Shown here: positions 1-51,176 of the stretch, in pieces
Position numbering within the stretch: position 1 is the first letter of the stretch
Layout: every line of letters starts with the position of its first letter
Origin: ANME-2 cluster archaeon
GTDB taxonomy: Archaea > Halobacteriota > Methanosarcinia > Methanosarcinales > Methanocomedenaceae
NCBI GenBank assembly: GCA_014237145.1
Contig: JAAXOC010000025.1
Coordinates: 1 to 51,176 of the forward strand
Direction: 5' to 3'
Length of the DNA: 51,176 bases
Notes under the pieces: generated by a model
The model's database searches: none
What the model saw: the letters and a program-made list of their open reading frames with translations, nothing else
Told to the model about the DNA's origin: nothing
Translations under genes and position numbers: made by a program

Positions 1-97
1 GTAAATCTGCGTCTAATATTATTATTGAAATAATTTGATTTTAGAATTGTGCCCTATTCCCTTCATAATCTGACACTTTGATGTTGACTTGACACTA
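1..97 (-). repeat. Partial copy of the 276-bp palindromic element (left window edge)
   Basis: This is the exact reverse complement of the left 97 bases of the complete element at 26344-26619. It ends inward at 97 with the terminal repeat GTTGACTTGACACTA. The window begins inside the element, so the rest is not visible. It directly abuts, and appears to truncate, a hicB-like fragment (98-159). Confidence 0.9.
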
Positions 98-159
98 GGA
101 TAGCTAACAATATACCCACCGACTTCTTCATCCTCTTCCAGAACCACTTTGAAGTGCAT
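98..159 (-). pseudogene. HicB antitoxin N-terminal fragment, cut by the repeat element
   Basis: Read from an ATG at 159 on the minus strand, the frame gives MHFKVVLEEDEEVGGYIVSY. This matches the start of HicB-type antitoxins, an opening beta strand followed by the GGYxVSxP motif. The frame then runs straight into the terminal repeat of the palindromic element at 97, so the remaining ~50 residues of a normal HicB are missing here. I see no hicA next to it. It is most simply a hicB gene interrupted by insertion of the element. The similarity is short, so the call rests on the motif and on the intact HicB at 8894-9118. Confidence 0.5.
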
Positions 160-323
160 GATATTCTCTATAATTGTCTATGCCTAAATTCCTTATGATT
201 CAGCATCTCTTTACTGGCAATGAACCCAACCTCCCGCCCCCCACAGTAAATAATAAGTACCCCCCTGCCCCCAATGAATTAACCATACCTGTAAAACCAG
301 GAAACAACACGGGAGGCAAAAAT

Positions 324-527
324 ATGGACCCAAGTAGAAGAAAAGCCTTAGGCGGTTTAATATTCGCCCTCGGTCTAATTGCCATGCTTATCGGGGCAAT
401 GACCGACCTATACTCGGCAACAATAGGTGTTATCATCATGCTTGCAATCTGGTTCATCGGCGGTGCACTTGCTGCACTTATATTCGGGGGCAAGGAAGAA
501 ACACCTGATCAGTCGAAAAGTTTGTAA
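324..527 (+). CDS. Small two-helix membrane protein, copy 1 of 4
   Basis: A 67-aa protein with a basic start (MDPSRRKA), two hydrophobic helices (about residues 9-26 and 33-56) joined by a short loop with TDLY, and a charged hydrophilic tail (GGKEE). The family is not one I can name. I chose the ATG at 324 because GGGAGG lies 7 nt upstream and the three other copies (2621, 4250, 7201) start at the equivalent ATG; the frame stays open further upstream but without support. Upstream is a conserved C-rich block and a TAAATAATAA stretch that may be the TATA element. The conservation covers non-coding flanks as well, so the whole module was duplicated. It may be a membrane accessory peptide; the function is unknown. 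Confidence 0.7.
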   Translation: MDPSRRKALGGLIFALGLIAMLIGAMTDLYSATIGVIIMLAIWFIGGALAALIFGGKEETPDQSKSL

Positions 528-626
528 TAATTGTAGAAACAAGGCAGGCGGAGGGGACTATTGCGACGCATGATGCTTATCGGAAGTTGAGGGGCGGGTG
601 AGGGTTTTGTTTTATGAATGGGGTAT

Positions 627-973
627 TTTAGTATCTTACAAGATATTTTCGTGTTTTTTTGGCACGAAAATTTTCATCGATTCTATAAAGCATTAGTTGA
701 AGCGAGTTCTGAGCGATGAAATTTAGTAGTGATATTTTCGAAACTCTTTCTATGTGAATAGCGTATTTCCAAGCACTACCGATGGGTAGAACATTGCCTT
801 ATTACAAACGTTTCACTGCTCAAAAGCAGAATATCTCACCGTCAAACAACAAATTATCGGTTATCAACGTGACCACGTTGAATTACCGTAGGGTTTATTG
901 AAATAAGCAATTTCAATTCGGAAATTGTAAAATGGAGACCATTCCTGTTTGGTTTCGGCTTGTCCGAGTTAGG
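627..973 (+). repeat. 345-bp direct repeat, copy A
   Basis: About 347 bases are repeated almost exactly at 2071-2414, with a few substitutions and one 4-6 base indel. There is no open reading frame of note. The segment is rich in short perfect stems: TTTTCGTG with CACGAAAA, CAACGTG with CACGTTG (2-nt loop), and CAATTTC with GAAATTG. That is what a structured RNA or a non-autonomous mobile element would look like. The two copies bracket the paralogous gene pair 1111-2048. No terminal inverted repeats or target duplications are obvious. The strand is arbitrary. Confidence 0.85.
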
Positions 974-992
974 TGAATACTTCTGAGAAATT

Positions 993-1039
993 GGTAGATA
1001 CAGGCCCGGTACATTATACGGGGTATACCAGTTTGTGAC
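993..1039 (+). repeat. Short repeat beginning ATACAGGCCCGG
   Basis: This 47-base stretch, with ATACAGGCCCGGTACATT followed by a GGGGTATACC-like half and GTGACT, recurs at 2945-2986. It resembles the end of the 123-bp repeats at 20258 and 24724. It sits in the leader region of the gene at 1111. The role is unknown. Confidence 0.5.
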
Positions 1040-1110
1040 TGAGTCCCTTACAAAAAAATATGAACGGAAGTTTAATAGTCAGTTAACATGATGACATTAT
1101 ATGACGAATT

Positions 1111-1587
1111 ATGCAAATGAAGAGAAAGACTATTGCAGGAATCGTAATAATAGTTATGTTAGTTCTATCAGTGATAGCAGGATTCAATATTATCCAAATT
1201 TCCTCACATCCCCCAAATTTGGCCCCTGTGTCAGTTCCTGATGACCACGGATCAGTAACGCCACTTTTTACCATTTACAATGAGGATCCTAATAATAGTC
1301 ATGAAGTAGCTATTGAAATTTTCAATTCTAATAATGAGTCTATATTTAAAGAATTTTATAAGTTAAATCAAAATGAATGGATAGAACATCCCAAACCACC
1401 AGTGTTGTGGTCTTCACATTCTCGATTATATACATTTAAAGTTGTCTTAGACAATGAAACAACGGATATACTCAGGACAAAAATCGATCCTTGGACGACT
1501 CCGACTATATTTTTATACCATACTTCAACAGATTATAGCACATCAGGAGAAATTATTCCTCTCGAAATTTTAGTGGCTACTGTATGA
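1111..1587 (+). CDS. Membrane-anchored extracellular protein of unknown family, paralogue 1
   Basis: 158 residues. A single N-terminal hydrophobic helix after MQMKRK (about residues 7-28) is followed by a soluble domain of ~125 residues that should lie outside the cell. The domain contains TPLFTIYNEDPNNSHEVAI and a C-terminal beta-rich part with KIDPWTTPTIFLY. The next gene encodes a clear paralogue sharing the NNSHEV, NESIFKE and IDPWTTP blocks. I do not recognise the family; the beta-rich pattern suggests an immunoglobulin-like or other small sandwich fold. Start is the ATG at 1111, or 1117. It likely forms a two-gene operon with 1608, whose ribosome site lies 3 nt after this stop. Confidence 0.7.
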   Translation: MQMKRKTIAGIVIIVMLVLSVIAGFNIIQISSHPPNLAPVSVPDDHGSVTPLFTIYNEDPNNSHEVAIEIFNSNNESIFKEFYKLNQNEWIEHPKPPVLWSSHSRLYTFKVVLDNETTDILRTKIDPWTTPTIFLYHTSTDYSTSGEIIPLEILVATV

Positions 1588-1607
1588 CTTTAAGGAGATA
1601 TTGAGTT

Positions 1608-2048
1608 ATGGATAAAAAGAAGATGCTAATTATTGCAGGATTGATTGTAGTAGTCATATTAATGGTAATAGTACCTTATATTAGCAAAATTCTACCTTTT
1701 TACCTGATGGGGCAATCAACCCCTCTTTTTATTATTTACAATGATGATGTTAATAATAGTCATGAAGTAGTTGTTGAAATTTTCAATTTTGATAATGAGT
1801 CTATATTTAAAGAACTATATAACTTAAATCAAAATGAGAAGATAGAACATCCCAAACTACCAATAATGAATAATCCAAGGATTGTAGAAGAATATACAAT
1901 CAAAGCTGTCTTAGATAATGACACTATGAAGTTACGCCGTGTAAAAATAGATCCTTGGACGACACCGGTCATATATTTATATTCACCGCATAATAGAAAC
2001 GCTTCGGGAGAAGTTATTCCTCTATATATTGGAGTGAGAATAGTATGA
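1608..2048 (+). CDS. Membrane-anchored extracellular protein of unknown family, paralogue 2
   Basis: 146 residues with MDKKK, one hydrophobic helix (about residues 6-32) and an outside domain closely similar to the upstream gene (NNSHEVVVEIF, NESIFKELY, KIDPWTTPVIYLY). AAGGAGAT lies 10 nt before the ATG, and only 20 nt separate it from the preceding stop, so the two are probably co-transcribed. The pair arose by tandem duplication and is bracketed by the 345-bp repeats. No catalytic motif and no cysteines in the outside domain are seen. Function unknown. Confidence 0.75.
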   Translation: MDKKKMLIIAGLIVVVILMVIVPYISKILPFYLMGQSTPLFIIYNDDVNNSHEVVVEIFNFDNESIFKELYNLNQNEKIEHPKLPIMNNPRIVEEYTIKAVLDNDTMKLRRVKIDPWTTPVIYLYSPHNRNASGEVIPLYIGVRIV

Positions 2049-2070
2049 ATTCATTATGTGAGATTCGGAA

Positions 2071-2414
2071 TTTAGTATCTTACAAGATATTTTCGTGTTT
2101 TTTTGGCACGAAAATTTTCATCGATTCTATAAAGCATTAGTTGAAGCGAGTTCTGAGCGATGAAATTTAGTAGTTTTTCGAAACTCTTTTCTATGTGAAT
2201 AGCGTATTTCCAAGCACTACCGATGGGTAGAACATTGCCTTATTACAAAAGTTTCACTGCTCAAAAGCAGAATATCTCACTGTCTAACAACAAATTATCG
2301 GTTATCAACGTGACCACGTTGAATTACCGTAGGGTTTATTGAAATAAGCAATTTCAATTCGGAAATTGTAAAATGGAGACCATTCCTGTTTGGTTTCGGC
2401 TTGTCCGAGTCAGG
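2071..2414 (+). repeat. 345-bp direct repeat, copy B
   Basis: Second copy of the hairpin-rich segment at 627-973, about 96% identical by eye and in the same orientation. It begins 23 bases after the stop of the gene ending at 2048. The repeat-gene-gene-repeat layout could come from tandem duplication or could enable loss by recombination. Confidence 0.85.
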
Positions 2415-2459
2415 AGATTAAGAAATCTTTTTAATATTATCTAAACTGAGCATCAGTAT

Positions 2460-2524
2460 GATCCCTCGGATCTTGCGAAACAATCCGGGGTCGTGACGAA
2501 TGAATAATCCAAAAAAAATGTCCC
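2460..2524 (+). repeat. Dispersed hairpin repeat (CCTCGGAT...ATCCGGGG)
   Basis: An 8-bp stem (CCTCGGAT with ATCCGGGG) and loop, followed by GTGACGAATGAATAATCC. The second part is identical at 4121-4140, upstream of the third copy of the two-helix gene. Related hairpins lie at 9467-9499 and 26620-26662. It has the features of a REP-like dispersed element. Confidence 0.6.
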
Positions 2525-2620
2525 AACCTCCCGCCCCCCACAGTAAATAATAAGTACCCCCCTGCCCCCGATGATTTAACCATACCTGTAAAACCAGAAA
2601 AGGCCAGGGGAGGCGAAAAT

Positions 2621-2827
2621 ATGGACAAAAGCAGGAGAGAAGCCTTAGGCGGTTTAATATTCGCCCTCGGTCTAATTGTAATTCTCATCGGGGCAATGAC
2701 CGACCTTTACTCGTCAACAATAGGTGGCATCATCATGCTTGCCATCTGGTTCGTCGGCGGTGCACTTGTTACACTCATATTCATTGGCAAAGAAGAAACA
2801 TCTGATCAGTCGAAAAGTTTGTATTAA
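2621..2827 (+). CDS. Small two-helix membrane protein, copy 2 of 4
   Basis: 68 residues, MDKSRREALGG start, two membrane helices with the same TDLYSSTIGG connector as copy 1, and a KEETSDQSKSLY tail. AGGGGAGGCGAAAAT lies directly before the ATG and fixes the start. Changes from copy 1 are mainly conservative (Leu/Ile/Val swaps in the helices), which suggests that the protein rather than only the DNA is maintained. The upstream 60 bases and the downstream 70 bases are shared with the other copies. The family is unrecognised. Confidence 0.72.
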   Translation: MDKSRREALGGLIFALGLIVILIGAMTDLYSSTIGGIIMLAIWFVGGALVTLIFIGKEETSDQSKSLY

Positions 2828-2944
2828 TTACAGAAATAAGGCAGGCGCAGGAGACTATTGCGGGGCATGATGCTTATCGGAGGTTGAGTGGTGGGTGAGG
2901 GTTTTGTTTGCTTTTTCAATTTTTTCTACATGTTTTGGTAACGC

Positions 2945-2986
2945 AATATACAGGCCCGGTACATTGTAAGGGGAATACTGGTGACT
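2945..2986 (+). repeat. Short repeat beginning ATACAGGCCCGG, second copy
   Basis: Matches 993-1039 over the ATACAGGCCCGGTACATT block and a diverged GGGGAATACTGGTGACT end. It lies just beyond the 3' end of the small minus-strand gene at 2988-3209. Confidence 0.45.
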
Positions 2987-2987
2987 A

Positions 2988-3209
2988 CTATGACATCTTA
3001 TTTTTTATACCAATAATTGTAATAATTAATCCAACTATAAACAATAAAACACTGATTTCAATTCTGAACGCAGACAATATCCAAAATGTAAAAGCAGGAA
3101 AGAACATTATTAATATTGGCGATACCAAAAAAAATAATATTGATAATAATGCTATAAATGTTATTGATAATCCAAAAACAATTATGATATTTCCTAATAT
3201 TCTATTCAT
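2988..3209 (-). CDS. Small two-helix membrane protein, unrelated to the four-copy family
   Basis: 73 residues, nearly all hydrophobic: two long helices (about residues 5-40 and 46-67) and a basic end (GIKNKMS). The reading is supported by AAAGGAG on the minus strand about 11 nt before the ATG. A plus-strand frame over the same bases gives a low-complexity Asn/Ile-rich product and is rejected. Function unknown; it is isolated on its strand among plus-strand neighbours. Confidence 0.55.
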   Translation of the reverse strand: MNRILGNIIIVFGLSITFIALLSILFFLVSPILIMFFPAFTFWILSAFRIEISVLLFIVGLIITIIGIKNKMS

Positions 3210-3250
3210 ATTTCTTCACTCTCCTTTGTTACTAATTAATTCTTTATCTT

Positions 3251-3308
3251 AATAACTATACTCTACAGCTCTGCTGCGGTTGGGTGTGCCGTCGTAATTT
3301 TTGACTCA
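3251..3308 (+). repeat. Dispersed repeat containing CTCTGCTGCGGTTGGGTGTG
   Basis: Shared with 13953-14030 (same strand) and 27089-27142 (opposite strand). The common order is TATACTC, an (A)CTCTGCTG unit, GGTTGGGTGTGCCG, then a TTTGACT end. Non-coding. The copy at 13953 has the CAACTCTGCTG unit repeated three times. Confidence 0.6.
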
Positions 3309-3439
3309 ATGGGAGTTGTGTGCAATCGCAAAGCTTCTTTAGCCAAAGTAACTTATATGGTGCTAAAGTTTGGGCACGGATTTATCAACAATGTTGAGCG
3401 ATATAGTTGATTTCCAAAAGCCTGAAAGAAGACAATAAA

Positions 3440-3895
3440 ATGGACAAGAAAAAAACACAATGGCAGAAAGGCTGTGGATGTAGCACTTTTGGACAGGACA
3501 CAGGCACTAACAAGAATATCCTGAAAATTAAATGGCAACGATTGATATTTGAGGGAGAAACATGTCCAAGATGTGGATCAACAGATAAAGAACTTGACAA
3601 GGCAGTTTCCACCCTCAGGCAATCCCTCGCTCCATTAGGAATTGAAATCGTATTGGAAAAGGAAGAACTTCCTGTTTCGAAATTCAAAAAAGATCCTTTA
3701 CAGTCAAATCGAATTTGGATTAATAACCGACTGTTGGAGGATTGGATTGAGGGTGGGGTCGGACACAGCCCTTGCTGTGATGTTTGTGGTTCTCACGAGT
3801 GTAGAACTGTTGAAGTGAAAGGACAGGTATTTGAAGTGATCCCTGCGGAGATGATTATTAAAGCTGGGCTTACTGCTGCTTCACAACTGTTATAA
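3440..3895 (+). CDS. DUF2703 family cysteine-rich protein
   Basis: 151 residues from the ATG at 3440; an upstream in-frame TTG at 3407 is less likely. After a Lys/Gln-rich start with CGCS, the core reads IKWQRLIFEGETCPRCGSTD, followed by a predicted alpha/beta region (LRQSLAPLGIEIVLEKEEL) and a second cysteine cluster, CCDVCGSHEC. This arrangement is what I know as DUF2703. The CxxC pairs suggest metal binding or thiol chemistry, but no function has been established to my knowledge. No signal peptide, so it should be cytoplasmic. It stands alone. Confidence 0.8.
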   Translation: MDKKKTQWQKGCGCSTFGQDTGTNKNILKIKWQRLIFEGETCPRCGSTDKELDKAVSTLRQSLAPLGIEIVLEKEELPVSKFKKDPLQSNRIWINNRLLEDWIEGGVGHSPCCDVCGSHECRTVEVKGQVFEVIPAEMIIKAGLTAASQLL

Positions 3896-4249
3896 CAAGA
3901 AAAAGTGAACCTTCTTGTGAAGGAACATCAATGATAAACATTAAAGCCCGCCCTTCTGACACAATCGACAATGTTATTTCTGATCGAAGAAGCACCTAAT
4001 ATGGACTTCCATTTACTGATTTAGTGCCCCTTATATTTTCAAAGCCACAGCAACAAATAAACGGTAGAATCCCTTATGCACTCGTGCTGGGATGCCTCGG
4101 CGCTTCAGTCCGGCGGTCCGTGACGAATGAATAATCCAAAAAAAATGTCCCAAACTCCACGCCCCCCCTACAGTAAATAATAAGTACCCCCTGCCCCCAA
4201 TGAATTAACCATATCTGTAAAACCAGGAAAAGCCAGGGGAGGTAAAAAT
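3896..4249. other. Gene-free stretch with a dispersed hairpin repeat
   Basis: No convincing gene. At 4091-4151 lies a diverged copy of the hairpin repeat of 2460-2524, ending in the same GTGACGAATGAATAATCC. Then comes the conserved C-rich leader of the two-helix gene module. The bases before it (about 4064-4090, GTAGAATCCCTTATGCAC) resemble 9441-9461, so the repeat unit is longer than the hairpin. Confidence 0.6.
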
Positions 4250-4450
4250 ATGGATCCAAGTAGACGAAAAGCCATAGGCGGTTTAATATTCGCCCTCGGA
4301 CTAATTGTAATGCTCATCAGGGCAATGACCGACCTCTATGAAGTTAAAATAGGTGTCATCATCATGCTTGCAATCTGGTTCATCGGCGGTGCATTTGTTG
4401 CACTTATATTCGGGGGCGAGGAAGAACCACCTGAGCAGTCGGAAAGTTAG
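4250..4450 (+). CDS. Small two-helix membrane protein, copy 3 of 4
   Basis: 66 residues. The same layout as the other copies, with MDPSRRKAIGG, two helices, and a GGEEEPPEQSES tail that is more acidic than the rest. The connector differs (TDLYEVKIGV) and there is an Arg (LIRAMTD) where the others have Gly, placing a charge at the end of helix 1. AGGGGAGGTAAAAAT precedes the ATG. It is the most diverged copy and may be under different constraint. Confidence 0.7.
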   Translation: MDPSRRKAIGGLIFALGLIVMLIRAMTDLYEVKIGVIIMLAIWFIGGAFVALIFGGEEEPPEQSES

Positions 4451-4681
4451 TAATAATTGTGGAAGCCAGGCAGGCACAGAGGACCATTGTGGCGCATAAT
4501 GTTTATCGGAAGTTGAGTGGCATATGTAACCGTATAATGACACACACATTCTTTTTAGATAAACGAAATCTATAATTTTCAGCGTTAGAATTAAAATCAC
4601 CAAAAAGTATATAGAAATGTATAAAAGTATATCCAAAGATTGTGGTTTATAATCGCTACTCAATACACCAGGAGTCTGAAA

Positions 4682-6985
4682 ATGTATTACAATGGAGGTG
4701 AGAATCAACCTTTTCCGAATACAATATTTAAAAGACTACATACATTCCTGAAAAACAATTGGATTATTTTGATAATTTGTTTTGGATTGTTTTTTATTTT
4801 AAGTATTCCTGTTGTAAAAGGTGAATCGGCAGAACTATCTTTATCTGGTGGAGATGCAATCTGGTATGACCTTACTGTTGATGAACCAGGTCTAATTATT
4901 ATAAATTCACGAACCGATGGTTTATCTGATTGTGTTAATTTATATTTATATGACCCTAACGGAGATGAAGTTGCTACATATGAGGTTAGTTCACTTGTCA
5001 GCAAAGCTTCAATCAGATATAATGCCGTAACCACAGGTACTTACAAAGTAAAGTCATATCTCAAAAGTGCTGATAATACACGCAACATTTCTACCACAAG
5101 TTCTTATCCATTATCTCTATTTCCACACAATAAAAGAACAACAACCGACGTTATCAGGGGAGATGCAATCTGGTATGATCTTACTGTTAGTGAACCTGGT
5201 GTATTTGGAATAAATTCATGGACCGATGGTTCATCTGATTGTGTTAATTTATATTTATATGATCCAAACGGTGATGAAGTTGCTACATATGAAGTTAGTT
5301 CACTTGTCAGCAAAGCTTCAGTCACATTTGCTGCCACGATCACAGGTAATTATAGAGTAAAGTCATATCTTAAAAGTGCTGATACTGCACGCAACATTTC
5401 TACCACAAGTTCTTATCCATTATCTTTATTACCACATGATAAAAGAACAACAACCGACGTTATCAGGGGAGATGCAATCTGGTATGATCTTACTGTAAAT
5501 GAACCTGGTGTATTTGGAATAAATTCATGGACCGATGGTTCATCTGATTGTGTTAATTTATATTTATATGATCCAAACGGTGATGCAGTAGCTACATATG
5601 AAGTTAGTTCACTTCTTAGCAAAGCTTCAGTCACATATTTTGCCACGACCACAGGTAATTACAGAGTAAAGTCATCTCTTGAAAGTGGTGATACTGCACG
5701 CAACATTTCCACCTCAAGTCCTTATCCATTATCCCTATTACCACATAATAAGAAAACAACAACCGATGTTATCAAGGGAGATGTAATCTTTTATGATCTT
5801 ACTGTAAGTGAACCTGGTGTATTTGGAATAAATTCATGGACCGATGGTTCATCTGATTGTGTTAATTTATATTTAAATGATCCAAACGGTAATGAAGTTG
5901 CCACATATAAAGTTAGTTCACTTCTTAGCAAAGCTTCAATCACATATGCTGCCACGACTACAGGTACTTACTTAGTTATATCATCTCTTGAAAGTTCTTA
6001 CGACGCACGCAACATTTCCACTTCAAGTCCTTATCCATTAGTAGTTAGAAACAAATCAGACATTTCTCCAAACGCAAACAGGGCATCTACGGACAGTCCA
6101 CAAATTCCACCAACCCCTAAACCATCATTACCCGTGTTTCCAATAGCTGTTTCGGCAGGAGTAACTGCTATGGTAGGAATAGCAGCAGCAATACCAGGTA
6201 ATCCTGCATTAAATTGTTTAAGTTATCATTGGAGAAAAATCGATGAATTAATTAACGGATTTTTAAGGGCGATTGGTGGAAAAATCTATAAGAAATTTGA
6301 ACACACAAATAAGTTTAAATGCCTGCTGAACACACTCGCCAAATTATGGGCGAAATTATTTAGTGTTGACATGATGCAAAAGTGGTCTCAAAATAATGAG
6401 ATTAAAGTTGAAAGACATATAGAAATCATTAGGCTTATTCTAGCTGGAGGAATTCTCTTTCTTGCATTTTCATTAGAAGCTTGTCGGGAGACTCATATAT
6501 CTGAATTTGGAATAAAACCTTTACTATTTATAGTTTCGTTGGCTTTTTTTGCAATGTTGGCGGAAATTGGTCATGATTTTGCTATAAAAATATCACATAA
6601 TAGCTTAGGTGGAAAATCAATATTCAAAATATCTTTCTTTGGAGCTATTGTTACTATAATTTCAGGATGGTTTGGCTTTGTAATTACAGCTGCAGGAGGG
6701 ACAAGAATTTCAAACTTAATTGATAATTCTTTTAAAGAAGCTATTGCTGCATCCTCAGGAGCAATATTTAATTTAACCATGGGGTTTTTTTTATTGTTAT
6801 TTAGTAATTATTTCCCTGATTTTAAATGGTTAGTATTTACAGGTGCTATGCCCAATTTAGCTTATGCTACTTTTAGTTTATTTCCGATATACCCATTTGA
6901 AGGCAGAGATATTATTAAGGGGAATTGTATTTTATGGGGGATACTATTTTTCCTTTCATTAATGTTCTACCTTTTAATTTTATAG
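4682..6985 (+). CDS. Surface repeat protein fused to a degenerate site-2-protease-like membrane domain
   Basis: 767 residues from the ATG at 4682, with AGGAG 7 nt upstream; longer frame starts lack support. One membrane helix (about 27-45) is followed by four 103-aa repeats (to about residue 465), each opening GDxIxYDLTVxEPG and carrying DCVNLYLYDPNG. They resemble the pre-peptidase C-terminal (PPC) beta-sandwich. A Pro-rich linker leads to a hydrophobic domain. There AEIGHDFA occupies the place of the M50 HExxH motif, GFVITAAGG and SSGAIFN match conserved M50 positions, and FPIYPFEGRD stands for the usual NLLPIPPLDG. The first zinc His is Ala and the Asp of DG is Glu, so proteolysis is doubtful. 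It may act as a membrane-embedded pseudoprotease or sensor. The M50 assignment is by motif order from memory. Confidence 0.7.
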   Translation: MYYNGGENQPFPNTIFKRLHTFLKNNWIILIICFGLFFILSIPVVKGESAELSLSGGDAIWYDLTVDEPGLIIINSRTDGLSDCVNLYLYDPNGDEVATYEVSSLVSKASIRYNAVTTGTYKVKSYLKSADNTRNISTTSSYPLSLFPHNKRTTTDVIRGDAIWYDLTVSEPGVFGINSWTDGSSDCVNLYLYDPNGDEVATYEVSSLVSKASVTFAATITGNYRVKSYLKSADTARNISTTSSYPLSLLPHDKRTTTDVIRGDAIWYDLTVNEPGVFGINSWTDGSSDCVNLYLYDPNGDAVATYEVSSLLSKASVTYFATTTGNYRVKSSLESGDTARNISTSSPYPLSLLPHNKKTTTDVIKGDVIFYDLTVSEPGVFGINSWTDGSSDCVNLYLNDPNGNEVATYKVSSLLSKASITYAATTTGTYLVISSLESSYDARNISTSSPYPLVVRNKSDISPNANRASTDSPQIPPTPKPSLPVFPIAVSAGVTAMVGIAAAIPGNPALNCLSYHWRKIDELINGFLRAIGGKIYKKFEHTNKFKCLLNTLAKLWAKLFSVDMMQKWSQNNEIKVERHIEIIRLILAGGILFLAFSLEACRETHISEFGIKPLLFIVSLAFFAMLAEIGHDFAIKISHNSLGGKSIFKISFFGAIVTIISGWFGFVITAAGGTRISNLIDNSFKEAIAASSGAIFNLTMGFFLLLFSNYFPDFKWLVFTGAMPNLAYATFSLFPIYPFEGRDIIKGNCILWGILFFLSLMFYLLIL
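4850..6085 (+). repeat. Four in-frame 309-bp tandem repeats
   Basis: Units start at 4850, 5159, 5468 and 5777, exactly 309 bases (103 codons) apart. Units 2 and 3 are nearly identical at the DNA level; units 1 and 4 are more diverged. This suggests recent internal expansion or homogenisation and makes copy-number change likely. Confidence 0.9.
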
Positions 6986-7027
6986 CAAATTGTATTATTT
7001 GTTTTCAATCCAAACAATTTTGTGCCC

Positions 7028-7106
7028 CCACCTTCAAGAGCCCCCTTTGCAGTATCCTCATAGGAAAACAATCTGCAATGCATGGACATCCAACAATATA
7101 CCCACC
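7028..7106 (-). pseudogene. HicB antitoxin internal fragment with frameshift
   Basis: On the minus strand from about 7106 the frame reads GYIVGCPCIADCFP. After a shift of frame it reads EDTAKGALE, recalling the GGYxVSCPxLPGC...GDTxEEALE order of HicB antitoxins, as in the intact HicB at 8894-9118. Neither end is complete. The bases around AACAATATACCCACC are also shared with the hicB fragment at the left window edge (107-121), so both remnants share ancestry. It lies immediately before module copy 4. Confidence 0.45.
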
Positions 7107-7200
7107 ATCACTCCGCCCCCACAGTAAATAATAAGTACCCCCTGCCCCCAATGAATTAACCATACCTATAAAACCAGGGAAAGCCAGGGGAGGTAAAAAT

Positions 7201-7404
7201 ATGGACCAAAGCAGGAGAAAAGCCTTGGGCGGTTTAATATTCGCCTTCGGTCTAATTGCCATGCTTATCGGGGCAATGACCGACCTATACTCGGCAACAA
7301 TAGGTGTTATCATCATGCTTGCAATCTGGTTCATCGGCGGTGCACTTGCTGCACTCATATTCGGGGGCAAGGAAGAAACACATGATCAGTCGAAAAGTTT
7401 GTAA
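7201..7404 (+). CDS. Small two-helix membrane protein, copy 4 of 4
   Basis: 67 residues, almost identical to copy 1 (MDQSRRKALGGLIFAFGL start; two helices; KEETHDQSKSL end). AGGGGAGGTAAAAAT before the ATG fixes the start. Copies 1 and 4 are the closest pair although they are the furthest apart, and both sit beside hicB remnants. That argues for a duplication or gene conversion that carried the neighbourhood with it. Confidence 0.72.
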   Translation: MDQSRRKALGGLIFAFGLIAMLIGAMTDLYSATIGVIIMLAIWFIGGALAALIFGGKEETHDQSKSL

Positions 7405-7577
7405 TAATTGTAGAAACAAGGCAGGCGCGGGGGACTATTGTGGCGCATGATACGTACAAGAAAATCCTCCCTTCGGTCGGATTGACTTGAGACCTTGGAC
7501 TTTGTCCAGGGTGTCCGATAGAGTCGGACAAACACAAAGTTATACTTTATGTACTACCAGTAATTTAAATTAGTATT

Positions 7578-8264
7578 ATGTACAGCCTGACTGATGTGGC
7601 TCCTACAATTGCCAGCATCCTGCATGTGTCACTGCCAAAGACCGACGGTGTACCGATACCTGCAATAGTCAGAGATTTGGAAGACTGCAATAAACTGGTA
7701 TTGATAATTGTTGATGGTCTTGGTATGAGCCTCTATGAAACATATAAACTCTATTTCAATTTCAATGGCATGGTATTAGGGTGCAAAGGGGTTTCCATGC
7801 ATACCACACCTGCCATTGCAACCATCCTTACGGGTCTGTATCCTCACAACCACGGAGTGTTTGAGACCCGGCATGTCTATACGTCAGACCCCATCTCAGT
7901 TGTGGAGTTAGCCAGTATGCAGGGTATAGTGTCGGCAGTAATTATGGAGAAAAATGGCGCAAAATCATTCAGGGTTGATCGAGTAGTTGAAGTAGAAGAG
8001 GAGGATGCTGTACGATACGACTACCAGGTAAAGGACGCATTGATCGAAGCAGAACAAAAGAGTGTTTTTACTGTTGCACATTTCAGGATTCTGGATAGAT
8101 ATTATCATGACAATAAGAGTACCGAAGAAGCGGTTGAAATTCTTGCTATGAACTTAAAGGATATCACAATAAGCTCGAAGAATACAGGAATCATGATTTG
8201 TGGTGACCACCCTCCACACAACGAAAAAAATAATATTGTGCCTTTGATTACATTTTGCCTATAA
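7578..8264 (+). CDS. Alkaline phosphatase-superfamily (phosphodiesterase-like) protein
   Basis: 228 residues. KLVLIIVDGLG (about residues 37-47) carries the first metal-binding Asp. MHTTPAIATILTGLYPHNHGV gives the Thr nucleophile region and the family's TGxxPHxHGV signature. GDHPPHNE near residue 210 holds the Asp-His metal ligands. This is the alkaline phosphatase/nucleotide pyrophosphatase fold, at short length and without signal peptide, so a cytoplasmic phosphatase or phosphodiesterase of unknown substrate is likely. Both metal-site segments are present, so it may be active. The start is the ATG after an AT-rich promoter-like stretch; no strong ribosome site is seen, consistent with a short leader. 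Confidence 0.72.
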   Translation: MYSLTDVAPTIASILHVSLPKTDGVPIPAIVRDLEDCNKLVLIIVDGLGMSLYETYKLYFNFNGMVLGCKGVSMHTTPAIATILTGLYPHNHGVFETRHVYTSDPISVVELASMQGIVSAVIMEKNGAKSFRVDRVVEVEEEDAVRYDYQVKDALIEAEQKSVFTVAHFRILDRYYHDNKSTEEAVEILAMNLKDITISSKNTGIMICGDHPPHNEKNNIVPLITFCL

Positions 8265-8370
8265 ATTAAGATGACATATAAATTATAGCAAAGATGAGCG
8301 AGATGAATTATTATAGAATGTTGGGTAAATGATATATTAAATGTGTTTCATATGTAACACAGGTGATATA

Positions 8371-8613
8371 TTGACGAGTGTTCAGGTGAATATACGTACA
8401 ACTCCATTTCTTGCTAAAGAACTGGATGTAATCGTTAAAGAAGGTTATTTTAGAAACAGGACCGAAGCGGTTAACGAGGCTATCCGGCTGCTTATTAGGC
8501 GATATGAACTCAGCAAAATAAAAGCATCCATTGAAAGTATCAGGGAAGATACCGAAAAGTATCCTGAACTTTCAGACGTTGTGGAATCAATGCGTGAAGA
8601 GGAAGATGGGTGA
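8371..8613 (+). CDS. Ribbon-helix-helix (CopG/ParD-type) DNA-binding protein
   Basis: 80 residues from the TTG at 8371, chosen because AGGTGAT lies 6 nt upstream and the protein then opens MTSVQVNIRTTPF, typical of a ribbon-helix-helix strand. An ATG at 8341 would add ten residues without a ribosome site. The core has the beta strand, helix 1 (LAKELDVIVKEGYF) and helix 2 (RTEAVNEAIRLLIRRYE), then an acidic tail. It should act as a dimeric repressor, in many genomes the antitoxin of a type II pair. No toxin frame follows: only an 18-codon frame from 8606 and no PIN or RelE sequence, so it may be an orphan. Confidence 0.75.
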   Translation: MTSVQVNIRTTPFLAKELDVIVKEGYFRNRTEAVNEAIRLLIRRYELSKIKASIESIREDTEKYPELSDVVESMREEEDG

Positions 8614-8893
8614 GGGGGTTGCTTGCATCTTCAATTTTGTGCATCCGGGAAAATATCTATAACTAAAACTGTGACGCTAAAATTGGAGCACGGAAAAAAC
8701 TTGATAGTAGCGACTACAATTTACTTAAAAATAAAATGGAAACATATGAACCTGAATAAGATTCATCCTCCCCAAAATATGGACGTAAATACGATATTGA
8801 GGGTAAGTCCGGTCGATAAAAGTAGTCAGTATAAGTGACATATGTAATCATTAAATACTTTCCAAACCAATAATCTTTAAGGAGATTTTAATA

Positions 8894-9118
8894 ATGGAAA
8901 AATATACGCTCCCTGTTGTAATAGAAAATGACGAATATGGCTATTTTGCAATGTGTCCAGCATTGCAGGGTTGTTACTCCCAGGGGGACACTTATGAGGA
9001 AGCTCTTGAAAATATAAAAGATGCTATCCGCCTGCATTTAGAAGATATCATCGAAAGCGGAGAGGTAATTGAAAAGATGAACTCTTTCAGCCTTGTTGCT
9101 CTTGAGGTAACTGCATGA
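8894..9118 (+). CDS. hicB: HicB-family antitoxin
   Basis: 74 residues. It follows the HicB partial RNase-H fold: an opening strand (YTLPVVIEND), YGYFAMCPALQGCYSQGDT, then helix EEALENIKDAIRLHLEDIIE. It should neutralise the downstream HicA. AAGGAG lies 10 nt before the ATG. It is short and lacks the C-terminal DNA-binding domain of longer HicB forms, so autoregulation would rely on another element. The stop overlaps the HicA start by 4 bases (ATGA), indicating translational coupling in antitoxin-toxin order. Confidence 0.9.
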   Translation: MEKYTLPVVIENDEYGYFAMCPALQGCYSQGDTYEEALENIKDAIRLHLEDIIESGEVIEKMNSFSLVALEVTA

Positions 9119-9348
9119 GCGAGAAGTTGCCAAGGGTAACCGCAAATGAGATGATAAAAATAGTTGAAAAATTGGGATTTCATTTATCAAGGCAGTCGGG
9201 CAGTCATAAAATATTCAAAAATAATGACGGAAAAAGAGTAACTATTGCTTACCACAGTGGAAAAATCCTGCATCCAAAAATTATTAAAAGTATATTAGTT
9301 GATGTGGGAATATCTGTGGATGAATTTAAGAAGATTATAAAAAGGTAA
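9115..9348 (+). CDS. hicA: HicA-family mRNA interferase toxin
   Basis: 77 residues with the double-stranded-RNA-binding-like HicA fold: LPRVTANEMIKIVEKLGF, then RQSGSHKIFKN with the catalytic His in GSH, and a C-terminal helix ending the LHPKIIKSILVDVGISVDEF stretch. HicA cleaves mRNA when free of HicB. Length is normal and the active-site His is present, so it is probably functional. It overlaps hicB by 4 bases. Related dead fragments lie at 98-159, 7028-7106 and 14138-14275. Confidence 0.9.
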   Translation: MSEKLPRVTANEMIKIVEKLGFHLSRQSGSHKIFKNNDGKRVTIAYHSGKILHPKIIKSILVDVGISVDEFKKIIKR

Positions 9349-9711
9349 AAGTATTACCCCCAAAAGATGCTAAAAACTTCCTACTTTTAGCTTGTTCCGT
9401 GCCTTTTATTTATCGATTAAATCCAAAACGAGAATTGAATGATAGAAATCCTCATGCACCAACGCCAATGCCCCGGACTTTGCGAATCGACGTCTGGAGT
9501 TTATAGCCCAAGTGCAGAAACCCTCCCCCCAATCATAACAAATCTTCGAATTCATCAATATCAAGCCCGGCAGCTTTATTTTAATTCCTCAACAGTCCTG
9601 GTTTTAGTTCTTTAATGTAGTTGATCAAACACCTCCAAAGTAATATTGAAATAATTCCATGCCGGTCATAAAAGAAGGACTTAAATATCACCTCGATTCA
9701 AGATAACAGTT
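9349..9711. other. Gene-free stretch between hicA and the regulator
   Basis: No convincing gene on either strand. A diverged copy of the dispersed hairpin repeat lies at 9467-9499 (AATGCCCCGGACTTTGCGAA...), preceded by bases similar to 4064-4090. The last ~30 bases hold TTAAATATC, a likely TATA box for the gene starting at 9712. Confidence 0.5.
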
Positions 9712-10170
9712 ATGACCCAGATAGATAATAAAGTCTTCAAAGCAATGGGAAGCTCCACCCGTATGAATATGCTGGAGGTACTGACTGATACTGAGATGCA
9801 TATTTCAGGACTGGCAAAGGAATTGAATATCTCTGTCCCTGTTGCCGCAAAGCATGTCAGGATATTGGAAGATGCCGACCTTATTGAAAGAAAAGAATTC
9901 GGTAGAACCCATGTACTCAAGCTCAAATCAAAAAATATGTATAATATTCTCGATAAGTTTGCTAAAGTCGATACAATTGAACTACCAGAAGGAAGCAGCC
10001 TGTTAGATGCACTAAGAAGCGTGTCGGCTGTAGAGGTTAAGAGAGTGGGCAATCGGGAATATGTAATATCTACAGATGGTGAAGAAGGATTATTCCTGTA
10101 TGAGATTGATGGAAAACCCTCAGATAAAACAGTTGATGAATATTTATTGGAGAAAGATGTCACAGTTTAA
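9712..10170 (+). CDS. Winged-helix repressor with a probable DUF4430 (cobalamin-binding-like) C-terminal domain
   Basis: 152 residues. Residues 1-75 form an ArsR-like winged helix (STRMNMLEVL, ISGLAKELNISVPVAAKHVRIL with the recognition helix, then the wing ERKEFGRTHVLKL). Residues ~92-152 read SSLLDALRSV...GNREYVIST-DGEEGLFLYEIDGKP...DEYLLEKDVTV. That follows the order of the DUF4430/transcobalamin C-terminal beta domain (xLDAL, yVtsIdG, W/LyyvNGk, a closing loop). Placement directly before btuFCD-cbiZ suggests that it senses corrinoid and controls uptake. The winged helix is clear. The DUF4430 call and the ligand are inference from motif order and neighbours. Confidence 0.75.
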   Translation: MTQIDNKVFKAMGSSTRMNMLEVLTDTEMHISGLAKELNISVPVAAKHVRILEDADLIERKEFGRTHVLKLKSKNMYNILDKFAKVDTIELPEGSSLLDALRSVSAVEVKRVGNREYVISTDGEEGLFLYEIDGKPSDKTVDEYLLEKDVTV

Positions 10171-10301
10171 TGGAAGAAACTGGTGCCTGTGACCAAGAAG
10201 AAGATATCTGTAAATATCAAGAACTGATGGATCCAATAGTGGTAATTAACTTGAGATACATTAAATCACATTTTCATTTGACTGCGCCCACATTGTATTG
10301 A
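10170..10301 (+). CDS. Possible 43-residue peptide coupled to the regulator
   Basis: An ATG overlaps the regulator's stop (TAATG) and opens a frame of 43 codons with two cysteines (GAC and DIC near residues 7 and 14) and an acidic N-terminus. The overlap is the only support. Its latter half looks less like a protein, so it could be chance. No known family. Confidence 0.25.
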   Translation: MEETGACDQEEDICKYQELMDPIVVINLRYIKSHFHLTAPTLY

Positions 10302-10340
10302 CCCCTTTTTGGCTAACACCTGTAACCCAGAACACCAGTA

Positions 10341-10348
10341 TTATATAT
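10341..10348 (+). promoter_or_regulatory. TATA box for the btuFCD-cbiZ operon
   Basis: TTATATAT centred ~36 nt before the ATG at 10381. Archaeal transcription usually starts ~25 nt after the box, placing the start near 10370. This argues for translation from 10381 rather than the ATGs at 10360 or 10363. Confidence 0.5.
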
Positions 10349-10380
10349 GAAATCTCCAGATGATGTCAGAGGAATTACTA

Positions 10381-11436
10381 ATGCTAAAAACATCCCATAT
10401 CGTTTTGTTTATTCTAACCGTAACCGTATTATTGACCCCGACCACACTGGCGTATCCCATCAATATCACTGACAATTTCGGATGCACAGTGACGATTGAA
10501 AAAACACCAATGCGCATCGTATCCCTGTCCCCGTGTAACACAGAGATATTATTTGCGGTTGGTGCCGGCGACAGAGTAGTTGCCGGAACCACGTATGATA
10601 CATATCCTCCTGAAGCTGTCAATCTATCCAAGATCGGTGGATTCTCGAGCGTAAATATCGAAGCAGTGGTGAACATGTCTCCTGATCTTGTCCTTGCCGA
10701 ACACGGCAACGGCGAGGAAACGATCAATGCATTGAAGAACCTGGACCTCAAAGTGGTCTCATTAAACCCAAAAACAATGGATGACATTCTTGAGAACATC
10801 CGGCTTGTTGGGAACATCACAGGAAACGATGCTGCTGCTGAATCGCTCACAGCGGATATGACACAGCAGATAAGGGATATAACATACATAACCGAATATA
10901 TCCCAGACAGCAGAAAGCCCCGAGTGCTTTATATCGTCTGGCATGACCCCATGTATGCAGCAGGTGCAGGTTCCTTCCCTGACGACCTGATACAAATGGC
11001 TGGCGGTAAAAATATAGTAGAGGTAGTAGGCTGGCCAGTTATAAGTATTGAAGACGTTGTTGATAAAAACCCGCAGATCATAATATGTTCAGGCATGGGT
11101 GGAGGGTCATACACTATAATGGAAGCCATAACAGGTAACCAGGTACTGGCGCAAACGGATGCAGTGAAAAATAATAAAGTCTATCCTGTAGACGATCCGA
11201 ACACGATCGAGCTGGCAGGTCCGAGGATCGTCCAGGGGTTAGCTGAACTGCATGGGTTTATCGCACCTGATATCCAGCCCGCGGAGAACGTATCACCCAC
11301 ACAAGCCGCTGAAACCCAAAAAGGAGCATCTCCAGATAATTCGAATGACACATCCGATGCATCTTCGATACCCGGCTTTGGTATGATACTTGCACTTGGC
11401 ATGATATTGATGGTTTATTTAAAACGGGAGAGATAA
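10381..11436 (+). CDS. btuF: Corrinoid ABC transporter substrate-binding protein with PGF-CTERM anchor
   Basis: 351 residues from the ATG at 10381, which has AGAGGA upstream and lies after the TATA box. Signal peptide at residues 1-24; there is no lipobox Cys. The body is a class III binding protein (ITDNFGCTVTIEKTPMRIVS, LSPCNTEILFAVGAGDRVV, the second lobe from RKPRVLYIVW). A Ser/Thr/Asn-rich linker of ~40 residues leads to PGFG, a hydrophobic helix and KRER at the very end, which is the PGF-CTERM signal processed by archaeosortase A. The protein should capture B12 or cobinamide outside and deliver it to BtuCD. Cargo is inferred from cbiZ in the operon; heme or siderophore binding proteins share the fold. 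Confidence 0.85.
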   Translation: MLKTSHIVLFILTVTVLLTPTTLAYPINITDNFGCTVTIEKTPMRIVSLSPCNTEILFAVGAGDRVVAGTTYDTYPPEAVNLSKIGGFSSVNIEAVVNMSPDLVLAEHGNGEETINALKNLDLKVVSLNPKTMDDILENIRLVGNITGNDAAAESLTADMTQQIRDITYITEYIPDSRKPRVLYIVWHDPMYAAGAGSFPDDLIQMAGGKNIVEVVGWPVISIEDVVDKNPQIIICSGMGGGSYTIMEAITGNQVLAQTDAVKNNKVYPVDDPNTIELAGPRIVQGLAELHGFIAPDIQPAENVSPTQAAETQKGASPDNSNDTSDASSIPGFGMILALGMILMVYLKRER

Positions 11437-11448
11437 GAAATAACTACC

Positions 11449-12519
11449 ATGGCTAAACCCGGCAAGTCGGTTATACTTATACTGGCATTACTCCTGATTG
11501 CAGCAGTGATCAGCAATACAGCTATAGGCTCTACCAGTATTTCTCCGGATGTCAGCGCAAAGATCCTGGTAACTAAAATATTTGAGAGTATATTAGAAAT
11601 AACCGGAAAGATATTCCCGTCTGTCGTCGCAAATGTCCAGGCGAACGGGTATTATCCAGTTGATAAGACCTGGACTGACAGCCAGGAGGTCATTATCAGC
11701 GATATCCGCCTTCCCAGGGTACTCCTCGCAGCCCTGGTGGGTGCAGCCTTAAGCACAGCAGGCTGTGCAATGCAGGGATTGTTGAAAAACCCAATGGCTG
11801 ACCCATATATTATCGGGATGTCATCAGGTGCGGCACTGGGAGCATCACTTGCTTTTGTGCTGCTGCTGCCGGTCCAGCTCCTCTCATTTATAGGGGCTGT
11901 TATCACAATATTTGTAGTATACAACATATCAAAGATCGGGGGTAAAGTGCCGGTCGATACACTCTTACTGTCTGGTATAGCAGTTGGTTCGCTGCTCGCT
12001 GCACTCACTTCCCTGATCATATTCATATCCCATTCACCTCACCAGATAATCTTCTGGTTGATGGGCGGACTCTGGACAGCAAGCTGGGATAAGGTGAAGA
12101 TCACATCTGTCATGATAATTTTTGGTATCCTTGTGCTGTATCGTTTTGCCTGGAGCCTGAATGTAATGCTGCTGGGAGAAGAACAGGCGCAGTACCTGGG
12201 TATAAATATTGAGAAGGTGAAGCGCTACGTGCTGGTATTGTCCGCACTTATCACGGCTGCTGCTGTATCTGTCAGCGGTATCATCGGGTTTGTGGGGCTT
12301 ATCATTCCTCATATCATGCGCATAATAGTTGGTCCCGACCACAGGATACTTTTTCCGGCTTCAACCCTGATGGGTGCAGTCTTTCTGGTACTCTGCGATA
12401 CCTTTTCCAGGACTATCATAGACTCGGTCGAACTACCAGTGGGTATCGTGACTGCCATGTTCGGTGCACCGTTTTTCATATACCTGTTACGAAAGAGGAG
12501 GCAAAGCCTGTATGCTTGA
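11449..12519 (+). CDS. btuC: Corrinoid ABC transporter permease (FecCD/BtuC family)
   Basis: 356 residues with about ten membrane helices. The family's LPRVLLAALVGAALSTAGCAMQGLLKNPMADPYIIG block is present (residues ~82-117), as is GIIGFVGLIIPHIMRIIVGPDHR, which contains the coupling helix touching the ATPase. It forms the membrane channel for the substrate carried by BtuF. It starts 12 nt after btuF and its end overlaps btuD by 8 nt, so it belongs to one operon. Length is typical. Corrinoid specificity is inferred from the neighbouring regulator and cbiZ. Confidence 0.88.
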   Translation: MAKPGKSVILILALLLIAAVISNTAIGSTSISPDVSAKILVTKIFESILEITGKIFPSVVANVQANGYYPVDKTWTDSQEVIISDIRLPRVLLAALVGAALSTAGCAMQGLLKNPMADPYIIGMSSGAALGASLAFVLLLPVQLLSFIGAVITIFVVYNISKIGGKVPVDTLLLSGIAVGSLLAALTSLIIFISHSPHQIIFWLMGGLWTASWDKVKITSVMIIFGILVLYRFAWSLNVMLLGEEQAQYLGINIEKVKRYVLVLSALITAAAVSVSGIIGFVGLIIPHIMRIIVGPDHRILFPASTLMGAVFLVLCDTFSRTIIDSVELPVGIVTAMFGAPFFIYLLRKRRQSLYA

Positions 12520-13297
12520 GATTCGAGACCTGAGCGCCGGTTATGGACACAGGCATGTCCTTGAGCATATATCACTCAAAGCCAGTGAAGGAGAAGTTGT
12601 AGGGATCATAGGATCCAATGGTTCAGGAAAAACAACGCTGTTGAAGACCATAACAAAGGTTTTAGAACCCATCTCAGGGACAGTTCTTATCGATGGGACG
12701 AATGTTAATGAGATGCAAAGCAAAGAGATTGCAAAAAAGGTGGCAGTTGTCTCACAGGTGATCTCAATAAACTTCGAGTTCACTGTGGAAGATATCGTGT
12801 TAATGGGGCGGACTCCTTATATCAAAGGATCTGAAACTGTTGAGGATATCAATATAGTGAGGGATGCTATGGAAAAAACAAACACATTTTTTTTGAAAGA
12901 CAGGTTGATCACGCAGTTAAGCGGCGGGGAACTGCAGCGGGTGATCATTGCAAGGGCGTTTGCACAGAATCCGAATATCCTGCTTCTGGATGAGCCAACT
13001 TCACATCTTGATATAACGAATCAGATCGATATTTTAAATCTTATAAAGAATGCCTCTCGAAAGGGTATGGTTGTGGTAGCAGTTATCCACGACCTGAACC
13101 TTGCTGCCTATTATTGCGATAAGATATGTCTTCTCCAGGACGGGAAACTGATCTCAGCTGGCAGCCCTGAGCAAGTGCTGACCTCGTCTAATATTGAACG
13201 TGCATTTAATATTACGGTAAAAGTAATACCAAATGAAATTACAAACTCGCTTTATGTAATACCTGTACTGGAGCCGCTGCATGATACATTACATTAA
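12512..13297 (+). CDS. btuD: Corrinoid ABC transporter ATP-binding protein
   Basis: 261 residues from the ATG at 12512, with GAGGAGG 9 nt upstream inside btuC. Walker A GSNGSGKT (~residues 34-41), the Q-loop region VVSQVISINFEF, signature LSGGELQR, Walker B ILLLDEPTSHLD and the switch His (AVIHDLN) are all intact. It powers import through BtuC. It overlaps btuC at its start and cbiZ at its end by 17 nt, which couples translation across the operon. Confidence 0.9.
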   Translation: MLEIRDLSAGYGHRHVLEHISLKASEGEVVGIIGSNGSGKTTLLKTITKVLEPISGTVLIDGTNVNEMQSKEIAKKVAVVSQVISINFEFTVEDIVLMGRTPYIKGSETVEDINIVRDAMEKTNTFFLKDRLITQLSGGELQRVIIARAFAQNPNILLLDEPTSHLDITNQIDILNLIKNASRKGMVVVAVIHDLNLAAYYCDKICLLQDGKLISAGSPEQVLTSSNIERAFNITVKVIPNEITNSLYVIPVLEPLHDTLH

Positions 13298-13931
13298 AGA
13301 TTCCACGCTGGTCATCGAGGATGAATTCGAAGCAATTAGTTCAGGCATTAACGGCGGTCGCGGGCATGTGGATCGTCTATTTAACCATCAGGTGCAGCCG
13401 GGCTTTAACCACTTCGAACCTGCACAGTATCTGGACCGACTGGCTGATTCTCTTCAGATAAGGAGACCATATTTCGGACTACTAACAGCGGTGAACATGG
13501 ACGATCTGTGCGTGAGGATAGATGACTACCTGACAACGTTTGTCACTGCTGGTATCACTCATCCTTCAGGCTTCAGGGTAATGGCAAATATAACTGAAAA
13601 TGGGTGTGAAAATCTAAATCTAAATTGGGCAGGCACCATCAATATTATTCTTGTTGTTAACGGGACCCTGTCCGAAGGTGCAATGGCAGGTGCGATCATT
13701 ACAGCCACTGAGGCTAAAGGCCTTGCGCTGATGGAAATGGGATACGATTTTTTAGGAACTACCACTGATGCGGTGATAGTGGCATACTCGAAACAATCCT
13801 CACCGTACATAGAATATGCCGGATCGTATACGGAGTTTGGTGAGAAGATCACAGGAACTGTTGTTAGATGTGTTAAAGAGGGGATAAGGAAAACGGAGAA
13901 GAGAAACGAGGATGGGAATGAATCTGAATAA
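13281..13931 (+). CDS. cbiZ: Adenosylcobinamide amidohydrolase
   Basis: 216 residues matching CbiZ throughout: an early block with SSGINGG, HPSGFRVMANITENG in the middle, INIILVVNGTLSEGAMAGAIITATEAKGLAL, then GTTTDAVIVAY. CbiZ removes the aminopropanol (or nucleotide) arm of adenosylcobinamide or pseudo-B12 to give adenosylcobyric acid, so that scavenged corrinoids can be rebuilt as the cell's own cobamide. It starts inside btuD and ends the operon, showing that BtuFCD imports corrinoids that need remodelling. The last ~15 residues are charged and probably disordered. Confidence 0.92.
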   Translation: MIHYIKDSTLVIEDEFEAISSGINGGRGHVDRLFNHQVQPGFNHFEPAQYLDRLADSLQIRRPYFGLLTAVNMDDLCVRIDDYLTTFVTAGITHPSGFRVMANITENGCENLNLNWAGTINIILVVNGTLSEGAMAGAIITATEAKGLALMEMGYDFLGTTTDAVIVAYSKQSSPYIEYAGSYTEFGEKITGTVVRCVKEGIRKTEKRNEDGNESE

Positions 13932-13952
13932 CGAGTGCATTTTTATCTCAAT

Positions 13953-14030
13953 CGTTATACTCCGCAACTCTGCTGCAACTCTGCTGCGCAACTCTGCTGC
14001 GGTTTGGTGTGACGTCGCAACGTTTGACTG
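13953..14030 (+). repeat. Dispersed repeat with triplicated CAACTCTGCTG unit
   Basis: Copy of the repeat at 3251-3308, with the CAACTCTGCTG unit present three times in a row before GGTTTGGTGTGACGTCG. It starts about 20 bases after cbiZ and is the only copy with the expansion. Confidence 0.65.
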
Positions 14031-14137
14031 AAGTTTTGGAGTCGACTAAACCATCGGGTGAATTGATTTTTACTCTTCAAGCCATTTTAGGGGCAGAAAT
14101 GAGCGTGGAAGCAGCTTGCTGATGCTTATAATGGTAA

Positions 14138-14275
14138 ATCCAATCCATTCCTGACGCTATGGAAACCTATGGAACAGTAGTTCCTCTACACAAAGAACTT
14201 GCAAAAGGAACATTACTTGACATTCTTCATCAAACCGGGTTGAGTAGAGATGACCTGTAAGAACTGCTCAAGTGA
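14138..14275 (+). pseudogene. HicA toxin C-terminal remnant with premature stop
   Basis: The frame through 14159-14257 reads METYGTVVPLHKELAKGTLL, then DILHQTGLSRDDL, which is the C-terminal half of HicA/YcfA-like toxins (VPxH..xLxxGTLxxIL.x.GLSxxxL). TAA at 14258 then interrupts before ELLK and a second stop. The catalytic GSH half is missing upstream and in-frame stops precede it. No hicB partner is seen. It belongs to a different HicA subtype from the intact gene at 9115, so it is not a simple duplicate. Confidence 0.6.
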
Positions 14276-14406
14276 AAAACCAAATATACGCCTCCCCCTT
14301 TTTTTACCACCCTCCGGGCTTCCCGTCTCCTGTCATTCTCACTGCACTCCGGCGTCCTCTCCCTTGCTAAATAGTAACATTACTTTCACCCCGCTAGGCT
14401 GCAAGT

Positions 14407-14413
14407 TATATAA
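14407..14413 (+). promoter_or_regulatory. Possible TATA box for recQ
   Basis: TATATAA in the 204-base gap between the hicA remnant and recQ, about 70 nt before the ATG. This would give a leader of ~45 nt. The rest of that gap (14276-14479) is C-rich with no gene that I trust. Confidence 0.35.
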
Positions 14414-14479
14414 GGCTTATGCCATATTGGAGATCACAATTAAAAGCACCTATCTGTAAAATAATCAGTAATTTTCGGT

Positions 14480-16612
14480 ATGAATATGCACCAAACACTC
14501 CAGAAATACTTTGGCTATACAGAATTTCGTCTGCATCAGGAAGACATTATCAGGGATGTACTGGATAAAAAAGACACTTTTGTGTTAATGCCTACCGGCG
14601 GCGGGAAATCGTTATGTTACCAGCTTCCTGCACTCCTGATGGAAGGCCTGAGTGTGGTCATCTCACCGCTGATCTCGCTAATGAAGGACCAGGTGGACAG
14701 TTTGAGATCAAATGGCATAGCAGCCGCATATCTCAATAGCACCCAGTCAATTGCAAAAGCAGAAGAAATTACAACTGCGATCATGGATGGACAGATCAAG
14801 ATCCTTTATATGGCACCTGAGCGGCTTTTAATGTCCCAGACCCTTAAATTATTGGAGGATGCTAAGGTCAGCCTCTTCGCTGTTGATGAGGCACACTGCA
14901 TCTCTGAATGGGGCCATGATTTCAGGCCAGAGTACAGGAGGATCAGGACATTGAGGTCAAGATTCCCAAACGTTCCCATAATTGCCCTGACGGCAACAGC
15001 CACTACAAAAGTACAGGAGGATATCACAGGCCAGCTAAACCTGGCTGGCTGCAATACCTATATGGCAAGCTTTGATAGGCCCAACCTTCTCTACCAGGTC
15101 TGGCCCAAGCAGGATGCGTACGCTCAATTACTCAGGTATCTGGGAAAGTCCAGGGGCAATTCCGGTATAATCTATTGCCAGAGCCGGAATACCGTGGATA
15201 CACTAACAAAAAAGCTCCAACGAAGCGCGTTCAGGGCCCTGCCATACCATGCCGGCCTCTCTGACATCCAGCGGTCCAGGAACCAGGAAAGTTTCATAAA
15301 AGACGATACCGACATCATTGTTGCCACTATTGCCTTCGGTATGGGGATCGATAAGCCCAATGTGCGTTTTGTCATACATTATGACCTGCCCAGGAACCTT
15401 GAGGGCTACTACCAGGAAACCGGGAGGGGAGGACGGGATGGATTGGCTTGTGACTGCATCCTGTTCTTTAGCCATGGGGACCGTCATAAGATAGAGTATT
15501 TCATTAACAAGAAGAACAGCAAAAAGGAGCAGGACATTGCATTGGCCCAGCTCAGGGCAATGACAGATTACTGCGAGAGCAGTACCTGCCGTCGTGGTGT
15601 ATTGCTAAGATATTTTGGTGAGGATATGGGTGGAAAAAATTGTGGGAAGTGTGATATCTGCATCTCACCCAGGGAAACCTTTGACGGCACTAAAGCCGCA
15701 CAAAAGCTTCTGGTATGTGTGGAAGAACTTGACCAGCGATTCGGAATGAATCATGTGATCGATGTCCTGATCGGTTCAAAGAATAAGAGAATAATTACTA
15801 AAGGCCATAACCTTCTGAAAAGTCATGGAGCAGGGTGCGATTATTCCAAAACACAGTGGCAGGTCATTGCCAGGGAAATGATACAGAAGGGGGTGTTACG
15901 TGTTGAGGGTATCAGGTATCCGTTACTGACCTTGAACCATGATAGCAGGGAAATACTGGATGGAAACCAGGCGATTAGCTTAGTAAAACCAACAGAAGAG
16001 AGGCAGATAATACACAAGCAAGAGAATATATCTGCTGAAACCGGATTATTCGACAGGTTAAAACGGCTCAGGAAAACACTGGCTGACAAGAAGAACCTGC
16101 CACCATATATCATATTTTCAGATGCGAGCCTGGAACAGATGGCTTCGAACTTACCCGGGACACACCAGGAATTCCTGGACATAACAGGTGTGGGGGAGAA
16201 TAAATTGAAAAAATATGGTGATGCATTCTTAGCTGAAATTGAAGATCATACTGCAGGAAAGCCTGTGCAAAGCCTGAAATTACCCAAGGGTGTACATGGC
16301 AGGTTATCTGCTACACAGCAGGAGACTCTTGACCTTCACAGGCAGGGTTTGACTATCCAGCAGATCGCCAACACCAGGAACCTTTCTGCCAGTACCATTA
16401 TCACACATATAGAGAAACTGATCCTGGCAAGCGAGATCGATTCAATAGATCAGTGGGTAGATACATACAAGCAGCAAGCTATCCAGAAGGCAATATCAGA
16501 TGTTGGACCCGAATACCTGTCCCCTATCAAGGAGAAATTGGGCGATGATTGTATGTATAATGAGATTAAACTTGTGCGGGCTACTGTAATGGCAGCCGCA
16601 TGCCAGGTTTAG
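14480..16612 (+). CDS. recQ: RecQ-family DNA helicase
   Basis: 710 residues. Motif 0 FRLHQ, Walker A PTGGGKS (~residues 39-45), DEAH box AVDEAHCISEWGHDFRPEYR, motif III ALTATAT, and motif VI QETGRGGRDG are intact, so it should be a 3'-5' DNA helicase acting in recombination and fork repair. The zinc site is present (C-RRGVLLRYFGE-...C-GKCDIC, ~residues 373-393), then a winged helix. An HRDC-like helical region follows (~530-580), with FLDITGVGENKLKKYG. The C-terminal ~90 residues contain a second helix-turn-helix-like part (QQETLDLHRQGLTIQQIA), as in Bacillus-type long RecQ. ATG at 14480 or 14486. Confidence 0.93.
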   Translation: MNMHQTLQKYFGYTEFRLHQEDIIRDVLDKKDTFVLMPTGGGKSLCYQLPALLMEGLSVVISPLISLMKDQVDSLRSNGIAAAYLNSTQSIAKAEEITTAIMDGQIKILYMAPERLLMSQTLKLLEDAKVSLFAVDEAHCISEWGHDFRPEYRRIRTLRSRFPNVPIIALTATATTKVQEDITGQLNLAGCNTYMASFDRPNLLYQVWPKQDAYAQLLRYLGKSRGNSGIIYCQSRNTVDTLTKKLQRSAFRALPYHAGLSDIQRSRNQESFIKDDTDIIVATIAFGMGIDKPNVRFVIHYDLPRNLEGYYQETGRGGRDGLACDCILFFSHGDRHKIEYFINKKNSKKEQDIALAQLRAMTDYCESSTCRRGVLLRYFGEDMGGKNCGKCDICISPRETFDGTKAAQKLLVCVEELDQRFGMNHVIDVLIGSKNKRIITKGHNLLKSHGAGCDYSKTQWQVIAREMIQKGVLRVEGIRYPLLTLNHDSREILDGNQAISLVKPTEERQIIHKQENISAETGLFDRLKRLRKTLADKKNLPPYIIFSDASLEQMASNLPGTHQEFLDITGVGENKLKKYGDAFLAEIEDHTAGKPVQSLKLPKGVHGRLSATQQETLDLHRQGLTIQQIANTRNLSASTIITHIEKLILASEIDSIDQWVDTYKQQAIQKAISDVGPEYLSPIKEKLGDDCMYNEIKLVRATVMAAACQV

Positions 16613-16626
16613 GTTATTGGAGTATC

Positions 16627-16923
16627 TCAATTCTTAATTTCTGTTTTTCCCAGGAATCTGTCTGCTGTTTTGGCCCCGCCGAACACATCCTCTCGCTGCC
16701 CCTTCTTATTAATGAACATTCCTATCAACACCAGTATCAGACCAATTTCAGGATTGACCTGCACAACGACTCCTCCCAGCAGCACCAAAAACATTGCAGC
16801 CATGCCCTTCATTGCACCTTTCCGGTATGATTCCAGTTTTGTGCGCCTGAATATGCGAATATCCCGCAGGGTTAAAAACGCCACCACTACAAAGGCCGCC
16901 ACAGAGATGGCAAAATAATACAT
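16627..16923 (-). CDS. Small membrane protein downstream of HARP
   Basis: 98 residues. Two or three hydrophobic helices (about 3-18, 41-55, 60-73) with a basic loop (RDIRIFRRTKLESYRKGAMKG) between the first and second, and a charged soluble tail ending KTEIKN. The family is not recognised. It begins 3 nt after the HARP stop on the same strand, so the two are almost certainly one transcript. A membrane partner for an RNA-processing enzyme would be unusual; it may only be co-transcribed. Confidence 0.7.
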   Translation of the reverse strand: MYYFAISVAAFVVVAFLTLRDIRIFRRTKLESYRKGAMKGMAAMFLVLLGGVVVQVNPEIGLILVLIGMFINKKGQREDVFGGAKTADRFLGKTEIKN

Positions 16924-16926
16924 GTT

Positions 16927-17607
16927 TCACACCTTTATCTTATGCTGCAGGTATTCCTTGATCATGGCAGGGAAGGACTTTGCTTCTACAAACCTTAATC
17001 CCAGTTGTTCCGCCCATTTCTGCACACCCATATCCGATGCCACTACAGCCGCATCAAGTTCTTTGGCCAGCAGCAACACATCAATATCAGGGCCGCTGTC
17101 AAGGATACCGTATCTGAGGGCTGTGCGGTATTTATCCCTGAACTTTCTCACAACACTACCAATGACATCACGTTCAATTTCTATCTCGATATTTTTTTTA
17201 TCCTGTGCCCTGGATGTGAGAAATAAGCAGTCGGTAGCAGCTTCCCAGATGGCATCCTCTGCAACTGTCATACCTTTGTTGATACGGCTTCGCATGTAAT
17301 CCACGTATTCATAGAATATCTTTGAAGGTATCTTTACCTCGTAGCGGTCCGGCGTTTTTTTAACCAGCCAGGTATCGATCTTGGCGATCACTTCATCCTC
17401 GCAGCCATTGTTCTTGATAAAACCACACAGTTCATTATAGACAGACGGGTAGGGTATATAACAACTGAGCTCGTATGATAATCTGGCCTCTGCAATAATA
17501 TCCATGATGCTGTTAACCCCTTCACATAGGGTCTTGTACCCTTCCTTCTCCCTGGTTGCAGAGTCTGTCAATGCACTGGTATCAAGCACAAATCGCTGTC
17601 GTAACAT
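16927..17607 (-). CDS. Protein-only RNase P, HARP type (RNA ligase partner, MJ0950 family)
   Basis: 226 residues of the PIN-domain family known as RNA ligase partner protein or homologue of Aquifex RNase [11 protein letters not shown] (residues 6-15) holds the first acidic residue. [30 protein letters not shown] and [18 protein letters not shown] give the helical protruding part that forms the oligomer. [31 protein letters not shown] carries the remaining metal-binding aspartates. HARPs cleave the 5' leader from pre-tRNA without RNA. In archaea with the RNA-based enzyme it is a second activity and usually dispensable. Start ATG at 17607; divergent from fdhD. Confidence 0.9.
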
Positions 17608-17822
17608 AATAGAACACTCAATAACATATTGACAGTTGTAGATACTAAAGTTTTGCTATATGAATTGCCTGTCTTTCAAAAATATTTGTTCATGTATTCA
17701 AAATATGTGATATCTTTCCTTATACGATGCTTTTTTGTCATATTCACTTTTATAGTCAATCATTGTTAAATAAGGATACATAAATATAGCAGTTCAATTC
17801 TGTACATTTTGGAATAGGTGCT

Positions 17823-18575
17823 ATGTATAAGCAGGAATATGAAACAGTCGAGATCATTAACAATAATGCTCGTTCTTCAAGTTTTACTGCGGCGGTAGAA
17901 GAAACTGTGGAACTGTATGTGAATAATGCGCGTATAGCTTCCATATTAACATCTCCAGGAAAGCTTGAACAACTGTCGGTTGGATATCTTGTATGTGAGG
18001 GTTTTGTCGGTGCTGCATCTGACATCCAGGATGTCAGGATTGATAGCGAAAACAGGATTTATGCTGAAATCACCCAAAACGACCATTTCGATATGGGGTT
18101 TGAGATCCGCTCATCCGGATGCATGAGTGTTAACCGGAAGAATAATGAGGATGTTAAGGTGGAATCAGATATTCATTTCCATCCTGACATCATTCAAGGT
18201 TCGCTTCACTACCTGGAATCTGAAATATACCGGCAGACCCGGGGCACCCATGCCGCTTGTATTATTGACAGGCAAGGTGGTTGTATTGCCTATGCCATTG
18301 ATGTGGGGCGGCATAATGCTGTGGATAAGGCTATCGGACAGGCATTAATGGACGGTTTCAATCCGGGTGAGCACTTTATCCTGTCTACAGGACGACAGCC
18401 GGCTGGTATGGTAATGAAAGCAGCACGGGTAGGTATACCCATGGTGGTGACAAAGGCTGCACCCTTAAATAGTGGTATTGAGACTGCAAGGCGCACAGGT
18501 ATCTGCCTTGTGGGGTTAGCAACTCCAGGTAGTATGATGGTTTTTTCGAATCAATGGCGTATTGGTGGGTGTTGA
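17823..18575 (+). CDS. fdhD: FdhD-family formate dehydrogenase accessory sulfurtransferase
   Basis: 250 residues. FdhD takes sulfur from a cysteine desulfurase and passes it to the Mo/W-bis-PGD cofactor of formate dehydrogenase. Recognisable blocks are LSVGYLVCEGFV, IRSSGCMS, HAACIIDRQG, DVGRHNAVDKAIG, LSTGRQPAGMVMKAARVGIPMVVTKAAP and GICLVGLATPGSMMVF. The catalytic loop has one Cys (SSGCMS), where bacterial FdhD has CxxC; single-Cys forms occur in the family to my knowledge. No formate dehydrogenase gene lies in the window. GGTG lies just before the ATG, and ATAAATATAG near 17780 is a likely TATA box. Confidence 0.9.
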   Translation: MYKQEYETVEIINNNARSSSFTAAVEETVELYVNNARIASILTSPGKLEQLSVGYLVCEGFVGAASDIQDVRIDSENRIYAEITQNDHFDMGFEIRSSGCMSVNRKNNEDVKVESDIHFHPDIIQGSLHYLESEIYRQTRGTHAACIIDRQGGCIAYAIDVGRHNAVDKAIGQALMDGFNPGEHFILSTGRQPAGMVMKAARVGIPMVVTKAAPLNSGIETARRTGICLVGLATPGSMMVFSNQWRIGGC

Positions 18576-18605
18576 ACTGGAGAATTTGGGCAGTGTCCTG
18601 ACTTT

Positions 18606-18800
18606 TTAATGGATTTCCTTAACTCTTCCAACCCGGCCATCTTCTAATTTGACTTTTATTCCATGTGGATGATGTGAAGACTTAGTTAATATTTTTTTTA
18701 CAATACCTTGGGTTATTTTCCCGCTCCTTTGATCTTGTTTTAAAATAATACCCACATTTGATCCTGGTCTTATGTTTTTTCTGGTATTGCTTTCGTTCAT
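18606..18800 (-). CDS. YwbE-family protein (DUF2196), with an open zinc-ribbon extension upstream
   Basis: 64 residues from the ATG at 18800: IRPGSNVGIILKQDQRSGKITQG followed by VKKIL and HPHGIKVKLEDGRVGRVKEI, the whole YwbE/DUF2196 domain, an SH3-like small barrel of unknown role. The frame continues upstream without a stop to 18893 and encodes CGFC (18846-18857) and CKDC (18810-18821), a plausible zinc ribbon ending just before this start. The only start-like codons there are GTG at 18806 and a rare ATT at 18878. Either translation starts unusually early or the zinc-ribbon part has lost its start codon. Confidence 0.8.
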   Translation of the reverse strand: MNESNTRKNIRPGSNVGIILKQDQRSGKITQGIVKKILTKSSHHPHGIKVKLEDGRVGRVKEIH

Positions 18801-18936
18801 GATCACACCGCAGTCTTTACATTGTTGAGCTACTCTGCCATCTTGACAGAATCCACATTCAGTTTTTTGTGATAAAATATAATATTTTTCCTATCATAAA
18901 CGTGGTCGGAAGATAAGAGTATAACAAAATTTTAAG

Positions 18937-19008
18937 TGCACCGACCGGGATTCGAACCCGGGTAGTGGGCTTGGAAGGCCCAAGTCATAGCCGCTAGACC
19001 ATCGGTGC
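18937..19008 (-). tRNA. tRNA-Gly(UCC)
   Basis: 72 nt folding as a full cloverleaf. The acceptor stem pairs GCACCGA with TCGGTGC, followed by discriminator A. The D arm contains AGCGG, the anticodon stem is TGGGC/GCCCA with loop CTTCCAA giving anticodon UCC, and the T arm is CCGGG-TTCGAAT-CCCGG. CCA is not encoded and no intron is present. It decodes GGA (and probably GGG) glycine codons. CTATACAT on the minus strand ~20-25 nt upstream may be its TATA element. Confidence 0.95.
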
Positions 19009-19398
19009 ACAATGGAATTGTACTTCATGTATAGTCTTATTCGATTTAATTGTTGCGGATGTTTTAGTATCTTCGAATAACTATATAATTTTATTTCATT
19101 TAGCACCATCTTTTTACTCGAATTTTTAAACAATCAGACCATGCACGGATCATACTAATTTTTAAATAATTCGTATGCCCAAAAGATATCTAATAAAAAA
19201 TGTAGAGATACAAGCACAAAATTATGAATAGTTTTAATTTTTTATTGTCAGTTTCAATTTCTGTTTGCAAAATTGAATAAATAAAATTCAGAGAACTGGA
19301 AAGACTGGATATATCTTATTTTAGACCTGTAGAATGATCAATAACAAGGAATAAGTCCTTAGACTGCTAAAATCAATCTGGATCGATTATGTCAATGA
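19009..19398. other. AT-rich gene-free stretch
   Basis: Between the tRNA and the broken protease I see no gene, repeat or clear signal beyond the possible tRNA promoter next to 19030. Composition is markedly AT-rich. Confidence 0.5.
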
Positions 19399-19908
19399 CT
19401 ATAAATATCTTGGTTTTCGATGGTGGTTCAGATAAATAAAGAACATTTTATCCACCATCCCACTGTACCCATGGATGTGAGCTCCAGGTCCTTCAGCTCT
19501 TTCCAGGGATTCCGATATTTCAGGAATAATTAGCCGATCTTTTGGATTATGATCGTGTGCAACTCCCATAAATGAAGCACCGTGTCCACAAATTGTAAGC
19601 ATATAATTATCAGCTTCACAATTTTCTGTTGCATAATTTAATAAATCCAAAAGTGTTTCCGGGTCACCCATATTTCTGGCAGCCGGGTATCCCTCTTTCA
19701 TCACCCTTGTATTACTTTCAGTTAAATGATCCCAGTCCAGATAATAAAGTTCTGCCTAACCAGTACTTAATTTATCGAACATGACAACTATGCTAACATC
19801 AGAGAGGTCTACCTCATCAAGAAAGCCCAGATTAGTTTCCATTGCGGCTTCCATACAGTTGTGGTTTTCGCCAGACATAAAAAACACACATGTCCATTTT
19901 TTTCTCAA
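19399..19908 (-). pseudogene. C11 (clostripain-like) cysteine protease, broken
   Basis: On the minus strand the frame from about 19908 gives KKWTCVFFMSGENHNCMEAAMETN, VSIVVMFDKL and STG. There is then a TAG at 19755-19757, followed by AELYYLDWD, MGDPETLLDLLNYATENCEADN and YMLTICGHGAS. KWTxMVYMAxDN, NMGDPETL and the catalytic His in GHGAS are hallmarks of peptidase family C11. The TAG lies where C11 proteins usually have the Trp of GxW. The frame ends after ~100 more residues, before the catalytic Cys region is recognisable, and there is no signal peptide or good start. Both point mutation and truncation are therefore evident. Pyrrolysine at the TAG is possible in principle but does not explain the lost C-terminus. 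Confidence 0.75.
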
Positions 19909-20257
19909 ACTATGGTATTTAAAATTTTAGGTCTGAAAACATGACCAGTACTTGAAAAGATGCAGGTTTTAGGAAGAATTGCTACACATATACACATAGT
20001 TACTAAAGATGTCGAAATCCAGGTTCTAATTAATAATTGCTTAATTGAGATGAAATATGGCTGAATTGTATAATGTAAATTAGTTTTGGGACAGCTTGTA
20101 TTGTAAAGTTTATTATATCTATTTGCTTTGACTTTTTACAATAGGTGATTTTTTATTTACTAATATTATAAAAATATAACGCTAAAATATTATAAAAATA
20201 ATTAAATAAGATGATTACTTTTACATAGTCATAAATTTTTAGTTGAAAAGAGATTAA
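19909..20257. other. AT-rich gene-free stretch
   Basis: No gene is seen. Several A/T runs (for instance around 20145-20215) could be promoter material, but nothing specific can be called. The 123-bp repeat follows. Confidence 0.4.
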
Positions 20258-20380
20258 TTTTTATAGAATGTGGTTGTTGCTGGTGGTATGGAGTATAATG
20301 GTAAATACGGACAAGATGCAAAATCAGTATGTAGAGCATTATTTACAGGCCTGGGAATTAATTCCGGGGTATAGGTGACT
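20258..20380 (+). repeat. 123-bp dispersed repeat, copy 1
   Basis: Matches 24724-24846 over its whole 123-base length: TTTTTATAG(A/G)ATGTGG..., ACGGACAAGATG(C/G)AAAATCA, and the GGAAATTAATTCC-like palindrome, ending in GTGACT. Its end overlaps the leader of the subtilase. Confidence 0.75.
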
Positions 20381-20401
20381 CATAAAGGGAGTATTGATAG
20401 A

Positions 20402-21841
20402 ATGAAAAGAAAATATGTAATTGCTATAGCAGTTTTGGCAATCGTGAGCGTAGCAATAGGCTCCGCTGCAGCGACATCGCCAACTCCACCATCAGATCGA
20501 ACTTTGTTGAGTTACCCTAATGAAATATATTTACCTGACGATTACCCCGCCGAAACACCAAACTTCGCAGATTTCCCCCCGGACTTAAGTAATGGTACAT
20601 TGGCTTGGGACCTTGACATATTTGATGTTGAGAAAACAGAGTATGACGGGGAAGGCATTTACGTTGCAGTGCTAGACACCGGACTCGTTGCAAATTGAAG
20701 AAATTACTTCCCAGAGGAGAGGATTGCTACAAAGTACGGCATAGGCTTCTGTGAAAACGTCCGCAAAGACAAAAAAACAGACGAACTTATATACAGTGGC
20801 ACTGTGCATCGAACAACGTTCCTTGGAAAACTTGGTCATGGCACCCACATAACCAGCACGATAATAGGATACAGTTATTATGGAGAACATATTAGAGGAG
20901 TTGCTCCTAAGGTAAAGATAATTCCTGTGAAGGTTCTAAACACTTATGAAAGCTTAGACGGAAAGGTATACGGAACCGATCTAATGGTTGCTGCGGGCAT
21001 CAACTACATCGCTGACCTGGCAGAAAGCGAAGATATCAAGATTGTCATAAGCCTGAGCCTCGGTGATACTGAACCAAGTCAATCAATAAAGGATGCAATT
21101 AATCACGCAATAAAGAACGGAGTAATTGTTGTGGCAGCTGCCGGAAACAATGGCAAACCCATGGGGTGGCCAGCTGATCCTGACACATGGTTCTTATACT
21201 GGCCTGGTGCATATCCAGAAGTTATATGTGTCGGTTCAAGCGGCTGGGGTATGGGAGTAGATGAGGATGGATATCCCAAATATCCTGGAACTGGTGAATG
21301 GAAACCATGGCCGCAAATACCGCAAGCATGGTGGCACCAAGACGTTGCTGAAAACATAACAGACGAAATATCATACATTTCCTTTTTCAGTAGCAGAGAG
21401 TATGTCAATCCTGCTTTCCCATACGAAGATGTAAAATTGGACGTTGTAGCTCCCGGAAGCTGGATTCTCGGTCCATATCCATATCCAGGTAACTCCGGAT
21501 ATCGGCATATTCCCTGGTGGGCTCAAGGTAGTCCTTGGAATCCAAATGCACCACCACCAAACTACTGGTATTGTGGCGGCACAAGTATGGCAACTCCCCA
21601 CGTATCTGGAGTCGTAGCCCTGATGCTAGAGAAAGACCCAACCTTGACGCAGAAAGATGTCGAAGATATCCTCAAAAATACATCAACACCCCTGCCTACG
21701 GCAATGCTTGAATCTCCATTTGCCTTCAACTATGTCCGATGGCCATGTGGAGGAATCTATCCGTTCTGCTGGGCCGCAGATGCAACTGGAGCGGGCATAA
21801 TACAAGCAGACGAAGCAATCGCAACGATACCGACCCCATAG
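20402..21841 (+). pseudogene. Secreted subtilase (S8 family), interrupted by one in-frame TGA
   Basis: 480 codons including the internal stop. The ATG at 20402 has GGGAG ~10 nt upstream, then a signal peptide ending SAAA. The catalytic Asp is in YVAVLDTG, followed by LVAN and TGA at 20696-20698. The frame continues without shift: RNYFPEERIATKYG, catalytic His in GHGTHITS, oxyanion Asn in AAGNNG, catalytic Ser in GGTSMATPHVSGVVALML. Everything except that codon looks functional; a Trp (TGG) at this place would restore the enzyme. Genes around end normally in TGA, so general recoding is excluded. This is either a very recent pseudogene, a sequencing error or local readthrough. Some annotations may list only 20804-21841. 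Confidence 0.85.
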
Positions 21842-21864
21842 AAGTAAAGTTTAGTAATAACATA

Positions 21865-21893
21865 GGAGGGAAATAACCCTCCAACCTTTTTTT
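21865..21893 (+). terminator. Hairpin and T-run after the subtilase
   Basis: GGAGGG and CCCTCC form a six-pair stem with a six-base loop, and seven T follow a few bases later. It lies 24 nt after the subtilase stop. Confidence 0.65.
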
Positions 21894-21922
21894 CGTGATA
21901 TATTTATTTTTGTATGGTTCTT

Positions 21923-22081
21923 TCAGTAGCCAACACTTTTTGGTGTTACAGCGTCACCAAACAGTTTGGTCATGTCTTCAAGTAATTGAAAACCAGAAGC
22001 AGATGACGTATCAACAAGTATCATCAACATATAAGTGCTGCATTGGTTCTTCTTATTCATAATCAACAGCGGTATACACAT
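21923..22081 (-). CDS. Possible small or remnant gene (52 codons)
   Basis: A minus-strand frame with ATG at 22081 ends in DTSSASGFQLLEDMTKLFGDA-VTPKSVGY, which looks protein-like in its second half. The N-terminal part is hydrophobic with no ribosome site. It may be the 3' end of a decayed gene. The rest of 21894-22278 holds nothing that I can support; a plus-strand frame at 22035-22265 lacks family resemblance. Confidence 0.2.
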   Translation of the reverse strand: MCIPLLIMNKKNQCSTYMLMILVDTSSASGFQLLEDMTKLFGDAVTPKSVGY

Positions 22082-22278
22082 AACAGTAAAAATGTCAGCT
22101 ACTGAGGTAGTATTTATGAAAAATGGAAGCGACGCTCATTCAACACAGTTCTACCGAGACTACGTCGTAAAGCAACACGGGTTATGCCCGTTCCCCTTTA
22201 ATCAATATTATTCATTGAGCATGAGATTTAATGCCCAGTTTTTCAGGCCGGGATCAGTGACTTAAAACGTTTTTTATC

Positions 22279-24624
22279 TCAGACCTCAATAAAATATGAC
22301 ATCCATTCCGGTCTCTGGGGCGGACCCGCATCCAGCATCTCTCTCCAGGCTTCATCGGTAAGCCGATCGTCCATAGGCTGCTTGAACTCATAATAGCTCA
22401 TAACCGGGCCTGAACCCATCAGTATCCTTCCATCCGGGAGTTTGTATGCTACAACGATCAGGTCCACATATCCCACACCCTCTTCCAGAACATGCTCTGT
22501 GTTACCATCGGTATGCACATCAGCAATGATAGTGGTCTTTTTTGCCTTATCATCAACATCAGTGATGACATCACTCAAACTATCACCGAAATTCTTTATA
22601 AACTCATAATCATCTTCACTTAACTCTTTATTTTCGAGCTCATTTGATGATATCTCAACAAGTCTCCCAAGTATCACTTCAAGATTATCCAGTCTGTATT
22701 TAGCTGATTCATCCAGTACATCCATATCGCTTAAGCCTTTATTTGTCATCAGTGTCAGTGCCAGAAGTCTGTTATAGAATTCAGGAACAGGTTCAACATA
22801 ACCTACAACAGGTTTTTCTTCAGTGGGTGGAATATAACCTGTCTCTGCCACAGTATAGCTCTGTTTGGCATAAAGGATTGTATCATGTCTCAGTTCGGTC
22901 CATGAAGCCAGTGAGGTGGTCAGTTCCTTATCCTTCCATGCATCTGTTTGCATAAATGTCGGATACCCTTCACCATGATCATCCAGCAGGGGTTTTAGCG
23001 TGAATAACCACGACCAGTACAGGTTCTTATTCCACTGGGCAGCATCGAATGAATCAAATTCATCTTTCAGTTGCCCGAACTGGCTCCCATAGTATCGATA
23101 ATTAGAATCATCCATCTCGTCCAGCAGTTCTATCGATCGATCTGATCCGAGCAATGCCATGACATCAAGACCTCTGGGAAATCCTCTTACCGGTCTTCCG
23201 GCACCACTGATAACAAGGGTGAACGGCTCCTGGTTGCCCTGATAAATATCTGTATATGTACCTACAAGATTTGTGAACATGTATGAGTCAGGGATGAATC
23301 TCTGCCCCATCAGCCTGAATCCCTTGGTGTTGTTCAGGCACTGGTCTGCCTGCTCTGGTGTAAAAGGAGGTGGAATTTTACATGCTCCTGTCCCGCCGTA
23401 GATCTTAGGTGGGCTGTACTCTGCCAGTTGGGCTTTTATTTTTCTTATATTCTCTTCATTTAGATCAGCCGGTTCAAAAGCCCCTCCGAAAACCGAGTTT
23501 AATGCATCAATGTACTCATAAGGTCCAAGATCATCAGATAATCCCACATAAAAAGCAGTTACTGAATATATCCTGTCCCATTTATCCAAAAGTGATTGAT
23601 CTTCACCGAATTCGGATGCTATCAGGCATGCACTTGTCGTCTGAATTCTGGCATCTTCTACTGAGATAAAACCTTCTTTATCTGATGGATCGGTTGTTCC
23701 CGGTGCTATTGCATCAGAGCCTTTAAGCAGCATGCTCATTCTTCCGTACCACATGAACGCTTTAAAATAGTTCTTTAGTTTTTCTGATCTTGTATAGTGC
23801 CCTCTCGGAACATACTGGGAATAATCTTCAGCATAAATAAAAATGGGTGATTCCACAAATCCCGAATGTTCATCTATTAATTGAAGTTCTTTTTCAACAT
23901 CATCTAGCACATATGACGGAACTTCAAAACTATACTTCTCAAGATCATCTTTGTTAAAATAAGCATCTGTGCATTCCCATTCGTTCTGGTTCGGGCAGAG
24001 CTGTTCAGGAACCGGTTTAAGTAGACTCAGACCGACTGAAAAGTATGCAACATTTCTTCTTGCTGCTTCTTTTACATCTACATCACTGTTCTGGTAGGTT
24101 TTAATTGATTCATCCAACAGTTCTTCACTGATCTTCCAGATAGTATCATAGAACTCCCTCTCTTCTATCTGGCGCAGCGTTTCATCGAACTGGATGTGAT
24201 AAAGATGCAGCAGCGAATCTGTTGTTATAAAGACCGGTACTTCTTCATACTTTAATATATCATATGGCTGGATAATGTCATCTTCTACGGGATCAAATGG
24301 ATTTTTTATCACAACAAATCCGTTCTTTTCCAGCAGGTCCAGAGCCTCGCTGCTAAGAGGGATAGTCTCAGAGAACGCATCATAGTTTGATATCTGTTCT
24401 GCTTGTAGAGGTAATTGGTATTGGGGAACCTGTACATTGATATTCAGTGGCTGTAATGAATAATATTTGATAAATTCTGTATTTTCTCCTGTGATATCAG
24501 ATAGATCGATCAGTTCGGTCTCAATTTGTCCCTGTTGTGTACTATCAGCAGGACTAGGTTCCTGATCGACACAACCGCTGATGATCAGTGAAAGAGTAAT
24601 GATTATTAGTAATTCCCGTTTCAT
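22279..24624 (-). CDS. DUF3160 lipoprotein
   Basis: 781 residues. The signal peptide ends in LIISGC, a lipobox, so the mature protein is probably lipid-anchored at Cys18 outside the membrane. After a ~70-residue low-complexity tether the body matches the large DUF3160 family: LSSEALDLLEKNGFVVI, then FITTDSLLHLYHIQFDETLR near residue 140, later DVMALLGSDRS, and LYWSWLFTLKPLL. The C-terminus contains TIIADVHTD and GYVDLIVVAY. The function of DUF3160 is not established. Length is normal and no break is seen. It is isolated between a decayed region and a repeat; no operon partner. Confidence 0.85.
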   Translation of the reverse strand: MKRELLIIITLSLIISGCVDQEPSPADSTQQGQIETELIDLSDITGENTEFIKYYSLQPLNINVQVPQYQLPLQAEQISNYDAFSETIPLSSEALDLLEKNGFVVIKNPFDPVEDDIIQPYDILKYEEVPVFITTDSLLHLYHIQFDETLRQIEEREFYDTIWKISEELLDESIKTYQNSDVDVKEAARRNVAYFSVGLSLLKPVPEQLCPNQNEWECTDAYFNKDDLEKYSFEVPSYVLDDVEKELQLIDEHSGFVESPIFIYAEDYSQYVPRGHYTRSEKLKNYFKAFMWYGRMSMLLKGSDAIAPGTTDPSDKEGFISVEDARIQTTSACLIASEFGEDQSLLDKWDRIYSVTAFYVGLSDDLGPYEYIDALNSVFGGAFEPADLNEENIRKIKAQLAEYSPPKIYGGTGACKIPPPFTPEQADQCLNNTKGFRLMGQRFIPDSYMFTNLVGTYTDIYQGNQEPFTLVISGAGRPVRGFPRGLDVMALLGSDRSIELLDEMDDSNYRYYGSQFGQLKDEFDSFDAAQWNKNLYWSWLFTLKPLLDDHGEGYPTFMQTDAWKDKELTTSLASWTELRHDTILYAKQSYTVAETGYIPPTEEKPVVGYVEPVPEFYNRLLALTLMTNKGLSDMDVLDESAKYRLDNLEVILGRLVEISSNELENKELSEDDYEFIKNFGDSLSDVITDVDDKAKKTTIIADVHTDGNTEHVLEEGVGYVDLIVVAYKLPDGRILMGSGPVMSYYEFKQPMDDRLTDEAWREMLDAGPPQRPEWMSYFIEV

Positions 24625-24723
24625 ATCTTTAATTATGATAATTCTTTGTTCATATAGGTTTTGATTTTTGGAGGAAGTGGGCGTGAGGGGGGTCTTTTGG
24701 GATTTTGTGCGGTATTTGGGTGG

Positions 24724-24846
24724 TTTTTATAGGATGTGGTTATTGTTAGGTGTGTGGAGTATTGTGTTTCAAACGGACAAGATGGAAAATCATAATCTAA
24801 AGTATTATTTGCCTGACTGGAAATTAATTTCAGAGTATATGTGACT
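24724..24846 (+). repeat. 123-bp dispersed repeat, copy 2
   Basis: Second copy of 20258-20380, diverged at about one base in five to six but without large indels. Nothing else is seen in the 305-base gap 24625-24929 except a G-rich patch at 24670-24720. Confidence 0.7.
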
Positions 24847-24929
24847 GCAGACGATGGATAATTTGTGCATAGAGAATATGTTTGAAAATTATCAAAAATT
24901 GAGTATTAAAGAATGGGCACGTATAACAT

Positions 24930-25229
24930 TCACCTGATAAATTCAATGTGTTGAATAAAATCATATTCGTTTTGGTGAAATTTTAAGGCTTCAATAGCCT
25001 TACTTCTATTCTGTTTAAGAATACAAATGTCTTTTCTTCCTTGTGAGTTATATTCCTTCAAAAAATTATCTTTCACTAAACTTCTGACAGCATCCATGTA
25101 TAGATCAATTTCATGTTTAGGTCTACCTTTACACAAATCCCTTTTAGCTATGTGTTTATCGCACCATCGATTTTTATAACATATTTTCCATATGATAAAT
25201 AATTCATATTTCGAAAAACCACAACTCAT
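24930..25229 (-). CDS. Small conserved-looking archaeal protein, possibly winged-helix
   Basis: 99 residues: SKYELFIIWKICYKNRWCDKHIAKRDLCKGRPKHEIDLYMDAVRSLVKDNFLKEYNSQG-RKDICILKQNR, ending FIQHIEFIR. The order helix-helix-(GRPKHEI)-helix-LVKDNFL-strand suggests a winged-helix DNA-binding fold in which NSQGRKDICIL forms the wing. It has three Cys, two of them in the first 40 residues. I do not recall a family name. The ATG is at 25229 on the minus strand; the divergent gene at 25427 is also a winged-helix protein, so both may be controlled from the AT-rich gap between them. Confidence 0.65.
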   Translation of the reverse strand: MSCGFSKYELFIIWKICYKNRWCDKHIAKRDLCKGRPKHEIDLYMDAVRSLVKDNFLKEYNSQGRKDICILKQNRSKAIEALKFHQNEYDFIQHIEFIR

Positions 25230-25345
25230 TAGCTATATACCGTTCAAAGGTGTAAATAAATTTATTGTACACTTCATTTAACAGGATGTTCAAACATGTT
25301 TAAATAGAATAAGTATATGTTATGTATATAATGGGTACATAATGT

Positions 25346-25379
25346 GTATAATATACTAATATAATAATTTATATTATAC
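25346..25379. promoter_or_regulatory. Inverted-repeat operator-like site
   Basis: Perfect 10-bp arms GTATAATATA (25346-25355) and TATATTATAC (25370-25379), 14 bases apart, in the gap between two divergent DNA-binding protein genes, ending 48 nt before the ATG at 25427. The arms contain TATA-like cores, so a bound dimer would block the promoter. Autoregulation is the likely use. Confidence 0.5.
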
Positions 25380-25426
25380 AAAAACGGAATCACATTAAAT
25401 ACTTATTAATTTAGGAGTCAACCATT

Positions 25427-25891
25427 ATGGCACTAGAAGACTTTCTCGGAGATACTTCCGAACTTAAAATCATAGATTTCCTTGCAGAAAATATGGACAA
25501 TTCTTACAACCAGACAGAAATTAGCGAATTTACTGGACTTTCAAGAACCACCGTAAACAAAAAAATCCCTGAGATGATCCATAACCACACCATTGAAATA
25601 ATTGAAGAGTTGGGCAATTTAAAAACATACCAATTAGCAGACAATGAAATAGTAAAAATGCTAGTCAGTGCTTCACTAGCACATAGCTTTAAACAAGCTG
25701 AAAATCCATTGGGGGAAGAAGAATCGAAAGACACAATAAGAAGGATGATGGGTTCATCTTCTTTTAGTGAGCTGAATAGGTTTTATGTTGAACCAATATG
25801 TGATTTCATAATAATGTCGGTTGATCAAGGAAAAATCATTCGAATGAAACCTGCAAAAAGGACAACGTCACCAATTTTAGTATCAGCGTAG
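25427..25891 (+). CDS. Winged-helix transcriptional regulator
   Basis: 154 residues. The N-terminal winged helix is clear: SELKIIDFLAENMDNSYNQTEISEF followed by TGLSRTTVNKKIPEMI as the recognition helix and IIEELGNLKTYQLAD as the wing. KMLVSASLAHSFKQAE closes the core. The ~65-residue C-terminal part is less typical and unrecognised. AGGAGTC lies before the ATG and a strong inverted repeat lies upstream. The next gene (DUF3467) starts 10 nt downstream, so the two form an operon. The N-terminal ~90 residues are of a type common in Methanosarcinales as stand-alone regulators. Confidence 0.8.
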   Translation: MALEDFLGDTSELKIIDFLAENMDNSYNQTEISEFTGLSRTTVNKKIPEMIHNHTIEIIEELGNLKTYQLADNEIVKMLVSASLAHSFKQAENPLGEEESKDTIRRMMGSSSFSELNRFYVEPICDFIIMSVDQGKIIRMKPAKRTTSPILVSA

Positions 25892-25900
25892 GGAATATTT

Positions 25901-26212
25901 ATGAGCAACGAATCAAATGAAATAACTGAAGAAGAACAACTCTCGGTTTTTAGAACTGCTTTATTCACAAAAATATATGCAACAAATGTTCAATTATCAA
26001 AAACTGATATTGATTTTCGTATAGAATTGTTTAACGAAAAGTTTCAAGTGGAAGACGGTTGGGCTTTTCATTCCGACGGTTTAGTGATTTTAACCAGAGA
26101 AGCAGCTAAAAAATTGCTAATTAATCTGGATAAGGAATTAAGAGCATATGAAAAAGAATATGGGGAAATTAAAGTAAGTGATGAGAGAATGAAAATGCAG
26201 TATTTATTATAA
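25901..26212 (+). CDS. DUF3467 family protein
   Basis: 103 residues. TKIYATNVQLSKTDIDFRIELFNEKF corresponds to the YANxVxVxxxxxDFRLxF motif of DUF3467, and LVILTREAAKKLLINLDKELRAYEKEYGEI to its C-terminal helix. The family has no known function; members are small, cytoplasmic and often next to regulators. It is 10 nt after the winged-helix gene, so it probably works with it or is its target. Confidence 0.75.
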   Translation: MSNESNEITEEEQLSVFRTALFTKIYATNVQLSKTDIDFRIELFNEKFQVEDGWAFHSDGLVILTREAAKKLLINLDKELRAYEKEYGEIKVSDERMKMQYLL

Positions 26213-26343
26213 TTTTTTTGAATAGCTAATTATAAATTATCCTTCAGCGTTAATAGTTAATATGGTTCTACCATTAATCCTTTCGTGCCCTTTTTTTATT
26301 TAAATTTAAACAACAATAAATGATATTCATGATATGTACCAAC

Positions 26344-26619
26344 TAGTGTCAAGTCAACATCAAAGTGTCAGATTATGAAGGGAATAGGGCACAATTCTAA
26401 AATCAAATTATTTCAATAATAATATTAGACGCAGATTTACACTGATACATTCACTTCCGCGGGAAGTGAATGCCTGCTACGCCTTAAGGGCGTGCAGGTT
26501 ACTCAGATGCAACCTTAAATCTGCGTAAATCAGTGTAAATCTGCGTCTTAAAAATAACTGGGAAATGGAACAGTGTCAGATAATATATATAGCGATATTG
26601 TATGGTTGACTTGACACTA
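26344..26619 (+). mobile_element. Complete 276-bp palindromic non-autonomous element (MITE-like)
   Basis: Perfect 15-bp terminal inverted repeats, TAGTGTCAAGTCAAC and GTTGACTTGACACTA, extendable to CTAG at each end. Subterminal GTGTCAG boxes lie at both sides. The middle holds CATTCACTTCC-GCG-GGAAGTGAATG and the imperfect palindrome CCTGCTACGCCTTAAGGGCG. There is no coding frame. Partial copies form both window edges. A transposase acting in trans is implied but none lies in the window. The target duplication is unclear, since CTAG could be part of the terminal repeat. Confidence 0.85.
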
Positions 26620-26662
26620 GATGCCCCGGATTTTGCGAAGTGATCCGAGGTCTGTGATGAAT
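26620..26662 (+). repeat. Dispersed hairpin repeat abutting the palindromic element
   Basis: GATGCCCCGGATTTTGCGAA and then ATCCGAGGTC, related to 2460-2524 and 9467-9499. It begins at the very base where the 276-bp element ends, so the element may have inserted at the edge of this repeat. Confidence 0.6.
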
Positions 26663-26680
26663 TATAACTACGCAAATTTA

Positions 26681-26920
26681 CTAAACTTCCAAATGACTAA
26701 TAGGTTCTTCCCAGTCCAGGTTCTTTTCCTGGAAATCATTTACTGCCGTTTCTGTGAGCTTGCCGAATGACCCGTCCACGCCGTTTTTATCCGGGGCGTA
26801 GGAGCCCAGGTCGTAACCCAGTGTTACCAGTATCTTTTGTAGGTGTTTGACGAGCTCCGGGTCTTTTGAGCAAAAGTCGGGTCTGCCCAGGGGTACCTTG
26901 CCGCCGTCTGATTTGTTCTG
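26681..26920 (-). pseudogene. Peptidoglycan-binding-like domain, C-terminal fragment
   Basis: The minus-strand frame between TAA (26921-26923) and TAG (26681-26683) reads ...DFCSKDPELVKHLQKILVT, then LGYDLGSYAPDKNGVDGSFG and KLTETAVNDFQEKNLDW. This is the PG_binding_1 pattern (xxLQxxLxxLGY...DGxFGxxTxxAVxxFQ). No start codon, and the rest of the parent protein is absent, so it is a relic 3' end. In archaea these domains occur on secreted hydrolase-like proteins. Confidence 0.6.
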
Positions 26921-27088
26921 TTAAAAATCTTTTGCTTAAATGTTATATCAGAAGGCAGTTGTAAAAAAAATCAAGATATGTACAATCATTGATCTCCTTT
27001 TTAATATTATCCAGGATGATTTCAAGCTGCAAAATGATGTACTTCTTATTCCGGATTTTCAAATTGTTGGACAGTCTCTACAACTTTG

Positions 27089-27142
27089 AAAGTCAAACGT
27101 TACGCCGGCACACCCAACCATAGCAGAGCTACGGAGTATAGT
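27089..27142 (-). repeat. Dispersed repeat with the GGTTGGGTGTGCCG core, reverse copy
   Basis: Opposite-strand copy of 3251-3308 and 13953-14030: on the minus strand it reads TATACTCCGTAGCTCTGCTA, TGGTTGGGTGTGCCGGCGTA and ACGTTTGACT. The remaining bases of 26921-27243 show no gene. Confidence 0.6.
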
Positions 27143-27243
27143 AACCAGATCAAATAAAAAAATCTCTCCATGTGAGTTGAGCTTCCCGTTGCTTTAATAC
27201 TATATTATCTATTTGGGTCATATATGTTATGCTAAACAATACA

Positions 27244-27251
27244 TTTATATA
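27244..27251 (+). promoter_or_regulatory. TATA box for the DUF2162-exbB-DUF2149-cobN cluster
   Basis: TTTATATA centred ~30 nt before the ATG at 27278. Transcription would start close to the ATG, giving a nearly leaderless message and supporting 27278 rather than the upstream TTG at 27254. Confidence 0.55.
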
Positions 27252-27277
27252 GTTTGAAAAAGTTCCGACGAGACACC

Positions 27278-27955
27278 ATGGATGTTATAATTTTAGCTAC
27301 TTTCGGGATTCTTACCAGTATCCTGGTGTTCGGTATCAAAACAGGTCTTGGATGCGGTTTTGCAGATATTAAAAAACGTGAGATCATAGTGATCTGTTCA
27401 GTTTATTTCGTAATTTCAATAATTATGGGGTACCTTATTGGTACTGTTCCCAATGATTTCCTTGAAACAATATCAGGCGTTGGATTACTGTTTCATGTAC
27501 TGCTGGCTGGCCTGATGATCGCCGCCGGGATATATACCCAGAAGCAGTGGAACTGCGGTTGTGATGTAAGCAGGCGCACATTTATATTTTTATCCTTACC
27601 ATGCCCGGTCTGTTTGACCGCACTTTTCATTGCCACCACGATGCTAGCTACTGCACTTGACCTGAGCGGTCCGGTGATCGGGGTCATTGTGGGATCGGTC
27701 TTCTTTTTATCGGCACTTGCCTCATCGCTCTTATTCAGGCGGCTGGGAAAGACCCCGGAAACCCTTGGAAGCGTGATGATGTTCCTGGGCATCTTCTACG
27801 TGCTTGGGGCTGTGCTTGTACCCGCGTATATGCAAAGTAAGACGCTGATAGTCCCACAGTTGACAATGAATACGGGTGCGATGCTCGCATCATTTGCCGT
27901 TCTTGTGCTGTTCATCACAGCAGGATTTGCTGTGCACCAGTGGAGGGAATGTTGA
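27278..27955 (+). CDS. DUF2162 polytopic membrane protein
   Basis: 225 residues from the ATG at 27278. Six or more membrane helices, with CGFADIKKREI after helix 1, a cytoplasmic-looking QKQWNCGCDVSRR loop, SLPCPVCLTALFIATTM in the middle and a final VLFITAGFAVHQWR. The paired cysteines (CGC and CPVC) may bind metal or form a disulfide. The DUF2162 family (predicted transporter) occurs in methanogens beside ExbB-like, DUF2149 and CobN-like genes, as here. It overlaps nothing; its stop lies 1 nt before the exbB-like start. Its role may be transport of metal ion or corrinoid across the membrane; this is inferred from position only. Confidence 0.8.
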   Translation: MDVIILATFGILTSILVFGIKTGLGCGFADIKKREIIVICSVYFVISIIMGYLIGTVPNDFLETISGVGLLFHVLLAGLMIAAGIYTQKQWNCGCDVSRRTFIFLSLPCPVCLTALFIATTMLATALDLSGPVIGVIVGSVFFLSALASSLLFRRLGKTPETLGSVMMFLGIFYVLGAVLVPAYMQSKTLIVPQLTMNTGAMLASFAVLVLFITAGFAVHQWREC

Positions 27956-27956
27956 A

Positions 27957-28580
27957 ATGGACGCCACCTCTTCAATTTTTGTTATCCTCTACACAGTCTC
28001 CACTTCACTGCTGTATCCTGTGGTCCTGCTGATCCTGATGTTTGTGCTCTGGGCACTGGTATCGATAGGGGAATTCCTGTCAGAGTATTCGAAACGGCAT
28101 AGGGATACCATGAGCCTTGAGAAGGTCTGCATACAGATCAGGACCGAGATGAGCAACCAGTCAACAGATGGTGCAGTGCGCCATCTGCGCAGTATCGACC
28201 AGAACCACCTGGTGACATCGTTTGCAAAGGAGGCGGCACAGTGTCTTGAAAATAATAAATTCCGGGAACTGGAGCGGTTATTCGGAGAGTATGAGGTCAA
28301 GCTGGCAGCCCGGCTGGAAAAAACGAGGATCATGTCCACAGTTGCGCCCATGTTAGGTCTGATGGGGACACTGATCCCGATGGGACCTGCCTTGATCGGA
28401 CTTTCAAAGGGTGATGTGGCCGCTTTGGCTGACAATCTTATTATTGCTTTTTCAACGACTGTGCTGGGATTGTTCGTCGGGAGTGTCGGTTATGTGCTGA
28501 CCCTTATCCGACGGCGGTGGTACCAGTATGACCTGGAAGATATCGAGTATGTGCTTGAGAGCATGCTGGAGGATACATGA
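27957..28580 (+). CDS. MotA/TolQ/ExbB-family proton channel protein
   Basis: 207 residues from the ATG at 27957, with GGAGGG upstream. One helix near the N-terminus (residues ~7-33), a soluble cytoplasmic domain (to ~125), then TRIMSTVAPMLGLMGTLIPMG, the conserved ExbB/TolQ segment, and a second long helix pair (LADNLIIAFSTTVLGLFVGSVGYVLTLIRRRW). ExbB oligomers conduct protons and drive an ExbD-like partner. The downstream DUF2149 gene, overlapping by 4 bases, is the natural partner. In bacteria such motors energise TonB-linked uptake of B12 and siderophores; in archaea without an outer membrane the driven component is unknown. Confidence 0.87.
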   Translation: MDATSSIFVILYTVSTSLLYPVVLLILMFVLWALVSIGEFLSEYSKRHRDTMSLEKVCIQIRTEMSNQSTDGAVRHLRSIDQNHLVTSFAKEAAQCLENNKFRELERLFGEYEVKLAARLEKTRIMSTVAPMLGLMGTLIPMGPALIGLSKGDVAALADNLIIAFSTTVLGLFVGSVGYVLTLIRRRWYQYDLEDIEYVLESMLEDT

Positions 28581-28933
28581 GATCAAAACACACGGGCAGA
28601 CGGAGAAAAGGACTGCTGGACCAGGAGTCTGAGTCCAATCCTTTAAGCGGAGTTGCCAATCTCTTCGATGTTGCCATGGTGTTTGCTGTCGCACTGCTGA
28701 TCGCGCTCGTTATGTCTTATCACCTGCCCGAGATGCTTGACCCGGATGCAAGCTTTACGGTGGTCAAAAATCCAGGGGAGCCAGGGATGAAGATAATCGT
28801 GAAGGACGGAGTGACAATAGAGGTTATGAATATGACAGATATGATTGCAGGCGGTGCGGGTGAGGAACTTGGTACGGCGTATAAGCTTGCTAACGGGAAA
28901 GTGATCTATGTGCCTGCGAACGGTACGGAGTGA
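28577..28933 (+). CDS. DUF2149 protein (ExbD/TolR-like)
   Basis: 118 residues: a basic N-terminus, NPLSGVANLFDVAMVFAVALLIALVMSY as the single helix (the Asp before the helix is where ExbD carries its proton-binding Asp), then an outside domain of ~65 residues ending in a beta-rich GKVIYVPANG. Family DUF2149 is found next to ExbB-like genes in methanogens. It overlaps the channel gene by ATGA. The topology and position make it the candidate rotor/stator partner that could transmit force to the surface chelatase proteins encoded next. Confidence 0.85.
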   Translation: MRSKHTGRRRKGLLDQESESNPLSGVANLFDVAMVFAVALLIALVMSYHLPEMLDPDASFTVVKNPGEPGMKIIVKDGVTIEVMNMTDMIAGGAGEELGTAYKLANGKVIYVPANGTE

Positions 28934-29012
28934 TATTTTTTTTTGAATGGTTGGGCAAGTAATATTGAGTTATGGCAAATAAAATTGATTAATGGATTAA
29001 CAGGTGGATAAT

Positions 29013-32000
29013 ATGTGGAACAAACAGGTGGAAGGTATGGGAAATGGTAGGGAAAATGGTGTGGGAAAAATGAAAATTTGCTCATTGGTTTTAAGTGCAT
29101 TGTTTATTGTGATGCTTGCATCGGTGGTATCAGCAGAGGAGAACCAAACAGATGTAATGTTTGTGCTGGGTACGGATTTGAACGAAGCTTCGCTAACAAA
29201 CGTGTCTTCGAACATCAACATCACGTCTAAACTGAACGTGACTATCTTCAATGTGACCGAAACAGTACCGGAAGGACTCAATTTTTCGAAGTATGCGGTC
29301 ATCTTCATCGAATCGCAGACTGAAAGTATGTTCAACGGTTGGCAGGCGAACTTGACGTCTAACCTGACCACAGCCAAAGACAGTGGCAGTCAGGTGATAG
29401 GATATAATCTATCTTCTAATGTCACTGTGGATAATGTGGACCTGTACTCTGATGAGTACACAGACATCGAAAGATACTGGGTGCAGGGTGGCGACACCAA
29501 CATGGAGTTCATGCTCAAGTTCATAGGGCAGAAGTTCTGCGGTGCATGGGTAAATGAGAGCATCCCTGATCCTGAACTACTGCACCCAAAGATCAATATT
29601 ACTTTTATTTTGAATTATGAAACTGACAACTTTTATCTTATCAAAGTTTTAGGTGAGAGGGGTGTGATCACGGACCGGTTCAATATCATCGTGATGGATG
29701 GACAAGAGGCTGCTGCTGCAAACCTGACTGACCTCTCCGATCAGAATGTCATCATGCTGGGTATGATCGGTTTTGACGAATTCCCTAAGTTTAAAGATGC
29801 ACTTCTTGCTGCAAAGGAAAATGGCACACAGATCGGGCTCATTGGCAATTCCGTAGATACTTACGGAGTTAGTAACCTCGATATGGAAAATAGTGCAATG
29901 AAGGATTATCATGAAAATGGCGGTTATACGAACATGGAGAACTGGATCCGCTGCATCGGGGCAACCCTTGAAGATGCCTACATCGAATATTCTCCTGCCG
30001 TACCTCCATCGATTCCTGACCATGGCATCTACCATCCCGAAGTATTCCCGAGGATATTCGAGAACAGTACAGAATATCTTGACTGGTATGCAGATCACGG
30101 CTACAATGCATCCGCACCCACCATCGGCATCATTACCAATGGACTTGCTCAGGAAGAGATATACTATACTACTGATAACGCGGTGATAAGAGACCTTGAA
30201 TCGAAAGGGTGTAATGTCATCTACACCACCAAAGAAGTGTGCTCACAGGATGTGGATTACTTCACCAAGGACGGAAATGTGCTTGTCGATTCCATCATTT
30301 CCCTGAATGCATTCTACTTGAACTATGGTAATCAGGAGCAAGGTGTGGAATATCTCAAGAGCTACAACGTACCTGTATTGAAAGGAGTACTTGATCATTA
30401 CAGTACCCCCGATGAGTACAATGCCAGTCAGCGCGGGCTGGACCTGATGTCCATTGCTTTCCAGGTCACACAGCCTGAGATCGATGGCTGTATCGATTAT
30501 ATATGGATAGCAGGTAGGGTCGAGCATCCGGTCACGGGTCAAAAATACTATGAGCCTATCATGGAACAGGTGGACTGGCTCTGTGACCGTGCGATCGCAT
30601 GGGCAGAGCTTGGAAGAGCCAATAATGCTGACAAGAAGATAAGTATCATCTACTACAACCACGAAGGCGGCAAGAACAACATAGGCGCCAGTTACCTTGA
30701 CATCGGCTCAAGTTTCACATTGCTGCTTGACCAGATGAATAAAACAGGTTATAATATCGGGAATGGCACAATTCCAAATGGCAGCGAGTTCATAGACCTG
30801 TTCATCGAGAGCAGGAACGTAGGCTCATGGGCGCCCGGTGAGCTTGAGATGGTTGTGAACTCAGGCAATATTACACTCGTACCCGTGGGCGAATATCTTT
30901 TCTGGTATGATACTCTACCGGATTCGGTCAGGACTGATGTCGAAGCAACATGGGGTCAGGCACCCGGAGACATCATGGTGTATGAAAACCAATTTGTCAT
31001 TCCTACCGTACAGTTTGGAAATGTCAATTTTATACCCCAGCCGACCAGAGGTGGTCTCTCTGATGAATCACTCATATATCATGACAAGTCACTGCCACCG
31101 ACACACCAGTATCTTGCAACATATTTCTGGATCAACAAGGTATATGATGCCAATGCCATGATCCACTTCGGTACACATGGTACGCAGGAATGGCTGCCAG
31201 GGAAAGAGGTTGGGCTGTGGAGATATGATTATCCATCCATCATGGTGGACGATACGCCTGTAGTATATCCCTACATCATGGACAATGTGGGTGAAGGTAC
31301 CCAGGCAAAACGCAGGGGTAATGCTGTGATCATAGACCACCTGACACCACCGATAATGGCTGCCGGTATCTATGGTGATCTTGCTGCCATGCATGAAAAG
31401 ATACACGAGTATGAGACTGCCGCGAGTAACAATGATACCGCAAAGATGGCACTCTATCGCAACTCTACCATCGAACTTTACGAAAATCTCACGATGGAGA
31501 ACGATCTTGGCGTAACTCCGGATGAACTCAGGGTAATGACGGATGAGGAATTTGGAGATTTCGTTGGAAGCACTGTCCACGACTATCTCCATGAACTACA
31601 ATCCACACTCATGCCTCTGGGACTCCATACCTTTGGTGTCGCACCACAGGGCGAGAAACTCGTCTGCATGGTCAAATCGATGCTTCGAAGTGTTTTCGTT
31701 GATCACATATACAACGTGATCCCGACAAATGAGGGTACTGAGGAACAACGCAGGGACAACGCCACTGATTATGCGAACGACCTTTTGAACGCCACACTGC
31801 TCAATGGGACAAATGTATCAGATGCTCAGATGAATGTACTGAATCTCACAGATACGAACATCATGGCAGATCTGGAGCAGGGATTGGAATATGCGGGTTA
31901 CCTGGGTCAGACCACCCGTGAGATCGACCAGACATTACATGCCCTAAACGCAGGATATATCGAGCCAGGACCCGGAAATGATCCTATCAGAAATCCTGAG

Positions 32001-33680
32001 GCTCTGCCAACAGGCAGGAACTTCTATAGTTTCGACCAGAGAAAGTTCCCTGACGCAGAGACCGAGGTGATGGGGATTATACTTACAAACCAGATGCTGT
32101 ATAAGTACTGGATGACACACAACGAGACATATCCGAACAAAGTGGCGTATGTACTGTGGTCTGTGGAGACCATGCGCCACCATGGACTCATGGAAGCCCA
32201 GATATACTCGCTTTTGGGTGTTAAACCAACAAGAAGCTGGGGCAGGATCACAGGTTTCGAGGTCATCTCGCCAGAGAACATGACACATCCGAGGATCGAT
32301 GTGCTCGTCACACCTTCGGGACTATACAGGGATACGTTCCCGTATCAGCTTGAATTGATCGATAAGGCAGTCCGGACAGTTGCGGTGCTCAATGAAAGCA
32401 ATGAAACAAACTATGTCAGGTGGAACTCCCTGAAGATGGAAGAAGCACTGATCGCCAGTGGATACAACAACACCACTGCACAGATCATTTCACGATCCAG
32501 GATATTCAGTGAACCACCGGGTGCATACGGTCCCGGACTTGAGGGTGCGGTGACTGCGAGTGAGACCTGGGACAGCGAGGATAAACTTGCAGACCTGTAC
32601 ATGTCACGAATGTCTAACATCTATGGGCAGGACATATGGGGTGATAATTATGAGGATGTGTTCAGGTTGAATCTTATGGATGTGGATGCAGCTGTGCATA
32701 GTGACTCATCGAACCTGTTCGGAATTATCGATAACGATGATTTCTACCAGTACCTTGGAGGACTTGGCCTTGCAGTAAGGTCATTGACAGGTGAAAATCC
32801 TGAGATGTATATCGCAGACCTGTCAAATGTAGATAAACCCCAGATCATCACACTGAACGAGGCGTTCAGGATAGAGCTGCGTGCACGGTATTTCAATCCA
32901 AAATGGATATCCGGAATGATGGAATACGATTACGCCGGTGCAAGGGAATTCATGAAGTTCACAGAGTATATGTGGGGCTGGGATGCGACGACACCTGACC
33001 TGGTAAAGGATTCTGACTGGAATGAGATATACAACATCTACGTCAACGACAAGTATGATGATCTTGGTTTGGATGAGTTTTTCAAAGATAACCCATATCA
33101 ATATCAGTCTATGGTCGCACGAATGATCGAAACCGAGCGAAAGGACTATTGGAATGCCGACCAGGATGTGATCAATACCCTCGTGAAAGAATACGTAGAA
33201 TCCGTAGTCGAGAACGGCGTCACCTGCTGTCATCATACATGTGGCAATCCAACCCTGAACGAATATATAGAAGGTATGATGTCAGTTGCCGGTCTCAGTG
33301 CTGAGGACATCGAAAAGTACCGCCAGCTGATGGATGAAGCCACAGGACGGCAGACAGAACAGCCTGCGACCGAGACCGTTGTTGACGACAGCAGCAGTGG
33401 CTCAAGGCGGAGGCTTCATGATAGCGGAACTGGCAATGAAAGTACGGATGCAGGTTCAGGCGCTGGTCTGGATGCGGAACTGATGCCGGATGCAGGTGCC
33501 GGCGGCGAAGGTGCGAGCAATCCAAGCGATTACGTGGAAGGATACGAGATGCAGGATGAGAGCGCCCAGCCATCAGATGCGGGACCAATGTCATTTTCAG
33601 CGACTGATATTGTGGGAATGCTGATGGTGGTGCTGGCAGCCGGTGCTATCTATATAGGCTTCAGGAGGCGGGGGGGTTAG
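29013..33680 (+). CDS. Secreted CobN-like chelatase large subunit, paralogue 1
   Basis: 1555 residues. ATG at 29013 with AGGTGG upstream, identical in position to paralogues 2 and 3. Signal peptide ending VSAEE (~residue 40), many Asn-x-Ser/Thr sites as expected outside the cell, then the CobN/magnesium-chelatase H domain: HFGTHGTQEWLPGKEVGL (~715-733), QAKRRGNAVIIDHLTPP (~765-782). A conserved CCHHTCGNP lies at ~1405. A Ser/Gly/Asp-rich linker with YVEGYEMQD leads to one helix (~1528-1550) and the positive end RRRGG. True CobN inserts Co2+ into hydrogenobyrinate with an ATP-driven CobST partner; here the location is outside and no partner is present. A surface role in corrinoid/tetrapyrrole or metal handling is inferred. 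It follows DUF2149 by 79 nt. Confidence 0.88.
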   Translation: MWNKQVEGMGNGRENGVGKMKICSLVLSALFIVMLASVVSAEENQTDVMFVLGTDLNEASLTNVSSNINITSKLNVTIFNVTETVPEGLNFSKYAVIFIESQTESMFNGWQANLTSNLTTAKDSGSQVIGYNLSSNVTVDNVDLYSDEYTDIERYWVQGGDTNMEFMLKFIGQKFCGAWVNESIPDPELLHPKINITFILNYETDNFYLIKVLGERGVITDRFNIIVMDGQEAAAANLTDLSDQNVIMLGMIGFDEFPKFKDALLAAKENGTQIGLIGNSVDTYGVSNLDMENSAMKDYHENGGYTNMENWIRCIGATLEDAYIEYSPAVPPSIPDHGIYHPEVFPRIFENSTEYLDWYADHGYNASAPTIGIITNGLAQEEIYYTTDNAVIRDLESKGCNVIYTTKEVCSQDVDYFTKDGNVLVDSIISLNAFYLNYGNQEQGVEYLKSYNVPVLKGVLDHYSTPDEYNASQRGLDLMSIAFQVTQPEIDGCIDYIWIAGRVEHPVTGQKYYEPIMEQVDWLCDRAIAWAELGRANNADKKISIIYYNHEGGKNNIGASYLDIGSSFTLLLDQMNKTGYNIGNGTIPNGSEFIDLFIESRNVGSWAPGELEMVVNSGNITLVPVGEYLFWYDTLPDSVRTDVEATWGQAPGDIMVYENQFVIPTVQFGNVNFIPQPTRGGLSDESLIYHDKSLPPTHQYLATYFWINKVYDANAMIHFGTHGTQEWLPGKEVGLWRYDYPSIMVDDTPVVYPYIMDNVGEGTQAKRRGNAVIIDHLTPPIMAAGIYGDLAAMHEKIHEYETAASNNDTAKMALYRNSTIELYENLTMENDLGVTPDELRVMTDEEFGDFVGSTVHDYLHELQSTLMPLGLHTFGVAPQGEKLVCMVKSMLRSVFVDHIYNVIPTNEGTEEQRRDNATDYANDLLNATLLNGTNVSDAQMNVLNLTDTNIMADLEQGLEYAGYLGQTTREIDQTLHALNAGYIEPGPGNDPIRNPEALPTGRNFYSFDQRKFPDAETEVMGIILTNQMLYKYWMTHNETYPNKVAYVLWSVETMRHHGLMEAQIYSLLGVKPTRSWGRITGFEVISPENMTHPRIDVLVTPSGLYRDTFPYQLELIDKAVRTVAVLNESNETNYVRWNSLKMEEALIASGYNNTTAQIISRSRIFSEPPGAYGPGLEGAVTASETWDSEDKLADLYMSRMSNIYGQDIWGDNYEDVFRLNLMDVDAAVHSDSSNLFGIIDNDDFYQYLGGLGLAVRSLTGENPEMYIADLSNVDKPQIITLNEAFRIELRARYFNPKWISGMMEYDYAGAREFMKFTEYMWGWDATTPDLVKDSDWNEIYNIYVNDKYDDLGLDEFFKDNPYQYQSMVARMIETERKDYWNADQDVINTLVKEYVESVVENGVTCCHHTCGNPTLNEYIEGMMSVAGLSAEDIEKYRQLMDEATGRQTEQPATETVVDDSSSGSRRRLHDSGTGNESTDAGSGAGLDAELMPDAGAGGEGASNPSDYVEGYEMQDESAQPSDAGPMSFSATDIVGMLMVVLAAGAIYIGFRRRGG

Positions 33681-33709
33681 ACCTCCTGCCGCCCTATTTG
33701 ATTTTTTTT
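33663..33709 (+). terminator. Terminator after CobN-like gene 1
   Basis: AGGAGG (33663-33668, inside the last codons) pairs with CCTCCT (33682-33687), and eight T follow at 33702-33709. The same device ends paralogues 2 and 3. Confidence 0.65.
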
Positions 33710-33720
33710 GATTATCTAGA

Positions 33721-33732
33721 CAAGTAGACTTG
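33721..33732 (+). promoter_or_regulatory. Palindromic CAAGT-N2-ACTTG motif before CobN-like gene 2
   Basis: CAAGTAGACTTG, followed by GAGTTAAGGTAAATA, a possible TATA region. The motif recurs before paralogues 3 and 4 with a different 2-nt centre (GA), which keeps the arms but changes the spacer, as expected for a protein-binding site. A degenerate form lies at 28956 before paralogue 1. Confidence 0.5.
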
Positions 33733-33777
33733 AGTTAAGGTAAATACAATTGATTGATGAATTAACAGGTGAATAAT

Positions 33778-36700
33778 ATGTGGAACAAACAGGTGAATGA
33801 TATGAAAAATGGTAGGAAAAATGGTATGGGCAAAATGAAAGTTTGCTCATTGGTTTTAAGTGCATTGTTTATACTAGTACTTGTTCCAGTGGTATCGGCA
33901 GAAGAAAATAACTCAATTAGTTTTGTGTTGGGAACAGATCATAACAGGGATCCACTTGAGAATATAATTACTTCTGGATATCTGGATATAAACATAAGTG
34001 TTTACAATGCAACCGAGGCAAATAGCACGAATTTCAGTGCAGAGAATGTTATCTTCCTTTCTTCCCTTGATATAGGGACACTGCAGAATCTCAACAATAC
34101 TTTAAACCACAGTGCCCACATCGTTTCTTACGATCTTCCCGAAACCCATGACTATGGGAATGTCAACGATTCGAATATCACAGGGTTATGGGAAGCAGGA
34201 GGCTACCACAATGTAAAAACTCTCATACGTTACATGAATGAAAGTTTCTATGGCAGTGGAGTTCCCGCTTCTGAAAAATTGGAAGTAGCTTTTGTTTTTT
34301 CCAGAGACAGTTCCATTATCACCATGAATAATGTAGCTTCTGACCTCGCTGTTTCTGATATGATGAATATCAGTACATATTTTGGCAGGTCCAATGAAGA
34401 CCTTAGTTTTGATCTTAGTGACAAAGACATTGTGGTGATGAGAGACCTGGCTGCACCGGTAATTGAAACCATCACTCCTACTGTCAACGCCGCAAAGGCC
34501 AACGGTGCCCATATCATTAGTGTGGGAGACCTGGTCCAGTCCTATTCATTGCACAATGTGAACCTTTCAGACCCGGAATATTCTGATATCAATGAGTATT
34601 TCAAGTATGACTCCGAGGAAAATTTCAAGAGACTTACCACGTTCCTTGGTGTCAAGTTCGCTGGCAGGATAGATGTTATCCAGCCTACTGTTGAAAGACC
34701 GATCTATGGTATATATCATCCTGAGGCCGGGGAAATATATTCAAGTGCAGAAGATTATCTTGACTGGTACTCTACAAAAGGCTATGATCATGAAAAGCCT
34801 ACCATTGCTATTATCTATTCTTCCCTGAAATATATCTACAGCAGGGATGCACCCTTAGCTGGGGCCTTAGTCGATTCCTTTGAATCCCGAAACTGCAATG
34901 TCATTGTTGCTTCTTATTCCTACAAGGACCCTGCATCTGTAAATTACCTAATGCTAAACGGAGAACCCATAATTGATAGTGTGATAATTGTTTCCAGAGG
35001 TGGGCGCATGAACTATAAGGATTCAGAACAGGGTATCGAGGATCTTAAAACCTGGAACGTGACCCCATTAAATGGTATTCGGTTATTCTACAGTGTGAGT
35101 GCCGAAGAATGGGAAAACTCTTCCCATGGTGTTGGGCCTGAACAGACCTTCCAGCTTGCTGCTGCGGAGATGGACGGTATAATCGAGCCTATTGTAATTG
35201 GTTGCAAGGACCCTTCCATTGGGGATTCAGCTTATTATCCTATAGACTATCAAGTAGAATGGCTCACACAGAGAACGATTTCCTGGATGCAGCTGCATAG
35301 GATGCTAAATTCCGAGAAGAAGATCGTCATACCCTACTATGCTGCAGAAGCAGGAAAAGCGGCAATGGGCGCAGATATTGATTATTATCTGGATGCTCAG
35401 GCCAGCCTTGCAAATCTACTTAAAGCGATGAAGGCAAGGGGTTATGATCTTGGAACAAAGCCGCTACCTGACAGGGACGAACTGGCCCAGCTCATGGTAA
35501 CACAGGGATACAACATAGGAACATGGGCACCCGGAGAGCTGGAGAAACGTATGGAAAAAGGAAGTGTTATCCTTATTCCTGAATCCCAGTATCTTGAGTG
35601 GTTCAATGGATTGTCGCAAGAGAAGCAGGAAGAAATGATCAATATCTGGGGTGAACCACCAGGTGAGATTATGGTCTACGAGAATGGGACCGGCAAGTAC
35701 CTTGTCATTCCCACGATCGAGTTTGGAAATGTAATACTGGCCCCTGATCCTATGTGGGGATGGGATCAGAACGAGACAGTGATGTACCATGACGGTTCCA
35801 TTCCGCCAACTCATCAAAATCTTGCTTTCTACTTGTATCTTGGGAAGGTATATGACGCCGATGCACTGTTCCCGATATTCACCAGTATTATGGCGATGCC
35901 GGGTAAGGAGGCTGGTCTCTCTGCACAGGATTGGGGAGCTATACTTCTGCAGGATATGCCCATAGTACACGTTCTGCCCATGGATGCCGAAGGTATCTTT
36001 GACCGCCGGAGAGCAAACATGCTTATTGTGGACTTCATGACACCAACCATTGTACCGTCCGGTCTCTATGGGAACCTGTCAATACTACAGCAGGACATTG
36101 GGATGTACAGACAGGTGGTTGATGAAGGGGTAAAAGTACAGTACAGGTCTGACATCATCAATCAGACAAGGGAACTGGATCTGGATAAGGATATGGAAGT
36201 GAATCTGGAAGACATCGAAGGCAACGTTACTGCCACAGACGTCTTTATCGATGATCTGGACGATTACTTGCAGGAGCTGAAAACAACATTCATGCCTTAT
36301 GGTTCCCACACTCTCAGCGAGCCGCCAACCGGGGAGAGTCTGGTGGCGATGGTAGGATCCATGTTGGGGAAGGAATTTAAACAGCATGTACAGTTGATCA
36401 ATTCCACAAAAGGACTGACTACGGCTCTCCTGAATGAGACTGTACTTAATGGAACTTCTGCAGTTAATGCACAGAACATGATACTTGGGGCAGTGTCTGA
36501 GAATATAACAGCGGACCTGAACATTTCTATTGAATACACAACAAGGATCAACGGGTGTACTATTGAGATCCCACGCATTCTCGATGCTCTTGAGGGTAAA
36601 TACATACCTCCGGGGCCAGCCGGTGATCCTATAAGAAACCCGGATGCTTTGCCCACGGGCAGAAACCTTTGCACATTTGATGACAGGCTCATCCCGACAA

Positions 36701-38325
36701 CTGCTGCATGGAAGGTGGGTACGGATCTTGCAGACGAACTGATTGCCCTACGTCTTGCAAAAAACGGCACATACCCAAGAAAAGTAGCTTTCCTTCTCTG
36801 GTCAATTGAGACCACAAGGCATCAGGGGACTATGGAATCCGAGATATTTTACCTGCTTGGAGTAAAACCAGTGTGGGATAGTAAAGGAAGAGTAAATAAT
36901 GTTGAACTCATCAACTCCAGCGAACTGGGAAGGTCCAGGATTGATGTGTTGGTAACTACTTCGGGTTCGTACAGGGACATGTATGGAAGTAGGCTTCAAT
37001 TGATTGATAAGGCTGTGCGGCTTGCATCCGAAGCGGATGATGATCTATACCCCAACTATGTCAAACAGAACTCAAATTCAATCTATCAGTCCCTGATTGA
37101 CGTAGATTATGACAATAAAACGGCATACAACCTTTCCGTATCTCGTATATTCTGTCCTCCTCCGGGTTCATACACCCCTGGGATCGAGCATGTCATCAGC
37201 AGCGATACCTGGGAAGAAAGGAAGAAGATCGCTGATCTCTACATAGACCGGATGGGGTACATCTACGGTCAGGAAATGTGGGGTGAGCAGTACACGGATG
37301 TCTTCCGGCAGAACCTTGCCGATGTCGAAGTGGGAGTGTTCAGCCGCACCTCAAACCTTTATGGTACCCTGGAACATCCGATGGTTGCAGCATACTTTGG
37401 TGGTCTAAGTCTGGCTGTTGAAAGCGTGACCAGGGGTAACACACCTGACATGTACATCAATAACCAGCGTGATATTGACGGTGCAAAAATTGAGACCCTG
37501 AACCATTTCCTGAGTAAGGATTTACGTTCACGTTACCTCAATCCCACATGGATCGAGGGAATGAAGGAGCATGGATACGATGGTACCCGTTACATGGATG
37601 CTTTTATCGGGAACATGGGCTTATGGGACACTGTGATGCCGGATCTTATCACCGATTCGATGTGGGACGAAGTCTATGAGACGTATGTTCTTGACCAGTA
37701 CAACATCGGTGTTTCCGATTATCTAAAGGAAACAAATCCTTATGCATACCAGTCAATGACTGCGAACATGCTAAATTCCATTCATCGATCTGATTGGCAT
37801 GTCTCCGATGATGTTATCCAGAATCTGGTAAAGGAATACGTAGAATCGGTTGTTGAGGAAGGAGTGACCTGCTGTCATCATACATGTGGCAATCCAACCC
37901 TGAACGAATATATAGAAGGTATGATGTCAGTTGCCGGTCTCAGTGCTGAGGACATCGAAAAGTACCGCCAGCTGATGGATAAAGCCACTGGACGGCAGAC
38001 AGAACCTGCGACTGAGACCATCGTTGACGGCAGCAGTAGTAGTAGCACATGGCGGCGGTTCCAGAGCAGCAGGTCAGGTAATGAAAGTACGGATGCAGGT
38101 TCAGGCGCTGGTCTGGATGCTGAACTGATGCAGGAAGCAGGCGCTGGCGGCGAAGGTGTAAGTAATCCTGCCGATTACGTGGAAGGATACGAAATGCAGG
38201 ATGAGAGCACAGGGTCAGCAGATGCGGGACCAATATCATTCTCAGCTGCTGATATTGTGGGAATGCTGATCGTGGTGCTGGCTGCCGGCGCTATCTATAT
38301 AGGCTTCAGGAGGCGGGGGGGTTAA
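33778..38325 (+). CDS. Secreted CobN-like protein, paralogue 2, with degenerate signature motif
   Basis: 1515 residues with the same start, signal peptide (to VSAEE), linker, helix and RRRGG end as paralogue 1, but the chelatase core has changed. Where the others have HFGxHGTQEW, this one reads DALFPIFTSIMAMPGKEAG (~residues 697-715), and IVDFMTPTI replaces VVDHLTPP (~750-758). Both histidines conserved in CobN/ChlH are therefore lost, while CCHHTCGNP (~1365) and IRNPDALPTGRN are kept. It is full length without frameshift, so it is probably a binding or scaffold pseudoenzyme rather than a decaying gene. GGTGA lies before the ATG; its own terminator and upstream palindrome suggest separate transcription. 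Confidence 0.85.
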   Translation: MWNKQVNDMKNGRKNGMGKMKVCSLVLSALFILVLVPVVSAEENNSISFVLGTDHNRDPLENIITSGYLDINISVYNATEANSTNFSAENVIFLSSLDIGTLQNLNNTLNHSAHIVSYDLPETHDYGNVNDSNITGLWEAGGYHNVKTLIRYMNESFYGSGVPASEKLEVAFVFSRDSSIITMNNVASDLAVSDMMNISTYFGRSNEDLSFDLSDKDIVVMRDLAAPVIETITPTVNAAKANGAHIISVGDLVQSYSLHNVNLSDPEYSDINEYFKYDSEENFKRLTTFLGVKFAGRIDVIQPTVERPIYGIYHPEAGEIYSSAEDYLDWYSTKGYDHEKPTIAIIYSSLKYIYSRDAPLAGALVDSFESRNCNVIVASYSYKDPASVNYLMLNGEPIIDSVIIVSRGGRMNYKDSEQGIEDLKTWNVTPLNGIRLFYSVSAEEWENSSHGVGPEQTFQLAAAEMDGIIEPIVIGCKDPSIGDSAYYPIDYQVEWLTQRTISWMQLHRMLNSEKKIVIPYYAAEAGKAAMGADIDYYLDAQASLANLLKAMKARGYDLGTKPLPDRDELAQLMVTQGYNIGTWAPGELEKRMEKGSVILIPESQYLEWFNGLSQEKQEEMINIWGEPPGEIMVYENGTGKYLVIPTIEFGNVILAPDPMWGWDQNETVMYHDGSIPPTHQNLAFYLYLGKVYDADALFPIFTSIMAMPGKEAGLSAQDWGAILLQDMPIVHVLPMDAEGIFDRRRANMLIVDFMTPTIVPSGLYGNLSILQQDIGMYRQVVDEGVKVQYRSDIINQTRELDLDKDMEVNLEDIEGNVTATDVFIDDLDDYLQELKTTFMPYGSHTLSEPPTGESLVAMVGSMLGKEFKQHVQLINSTKGLTTALLNETVLNGTSAVNAQNMILGAVSENITADLNISIEYTTRINGCTIEIPRILDALEGKYIPPGPAGDPIRNPDALPTGRNLCTFDDRLIPTTAAWKVGTDLADELIALRLAKNGTYPRKVAFLLWSIETTRHQGTMESEIFYLLGVKPVWDSKGRVNNVELINSSELGRSRIDVLVTTSGSYRDMYGSRLQLIDKAVRLASEADDDLYPNYVKQNSNSIYQSLIDVDYDNKTAYNLSVSRIFCPPPGSYTPGIEHVISSDTWEERKKIADLYIDRMGYIYGQEMWGEQYTDVFRQNLADVEVGVFSRTSNLYGTLEHPMVAAYFGGLSLAVESVTRGNTPDMYINNQRDIDGAKIETLNHFLSKDLRSRYLNPTWIEGMKEHGYDGTRYMDAFIGNMGLWDTVMPDLITDSMWDEVYETYVLDQYNIGVSDYLKETNPYAYQSMTANMLNSIHRSDWHVSDDVIQNLVKEYVESVVEEGVTCCHHTCGNPTLNEYIEGMMSVAGLSAEDIEKYRQLMDKATGRQTEPATETIVDGSSSSSTWRRFQSSRSGNESTDAGSGAGLDAELMQEAGAGGEGVSNPADYVEGYEMQDESTGSADAGPISFSAADIVGMLIVVLAAGAIYIGFRRRGG

Positions 38326-38355
38326 ACCTCCTGCCGCCATATTTGGTTTTTTTTT
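38308..38355 (+). terminator. Terminator after CobN-like gene 2
   Basis: AGGAGG (38308-38313) and CCTCCT (38327-38332) with a run of nine T at 38347-38355. Nearly identical to the one after gene 1. Confidence 0.65.
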
Positions 38356-38366
38356 GATTATTTAGA

Positions 38367-38378
38367 CAAGTGAACTTG
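38367..38378 (+). promoter_or_regulatory. Palindromic CAAGT-N2-ACTTG motif before CobN-like gene 3
   Basis: CAAGTGAACTTG, followed by GAGTTAAAGTAAATAAAATTG, with the TAAATAAAA part ~30 nt before the ATG and likely to be the TATA box. Confidence 0.5.
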
Positions 38379-38423
38379 AGTTAAAGTAAATAAAATTGCT
38401 TGGTGGATAAATAGGTGGATAAT

Positions 38424-41400
38424 ATGTGGAACAAACAGGTGAATGGTAGTAAAAATGGTGTGGGAAAAATGAAAATTTGCTCATTGGTTTTAAGTGTATT
38501 GCTTATTGTGATGCTTGTATCAGTGGTATCGGCTGCAAACTGTAACAATATGGAACTTGTTGCCAATACGACAAGTGATGCAAATGGGAATTTCAGTTTC
38601 ACTGATGTCCCCAATGGAGAGTATCGGCTGGCTTCTGTGATCTATAGTAGTGCCATGGGTGGTATGTGGCTTACCAATGTGAGTGAATTTACCATTGAAA
38701 ACGGGACATCCGTGGACATAACTTTTGCTATGAGAAGCAATTCCAGCAATGATCACAATGCTATTCTTTCTTACCTTGATCGTACTGCTATTTCTGGTAG
38801 AACCGTGAGCAAAACCGGTTATGCGAAGGTAGGTACTTACCTTGTCTTGACTAACCAGAATGGTGAGTTCGTTGCCAACACCACCAGCAATGGCACCGGT
38901 AATTATCTTTTCACCGACGTCACTAACGGTGACTATAGATTGTCAGGTGTTATTTATAGCAGTGCCATGGGCGGCATGTGGCTTACCAACGTGAGTGAAT
39001 TTACCATCGAAAACGGGACATCTGTGGACATAACTTTTGCCATGCGTAAGAATGCCAGTAATGATCACAATGCTATTCTTTCTTACCTCGATAGTACTAC
39101 TGTTTTGGGTAAAACTGTAAGTAAGACCGGTTCTGCGAAGGTAGGTACTGACCTTATCTTAACTGACCATAATGGCAATTTCATTGCCAACACTACCAGT
39201 AATGCTACGGGTGATTACGTATTTTCCGCCATTCCCAATGGTGATTATCGTTTATCGGGTGTTATCTACAGCAGTGCCATGGGTGGTATGTGGCTTACCA
39301 ACGTGAGTGAATTTTCCATTGAAAATGGTACTTCCGCAAACGTTACTTTTGCCATGCGCAAAAATGACAGTAATGACCATGATGCTATCCTTTCCTACCT
39401 TGATCGTACTACTGTTTCGGGTCTGACGGTCAGTAAGACAGGCTCCGCAAAAGTTGGTACGGATCTTGTTCTGTTGAAAAAGGTATATGTTTTTGAGGAA
39501 GAAGTAACATACTCCATGCCAGTTGCCATCTTCTCAGCGAATACAACTTATGGAGACTGCCCCTTAACTGTCCAATTCAATGACTTATCCGAAAATGCAA
39601 CTTCATGGTACTGGGATTTCGGTGACGGCGCTAATTCAACAGATCAAAACCCGGTACATACGTATGATAGTGTAGGATTCTTTAACGTAAAATTCACTGT
39701 CAGTAATCCAAAAGGTAGTGATGTCGAAAGAAAGATCAAATTGATTACGAGTAACTTGCCCGATACCAATAGAACTCATCAAATCCTTTTCCTTGTTATT
39801 GGCGCTGAAGAAACCTCCATGGTAAAACAGGCTGTTGAGGACATGGGTATGGATGACTGGGTGGATGTGTATGGCAGTAACCGTGAAAACCGTGTGGAAA
39901 TTCTCTACACACCATTTGATGATAACATCAATATGAGCAAGTATGACATTGTTTTCATTAGCTGGAAAGGCAGCATGAGCTTCCTTGGTGCAAACCTGAA
40001 ACCCCAGATTCATGAAATGATCAATAAAACCAATCCGGGCACTTTTGTCTATGACTGGAACTATGATCTGGAAGATTTCCCAGGCATAAATTATGTCAAT
40101 CACACTGGACATCCATATCTTGAAGACTACTGGCTTAAACAGTATGATAACAACATCATTCGCCTGATCACCTATCTTTCAGTGGTTGACCTTTCAGAAC
40201 CTTTCGCAAATTATACTGGCTCCATTAGAATAGAAGAACCCTCTATACCACCTACCAATGGTATCGTCCATCCGGATTCCGGATACGAAATATTTGAAGA
40301 TCTGGGATCTTATCTTGAATGGTATTCCGATGATGATGGTACACACCACGTCTATAACCCTGAGAACTACACGGTAGGTGTCACATTCTTTGCAGGACAT
40401 GACGGTGACCTCTGTGATGGTATTACCGAAGATCTCATAACAGAGCTTGAATCCAGAGGAATCAATGTGATCCCTGCTTTTCGTCCTGGAGTATTATACG
40501 AGATGGATGATGCAGAAGCGTTCTTTAAAGCTAATGGTAAATACAAAGTTAATGCATTCATTGACATTGGAATGGGCGTGTCCAGGATGTCTTCTTCCGT
40601 ATGGCACACCGAAGCCCTTCAGGATATGAATGTACCTGTTATCAATGGTATCCAGTATCAGGGCACGATAGAAGAATGGGAAGAATCCGTTAACGGACAG
40701 GACGGCAGGTTCCAGTACCAGATTCCTATAATGGAAATTGGTGGTGAGATCGAATCCATAGTTATCGGCGGGAAGGAATATGATGAAGAACTGGATGCCT
40801 GGTCTTTCCAGCCTATCGATTATCAGATGGACTGGCTGATAAACCGCACAGTCGGCTGGATGGATTTGCAGCGCATTGAAAACCACGACAAGAAGGTTGC
40901 GATAATCTATTACAACCATGGAAAGCAGGGTGCAATGGTGGCTGCAAATCTTGATGTTGTACCCAGTATCCAAAACTTCCTAGATGCTATGAATGAAAGC
41001 GGTTATGATCTGGATGGTATGAACCTGAACAGATCGGAGTTCCTTGAACTTGTGCTTCAGCAGGGCAGGAACATAGGAGTATGGGCACCTGGCGAACTGG
41101 AATACATGGTTGAAAACCATGACGTGGAACTTTTGCCTGTGGAAACGTATCTTGGGTGGTTTGAAGAGCTCGAACCTGCAGCATGCCAGAGTGTAATTGA
41201 CACATGGGGTGAAGCACCCGGAAAGGGAATGGTTTATGAAAACGAATCTGGCCAGTACTTTGTGTTTCCGAAGATCGAGGTTGGCAATATTCTCATTGCA
41301 CCGCAGCCTCCACGAGGTCTCACGACCAGTGACTCAATGCTTTATCATGACCAATCAGTTCCGCCATCACACAACTACATTGCATTCTATCTCTGGCTGA

Positions 41401-44400
41401 ACCACGAGCCAAGTGAAGGTGGTTTGGGTACGGATGCTGTAGTTCATTTCGGAAGGCACGGTACACAGGAATGGCTACAGGGTAAAGGTGTAGGCCTGTC
41501 GGCTAAGGAATGCTGGCCTGCAATCCTTATACAGGATATGCCGGTTGTTTACCTCTATGATGTTGGAGGTATAGGTGAAGGTATAACCGCAAAGAGGAGA
41601 GGTAATGCTGTGATGGTTGATCACCTTACTGCCCCGGTTATTAATTCTGGCCTCTACGGTAATCTGACAATGCTTCATGATGCCATGCACAATTACGAAG
41701 AAGCAGAAGGTTCCCTTAAGCAGGAATACAAGAAATCCATAATTGAGTATTATGAAGACCTGAATTTCGAACATGAACTTGGTAACTCTTCCGAAGATCT
41801 TTACACAATGGAAAATGAAACCTTTGACAATTTCATCCTTTACGGGTCGGTACATGATTACCTGCATGAAATTGCAGCTTCGTACATGACTTACGGTTTC
41901 CACATACTCGGTGAGGATATGATTGACGAAGGACTCATTGCAATGGTCAAGTCGATGCTAGGAAATGATTTTATGAGGCATGTCAATGCAACAGGCATCT
42001 GTGAAGATCCTGATGAGTTAAACCCGGCACATTCACCTACTGTTCTTGATAATATGCTTGAAGATGTTCTGGTGAACGAAACTGATCCTATGGATGTCGT
42101 TATTGACAGGTTCAACATTGACTATTTGTCCGGTCAGTACTATGCAAATGTTACAAGTAATGCATCCGGTGAATACAAATTCTCATTTGTAAAAGAAGGG
42201 AAATACACCGTTTATGCATTGAAAGAGGAAAATAACGGATGGCTTACAGGAAAAGAGTATGTAACGGTTGAAAATGGTGAATCCATTTCCAAAATCCAGC
42301 TAAACCTTACAAAGAATGCCACAGGCACCTCTAATCTGGAGCTTGAATATGTTCTTGATCTTCTGGAAGCGAATCTGCCTGTTGAATTGTCAGGTTCAGT
42401 AGAGATTTTCGGGCAGACCTACTATTCACCGATGGGTTACCCAGTATACAAAGAAGATGTAAAGGTAATTCTCCAGCAGGATGGCGATGTAATTGATGTT
42501 CAGCTATCCAGTTCAACGGGTAACTACACATTTACAGGAATTCCGGATGGTGAATATGATATTACGGCACTATATCTCAGTAGCAGTGGAAACTGGTATC
42601 TTAAAACTGAAAGTATTGAAATCAATACAACCGAATCTAACAGGATTAACATTGACTTTGGCATGAACAAAGACAATGATGCTGGAGCGGTTACTAACTC
42701 TATTCTTGGAGAGGTTTCAGGTACCTGTTCGGATGAAAGCCAGGGTGCTGAACCGGATTGCAATGTTGTATTGATCAGGCGTATGTCAGATGCTCAGTTA
42801 ACTGTTGTAAATTATCTTTACAATGCAATTGATTATGCCGATGGTATTAAAGAATGCACGAATGCTGAAGTTGAAAGTATGATCAATGCCCTTGAAGGAA
42901 AATACATTCCTCCGGCATTAGGCGATGATCCGACAAGAAGCCCTGATGAAGTTTTGCCAACAGGAAAGAATTTCTATGCATTTAATCCGAACATTGTCCC
43001 GACAAAGGAATCATGGGAAATTGGCAAGCAACTTGTTGATGAATTCCTTGAGGAATGGAAAGAGACTCATGATGGGCAGTATCCTGAGAAGGTCGGATTT
43101 GTATTATGGTCTTCTGAATCCATGAGGCATAAAGGCGTTATGGAATCTGAAGTCCTGTATTTGTTGGGTGTGGAGCCGGTCTGGAGTTCTTCCGGTAAGG
43201 TGGAAGGTGTGAAACTTATCCCTGAAGATGAGCTTGGAAGACCCAGGATTGATGTTGTCGTTACTATGACAGGTGTTTACCGTGATAACTGGAAATGGCA
43301 GGTTCAATTGATGGACAGGGCAGTGAGGCTTGCAGCACAGGCTGAAAATGTCACCTATGATAACTATGTCAAGGAGCATTGTGATGCTATCTATGCTGCC
43401 CTTTGGGATACCGGCAACTACAGCCCATCCGAAGCCAGTGATCTTTCTATGTGCAGGCTGTTTGGTCCGGATGATGGAAGCTGGGGTATTGGCGGCCTTA
43501 CAAATGCGGTTGATGCAAGCGGTAGCTGGGATGATGATGAGAAACTTGCTAATCTCTACCTGAATTCCATGGGTTATGCTTACGGTGATAATGTATGGGC
43601 TTTCAAGGATACTGAAGTATTCAGGAATGCACTTGCCGATACAGAGGCTGTTTTCTTCAGCCGAAGCGGTAATTCCGGTCGTGGAAGCAGCAGTGTGATT
43701 TTTGATCACACTTATGAGTTCTTCGGTGGTTTTGGCATGGCAGTCAGGCATGTATCCGGTGAGACTCCTGAAATGTTCATAGTCAACCTCAAGGATCCGA
43801 ATCAGGCAATAACAGAAACCCTTGGTAAATTCCTTGCAAGAGAACTGCGTTCCACATACTGGAATCGGGAATATATCAAAGGCATGATGGAACACGGTTA
43901 CACTGGTGCCAGCGAACTTGATAGCATATTTGAGGATTTCTGGGGATTAAATGTCATGCTCCCGGATGCGGTAACCGCTGATATGTGGAACGAAATGTAC
44001 GCGGTCTACATAGAGGATAAATATGACCTCAGATTGGATGATTGGTTCGATGATGAGAATCCATGGGCACACCAGTCCATAAACGCACGGATGCTTGAAG
44101 CAGTCCGCAAGGGCTATTGGACACCATCGGATCCAAACATGCTTGAAAACCTTGTACGCGAATACGTGGAATCCGTAGCCGATAACGGCGTCACCTGCTG
44201 CCACCACACCTGCGGCAACCCCTTGCTTGATGAATACATAAGCGGCATGCTGTCTGTTCCCGGTCTCAGTGCAGAAGACGCTGAAGAGTACCGCAAGCTG
44301 ATGGATGAAGCCACCGGGCTACAAACGGAACAACCTGCGACTGAGACCATCAATGACGACAGCAGTAGTAGCGCATGGCGGAGGCTTCATGATAGCGGAA

Positions 44401-44651
44401 CTGGCAATGAGAGCACGGATGCAGGCTCAGGCGCTGGTATGGATGGAGAGTTGATTCAGGATGCAGGTGTCGGCGGCGAAGGTGTAAGTAATCCTGCCAA
44501 TTACGTGGAAGGATACGAGATGCAGGACGAGAGCACAGGGTCAGCAGATGCGGGACCAATATCATTCTCAAGTACTGATATTGCGGGAATGCTGATCGTG
44601 GTGCTGGCAGCCGGTGCTATCTATATAGGCTTCAGGAGGCGGGGGAGTTAA
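38424..44651 (+). CDS. Secreted CobN-like chelatase large subunit, paralogue 3, multidomain
   Basis: 2075 residues. Signal peptide (to VSAAN), then three 104-aa beta-sandwich repeats of the carboxypeptidase-regulatory type (ANTTSxxxGxxxFxxxPNGxYRL). A PKD domain (~364-445; YWDFGDGANST, PVHTYDSVGFFNVKFTV) follows. The CobN core starts near 450, with HFGRHGTQEW at ~1008 and RRGNAVMVDHLTAP at ~1060. A further beta-sandwich pair (~1235-1412, with SGEYKFSF and TGNYTFTGIPDGEYD) is inserted within the core, which resumes with LEGKYIPPALGDDP. CCHHTCGNP lies at ~1924, then the linker, helix and RRRGS. PKD and sandwich domains are usual binding or spacer modules of archaeal surface proteins. The enzyme motifs are intact; the role is as discussed for paralogue 1. 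Confidence 0.87.
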   Translation: MWNKQVNGSKNGVGKMKICSLVLSVLLIVMLVSVVSAANCNNMELVANTTSDANGNFSFTDVPNGEYRLASVIYSSAMGGMWLTNVSEFTIENGTSVDITFAMRSNSSNDHNAILSYLDRTAISGRTVSKTGYAKVGTYLVLTNQNGEFVANTTSNGTGNYLFTDVTNGDYRLSGVIYSSAMGGMWLTNVSEFTIENGTSVDITFAMRKNASNDHNAILSYLDSTTVLGKTVSKTGSAKVGTDLILTDHNGNFIANTTSNATGDYVFSAIPNGDYRLSGVIYSSAMGGMWLTNVSEFSIENGTSANVTFAMRKNDSNDHDAILSYLDRTTVSGLTVSKTGSAKVGTDLVLLKKVYVFEEEVTYSMPVAIFSANTTYGDCPLTVQFNDLSENATSWYWDFGDGANSTDQNPVHTYDSVGFFNVKFTVSNPKGSDVERKIKLITSNLPDTNRTHQILFLVIGAEETSMVKQAVEDMGMDDWVDVYGSNRENRVEILYTPFDDNINMSKYDIVFISWKGSMSFLGANLKPQIHEMINKTNPGTFVYDWNYDLEDFPGINYVNHTGHPYLEDYWLKQYDNNIIRLITYLSVVDLSEPFANYTGSIRIEEPSIPPTNGIVHPDSGYEIFEDLGSYLEWYSDDDGTHHVYNPENYTVGVTFFAGHDGDLCDGITEDLITELESRGINVIPAFRPGVLYEMDDAEAFFKANGKYKVNAFIDIGMGVSRMSSSVWHTEALQDMNVPVINGIQYQGTIEEWEESVNGQDGRFQYQIPIMEIGGEIESIVIGGKEYDEELDAWSFQPIDYQMDWLINRTVGWMDLQRIENHDKKVAIIYYNHGKQGAMVAANLDVVPSIQNFLDAMNESGYDLDGMNLNRSEFLELVLQQGRNIGVWAPGELEYMVENHDVELLPVETYLGWFEELEPAACQSVIDTWGEAPGKGMVYENESGQYFVFPKIEVGNILIAPQPPRGLTTSDSMLYHDQSVPPSHNYIAFYLWLNHEPSEGGLGTDAVVHFGRHGTQEWLQGKGVGLSAKECWPAILIQDMPVVYLYDVGGIGEGITAKRRGNAVMVDHLTAPVINSGLYGNLTMLHDAMHNYEEAEGSLKQEYKKSIIEYYEDLNFEHELGNSSEDLYTMENETFDNFILYGSVHDYLHEIAASYMTYGFHILGEDMIDEGLIAMVKSMLGNDFMRHVNATGICEDPDELNPAHSPTVLDNMLEDVLVNETDPMDVVIDRFNIDYLSGQYYANVTSNASGEYKFSFVKEGKYTVYALKEENNGWLTGKEYVTVENGESISKIQLNLTKNATGTSNLELEYVLDLLEANLPVELSGSVEIFGQTYYSPMGYPVYKEDVKVILQQDGDVIDVQLSSSTGNYTFTGIPDGEYDITALYLSSSGNWYLKTESIEINTTESNRINIDFGMNKDNDAGAVTNSILGEVSGTCSDESQGAEPDCNVVLIRRMSDAQLTVVNYLYNAIDYADGIKECTNAEVESMINALEGKYIPPALGDDPTRSPDEVLPTGKNFYAFNPNIVPTKESWEIGKQLVDEFLEEWKETHDGQYPEKVGFVLWSSESMRHKGVMESEVLYLLGVEPVWSSSGKVEGVKLIPEDELGRPRIDVVVTMTGVYRDNWKWQVQLMDRAVRLAAQAENVTYDNYVKEHCDAIYAALWDTGNYSPSEASDLSMCRLFGPDDGSWGIGGLTNAVDASGSWDDDEKLANLYLNSMGYAYGDNVWAFKDTEVFRNALADTEAVFFSRSGNSGRGSSSVIFDHTYEFFGGFGMAVRHVSGETPEMFIVNLKDPNQAITETLGKFLARELRSTYWNREYIKGMMEHGYTGASELDSIFEDFWGLNVMLPDAVTADMWNEMYAVYIEDKYDLRLDDWFDDENPWAHQSINARMLEAVRKGYWTPSDPNMLENLVREYVESVADNGVTCCHHTCGNPLLDEYISGMLSVPGLSAEDAEEYRKLMDEATGLQTEQPATETINDDSSSSAWRRLHDSGTGNESTDAGSGAGMDGELIQDAGVGGEGVSNPANYVEGYEMQDESTGSADAGPISFSSTDIAGMLIVVLAAGAIYIGFRRRGS
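38550..39475 (+). repeat. Three in-frame 312-bp tandem repeats
   Basis: The AGTGCCATGGGTGGTATGTGG anchor block occurs at 38649, 38961 and 39273, exactly 312 bases apart, within paralogue 3. The DNA is similar enough to allow slippage or recombination. Confidence 0.85.
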
Positions 44652-44681
44652 GCCTCCTGCCGCCATATTTGATTTTTTTTT
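44634..44681 (+). terminator. Terminator after CobN-like gene 3
   Basis: AGGAGG (44634-44639) and CCTCCT (44653-44658) followed by a run of nine T (44673-44681). Confidence 0.65.
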
Positions 44682-44692
44682 GATTATTTAGA

Positions 44693-44704
44693 CAAGTGAA
44701 CTTG
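44693..44704 (+). promoter_or_regulatory. Palindromic CAAGT-N2-ACTTG motif before CobN-like gene 4
   Basis: CAAGTGAACTTG, the same as before gene 3, followed 14 bases later by the perfect palindrome AACTTAAGTT (44719-44728). The sequence beyond differs from the other three leaders. Confidence 0.45.
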
Positions 44705-44777
44705 AATTAAAACAGATAAACTTAAGTTGAAGTTGTGTAATTATAAATAAAGTGGAATAAAAAACAATAAAATGTTT

Positions 44778-44818
44778 GACATCCCGGTCCTGCTGCCAGG
44801 CAAATAAGCCGGGATGTC
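44778..44818 (+). promoter_or_regulatory. Leader hairpin before CobN-like gene 4
   Basis: Perfect 10-bp arms GACATCCCGG and CCGGGATGTC with a 21-base loop that contains a further TGCC/GGCA pairing. It ends 25 nt before the ATG, between the promoter motif and the ribosome site. It does not match the cobalamin riboswitch consensus known to me. It may be an operator or an RNA control structure, and is absent from the other three leaders. Confidence 0.5.
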
Positions 44819-44842
44819 GTGCACATTGTCAAGGTGAACAAC

Positions 44843-47800
44843 ATGCGTGATGTCAAAAGTAATTTATTGGTCTTAAGTGCATTGCTTATTTTAGTATTTG
44901 CACAAGTTGTATCGGCAGAAGAAATAACAATGGAACTGGTTGCAAACACCACAAGTGATGCCTATGGAGATTACACTTTTATTGATATTCCAAACGGCAA
45001 TTACCAGCTTGTTGCCCTGAAATATACCCCTGTCATGGGTGGTAAATGGCTTATGGTCGAATCCGATGTTGTGATCGGGAATGGTACGGATATTATCAAT
45101 GCTAATTTGACACTTGGCTTTGCAGATCCCGGCGCACAGGATCCAGTATTATCTTTACTGCAAAGAGCTTCCATTTCCGGAAAGACACTTTCGACACCGA
45201 TGGGAGGGGCTGCACAGAACTGTTCTGATGTAACCGTTGTGCTTAAAACCGAATCCGGACTGGTTGCAAACACAACAAGTGATGTCGATGGGAATTATGC
45301 TTTTACTGATATTCCAAATGGAAATTACCAGCTTGTTGCCCTTAAATACATCCCTGCCATGGGTGGTGAGGGTATATGGCTCATGGCCGAATCCGATATT
45401 GTGATCGAGAATGGTACGGATATTGTCAATGCTGATTTGACACTTGGCTTCGCAGATCCAGGCGCACAGTATCCAGTATTATCTTTACTGCAAAGAGCAT
45501 CCATTTCCGGAAAAACACTTTCGACACCAATGGGAGGGGGTGTACAGAATTATTCTGATGTAACCGTTGTGCTTAAAACCGGATCCGGACTGGTTGCAAA
45601 CACAACCAGTGATGTCGATGGGAATTATGCTTTTACTGATATTCCAAATGGAAATTACCAGCTTGTTGCCCTGAAATACACCCCTGACATGGGTGGTAAA
45701 TGGCTTATGGTCGAATCCGATATTGTGATCGATAATGGTCAGGATATTGTCAACGCTAATTTGACACTTGGCTTCGCAGATCCCGGCACACAGGATCCAG
45801 TATTATCTTTACTGCAAAGAGCTTCCATTTCCGGAAAGACACTTTCGACACCGATGGGAGGTTCTGCACAGAATTGTTCTGATGTAACCGTTGCTCTGCT
45901 GAAACAGGCATCTGAACAACCAGTACCACCAGTGCTGTCACTTCCGATAGCCGCTTTTACGGTAAATGTCACATCAGGGGATGCACCACTGAACGTGGCC
46001 TTCACTGATGGGTCAACAAATGCTACTTCGTGGTTATGGGACTTTGGAGATGGAGAAAACTCCACGCAATCCAACCCAATCCATGCATACAATAGTGTGG
46101 GAACCTATTCAGTAACACTGACCGCGACCAATGTAAATGGCACTGCTATTGAGGTTAAGGATAATTACATCACCACAAGGCTGCCTGATGTTTATAAAAA
46201 TAAAAGCATCGTATTTCTGGTAATAGGTGCTGACGATACCTGCAGGGTGAAAAAAACGGTTGCAGAAATGGGTATGGACAATATCGATGTGTACGGAACT
46301 TACCGTTTGGATACGGTTGAATCCCTTTTCAGTCCTTTTAATGATAGCATCGATCTAAGTCAATATGACATCATATTCATAACCAGAAAAGGTGGTATGA
46401 GCTTTATGGGGGCGAACCTGAAGCCCCAGATACTCGAAATGATGCAAAATAAAACGGATGAAGCTCATGTGGTTGACTGGAACTATGGTGTAGGGACCGT
46501 CAATCATACAGGACATCCATATCTTGCGGATTACTGGGACGTGAGATACGATGGAAATATCAACCGTCTGATCACGTATCTTTCAGTGGTAAATCTTTCA
46601 AAGCCCTTCAGTGAATATGATAGTGAGATCGAGATCGAGGCACCGTCGGAAATGCCAGAGGTTGCTATATGCCACCCGGATGCGGATGACCTTTTTGAGG
46701 ACCTGGGTTCATATCTGGAATGGTATAAAACAAATGATGGTACTCACCATGTCTATAATCCTGACAATTACACGGTCGGGGTCACGTTCTTCAAATCATG
46801 GGATGAGAAGATATGCGACAATGTGGTGAAAAGCGTTATAAAAGAACTGGAAGCCAGAGGAATTAACGTAATCCCTGCTTATTTACCATCAGTCATGTTT
46901 ACAGATGATTCTTACAGCTTCTTCAAGAACGATGATACATGGAAAGTGAACGCATTCATAGATCTTGGGAAGGGTGTGTGGATAATGTCTTCTGCTGTAA
47001 AGAATACTGAATATCTGCAGGAAGCGAATGTGCCTGTTATCAATGGGATCGTCTATGAAGGTACTATCAAGGAATGGGAAAATTCCAGCACAGGCCAGGA
47101 TTGCTGGTTCCAGTACCAGATACCGATCATGGAGATAGGCGGCGAGATCGAATCCATAGTAGTTGGCGGAAAGGAATACGATGAAACACTCCAGGCAAGG
47201 GTGCTCAAACCGATCGACTACCAGATAGATTGGATGATCGACAGAACGATACGATGGATGGATCTGCAGCGTATCGATAATGAGGAAAAGAAAGTTGCAA
47301 TCATATACTACGCTCACGGTAAAGCCGGGGCAATGGTCGCAGGTAATCTTGATGTTGTTCCCAGCATACCGAACCTGCTGGATGCGATGAACGAAAGCGG
47401 ATACGACCTTGACGGAATGCAACCGAACAGGTCCGAATTTTTGCAGCTCGTGCTGCAACAGGGCAGAAATATCGGGGTATGGGCACCTGGTGAGCTCAGG
47501 AATATGGTAGAGAACTATGATGTTGAACTCCTGCCTGTCGAGACGTACATGGAGTGGTTCAATGAAATAGAACCTGAAGCAAGGCAGAGTGTGATCGATA
47601 CATGGGGTGAGCCTCCCGGACAGGCTATGGTTTATGAGAATGAGAGTGGTAAATACTTTGTTATCCCCAAGATCACGGTCGGGAACATTCTTATTGCGCC
47701 CCAGGCTGCAAGAGGCTTCTCACAGAATGATACCCTGTTGTACCATGACCAGACAATGCCTCCATCTCACCAGTACATTGCATTCTACCTATGGCTTAAG

Positions 47801-50800
47801 AACGGATATGATGCGGATGCCATTGTTCACTTTGGACGGCATGGGACACAGGAATGGCTGCAGGGCAAAGGTACAAGTCTTTCAATAAAGACATGCTGGC
47901 CTGCGATCCTGATCCAGGACATGCCTGTGGTATACCTCTATGAGGTAGGCGGTATCGGAGAAGGTATAATGGCAAAGAGGAGAGGTAACGCTGTTATGGT
48001 GGACCATGCAACTCCTGCGATCATGAGTGCAGGACTCTACGGGAATCTCACTCTTCTGCATGATAAGATGCACTATTACGAGACAGAAGAAGATGAGAAT
48101 TTAGCAGCCGAATACAAGAAATCGATCATAGATATATACGCTGACCTGAACTTTGAACATGAGTTCAATGTATCTGATGATGATCTGTGGGAGATGAATG
48201 AAACCGAGTTTGACAACTTTATTCTATACGGTCCTGTGCATGACTATTTGCATGAGATCGCAAGTGAATACATGCCGTATGGATTGCATATCCTTGGAGA
48301 ACAGATGGATGATGAAGGGCTTATTGCCATGGTGAAATCAATGCTCGGTGGGAATTTTGGAGAGCATATTGCTGCGGCAAACCTGTGTGAAGATCCGGAT
48401 GACCTGAGTCCTGCACATTCACCGAATCTGCTTGACGATCTCCTGGACGATGTCCTGGTCAATGGAACTGATCCAATGGATCTGCTAATTGATCGGTTCA
48501 ATATCACATATTCATCAGGAGAGTTCATTGCAAATACCACATGCGATGGATCCGGGGAATATAATTTCTCAATGGTAAAGGATGGAAAATACGCACTCTA
48601 TGCATTAAAAGAAACTGATGGTGGCTGGCTGACCGGAAATGAGTACATTACAATACAAGACGGTCAGGCACTGTCCGGTGTAAGGTTGAACCTTTCAAAA
48701 AATGCGACAGGTACAGGAAATATTGAACTTGAATATATTATTGAGCTGTTAGAGAACAATCCCCCTATTTCAAAACCTACTGGTGCAGGCACAATATTTG
48801 GAAATATTACCTACAGTCCAATGGGGCCTCTGTTGGAGGTACCTAATGCAACGGTCGTGGTCCAGAAAGATAACAATATTCTTGAAGTTAGTATCAGTGA
48901 CTCAACAGGTAATTACACATTCTCAAACCTGCCTGATGGAAAATATGTTGTAACCGCATTTTATCATAGTGTTTCCAAGTATGGAGATAGCTGGTACATT
49001 GCAACGAAGAACGTTGAGATCAAGGACGGGACAGCCAACAATATTGATATTAATATGGAGAAGGATGAAAGGGGTGAAGCACTGAACCTTAATTCTCTCC
49101 TTGGACAAGTTACTGGCAATATATATTCAAACGAAACAGGAAATATTGTGCCAGAGTGCAATGTTGTTTTAATACAGCGTCTCTCTGATGAACAGATGAT
49201 GGTTGTGGAGGACCTCAACCTTGCTATCCGGTATGCTGAGAACATCAGGGGATGTATCATTGAGATCCCTGCGATGATCGATGCCCTGGATGGGAAATAT
49301 ATTCCGCCTGCTCTTGGAGATGACCCATTGAGAAGTCCGGAGGTCCTACCCACCGGAAAGAACTTCTATGCATTCAATCCGAACATTGTTCCAACAAAAG
49401 AATCATGGAATGTCGGTACGAAACTGGTGGATGCGTTCCTCATCGAATGGAACCAAACCTACGGAGAATATCCCAGAAAGGTTGGTTTTGTGCTGTGGTC
49501 TGGCGAATCCTTCAGGCACAAAGGTGTCATGGAATCCGAGATACTCTACATGATGGGAGTGAAACCTACATGGGATTCGATGGGAAAGGTTATTGGTGTG
49601 GAGCTGATCCCGGAAGATGAACTTAAAAGACCCAGGATCGATGTCGTGGTCACCATGACTGGAATATATCGTGACAACTGGAAGTGGCAGGTCCAGTTGA
49701 TGGACAGGGGTGCACGGCTGGCAGCACAGGCAGACAATTCCACATACGACAATTATGTCAAAGAGAACTCTGAGGCAATATATATAGCCCTTATGAAAAC
49801 TAACAACTATACCGAAGATGAGGCAAGGAGGCTATCCGGATGCAGGGTATTTGGTCCTGATGAAGGAAGCTGGGGAGCTGGAGGATTCCGGGAAGCTGTG
49901 AGTGCCAGTGGTACATGGCAAGAGGAAAGTAAACTTGCCAATCTTTACATTGACTCTATGAGTTATGCATATGGTGACAGTATATGGGGAAATCTCGATG
50001 GCAACGTTTTCAGACAGGTGCTTTCTGATACTGATGCCGTCCTGTTCAGCCGCAGCGGCAATGATGGCCGGGGCAGTGGCAGCGTGGTCTTTGACCATGT
50101 CTATGAGTTCTTCGGAGGATTTGGTATGGCTGTAAGGGAAGTTTCCGGAACGACTCCGCAGATGTACATCGTTAATCTCAAGGATCCAGACAATGCGGTG
50201 GTAGAGACCTTTGCTGAATTCCTTGCAAGGGATCTGCGTGCCAAATACTTTAATGAAAAATGGATCAAAGGTATGATGCTGCATGATTATGCAGGGGCAA
50301 GCGAGATCGATAGTGTGCTGGAAGACTTCTGGGGTCTGGCGGTCACGCTTCCTGACGAGATCACTGACGATATGTGGAAAGAGTTCTATGATGTCTATGT
50401 CACGGATAAGTATGACCTCGGGCTGGAAGACTGGTTCGATGAGGAGAATCCATGGGCACGCCAGTCCATGAACGCCAGAATGCTTGAAGCGGTCCACAAA
50501 GGCTACTGGACAACATCGGATCCAAACGTAGTTGAAAACCTCGTACGCGAATACGTGGAATCCGTAGCAGACAACGGCGTCATCTGCTGCCACCACACCT
50601 GTGGCAACCCCTTGCTTGATAAATACATCAGCGGCATGTTGTCTGTCCCCGGTTTAAGTGCAGAGGATATCGAAAAGTACCGCCAGCTGATGGATGAAGC
50701 CACAGGACGGCAGACAGAACAACCTGTGACTAAAACCATCAATGACGACAGCAGTAGTAGCGCATGGCGGAGGCTTCATGATAGCGGAACTGGCAATGAA

Positions 50801-51040
50801 AGTACGGATGCAGGTGCAGGCGCTGGTCTGGATACAAAGTTGATTCAGGATTCAGGTGCCGGTGGTGAAGGTTCGAGCAATCCAAGCGATTACGTGGAAG
50901 GATACGAGATGCAGGATGAGAGCGCCCAGCCATCAGATACGGGACCGATGTCATTCTCAGGGGCTGATTTTCTTGGAATGCTGATCGTGGTGCTGGCAGC
51001 CGGTGCTATCTATATAGGCTTCAGGAGGCGGGGGGTTTAA
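44843..51040 (+). CDS. Secreted CobN-like chelatase large subunit, paralogue 4, multidomain
   Basis: 2065 residues from the ATG at 44843, with AAGGTGA 5 nt upstream; an in-frame GTG at 44819 lies in a hairpin arm. Signal peptide to VSAEE, then three ~108-aa sandwich repeats (SDxxGxYxFxDIPNGNYQL), and PKD (~366-442; WDFGDGENST). The CobN core follows, with HFGRHGTQEW (~995) and RRGNAVMVDHATPA. The sandwich insertion (~1219-1405) sits at the same place as in paralogue 3. CCHHTCGNP is at ~1914, then YVEGYEMQD linker, helix and RRRGV. Overall it is closest to paralogue 3, but its last ~350 bp switch between paralogue 3-like and paralogue 1-like sequence. The N-terminal repeats differ in sequence from those of paralogue 3, so the binding surface has diverged while the core is conserved. 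Confidence 0.87.
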   Translation: MRDVKSNLLVLSALLILVFAQVVSAEEITMELVANTTSDAYGDYTFIDIPNGNYQLVALKYTPVMGGKWLMVESDVVIGNGTDIINANLTLGFADPGAQDPVLSLLQRASISGKTLSTPMGGAAQNCSDVTVVLKTESGLVANTTSDVDGNYAFTDIPNGNYQLVALKYIPAMGGEGIWLMAESDIVIENGTDIVNADLTLGFADPGAQYPVLSLLQRASISGKTLSTPMGGGVQNYSDVTVVLKTGSGLVANTTSDVDGNYAFTDIPNGNYQLVALKYTPDMGGKWLMVESDIVIDNGQDIVNANLTLGFADPGTQDPVLSLLQRASISGKTLSTPMGGSAQNCSDVTVALLKQASEQPVPPVLSLPIAAFTVNVTSGDAPLNVAFTDGSTNATSWLWDFGDGENSTQSNPIHAYNSVGTYSVTLTATNVNGTAIEVKDNYITTRLPDVYKNKSIVFLVIGADDTCRVKKTVAEMGMDNIDVYGTYRLDTVESLFSPFNDSIDLSQYDIIFITRKGGMSFMGANLKPQILEMMQNKTDEAHVVDWNYGVGTVNHTGHPYLADYWDVRYDGNINRLITYLSVVNLSKPFSEYDSEIEIEAPSEMPEVAICHPDADDLFEDLGSYLEWYKTNDGTHHVYNPDNYTVGVTFFKSWDEKICDNVVKSVIKELEARGINVIPAYLPSVMFTDDSYSFFKNDDTWKVNAFIDLGKGVWIMSSAVKNTEYLQEANVPVINGIVYEGTIKEWENSSTGQDCWFQYQIPIMEIGGEIESIVVGGKEYDETLQARVLKPIDYQIDWMIDRTIRWMDLQRIDNEEKKVAIIYYAHGKAGAMVAGNLDVVPSIPNLLDAMNESGYDLDGMQPNRSEFLQLVLQQGRNIGVWAPGELRNMVENYDVELLPVETYMEWFNEIEPEARQSVIDTWGEPPGQAMVYENESGKYFVIPKITVGNILIAPQAARGFSQNDTLLYHDQTMPPSHQYIAFYLWLKNGYDADAIVHFGRHGTQEWLQGKGTSLSIKTCWPAILIQDMPVVYLYEVGGIGEGIMAKRRGNAVMVDHATPAIMSAGLYGNLTLLHDKMHYYETEEDENLAAEYKKSIIDIYADLNFEHEFNVSDDDLWEMNETEFDNFILYGPVHDYLHEIASEYMPYGLHILGEQMDDEGLIAMVKSMLGGNFGEHIAAANLCEDPDDLSPAHSPNLLDDLLDDVLVNGTDPMDLLIDRFNITYSSGEFIANTTCDGSGEYNFSMVKDGKYALYALKETDGGWLTGNEYITIQDGQALSGVRLNLSKNATGTGNIELEYIIELLENNPPISKPTGAGTIFGNITYSPMGPLLEVPNATVVVQKDNNILEVSISDSTGNYTFSNLPDGKYVVTAFYHSVSKYGDSWYIATKNVEIKDGTANNIDINMEKDERGEALNLNSLLGQVTGNIYSNETGNIVPECNVVLIQRLSDEQMMVVEDLNLAIRYAENIRGCIIEIPAMIDALDGKYIPPALGDDPLRSPEVLPTGKNFYAFNPNIVPTKESWNVGTKLVDAFLIEWNQTYGEYPRKVGFVLWSGESFRHKGVMESEILYMMGVKPTWDSMGKVIGVELIPEDELKRPRIDVVVTMTGIYRDNWKWQVQLMDRGARLAAQADNSTYDNYVKENSEAIYIALMKTNNYTEDEARRLSGCRVFGPDEGSWGAGGFREAVSASGTWQEESKLANLYIDSMSYAYGDSIWGNLDGNVFRQVLSDTDAVLFSRSGNDGRGSGSVVFDHVYEFFGGFGMAVREVSGTTPQMYIVNLKDPDNAVVETFAEFLARDLRAKYFNEKWIKGMMLHDYAGASEIDSVLEDFWGLAVTLPDEITDDMWKEFYDVYVTDKYDLGLEDWFDEENPWARQSMNARMLEAVHKGYWTTSDPNVVENLVREYVESVADNGVICCHHTCGNPLLDKYISGMLSVPGLSAEDIEKYRQLMDEATGRQTEQPVTKTINDDSSSSAWRRLHDSGTGNESTDAGAGAGLDTKLIQDSGAGGEGSSNPSDYVEGYEMQDESAQPSDTGPMSFSGADFLGMLIVVLAAGAIYIGFRRRGV
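44930..45900 (+). repeat. Three in-frame tandem repeats of 324-330 bp
   Basis: The CAGCTTGTTGCCCT block recurs at 45005, 45329 and 45659. The repeats are nearly identical at the DNA level, more so than those in paralogue 3, which suggests recent expansion. Unit 2 carries a short insertion encoding extra Gly-Glu-Gly-type residues. Confidence 0.85.
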
Positions 51041-51077
51041 ATCCCCTGCCCCATGAGAATAACTTGATATTGGATAG

Positions 51078-51176
51078 TAGTGTCGAGTCAACCATACAAT
51101 ATCGCTAGATATATTATCTGACACTGTTCCATTTCCCAGTTATTTTTAAGACGCAGATTTACACTGATTTACGCAG
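51078..51176 (-). repeat. Partial copy of the 276-bp palindromic element (right window edge)
   Basis: Reverse complement of 26521-26619 with about two mismatches, starting with TAGTGTCGAGTCAAC. The window ends inside the element. Orientation equals that of the partial copy at the left edge, so the two ends together would form one copy apart from a missing centre of about 80 bases. The 37 bases between the stop of the last gene and this repeat hold nothing else. Confidence 0.9.

Follow-up and report, generated by a model that had tools for sequence, protein, structure and literature searches.

In bacteria, cobalamin riboswitches and CarH-type B12 regulators couple the level of corrinoids to gene expression. 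Many winged-helix (wHTH) regulators of the ArsR/SmtB type sense metals. Inside cells, SLBB domains of the transcobalamin clade are found fused to ArsR-like winged helices, as in Methanosarcina gi:72395507, and such fusions were proposed to be probable one-component transcription factors for B12, its precursors or other soluble ligands (Burroughs et al. 2007, Biol Direct 2:4, PMC1796856). The authors and reviewers of that work cautioned against assuming B12 and pointed to the ligand diversity of the HTH-fused forms (PMC1796856). Our search of the open literature found no experimental study of a protein combining an ArsR-type winged helix with a transcobalamin-like domain, and an experimentally shown archaeal corrinoid sensor was likewise not found in the literature searched.

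We analysed a 51,176-nucleotide stretch of DNA (hereafter the window) from an ANME-2 cluster archaeon, in which a regulator gene of this kind stands directly before genes for corrinoid import and salvage (Table 1). The regulator has the domain order of the 2007 fusions and comes from the same phylum, and an earlier note had suggested that it would be a new type of B12 sensor; both the architecture and the sensor idea had in fact been published for Methanosarcina (PMC1796856). The passages of that paper on these fusions give no corrinoid or cobalt gene context; we quantify and extend that context here and find the window copy to be shortened.

Table 1. Positions of the regulator, the corrinoid operon and associated features in the window.
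Feature	Position	Strand	Basis or remark
TATA-like box TTAAATAT of regulator gene (putative)	9681..9688	+	conserved across the genus, in four genomes
Regulator ORF	9712..10170	+	152 aa; ArsR wHTH and C-terminal DUF4430/SLBB-like domain; ends at TAA 10168-10170
Winged-helix DNA-binding domain	9712..9936	+	about residues 1-75; HTH_20/HTH_5 over cut-off; ArsR/SmtB fold matches
DUF4430 / transcobalamin-like SLBB domain, incomplete	9967..10167	+	residues 86-152
TAA replacing GAA (Glu153) of G002, G003 and G005	10168..10170	+	
Remnant of regulator frame WKKLVPVTKKKISVNIKN	10171..10224	+	18 codons; still matches relatives; holds the family's invariant Trp and Leu
Near-palindrome GCTAACACCTGTAACC 5' of btuF TATA box	10312..10327	+	weak candidate operator; conserved across four genomes
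TATA-like box TATATAT of btuF (putative)	10342..10348	+	sequence
btuF-like substrate-binding protein	10381..11436	+	PF01497 1.5e-37; ORF listed from 10360
btuC-like permease	11449..12519	+	PF01032 2.8e-92; top NCBIfam match BtuC, under its cut-off
btuD-like ATPase	12464..13297	+	PF00005 1.4e-35; top NCBIfam match corrinoid ABC transporter ATPase, under its cut-off
cbiZ, adenosylcobinamide amidohydrolase	13281..13931	+	PF01955 2e-43
DUF2162 - MotA/ExbB - DUF2149 - four giant CobN/Mg-chelatase homologues	27254..51040	+	

The N-terminal half of the regulator is an ArsR-type winged helix, with Pfam matches to HTH_20 (8e-9) and HTH_5 (5.6e-7) that both exceed their cut-offs (PF12840, 35.8 bits against 27; PF01022, 29.8 bits against 22). 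A full-length model of an intact relative matched solved structures of the ArsR/SmtB fold with probability 1.00. The metalloregulators SmtB, CzrA and NolR have this winged-helix fold in common with the window regulator, which differs from them in carrying a separate C-terminal ligand-type domain and in having no recognisable metal site: its sequence contains no cysteine that could form a Cys-based site, and no metal site of the SmtB alpha-5 type was seen in it by eye. Its score against an NCBIfam metalloregulator subfamily was 54.7 bits, where the cut-off is 55. Judging from the promoter sequence, the regulator transcript is probably leaderless or nearly so. An inverted repeat around this promoter, GGTCATAA/TTATGACC, was considered as an element and rejected, as it is not conserved in the genus.

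The C-terminal half resembles DUF4430 (PF14478), a domain of the transcobalamin C-terminus (PMC4350170). Residues 94-148 of the window regulator align to the Pfam model at 15.2 bits, below the cut-off of 23.8, and intact relatives reach 19.7 (G002), 23.8 (G003), 24.4 (G005) and 32.5 bits (L051), with a maximum of 38.4 (G022). On this sequence evidence the domain is real in the family, where relatives pass the curated cut-off and the shortened window copy does not. The proposal that the ORF joins a winged helix to a DUF4430-like C-terminal half is borne out to that extent: the ORF is present, its winged helix scores over the cut-off, and its relatives do so for DUF4430.

AlphaFold predictions were made for an intact relative of 171 residues (L036) rather than for the shortened protein of the window, and gave a mean pLDDT of 73.9 for the full protein and 78.6 for the C-terminal domain alone, so that the domain is modelled with moderate confidence. 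After the ArsR-like winged helix, the model places a strand at 86-92, a helix at 97-104 and strands at 107-112, 116-121, 128-132, 150-156 and 163-170, so that the C-terminal domain is predicted to run strand-helix-hairpin-strand-strand. G94, G123 and G126 are invariant in 31 sequences and occupy the glycine positions of SLBB domains, with G94 following strand 86-92 and G123 and G126 preceding strand 128-132; both glycines given for SLBB domains by Burroughs et al. (PMC1796856), one behind strand 2 and one ahead of the strand-3 flange, are present. The two predicted hairpin strands (107-112 and 116-121) directly follow the helix, in a region where the pLDDT is only about 54-68. Position 118 in this hairpin, matched by eye to the aromatic residue that stacks on the cobalamin base, is Y or F in about half of 28 sequences and V, L, M or A in nearly all others, with one Q. 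When the isolated domain was compared with solved structures, 5np4, the cyanocobalamin-bound beta domain of human transcobalamin, came first of the 50 matches listed by probability (0.90) and query TM-score (0.51) but not by E-value (0.13). No match in this comparison had an E-value below 0.001, and a search of PDB sequences with the domain profile found no relative. The resemblance to the transcobalamin beta domain proposed in the earlier note is supported by the DUF4430 scores of the relatives, the SLBB glycines, the predicted hairpin and this weak structural match. With the beta domain of transcobalamin and intrinsic factor the family shares a predicted beta-grasp with a predicted hairpin insert, and the conserved glycines; it differs in being intracellular, fused to a winged helix and free of the alpha/alpha-toroid partner, in having one strand before the helix and an extra C-terminal strand, and in lacking the hairpin aromatic in some members. 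The strand order suggested a possible permuted beta-grasp, in which the first strand is absent and one strand is added at the end. The evidence supports the coupling of a winged helix to a domain of transcobalamin type.

In the window this domain is cut short. The window regulator is shorter than every relative examined: a single-base difference (GAA to TAA) in a conserved Glu codon removes its last 19 residues, which hold two predicted strands as well as Trp154 and Leu157, both invariant. In the first alignment, full-length relatives have 167-184 residues, all with the C-terminal stretch that is absent from the window copy past residue 152. A profile search of 295 genomes of the phylum found one internal stop in the window gene and none in the more than 100 other matches listed; the window genome has one family gene, the shortened copy. 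This shortening was overlooked in the earlier note, and the copy may be non-functional. The reading frame continues unbroken 3' of the TAA and the btuFCD-cbiZ operon is otherwise intact. An intact frame, together with the lack of an internal stop among the relatives listed, points either to a nonsense mutation of recent date or to an error in the sequence. Codon changes private to the window copy comprise, besides the stop, six silent changes and one replacement, and since they are mostly silent, the loss of the C-terminus, if real, would be recent. That the TAA arose by mistake when this fragmented genome was sequenced or assembled, and that the gene is really intact, is a serious possibility that we hold at clearly less than even: one base separates TAA from GAA, and both the downstream frame and the operon are whole.

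The operon itself is as the earlier note described it, with BtuF-, BtuC- and BtuD-like proteins and CbiZ encoded on one strand directly after the regulator. For the btuF-like protein the best NCBIfam name is a PGF-CTERM-anchored substrate-binding protein, followed by BtuF, both below cut-off. A btuF start at 10381 is likelier than one at 10360 because AGAGGA lies ahead of this ATG and the TATA-like box at 10342-10348 precedes it, and by comparison with G003 the true start of the btuD-like gene is probably near 12512. The order regulator-btuFCD-cbiZ is the same in G002, G003 and G005 of the same genus, where the regulators are 89-98% identical. The absence of a cobalamin riboswitch, also claimed before, was confirmed with Rfam, which gave no match at the gathering threshold across the window and none at E<=10 over 9400-14400. 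An unbiased search of promoters for gapped palindromes yielded nothing clearly beyond shuffled sequences. The motif TAAYANNTRTTA occurs ahead of btuF (one mismatch), of cbiM at L049 (none) and of c9 at L045 (one), and 9% of control promoters also carry it with at most one mismatch; next to the cobalt genes of the window genome the btuF variant was not seen again. No regulon-wide operator was found, and the site at 10312-10327, unsupported as such, remains a weak candidate.

The family is found in Methanosarcinales, ANME-2, Methanoperedens-type archaea and, in the same phylum, a deep archaeal family besides these (f10), which by its shape we take to be probably ANME-1. Named records among the matches are ANME-2 cluster and Methanosarcinales MAGs. 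Seventeen of 33 family genes have a CbiM, CbiZ, FecCD or CbtA gene no more than 5 kb away (expected, 0.58), with at least one such family gene in 5 of 11 genera. In 16 of the genomes, 15 of 20 family genes have genes for cobalt or corrinoid uptake or salvage at this distance, compared with 2 of 131 other ArsR genes (Fisher p 1e-14); the gene sets were picked after the neighbours had been seen and the genomes are related and non-independent, so that these p-values are indicative. The neighbours belong to several systems. The family gene adjoins btuFCD and a CbiR-like gene at one locus (L045), cbiZ and a TIM-barrel gene at three (L050, L052 and L057), CbiMNQO at three (L049, L051 and L064), CbtA at four (L046-L048 and L055, two of them with NicO) and DUF2162-ExbB at two (L060 and L061); of the five CbtA genes found, four are direct neighbours of a family gene. 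A second set of loci, fetched later, added btuFCD (L115), CbiMNQO with NicO (L109, L111 and L116), CbiM (L118), DUF2162-ExbB-DUF2149-CobN (L120) and the same cluster with no CobN in view (L121). The best NCBIfam name of the CbiR-like neighbour in Methanosarcinaceae is CbiR, below cut-off, and it was therefore left out of the enrichment test. Within f10, one locus has DUF2162-ExbB-DUF2149 (L092), and at another (L097) the family gene is followed just downstream by a secreted-looking PQQ-repeat protein that itself has a DUF4430 domain and then by BtuF-like proteins flanking a diphthamide-synthase-like (DUF71) gene. A corrinoid neighbour is absent at most f10 loci examined, and likewise in f1g4, f1g2 and f3g6. 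This family-wide cobalt/corrinoid gene context is new here. The window has a CobN cluster of its own, about 17 kb downstream of the regulator; its DUF2162-ExbB part adjoins the regulator family in other genomes, and in gene content (CobN, ExbB, DUF2149) it resembles the haemin-uptake (hmu) operon of Bacteroidetes.

We lean, by somewhat more than an even balance, towards the view that the family comprises one-component regulators whose SLBB/DUF4430 domain binds a corrinoid and which control corrinoid and cobalt genes, the window copy being probably impaired. Corrinoid sensing is the best reading of the family, backed by strong gene context. The analysis shows the order of the domains, their conservation in the family and the gene context, and predicts the fold; the ligand, the direction of control and the operator are inferred. 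The ArsR-type winged helix would grip DNA and the C-terminal transcobalamin-like beta-grasp would take up a soluble ligand, most likely a corrinoid such as a cobamide, cobinamide or another B12 precursor. Binding would probably alter DNA affinity, so that the winged helix releases or grips its promoters, and the genes responding to corrinoid status would be those for btuFCD import, cbiZ and CbiR-like remodelling, cobalt uptake by CbiMNQO, CbtA and NicO, and the CobN-type chelatase clusters. The simplest direction would be repression when corrinoid is plentiful, and the intact protein is most likely a repressor, presumably dimeric. Its job would then be the same as that of the bacterial riboswitch and CarH, which are an RNA element and a regulator with a different kind of B12-binding domain.

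Alternatively, the family may sense something upstream of corrinoids, either a metal ion (cobalt or nickel) or a different tetrapyrrole on which the CobN clusters act. Pure metal transporters (CbiMNQO, CbtA, NicO) are among the neighbours, the hmu-like gene content of the neighbouring CobN clusters would suit a tetrapyrrole, and the winged helix is of a type that often senses metals. We consider this unlikely nonetheless, since the window protein has neither a cysteine nor a visible alpha-5 site, the adjoining cbiZ and btuFCD handle finished corrinoids, and the sensor domain resembles a B12 carrier and not a metal site. It is equally doubtful that the ligand is an unrelated soluble molecule, the SLBB ligands having diverged and the corrinoid context being just part of a mixed regulon. 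The warning about diversity among HTH-fused forms (PMC1796856), the many f10 copies beside unrelated genes and the radical-SAM/UDG DNA-repair pair that follows the family gene in Methanosarcinaceae fit such a ligand. What speaks against it is that the family genes, unlike other ArsR genes, are enriched beside several non-homologous cobalt and corrinoid systems, and this in different genera.

Returning to the corrinoid-sensing reading, the loss of the last strands of the ligand domain means that the window regulator is probably impaired. That the 152-residue copy still works as a short form is improbable: its DNA-binding half is whole and its mostly silent private changes imply selection on the rest of the protein until recently, but it has lost two predicted strands together with the Trp and Leu that are invariant in the family, and an internal stop occurs in no other family member among the matches listed. 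Unless the stop is a sequence error, btuFCD-cbiZ is probably deregulated, and in this genome the operon may run with no regulator acting on it. A fuller version, in which a common transcobalamin-type sensor governs the corrinoid economy of methanogens and anaerobic methanotrophs and has just been broken here by a nonsense mutation, leaving the operon unregulated, is possible and falls a little short of even.

Methanogenesis and anaerobic methane oxidation rely on corrinoid enzymes. The corrinoid-sensor reading is plausible; gene context strengthens it for the family as a whole, and the stop weakens it for the window copy. The gene context found here makes the 2007 prediction directly testable, and several family members occur in genomes of Methanosarcina type, a group in which some members are in culture and amenable to genetics. 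Should the family bind corrinoids, the transcobalamin fold would have a second use, and the family would supply a missing switch for the corrinoid and cobalt economy of methanogens and anaerobic methanotrophs.

The DUF2162, MotA/ExbB and DUF2149 genes of the window are clustered with four giant CobN/Mg-chelatase homologues (1518-2078 aa) arranged in tandem, the final two of which additionally carry PKD and carboxypeptidase-regulatory-like surface domains. In gene content this cluster resembles the Bacteroidetes hmu operon, and its archaeal function has apparently not been described in the literature searched. A small winged-helix gene and then a DUF3467 gene lie a short distance before it, and a toxin-antitoxin gene pair sits immediately upstream of the window regulator gene.

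Features beside the regulator genes and around the CobN cluster
Location	Feature
Window 8894-9348	HicB-like antitoxin (PF15919), HicA toxin (PF07927)
Window 25427-26212	HTH_24 gene, DUF3467 gene
Window 27254-51040	DUF2162, MotA/ExbB, DUF2149, four CobN/Mg-chelatase homologues
L051:7022-9273 (G053)	Single regulator gene, one CbiM gene on either side
L097:4835-6469 (G138)	PQQ-repeat protein with DUF4430 domain

In other genomes, the two CbiM genes at locus L051 differ in subtype. At five Methanosarcinaceae loci (L043, L044, L053, L054, L056) the gene order is conserved: a CbiR-like TIM-barrel gene (the best NCBIfam name, below cut-off) lies on one side of the regulator, and on the other side are two paired DNA modification genes of the radical-SAM/UDG type (TIGR03916 and DUF4130) and the gene of an HhH protein. 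At L097, from the deep archaeal family f10, the PQQ-DUF4430 protein looks secreted; its gene lies directly 3' of a regulator gene with the same kind of domain and is followed by BtuF-like proteins. The PQQ-DUF4430 protein and the regulator are possibly a scavenger and a sensor sharing a common ligand domain.
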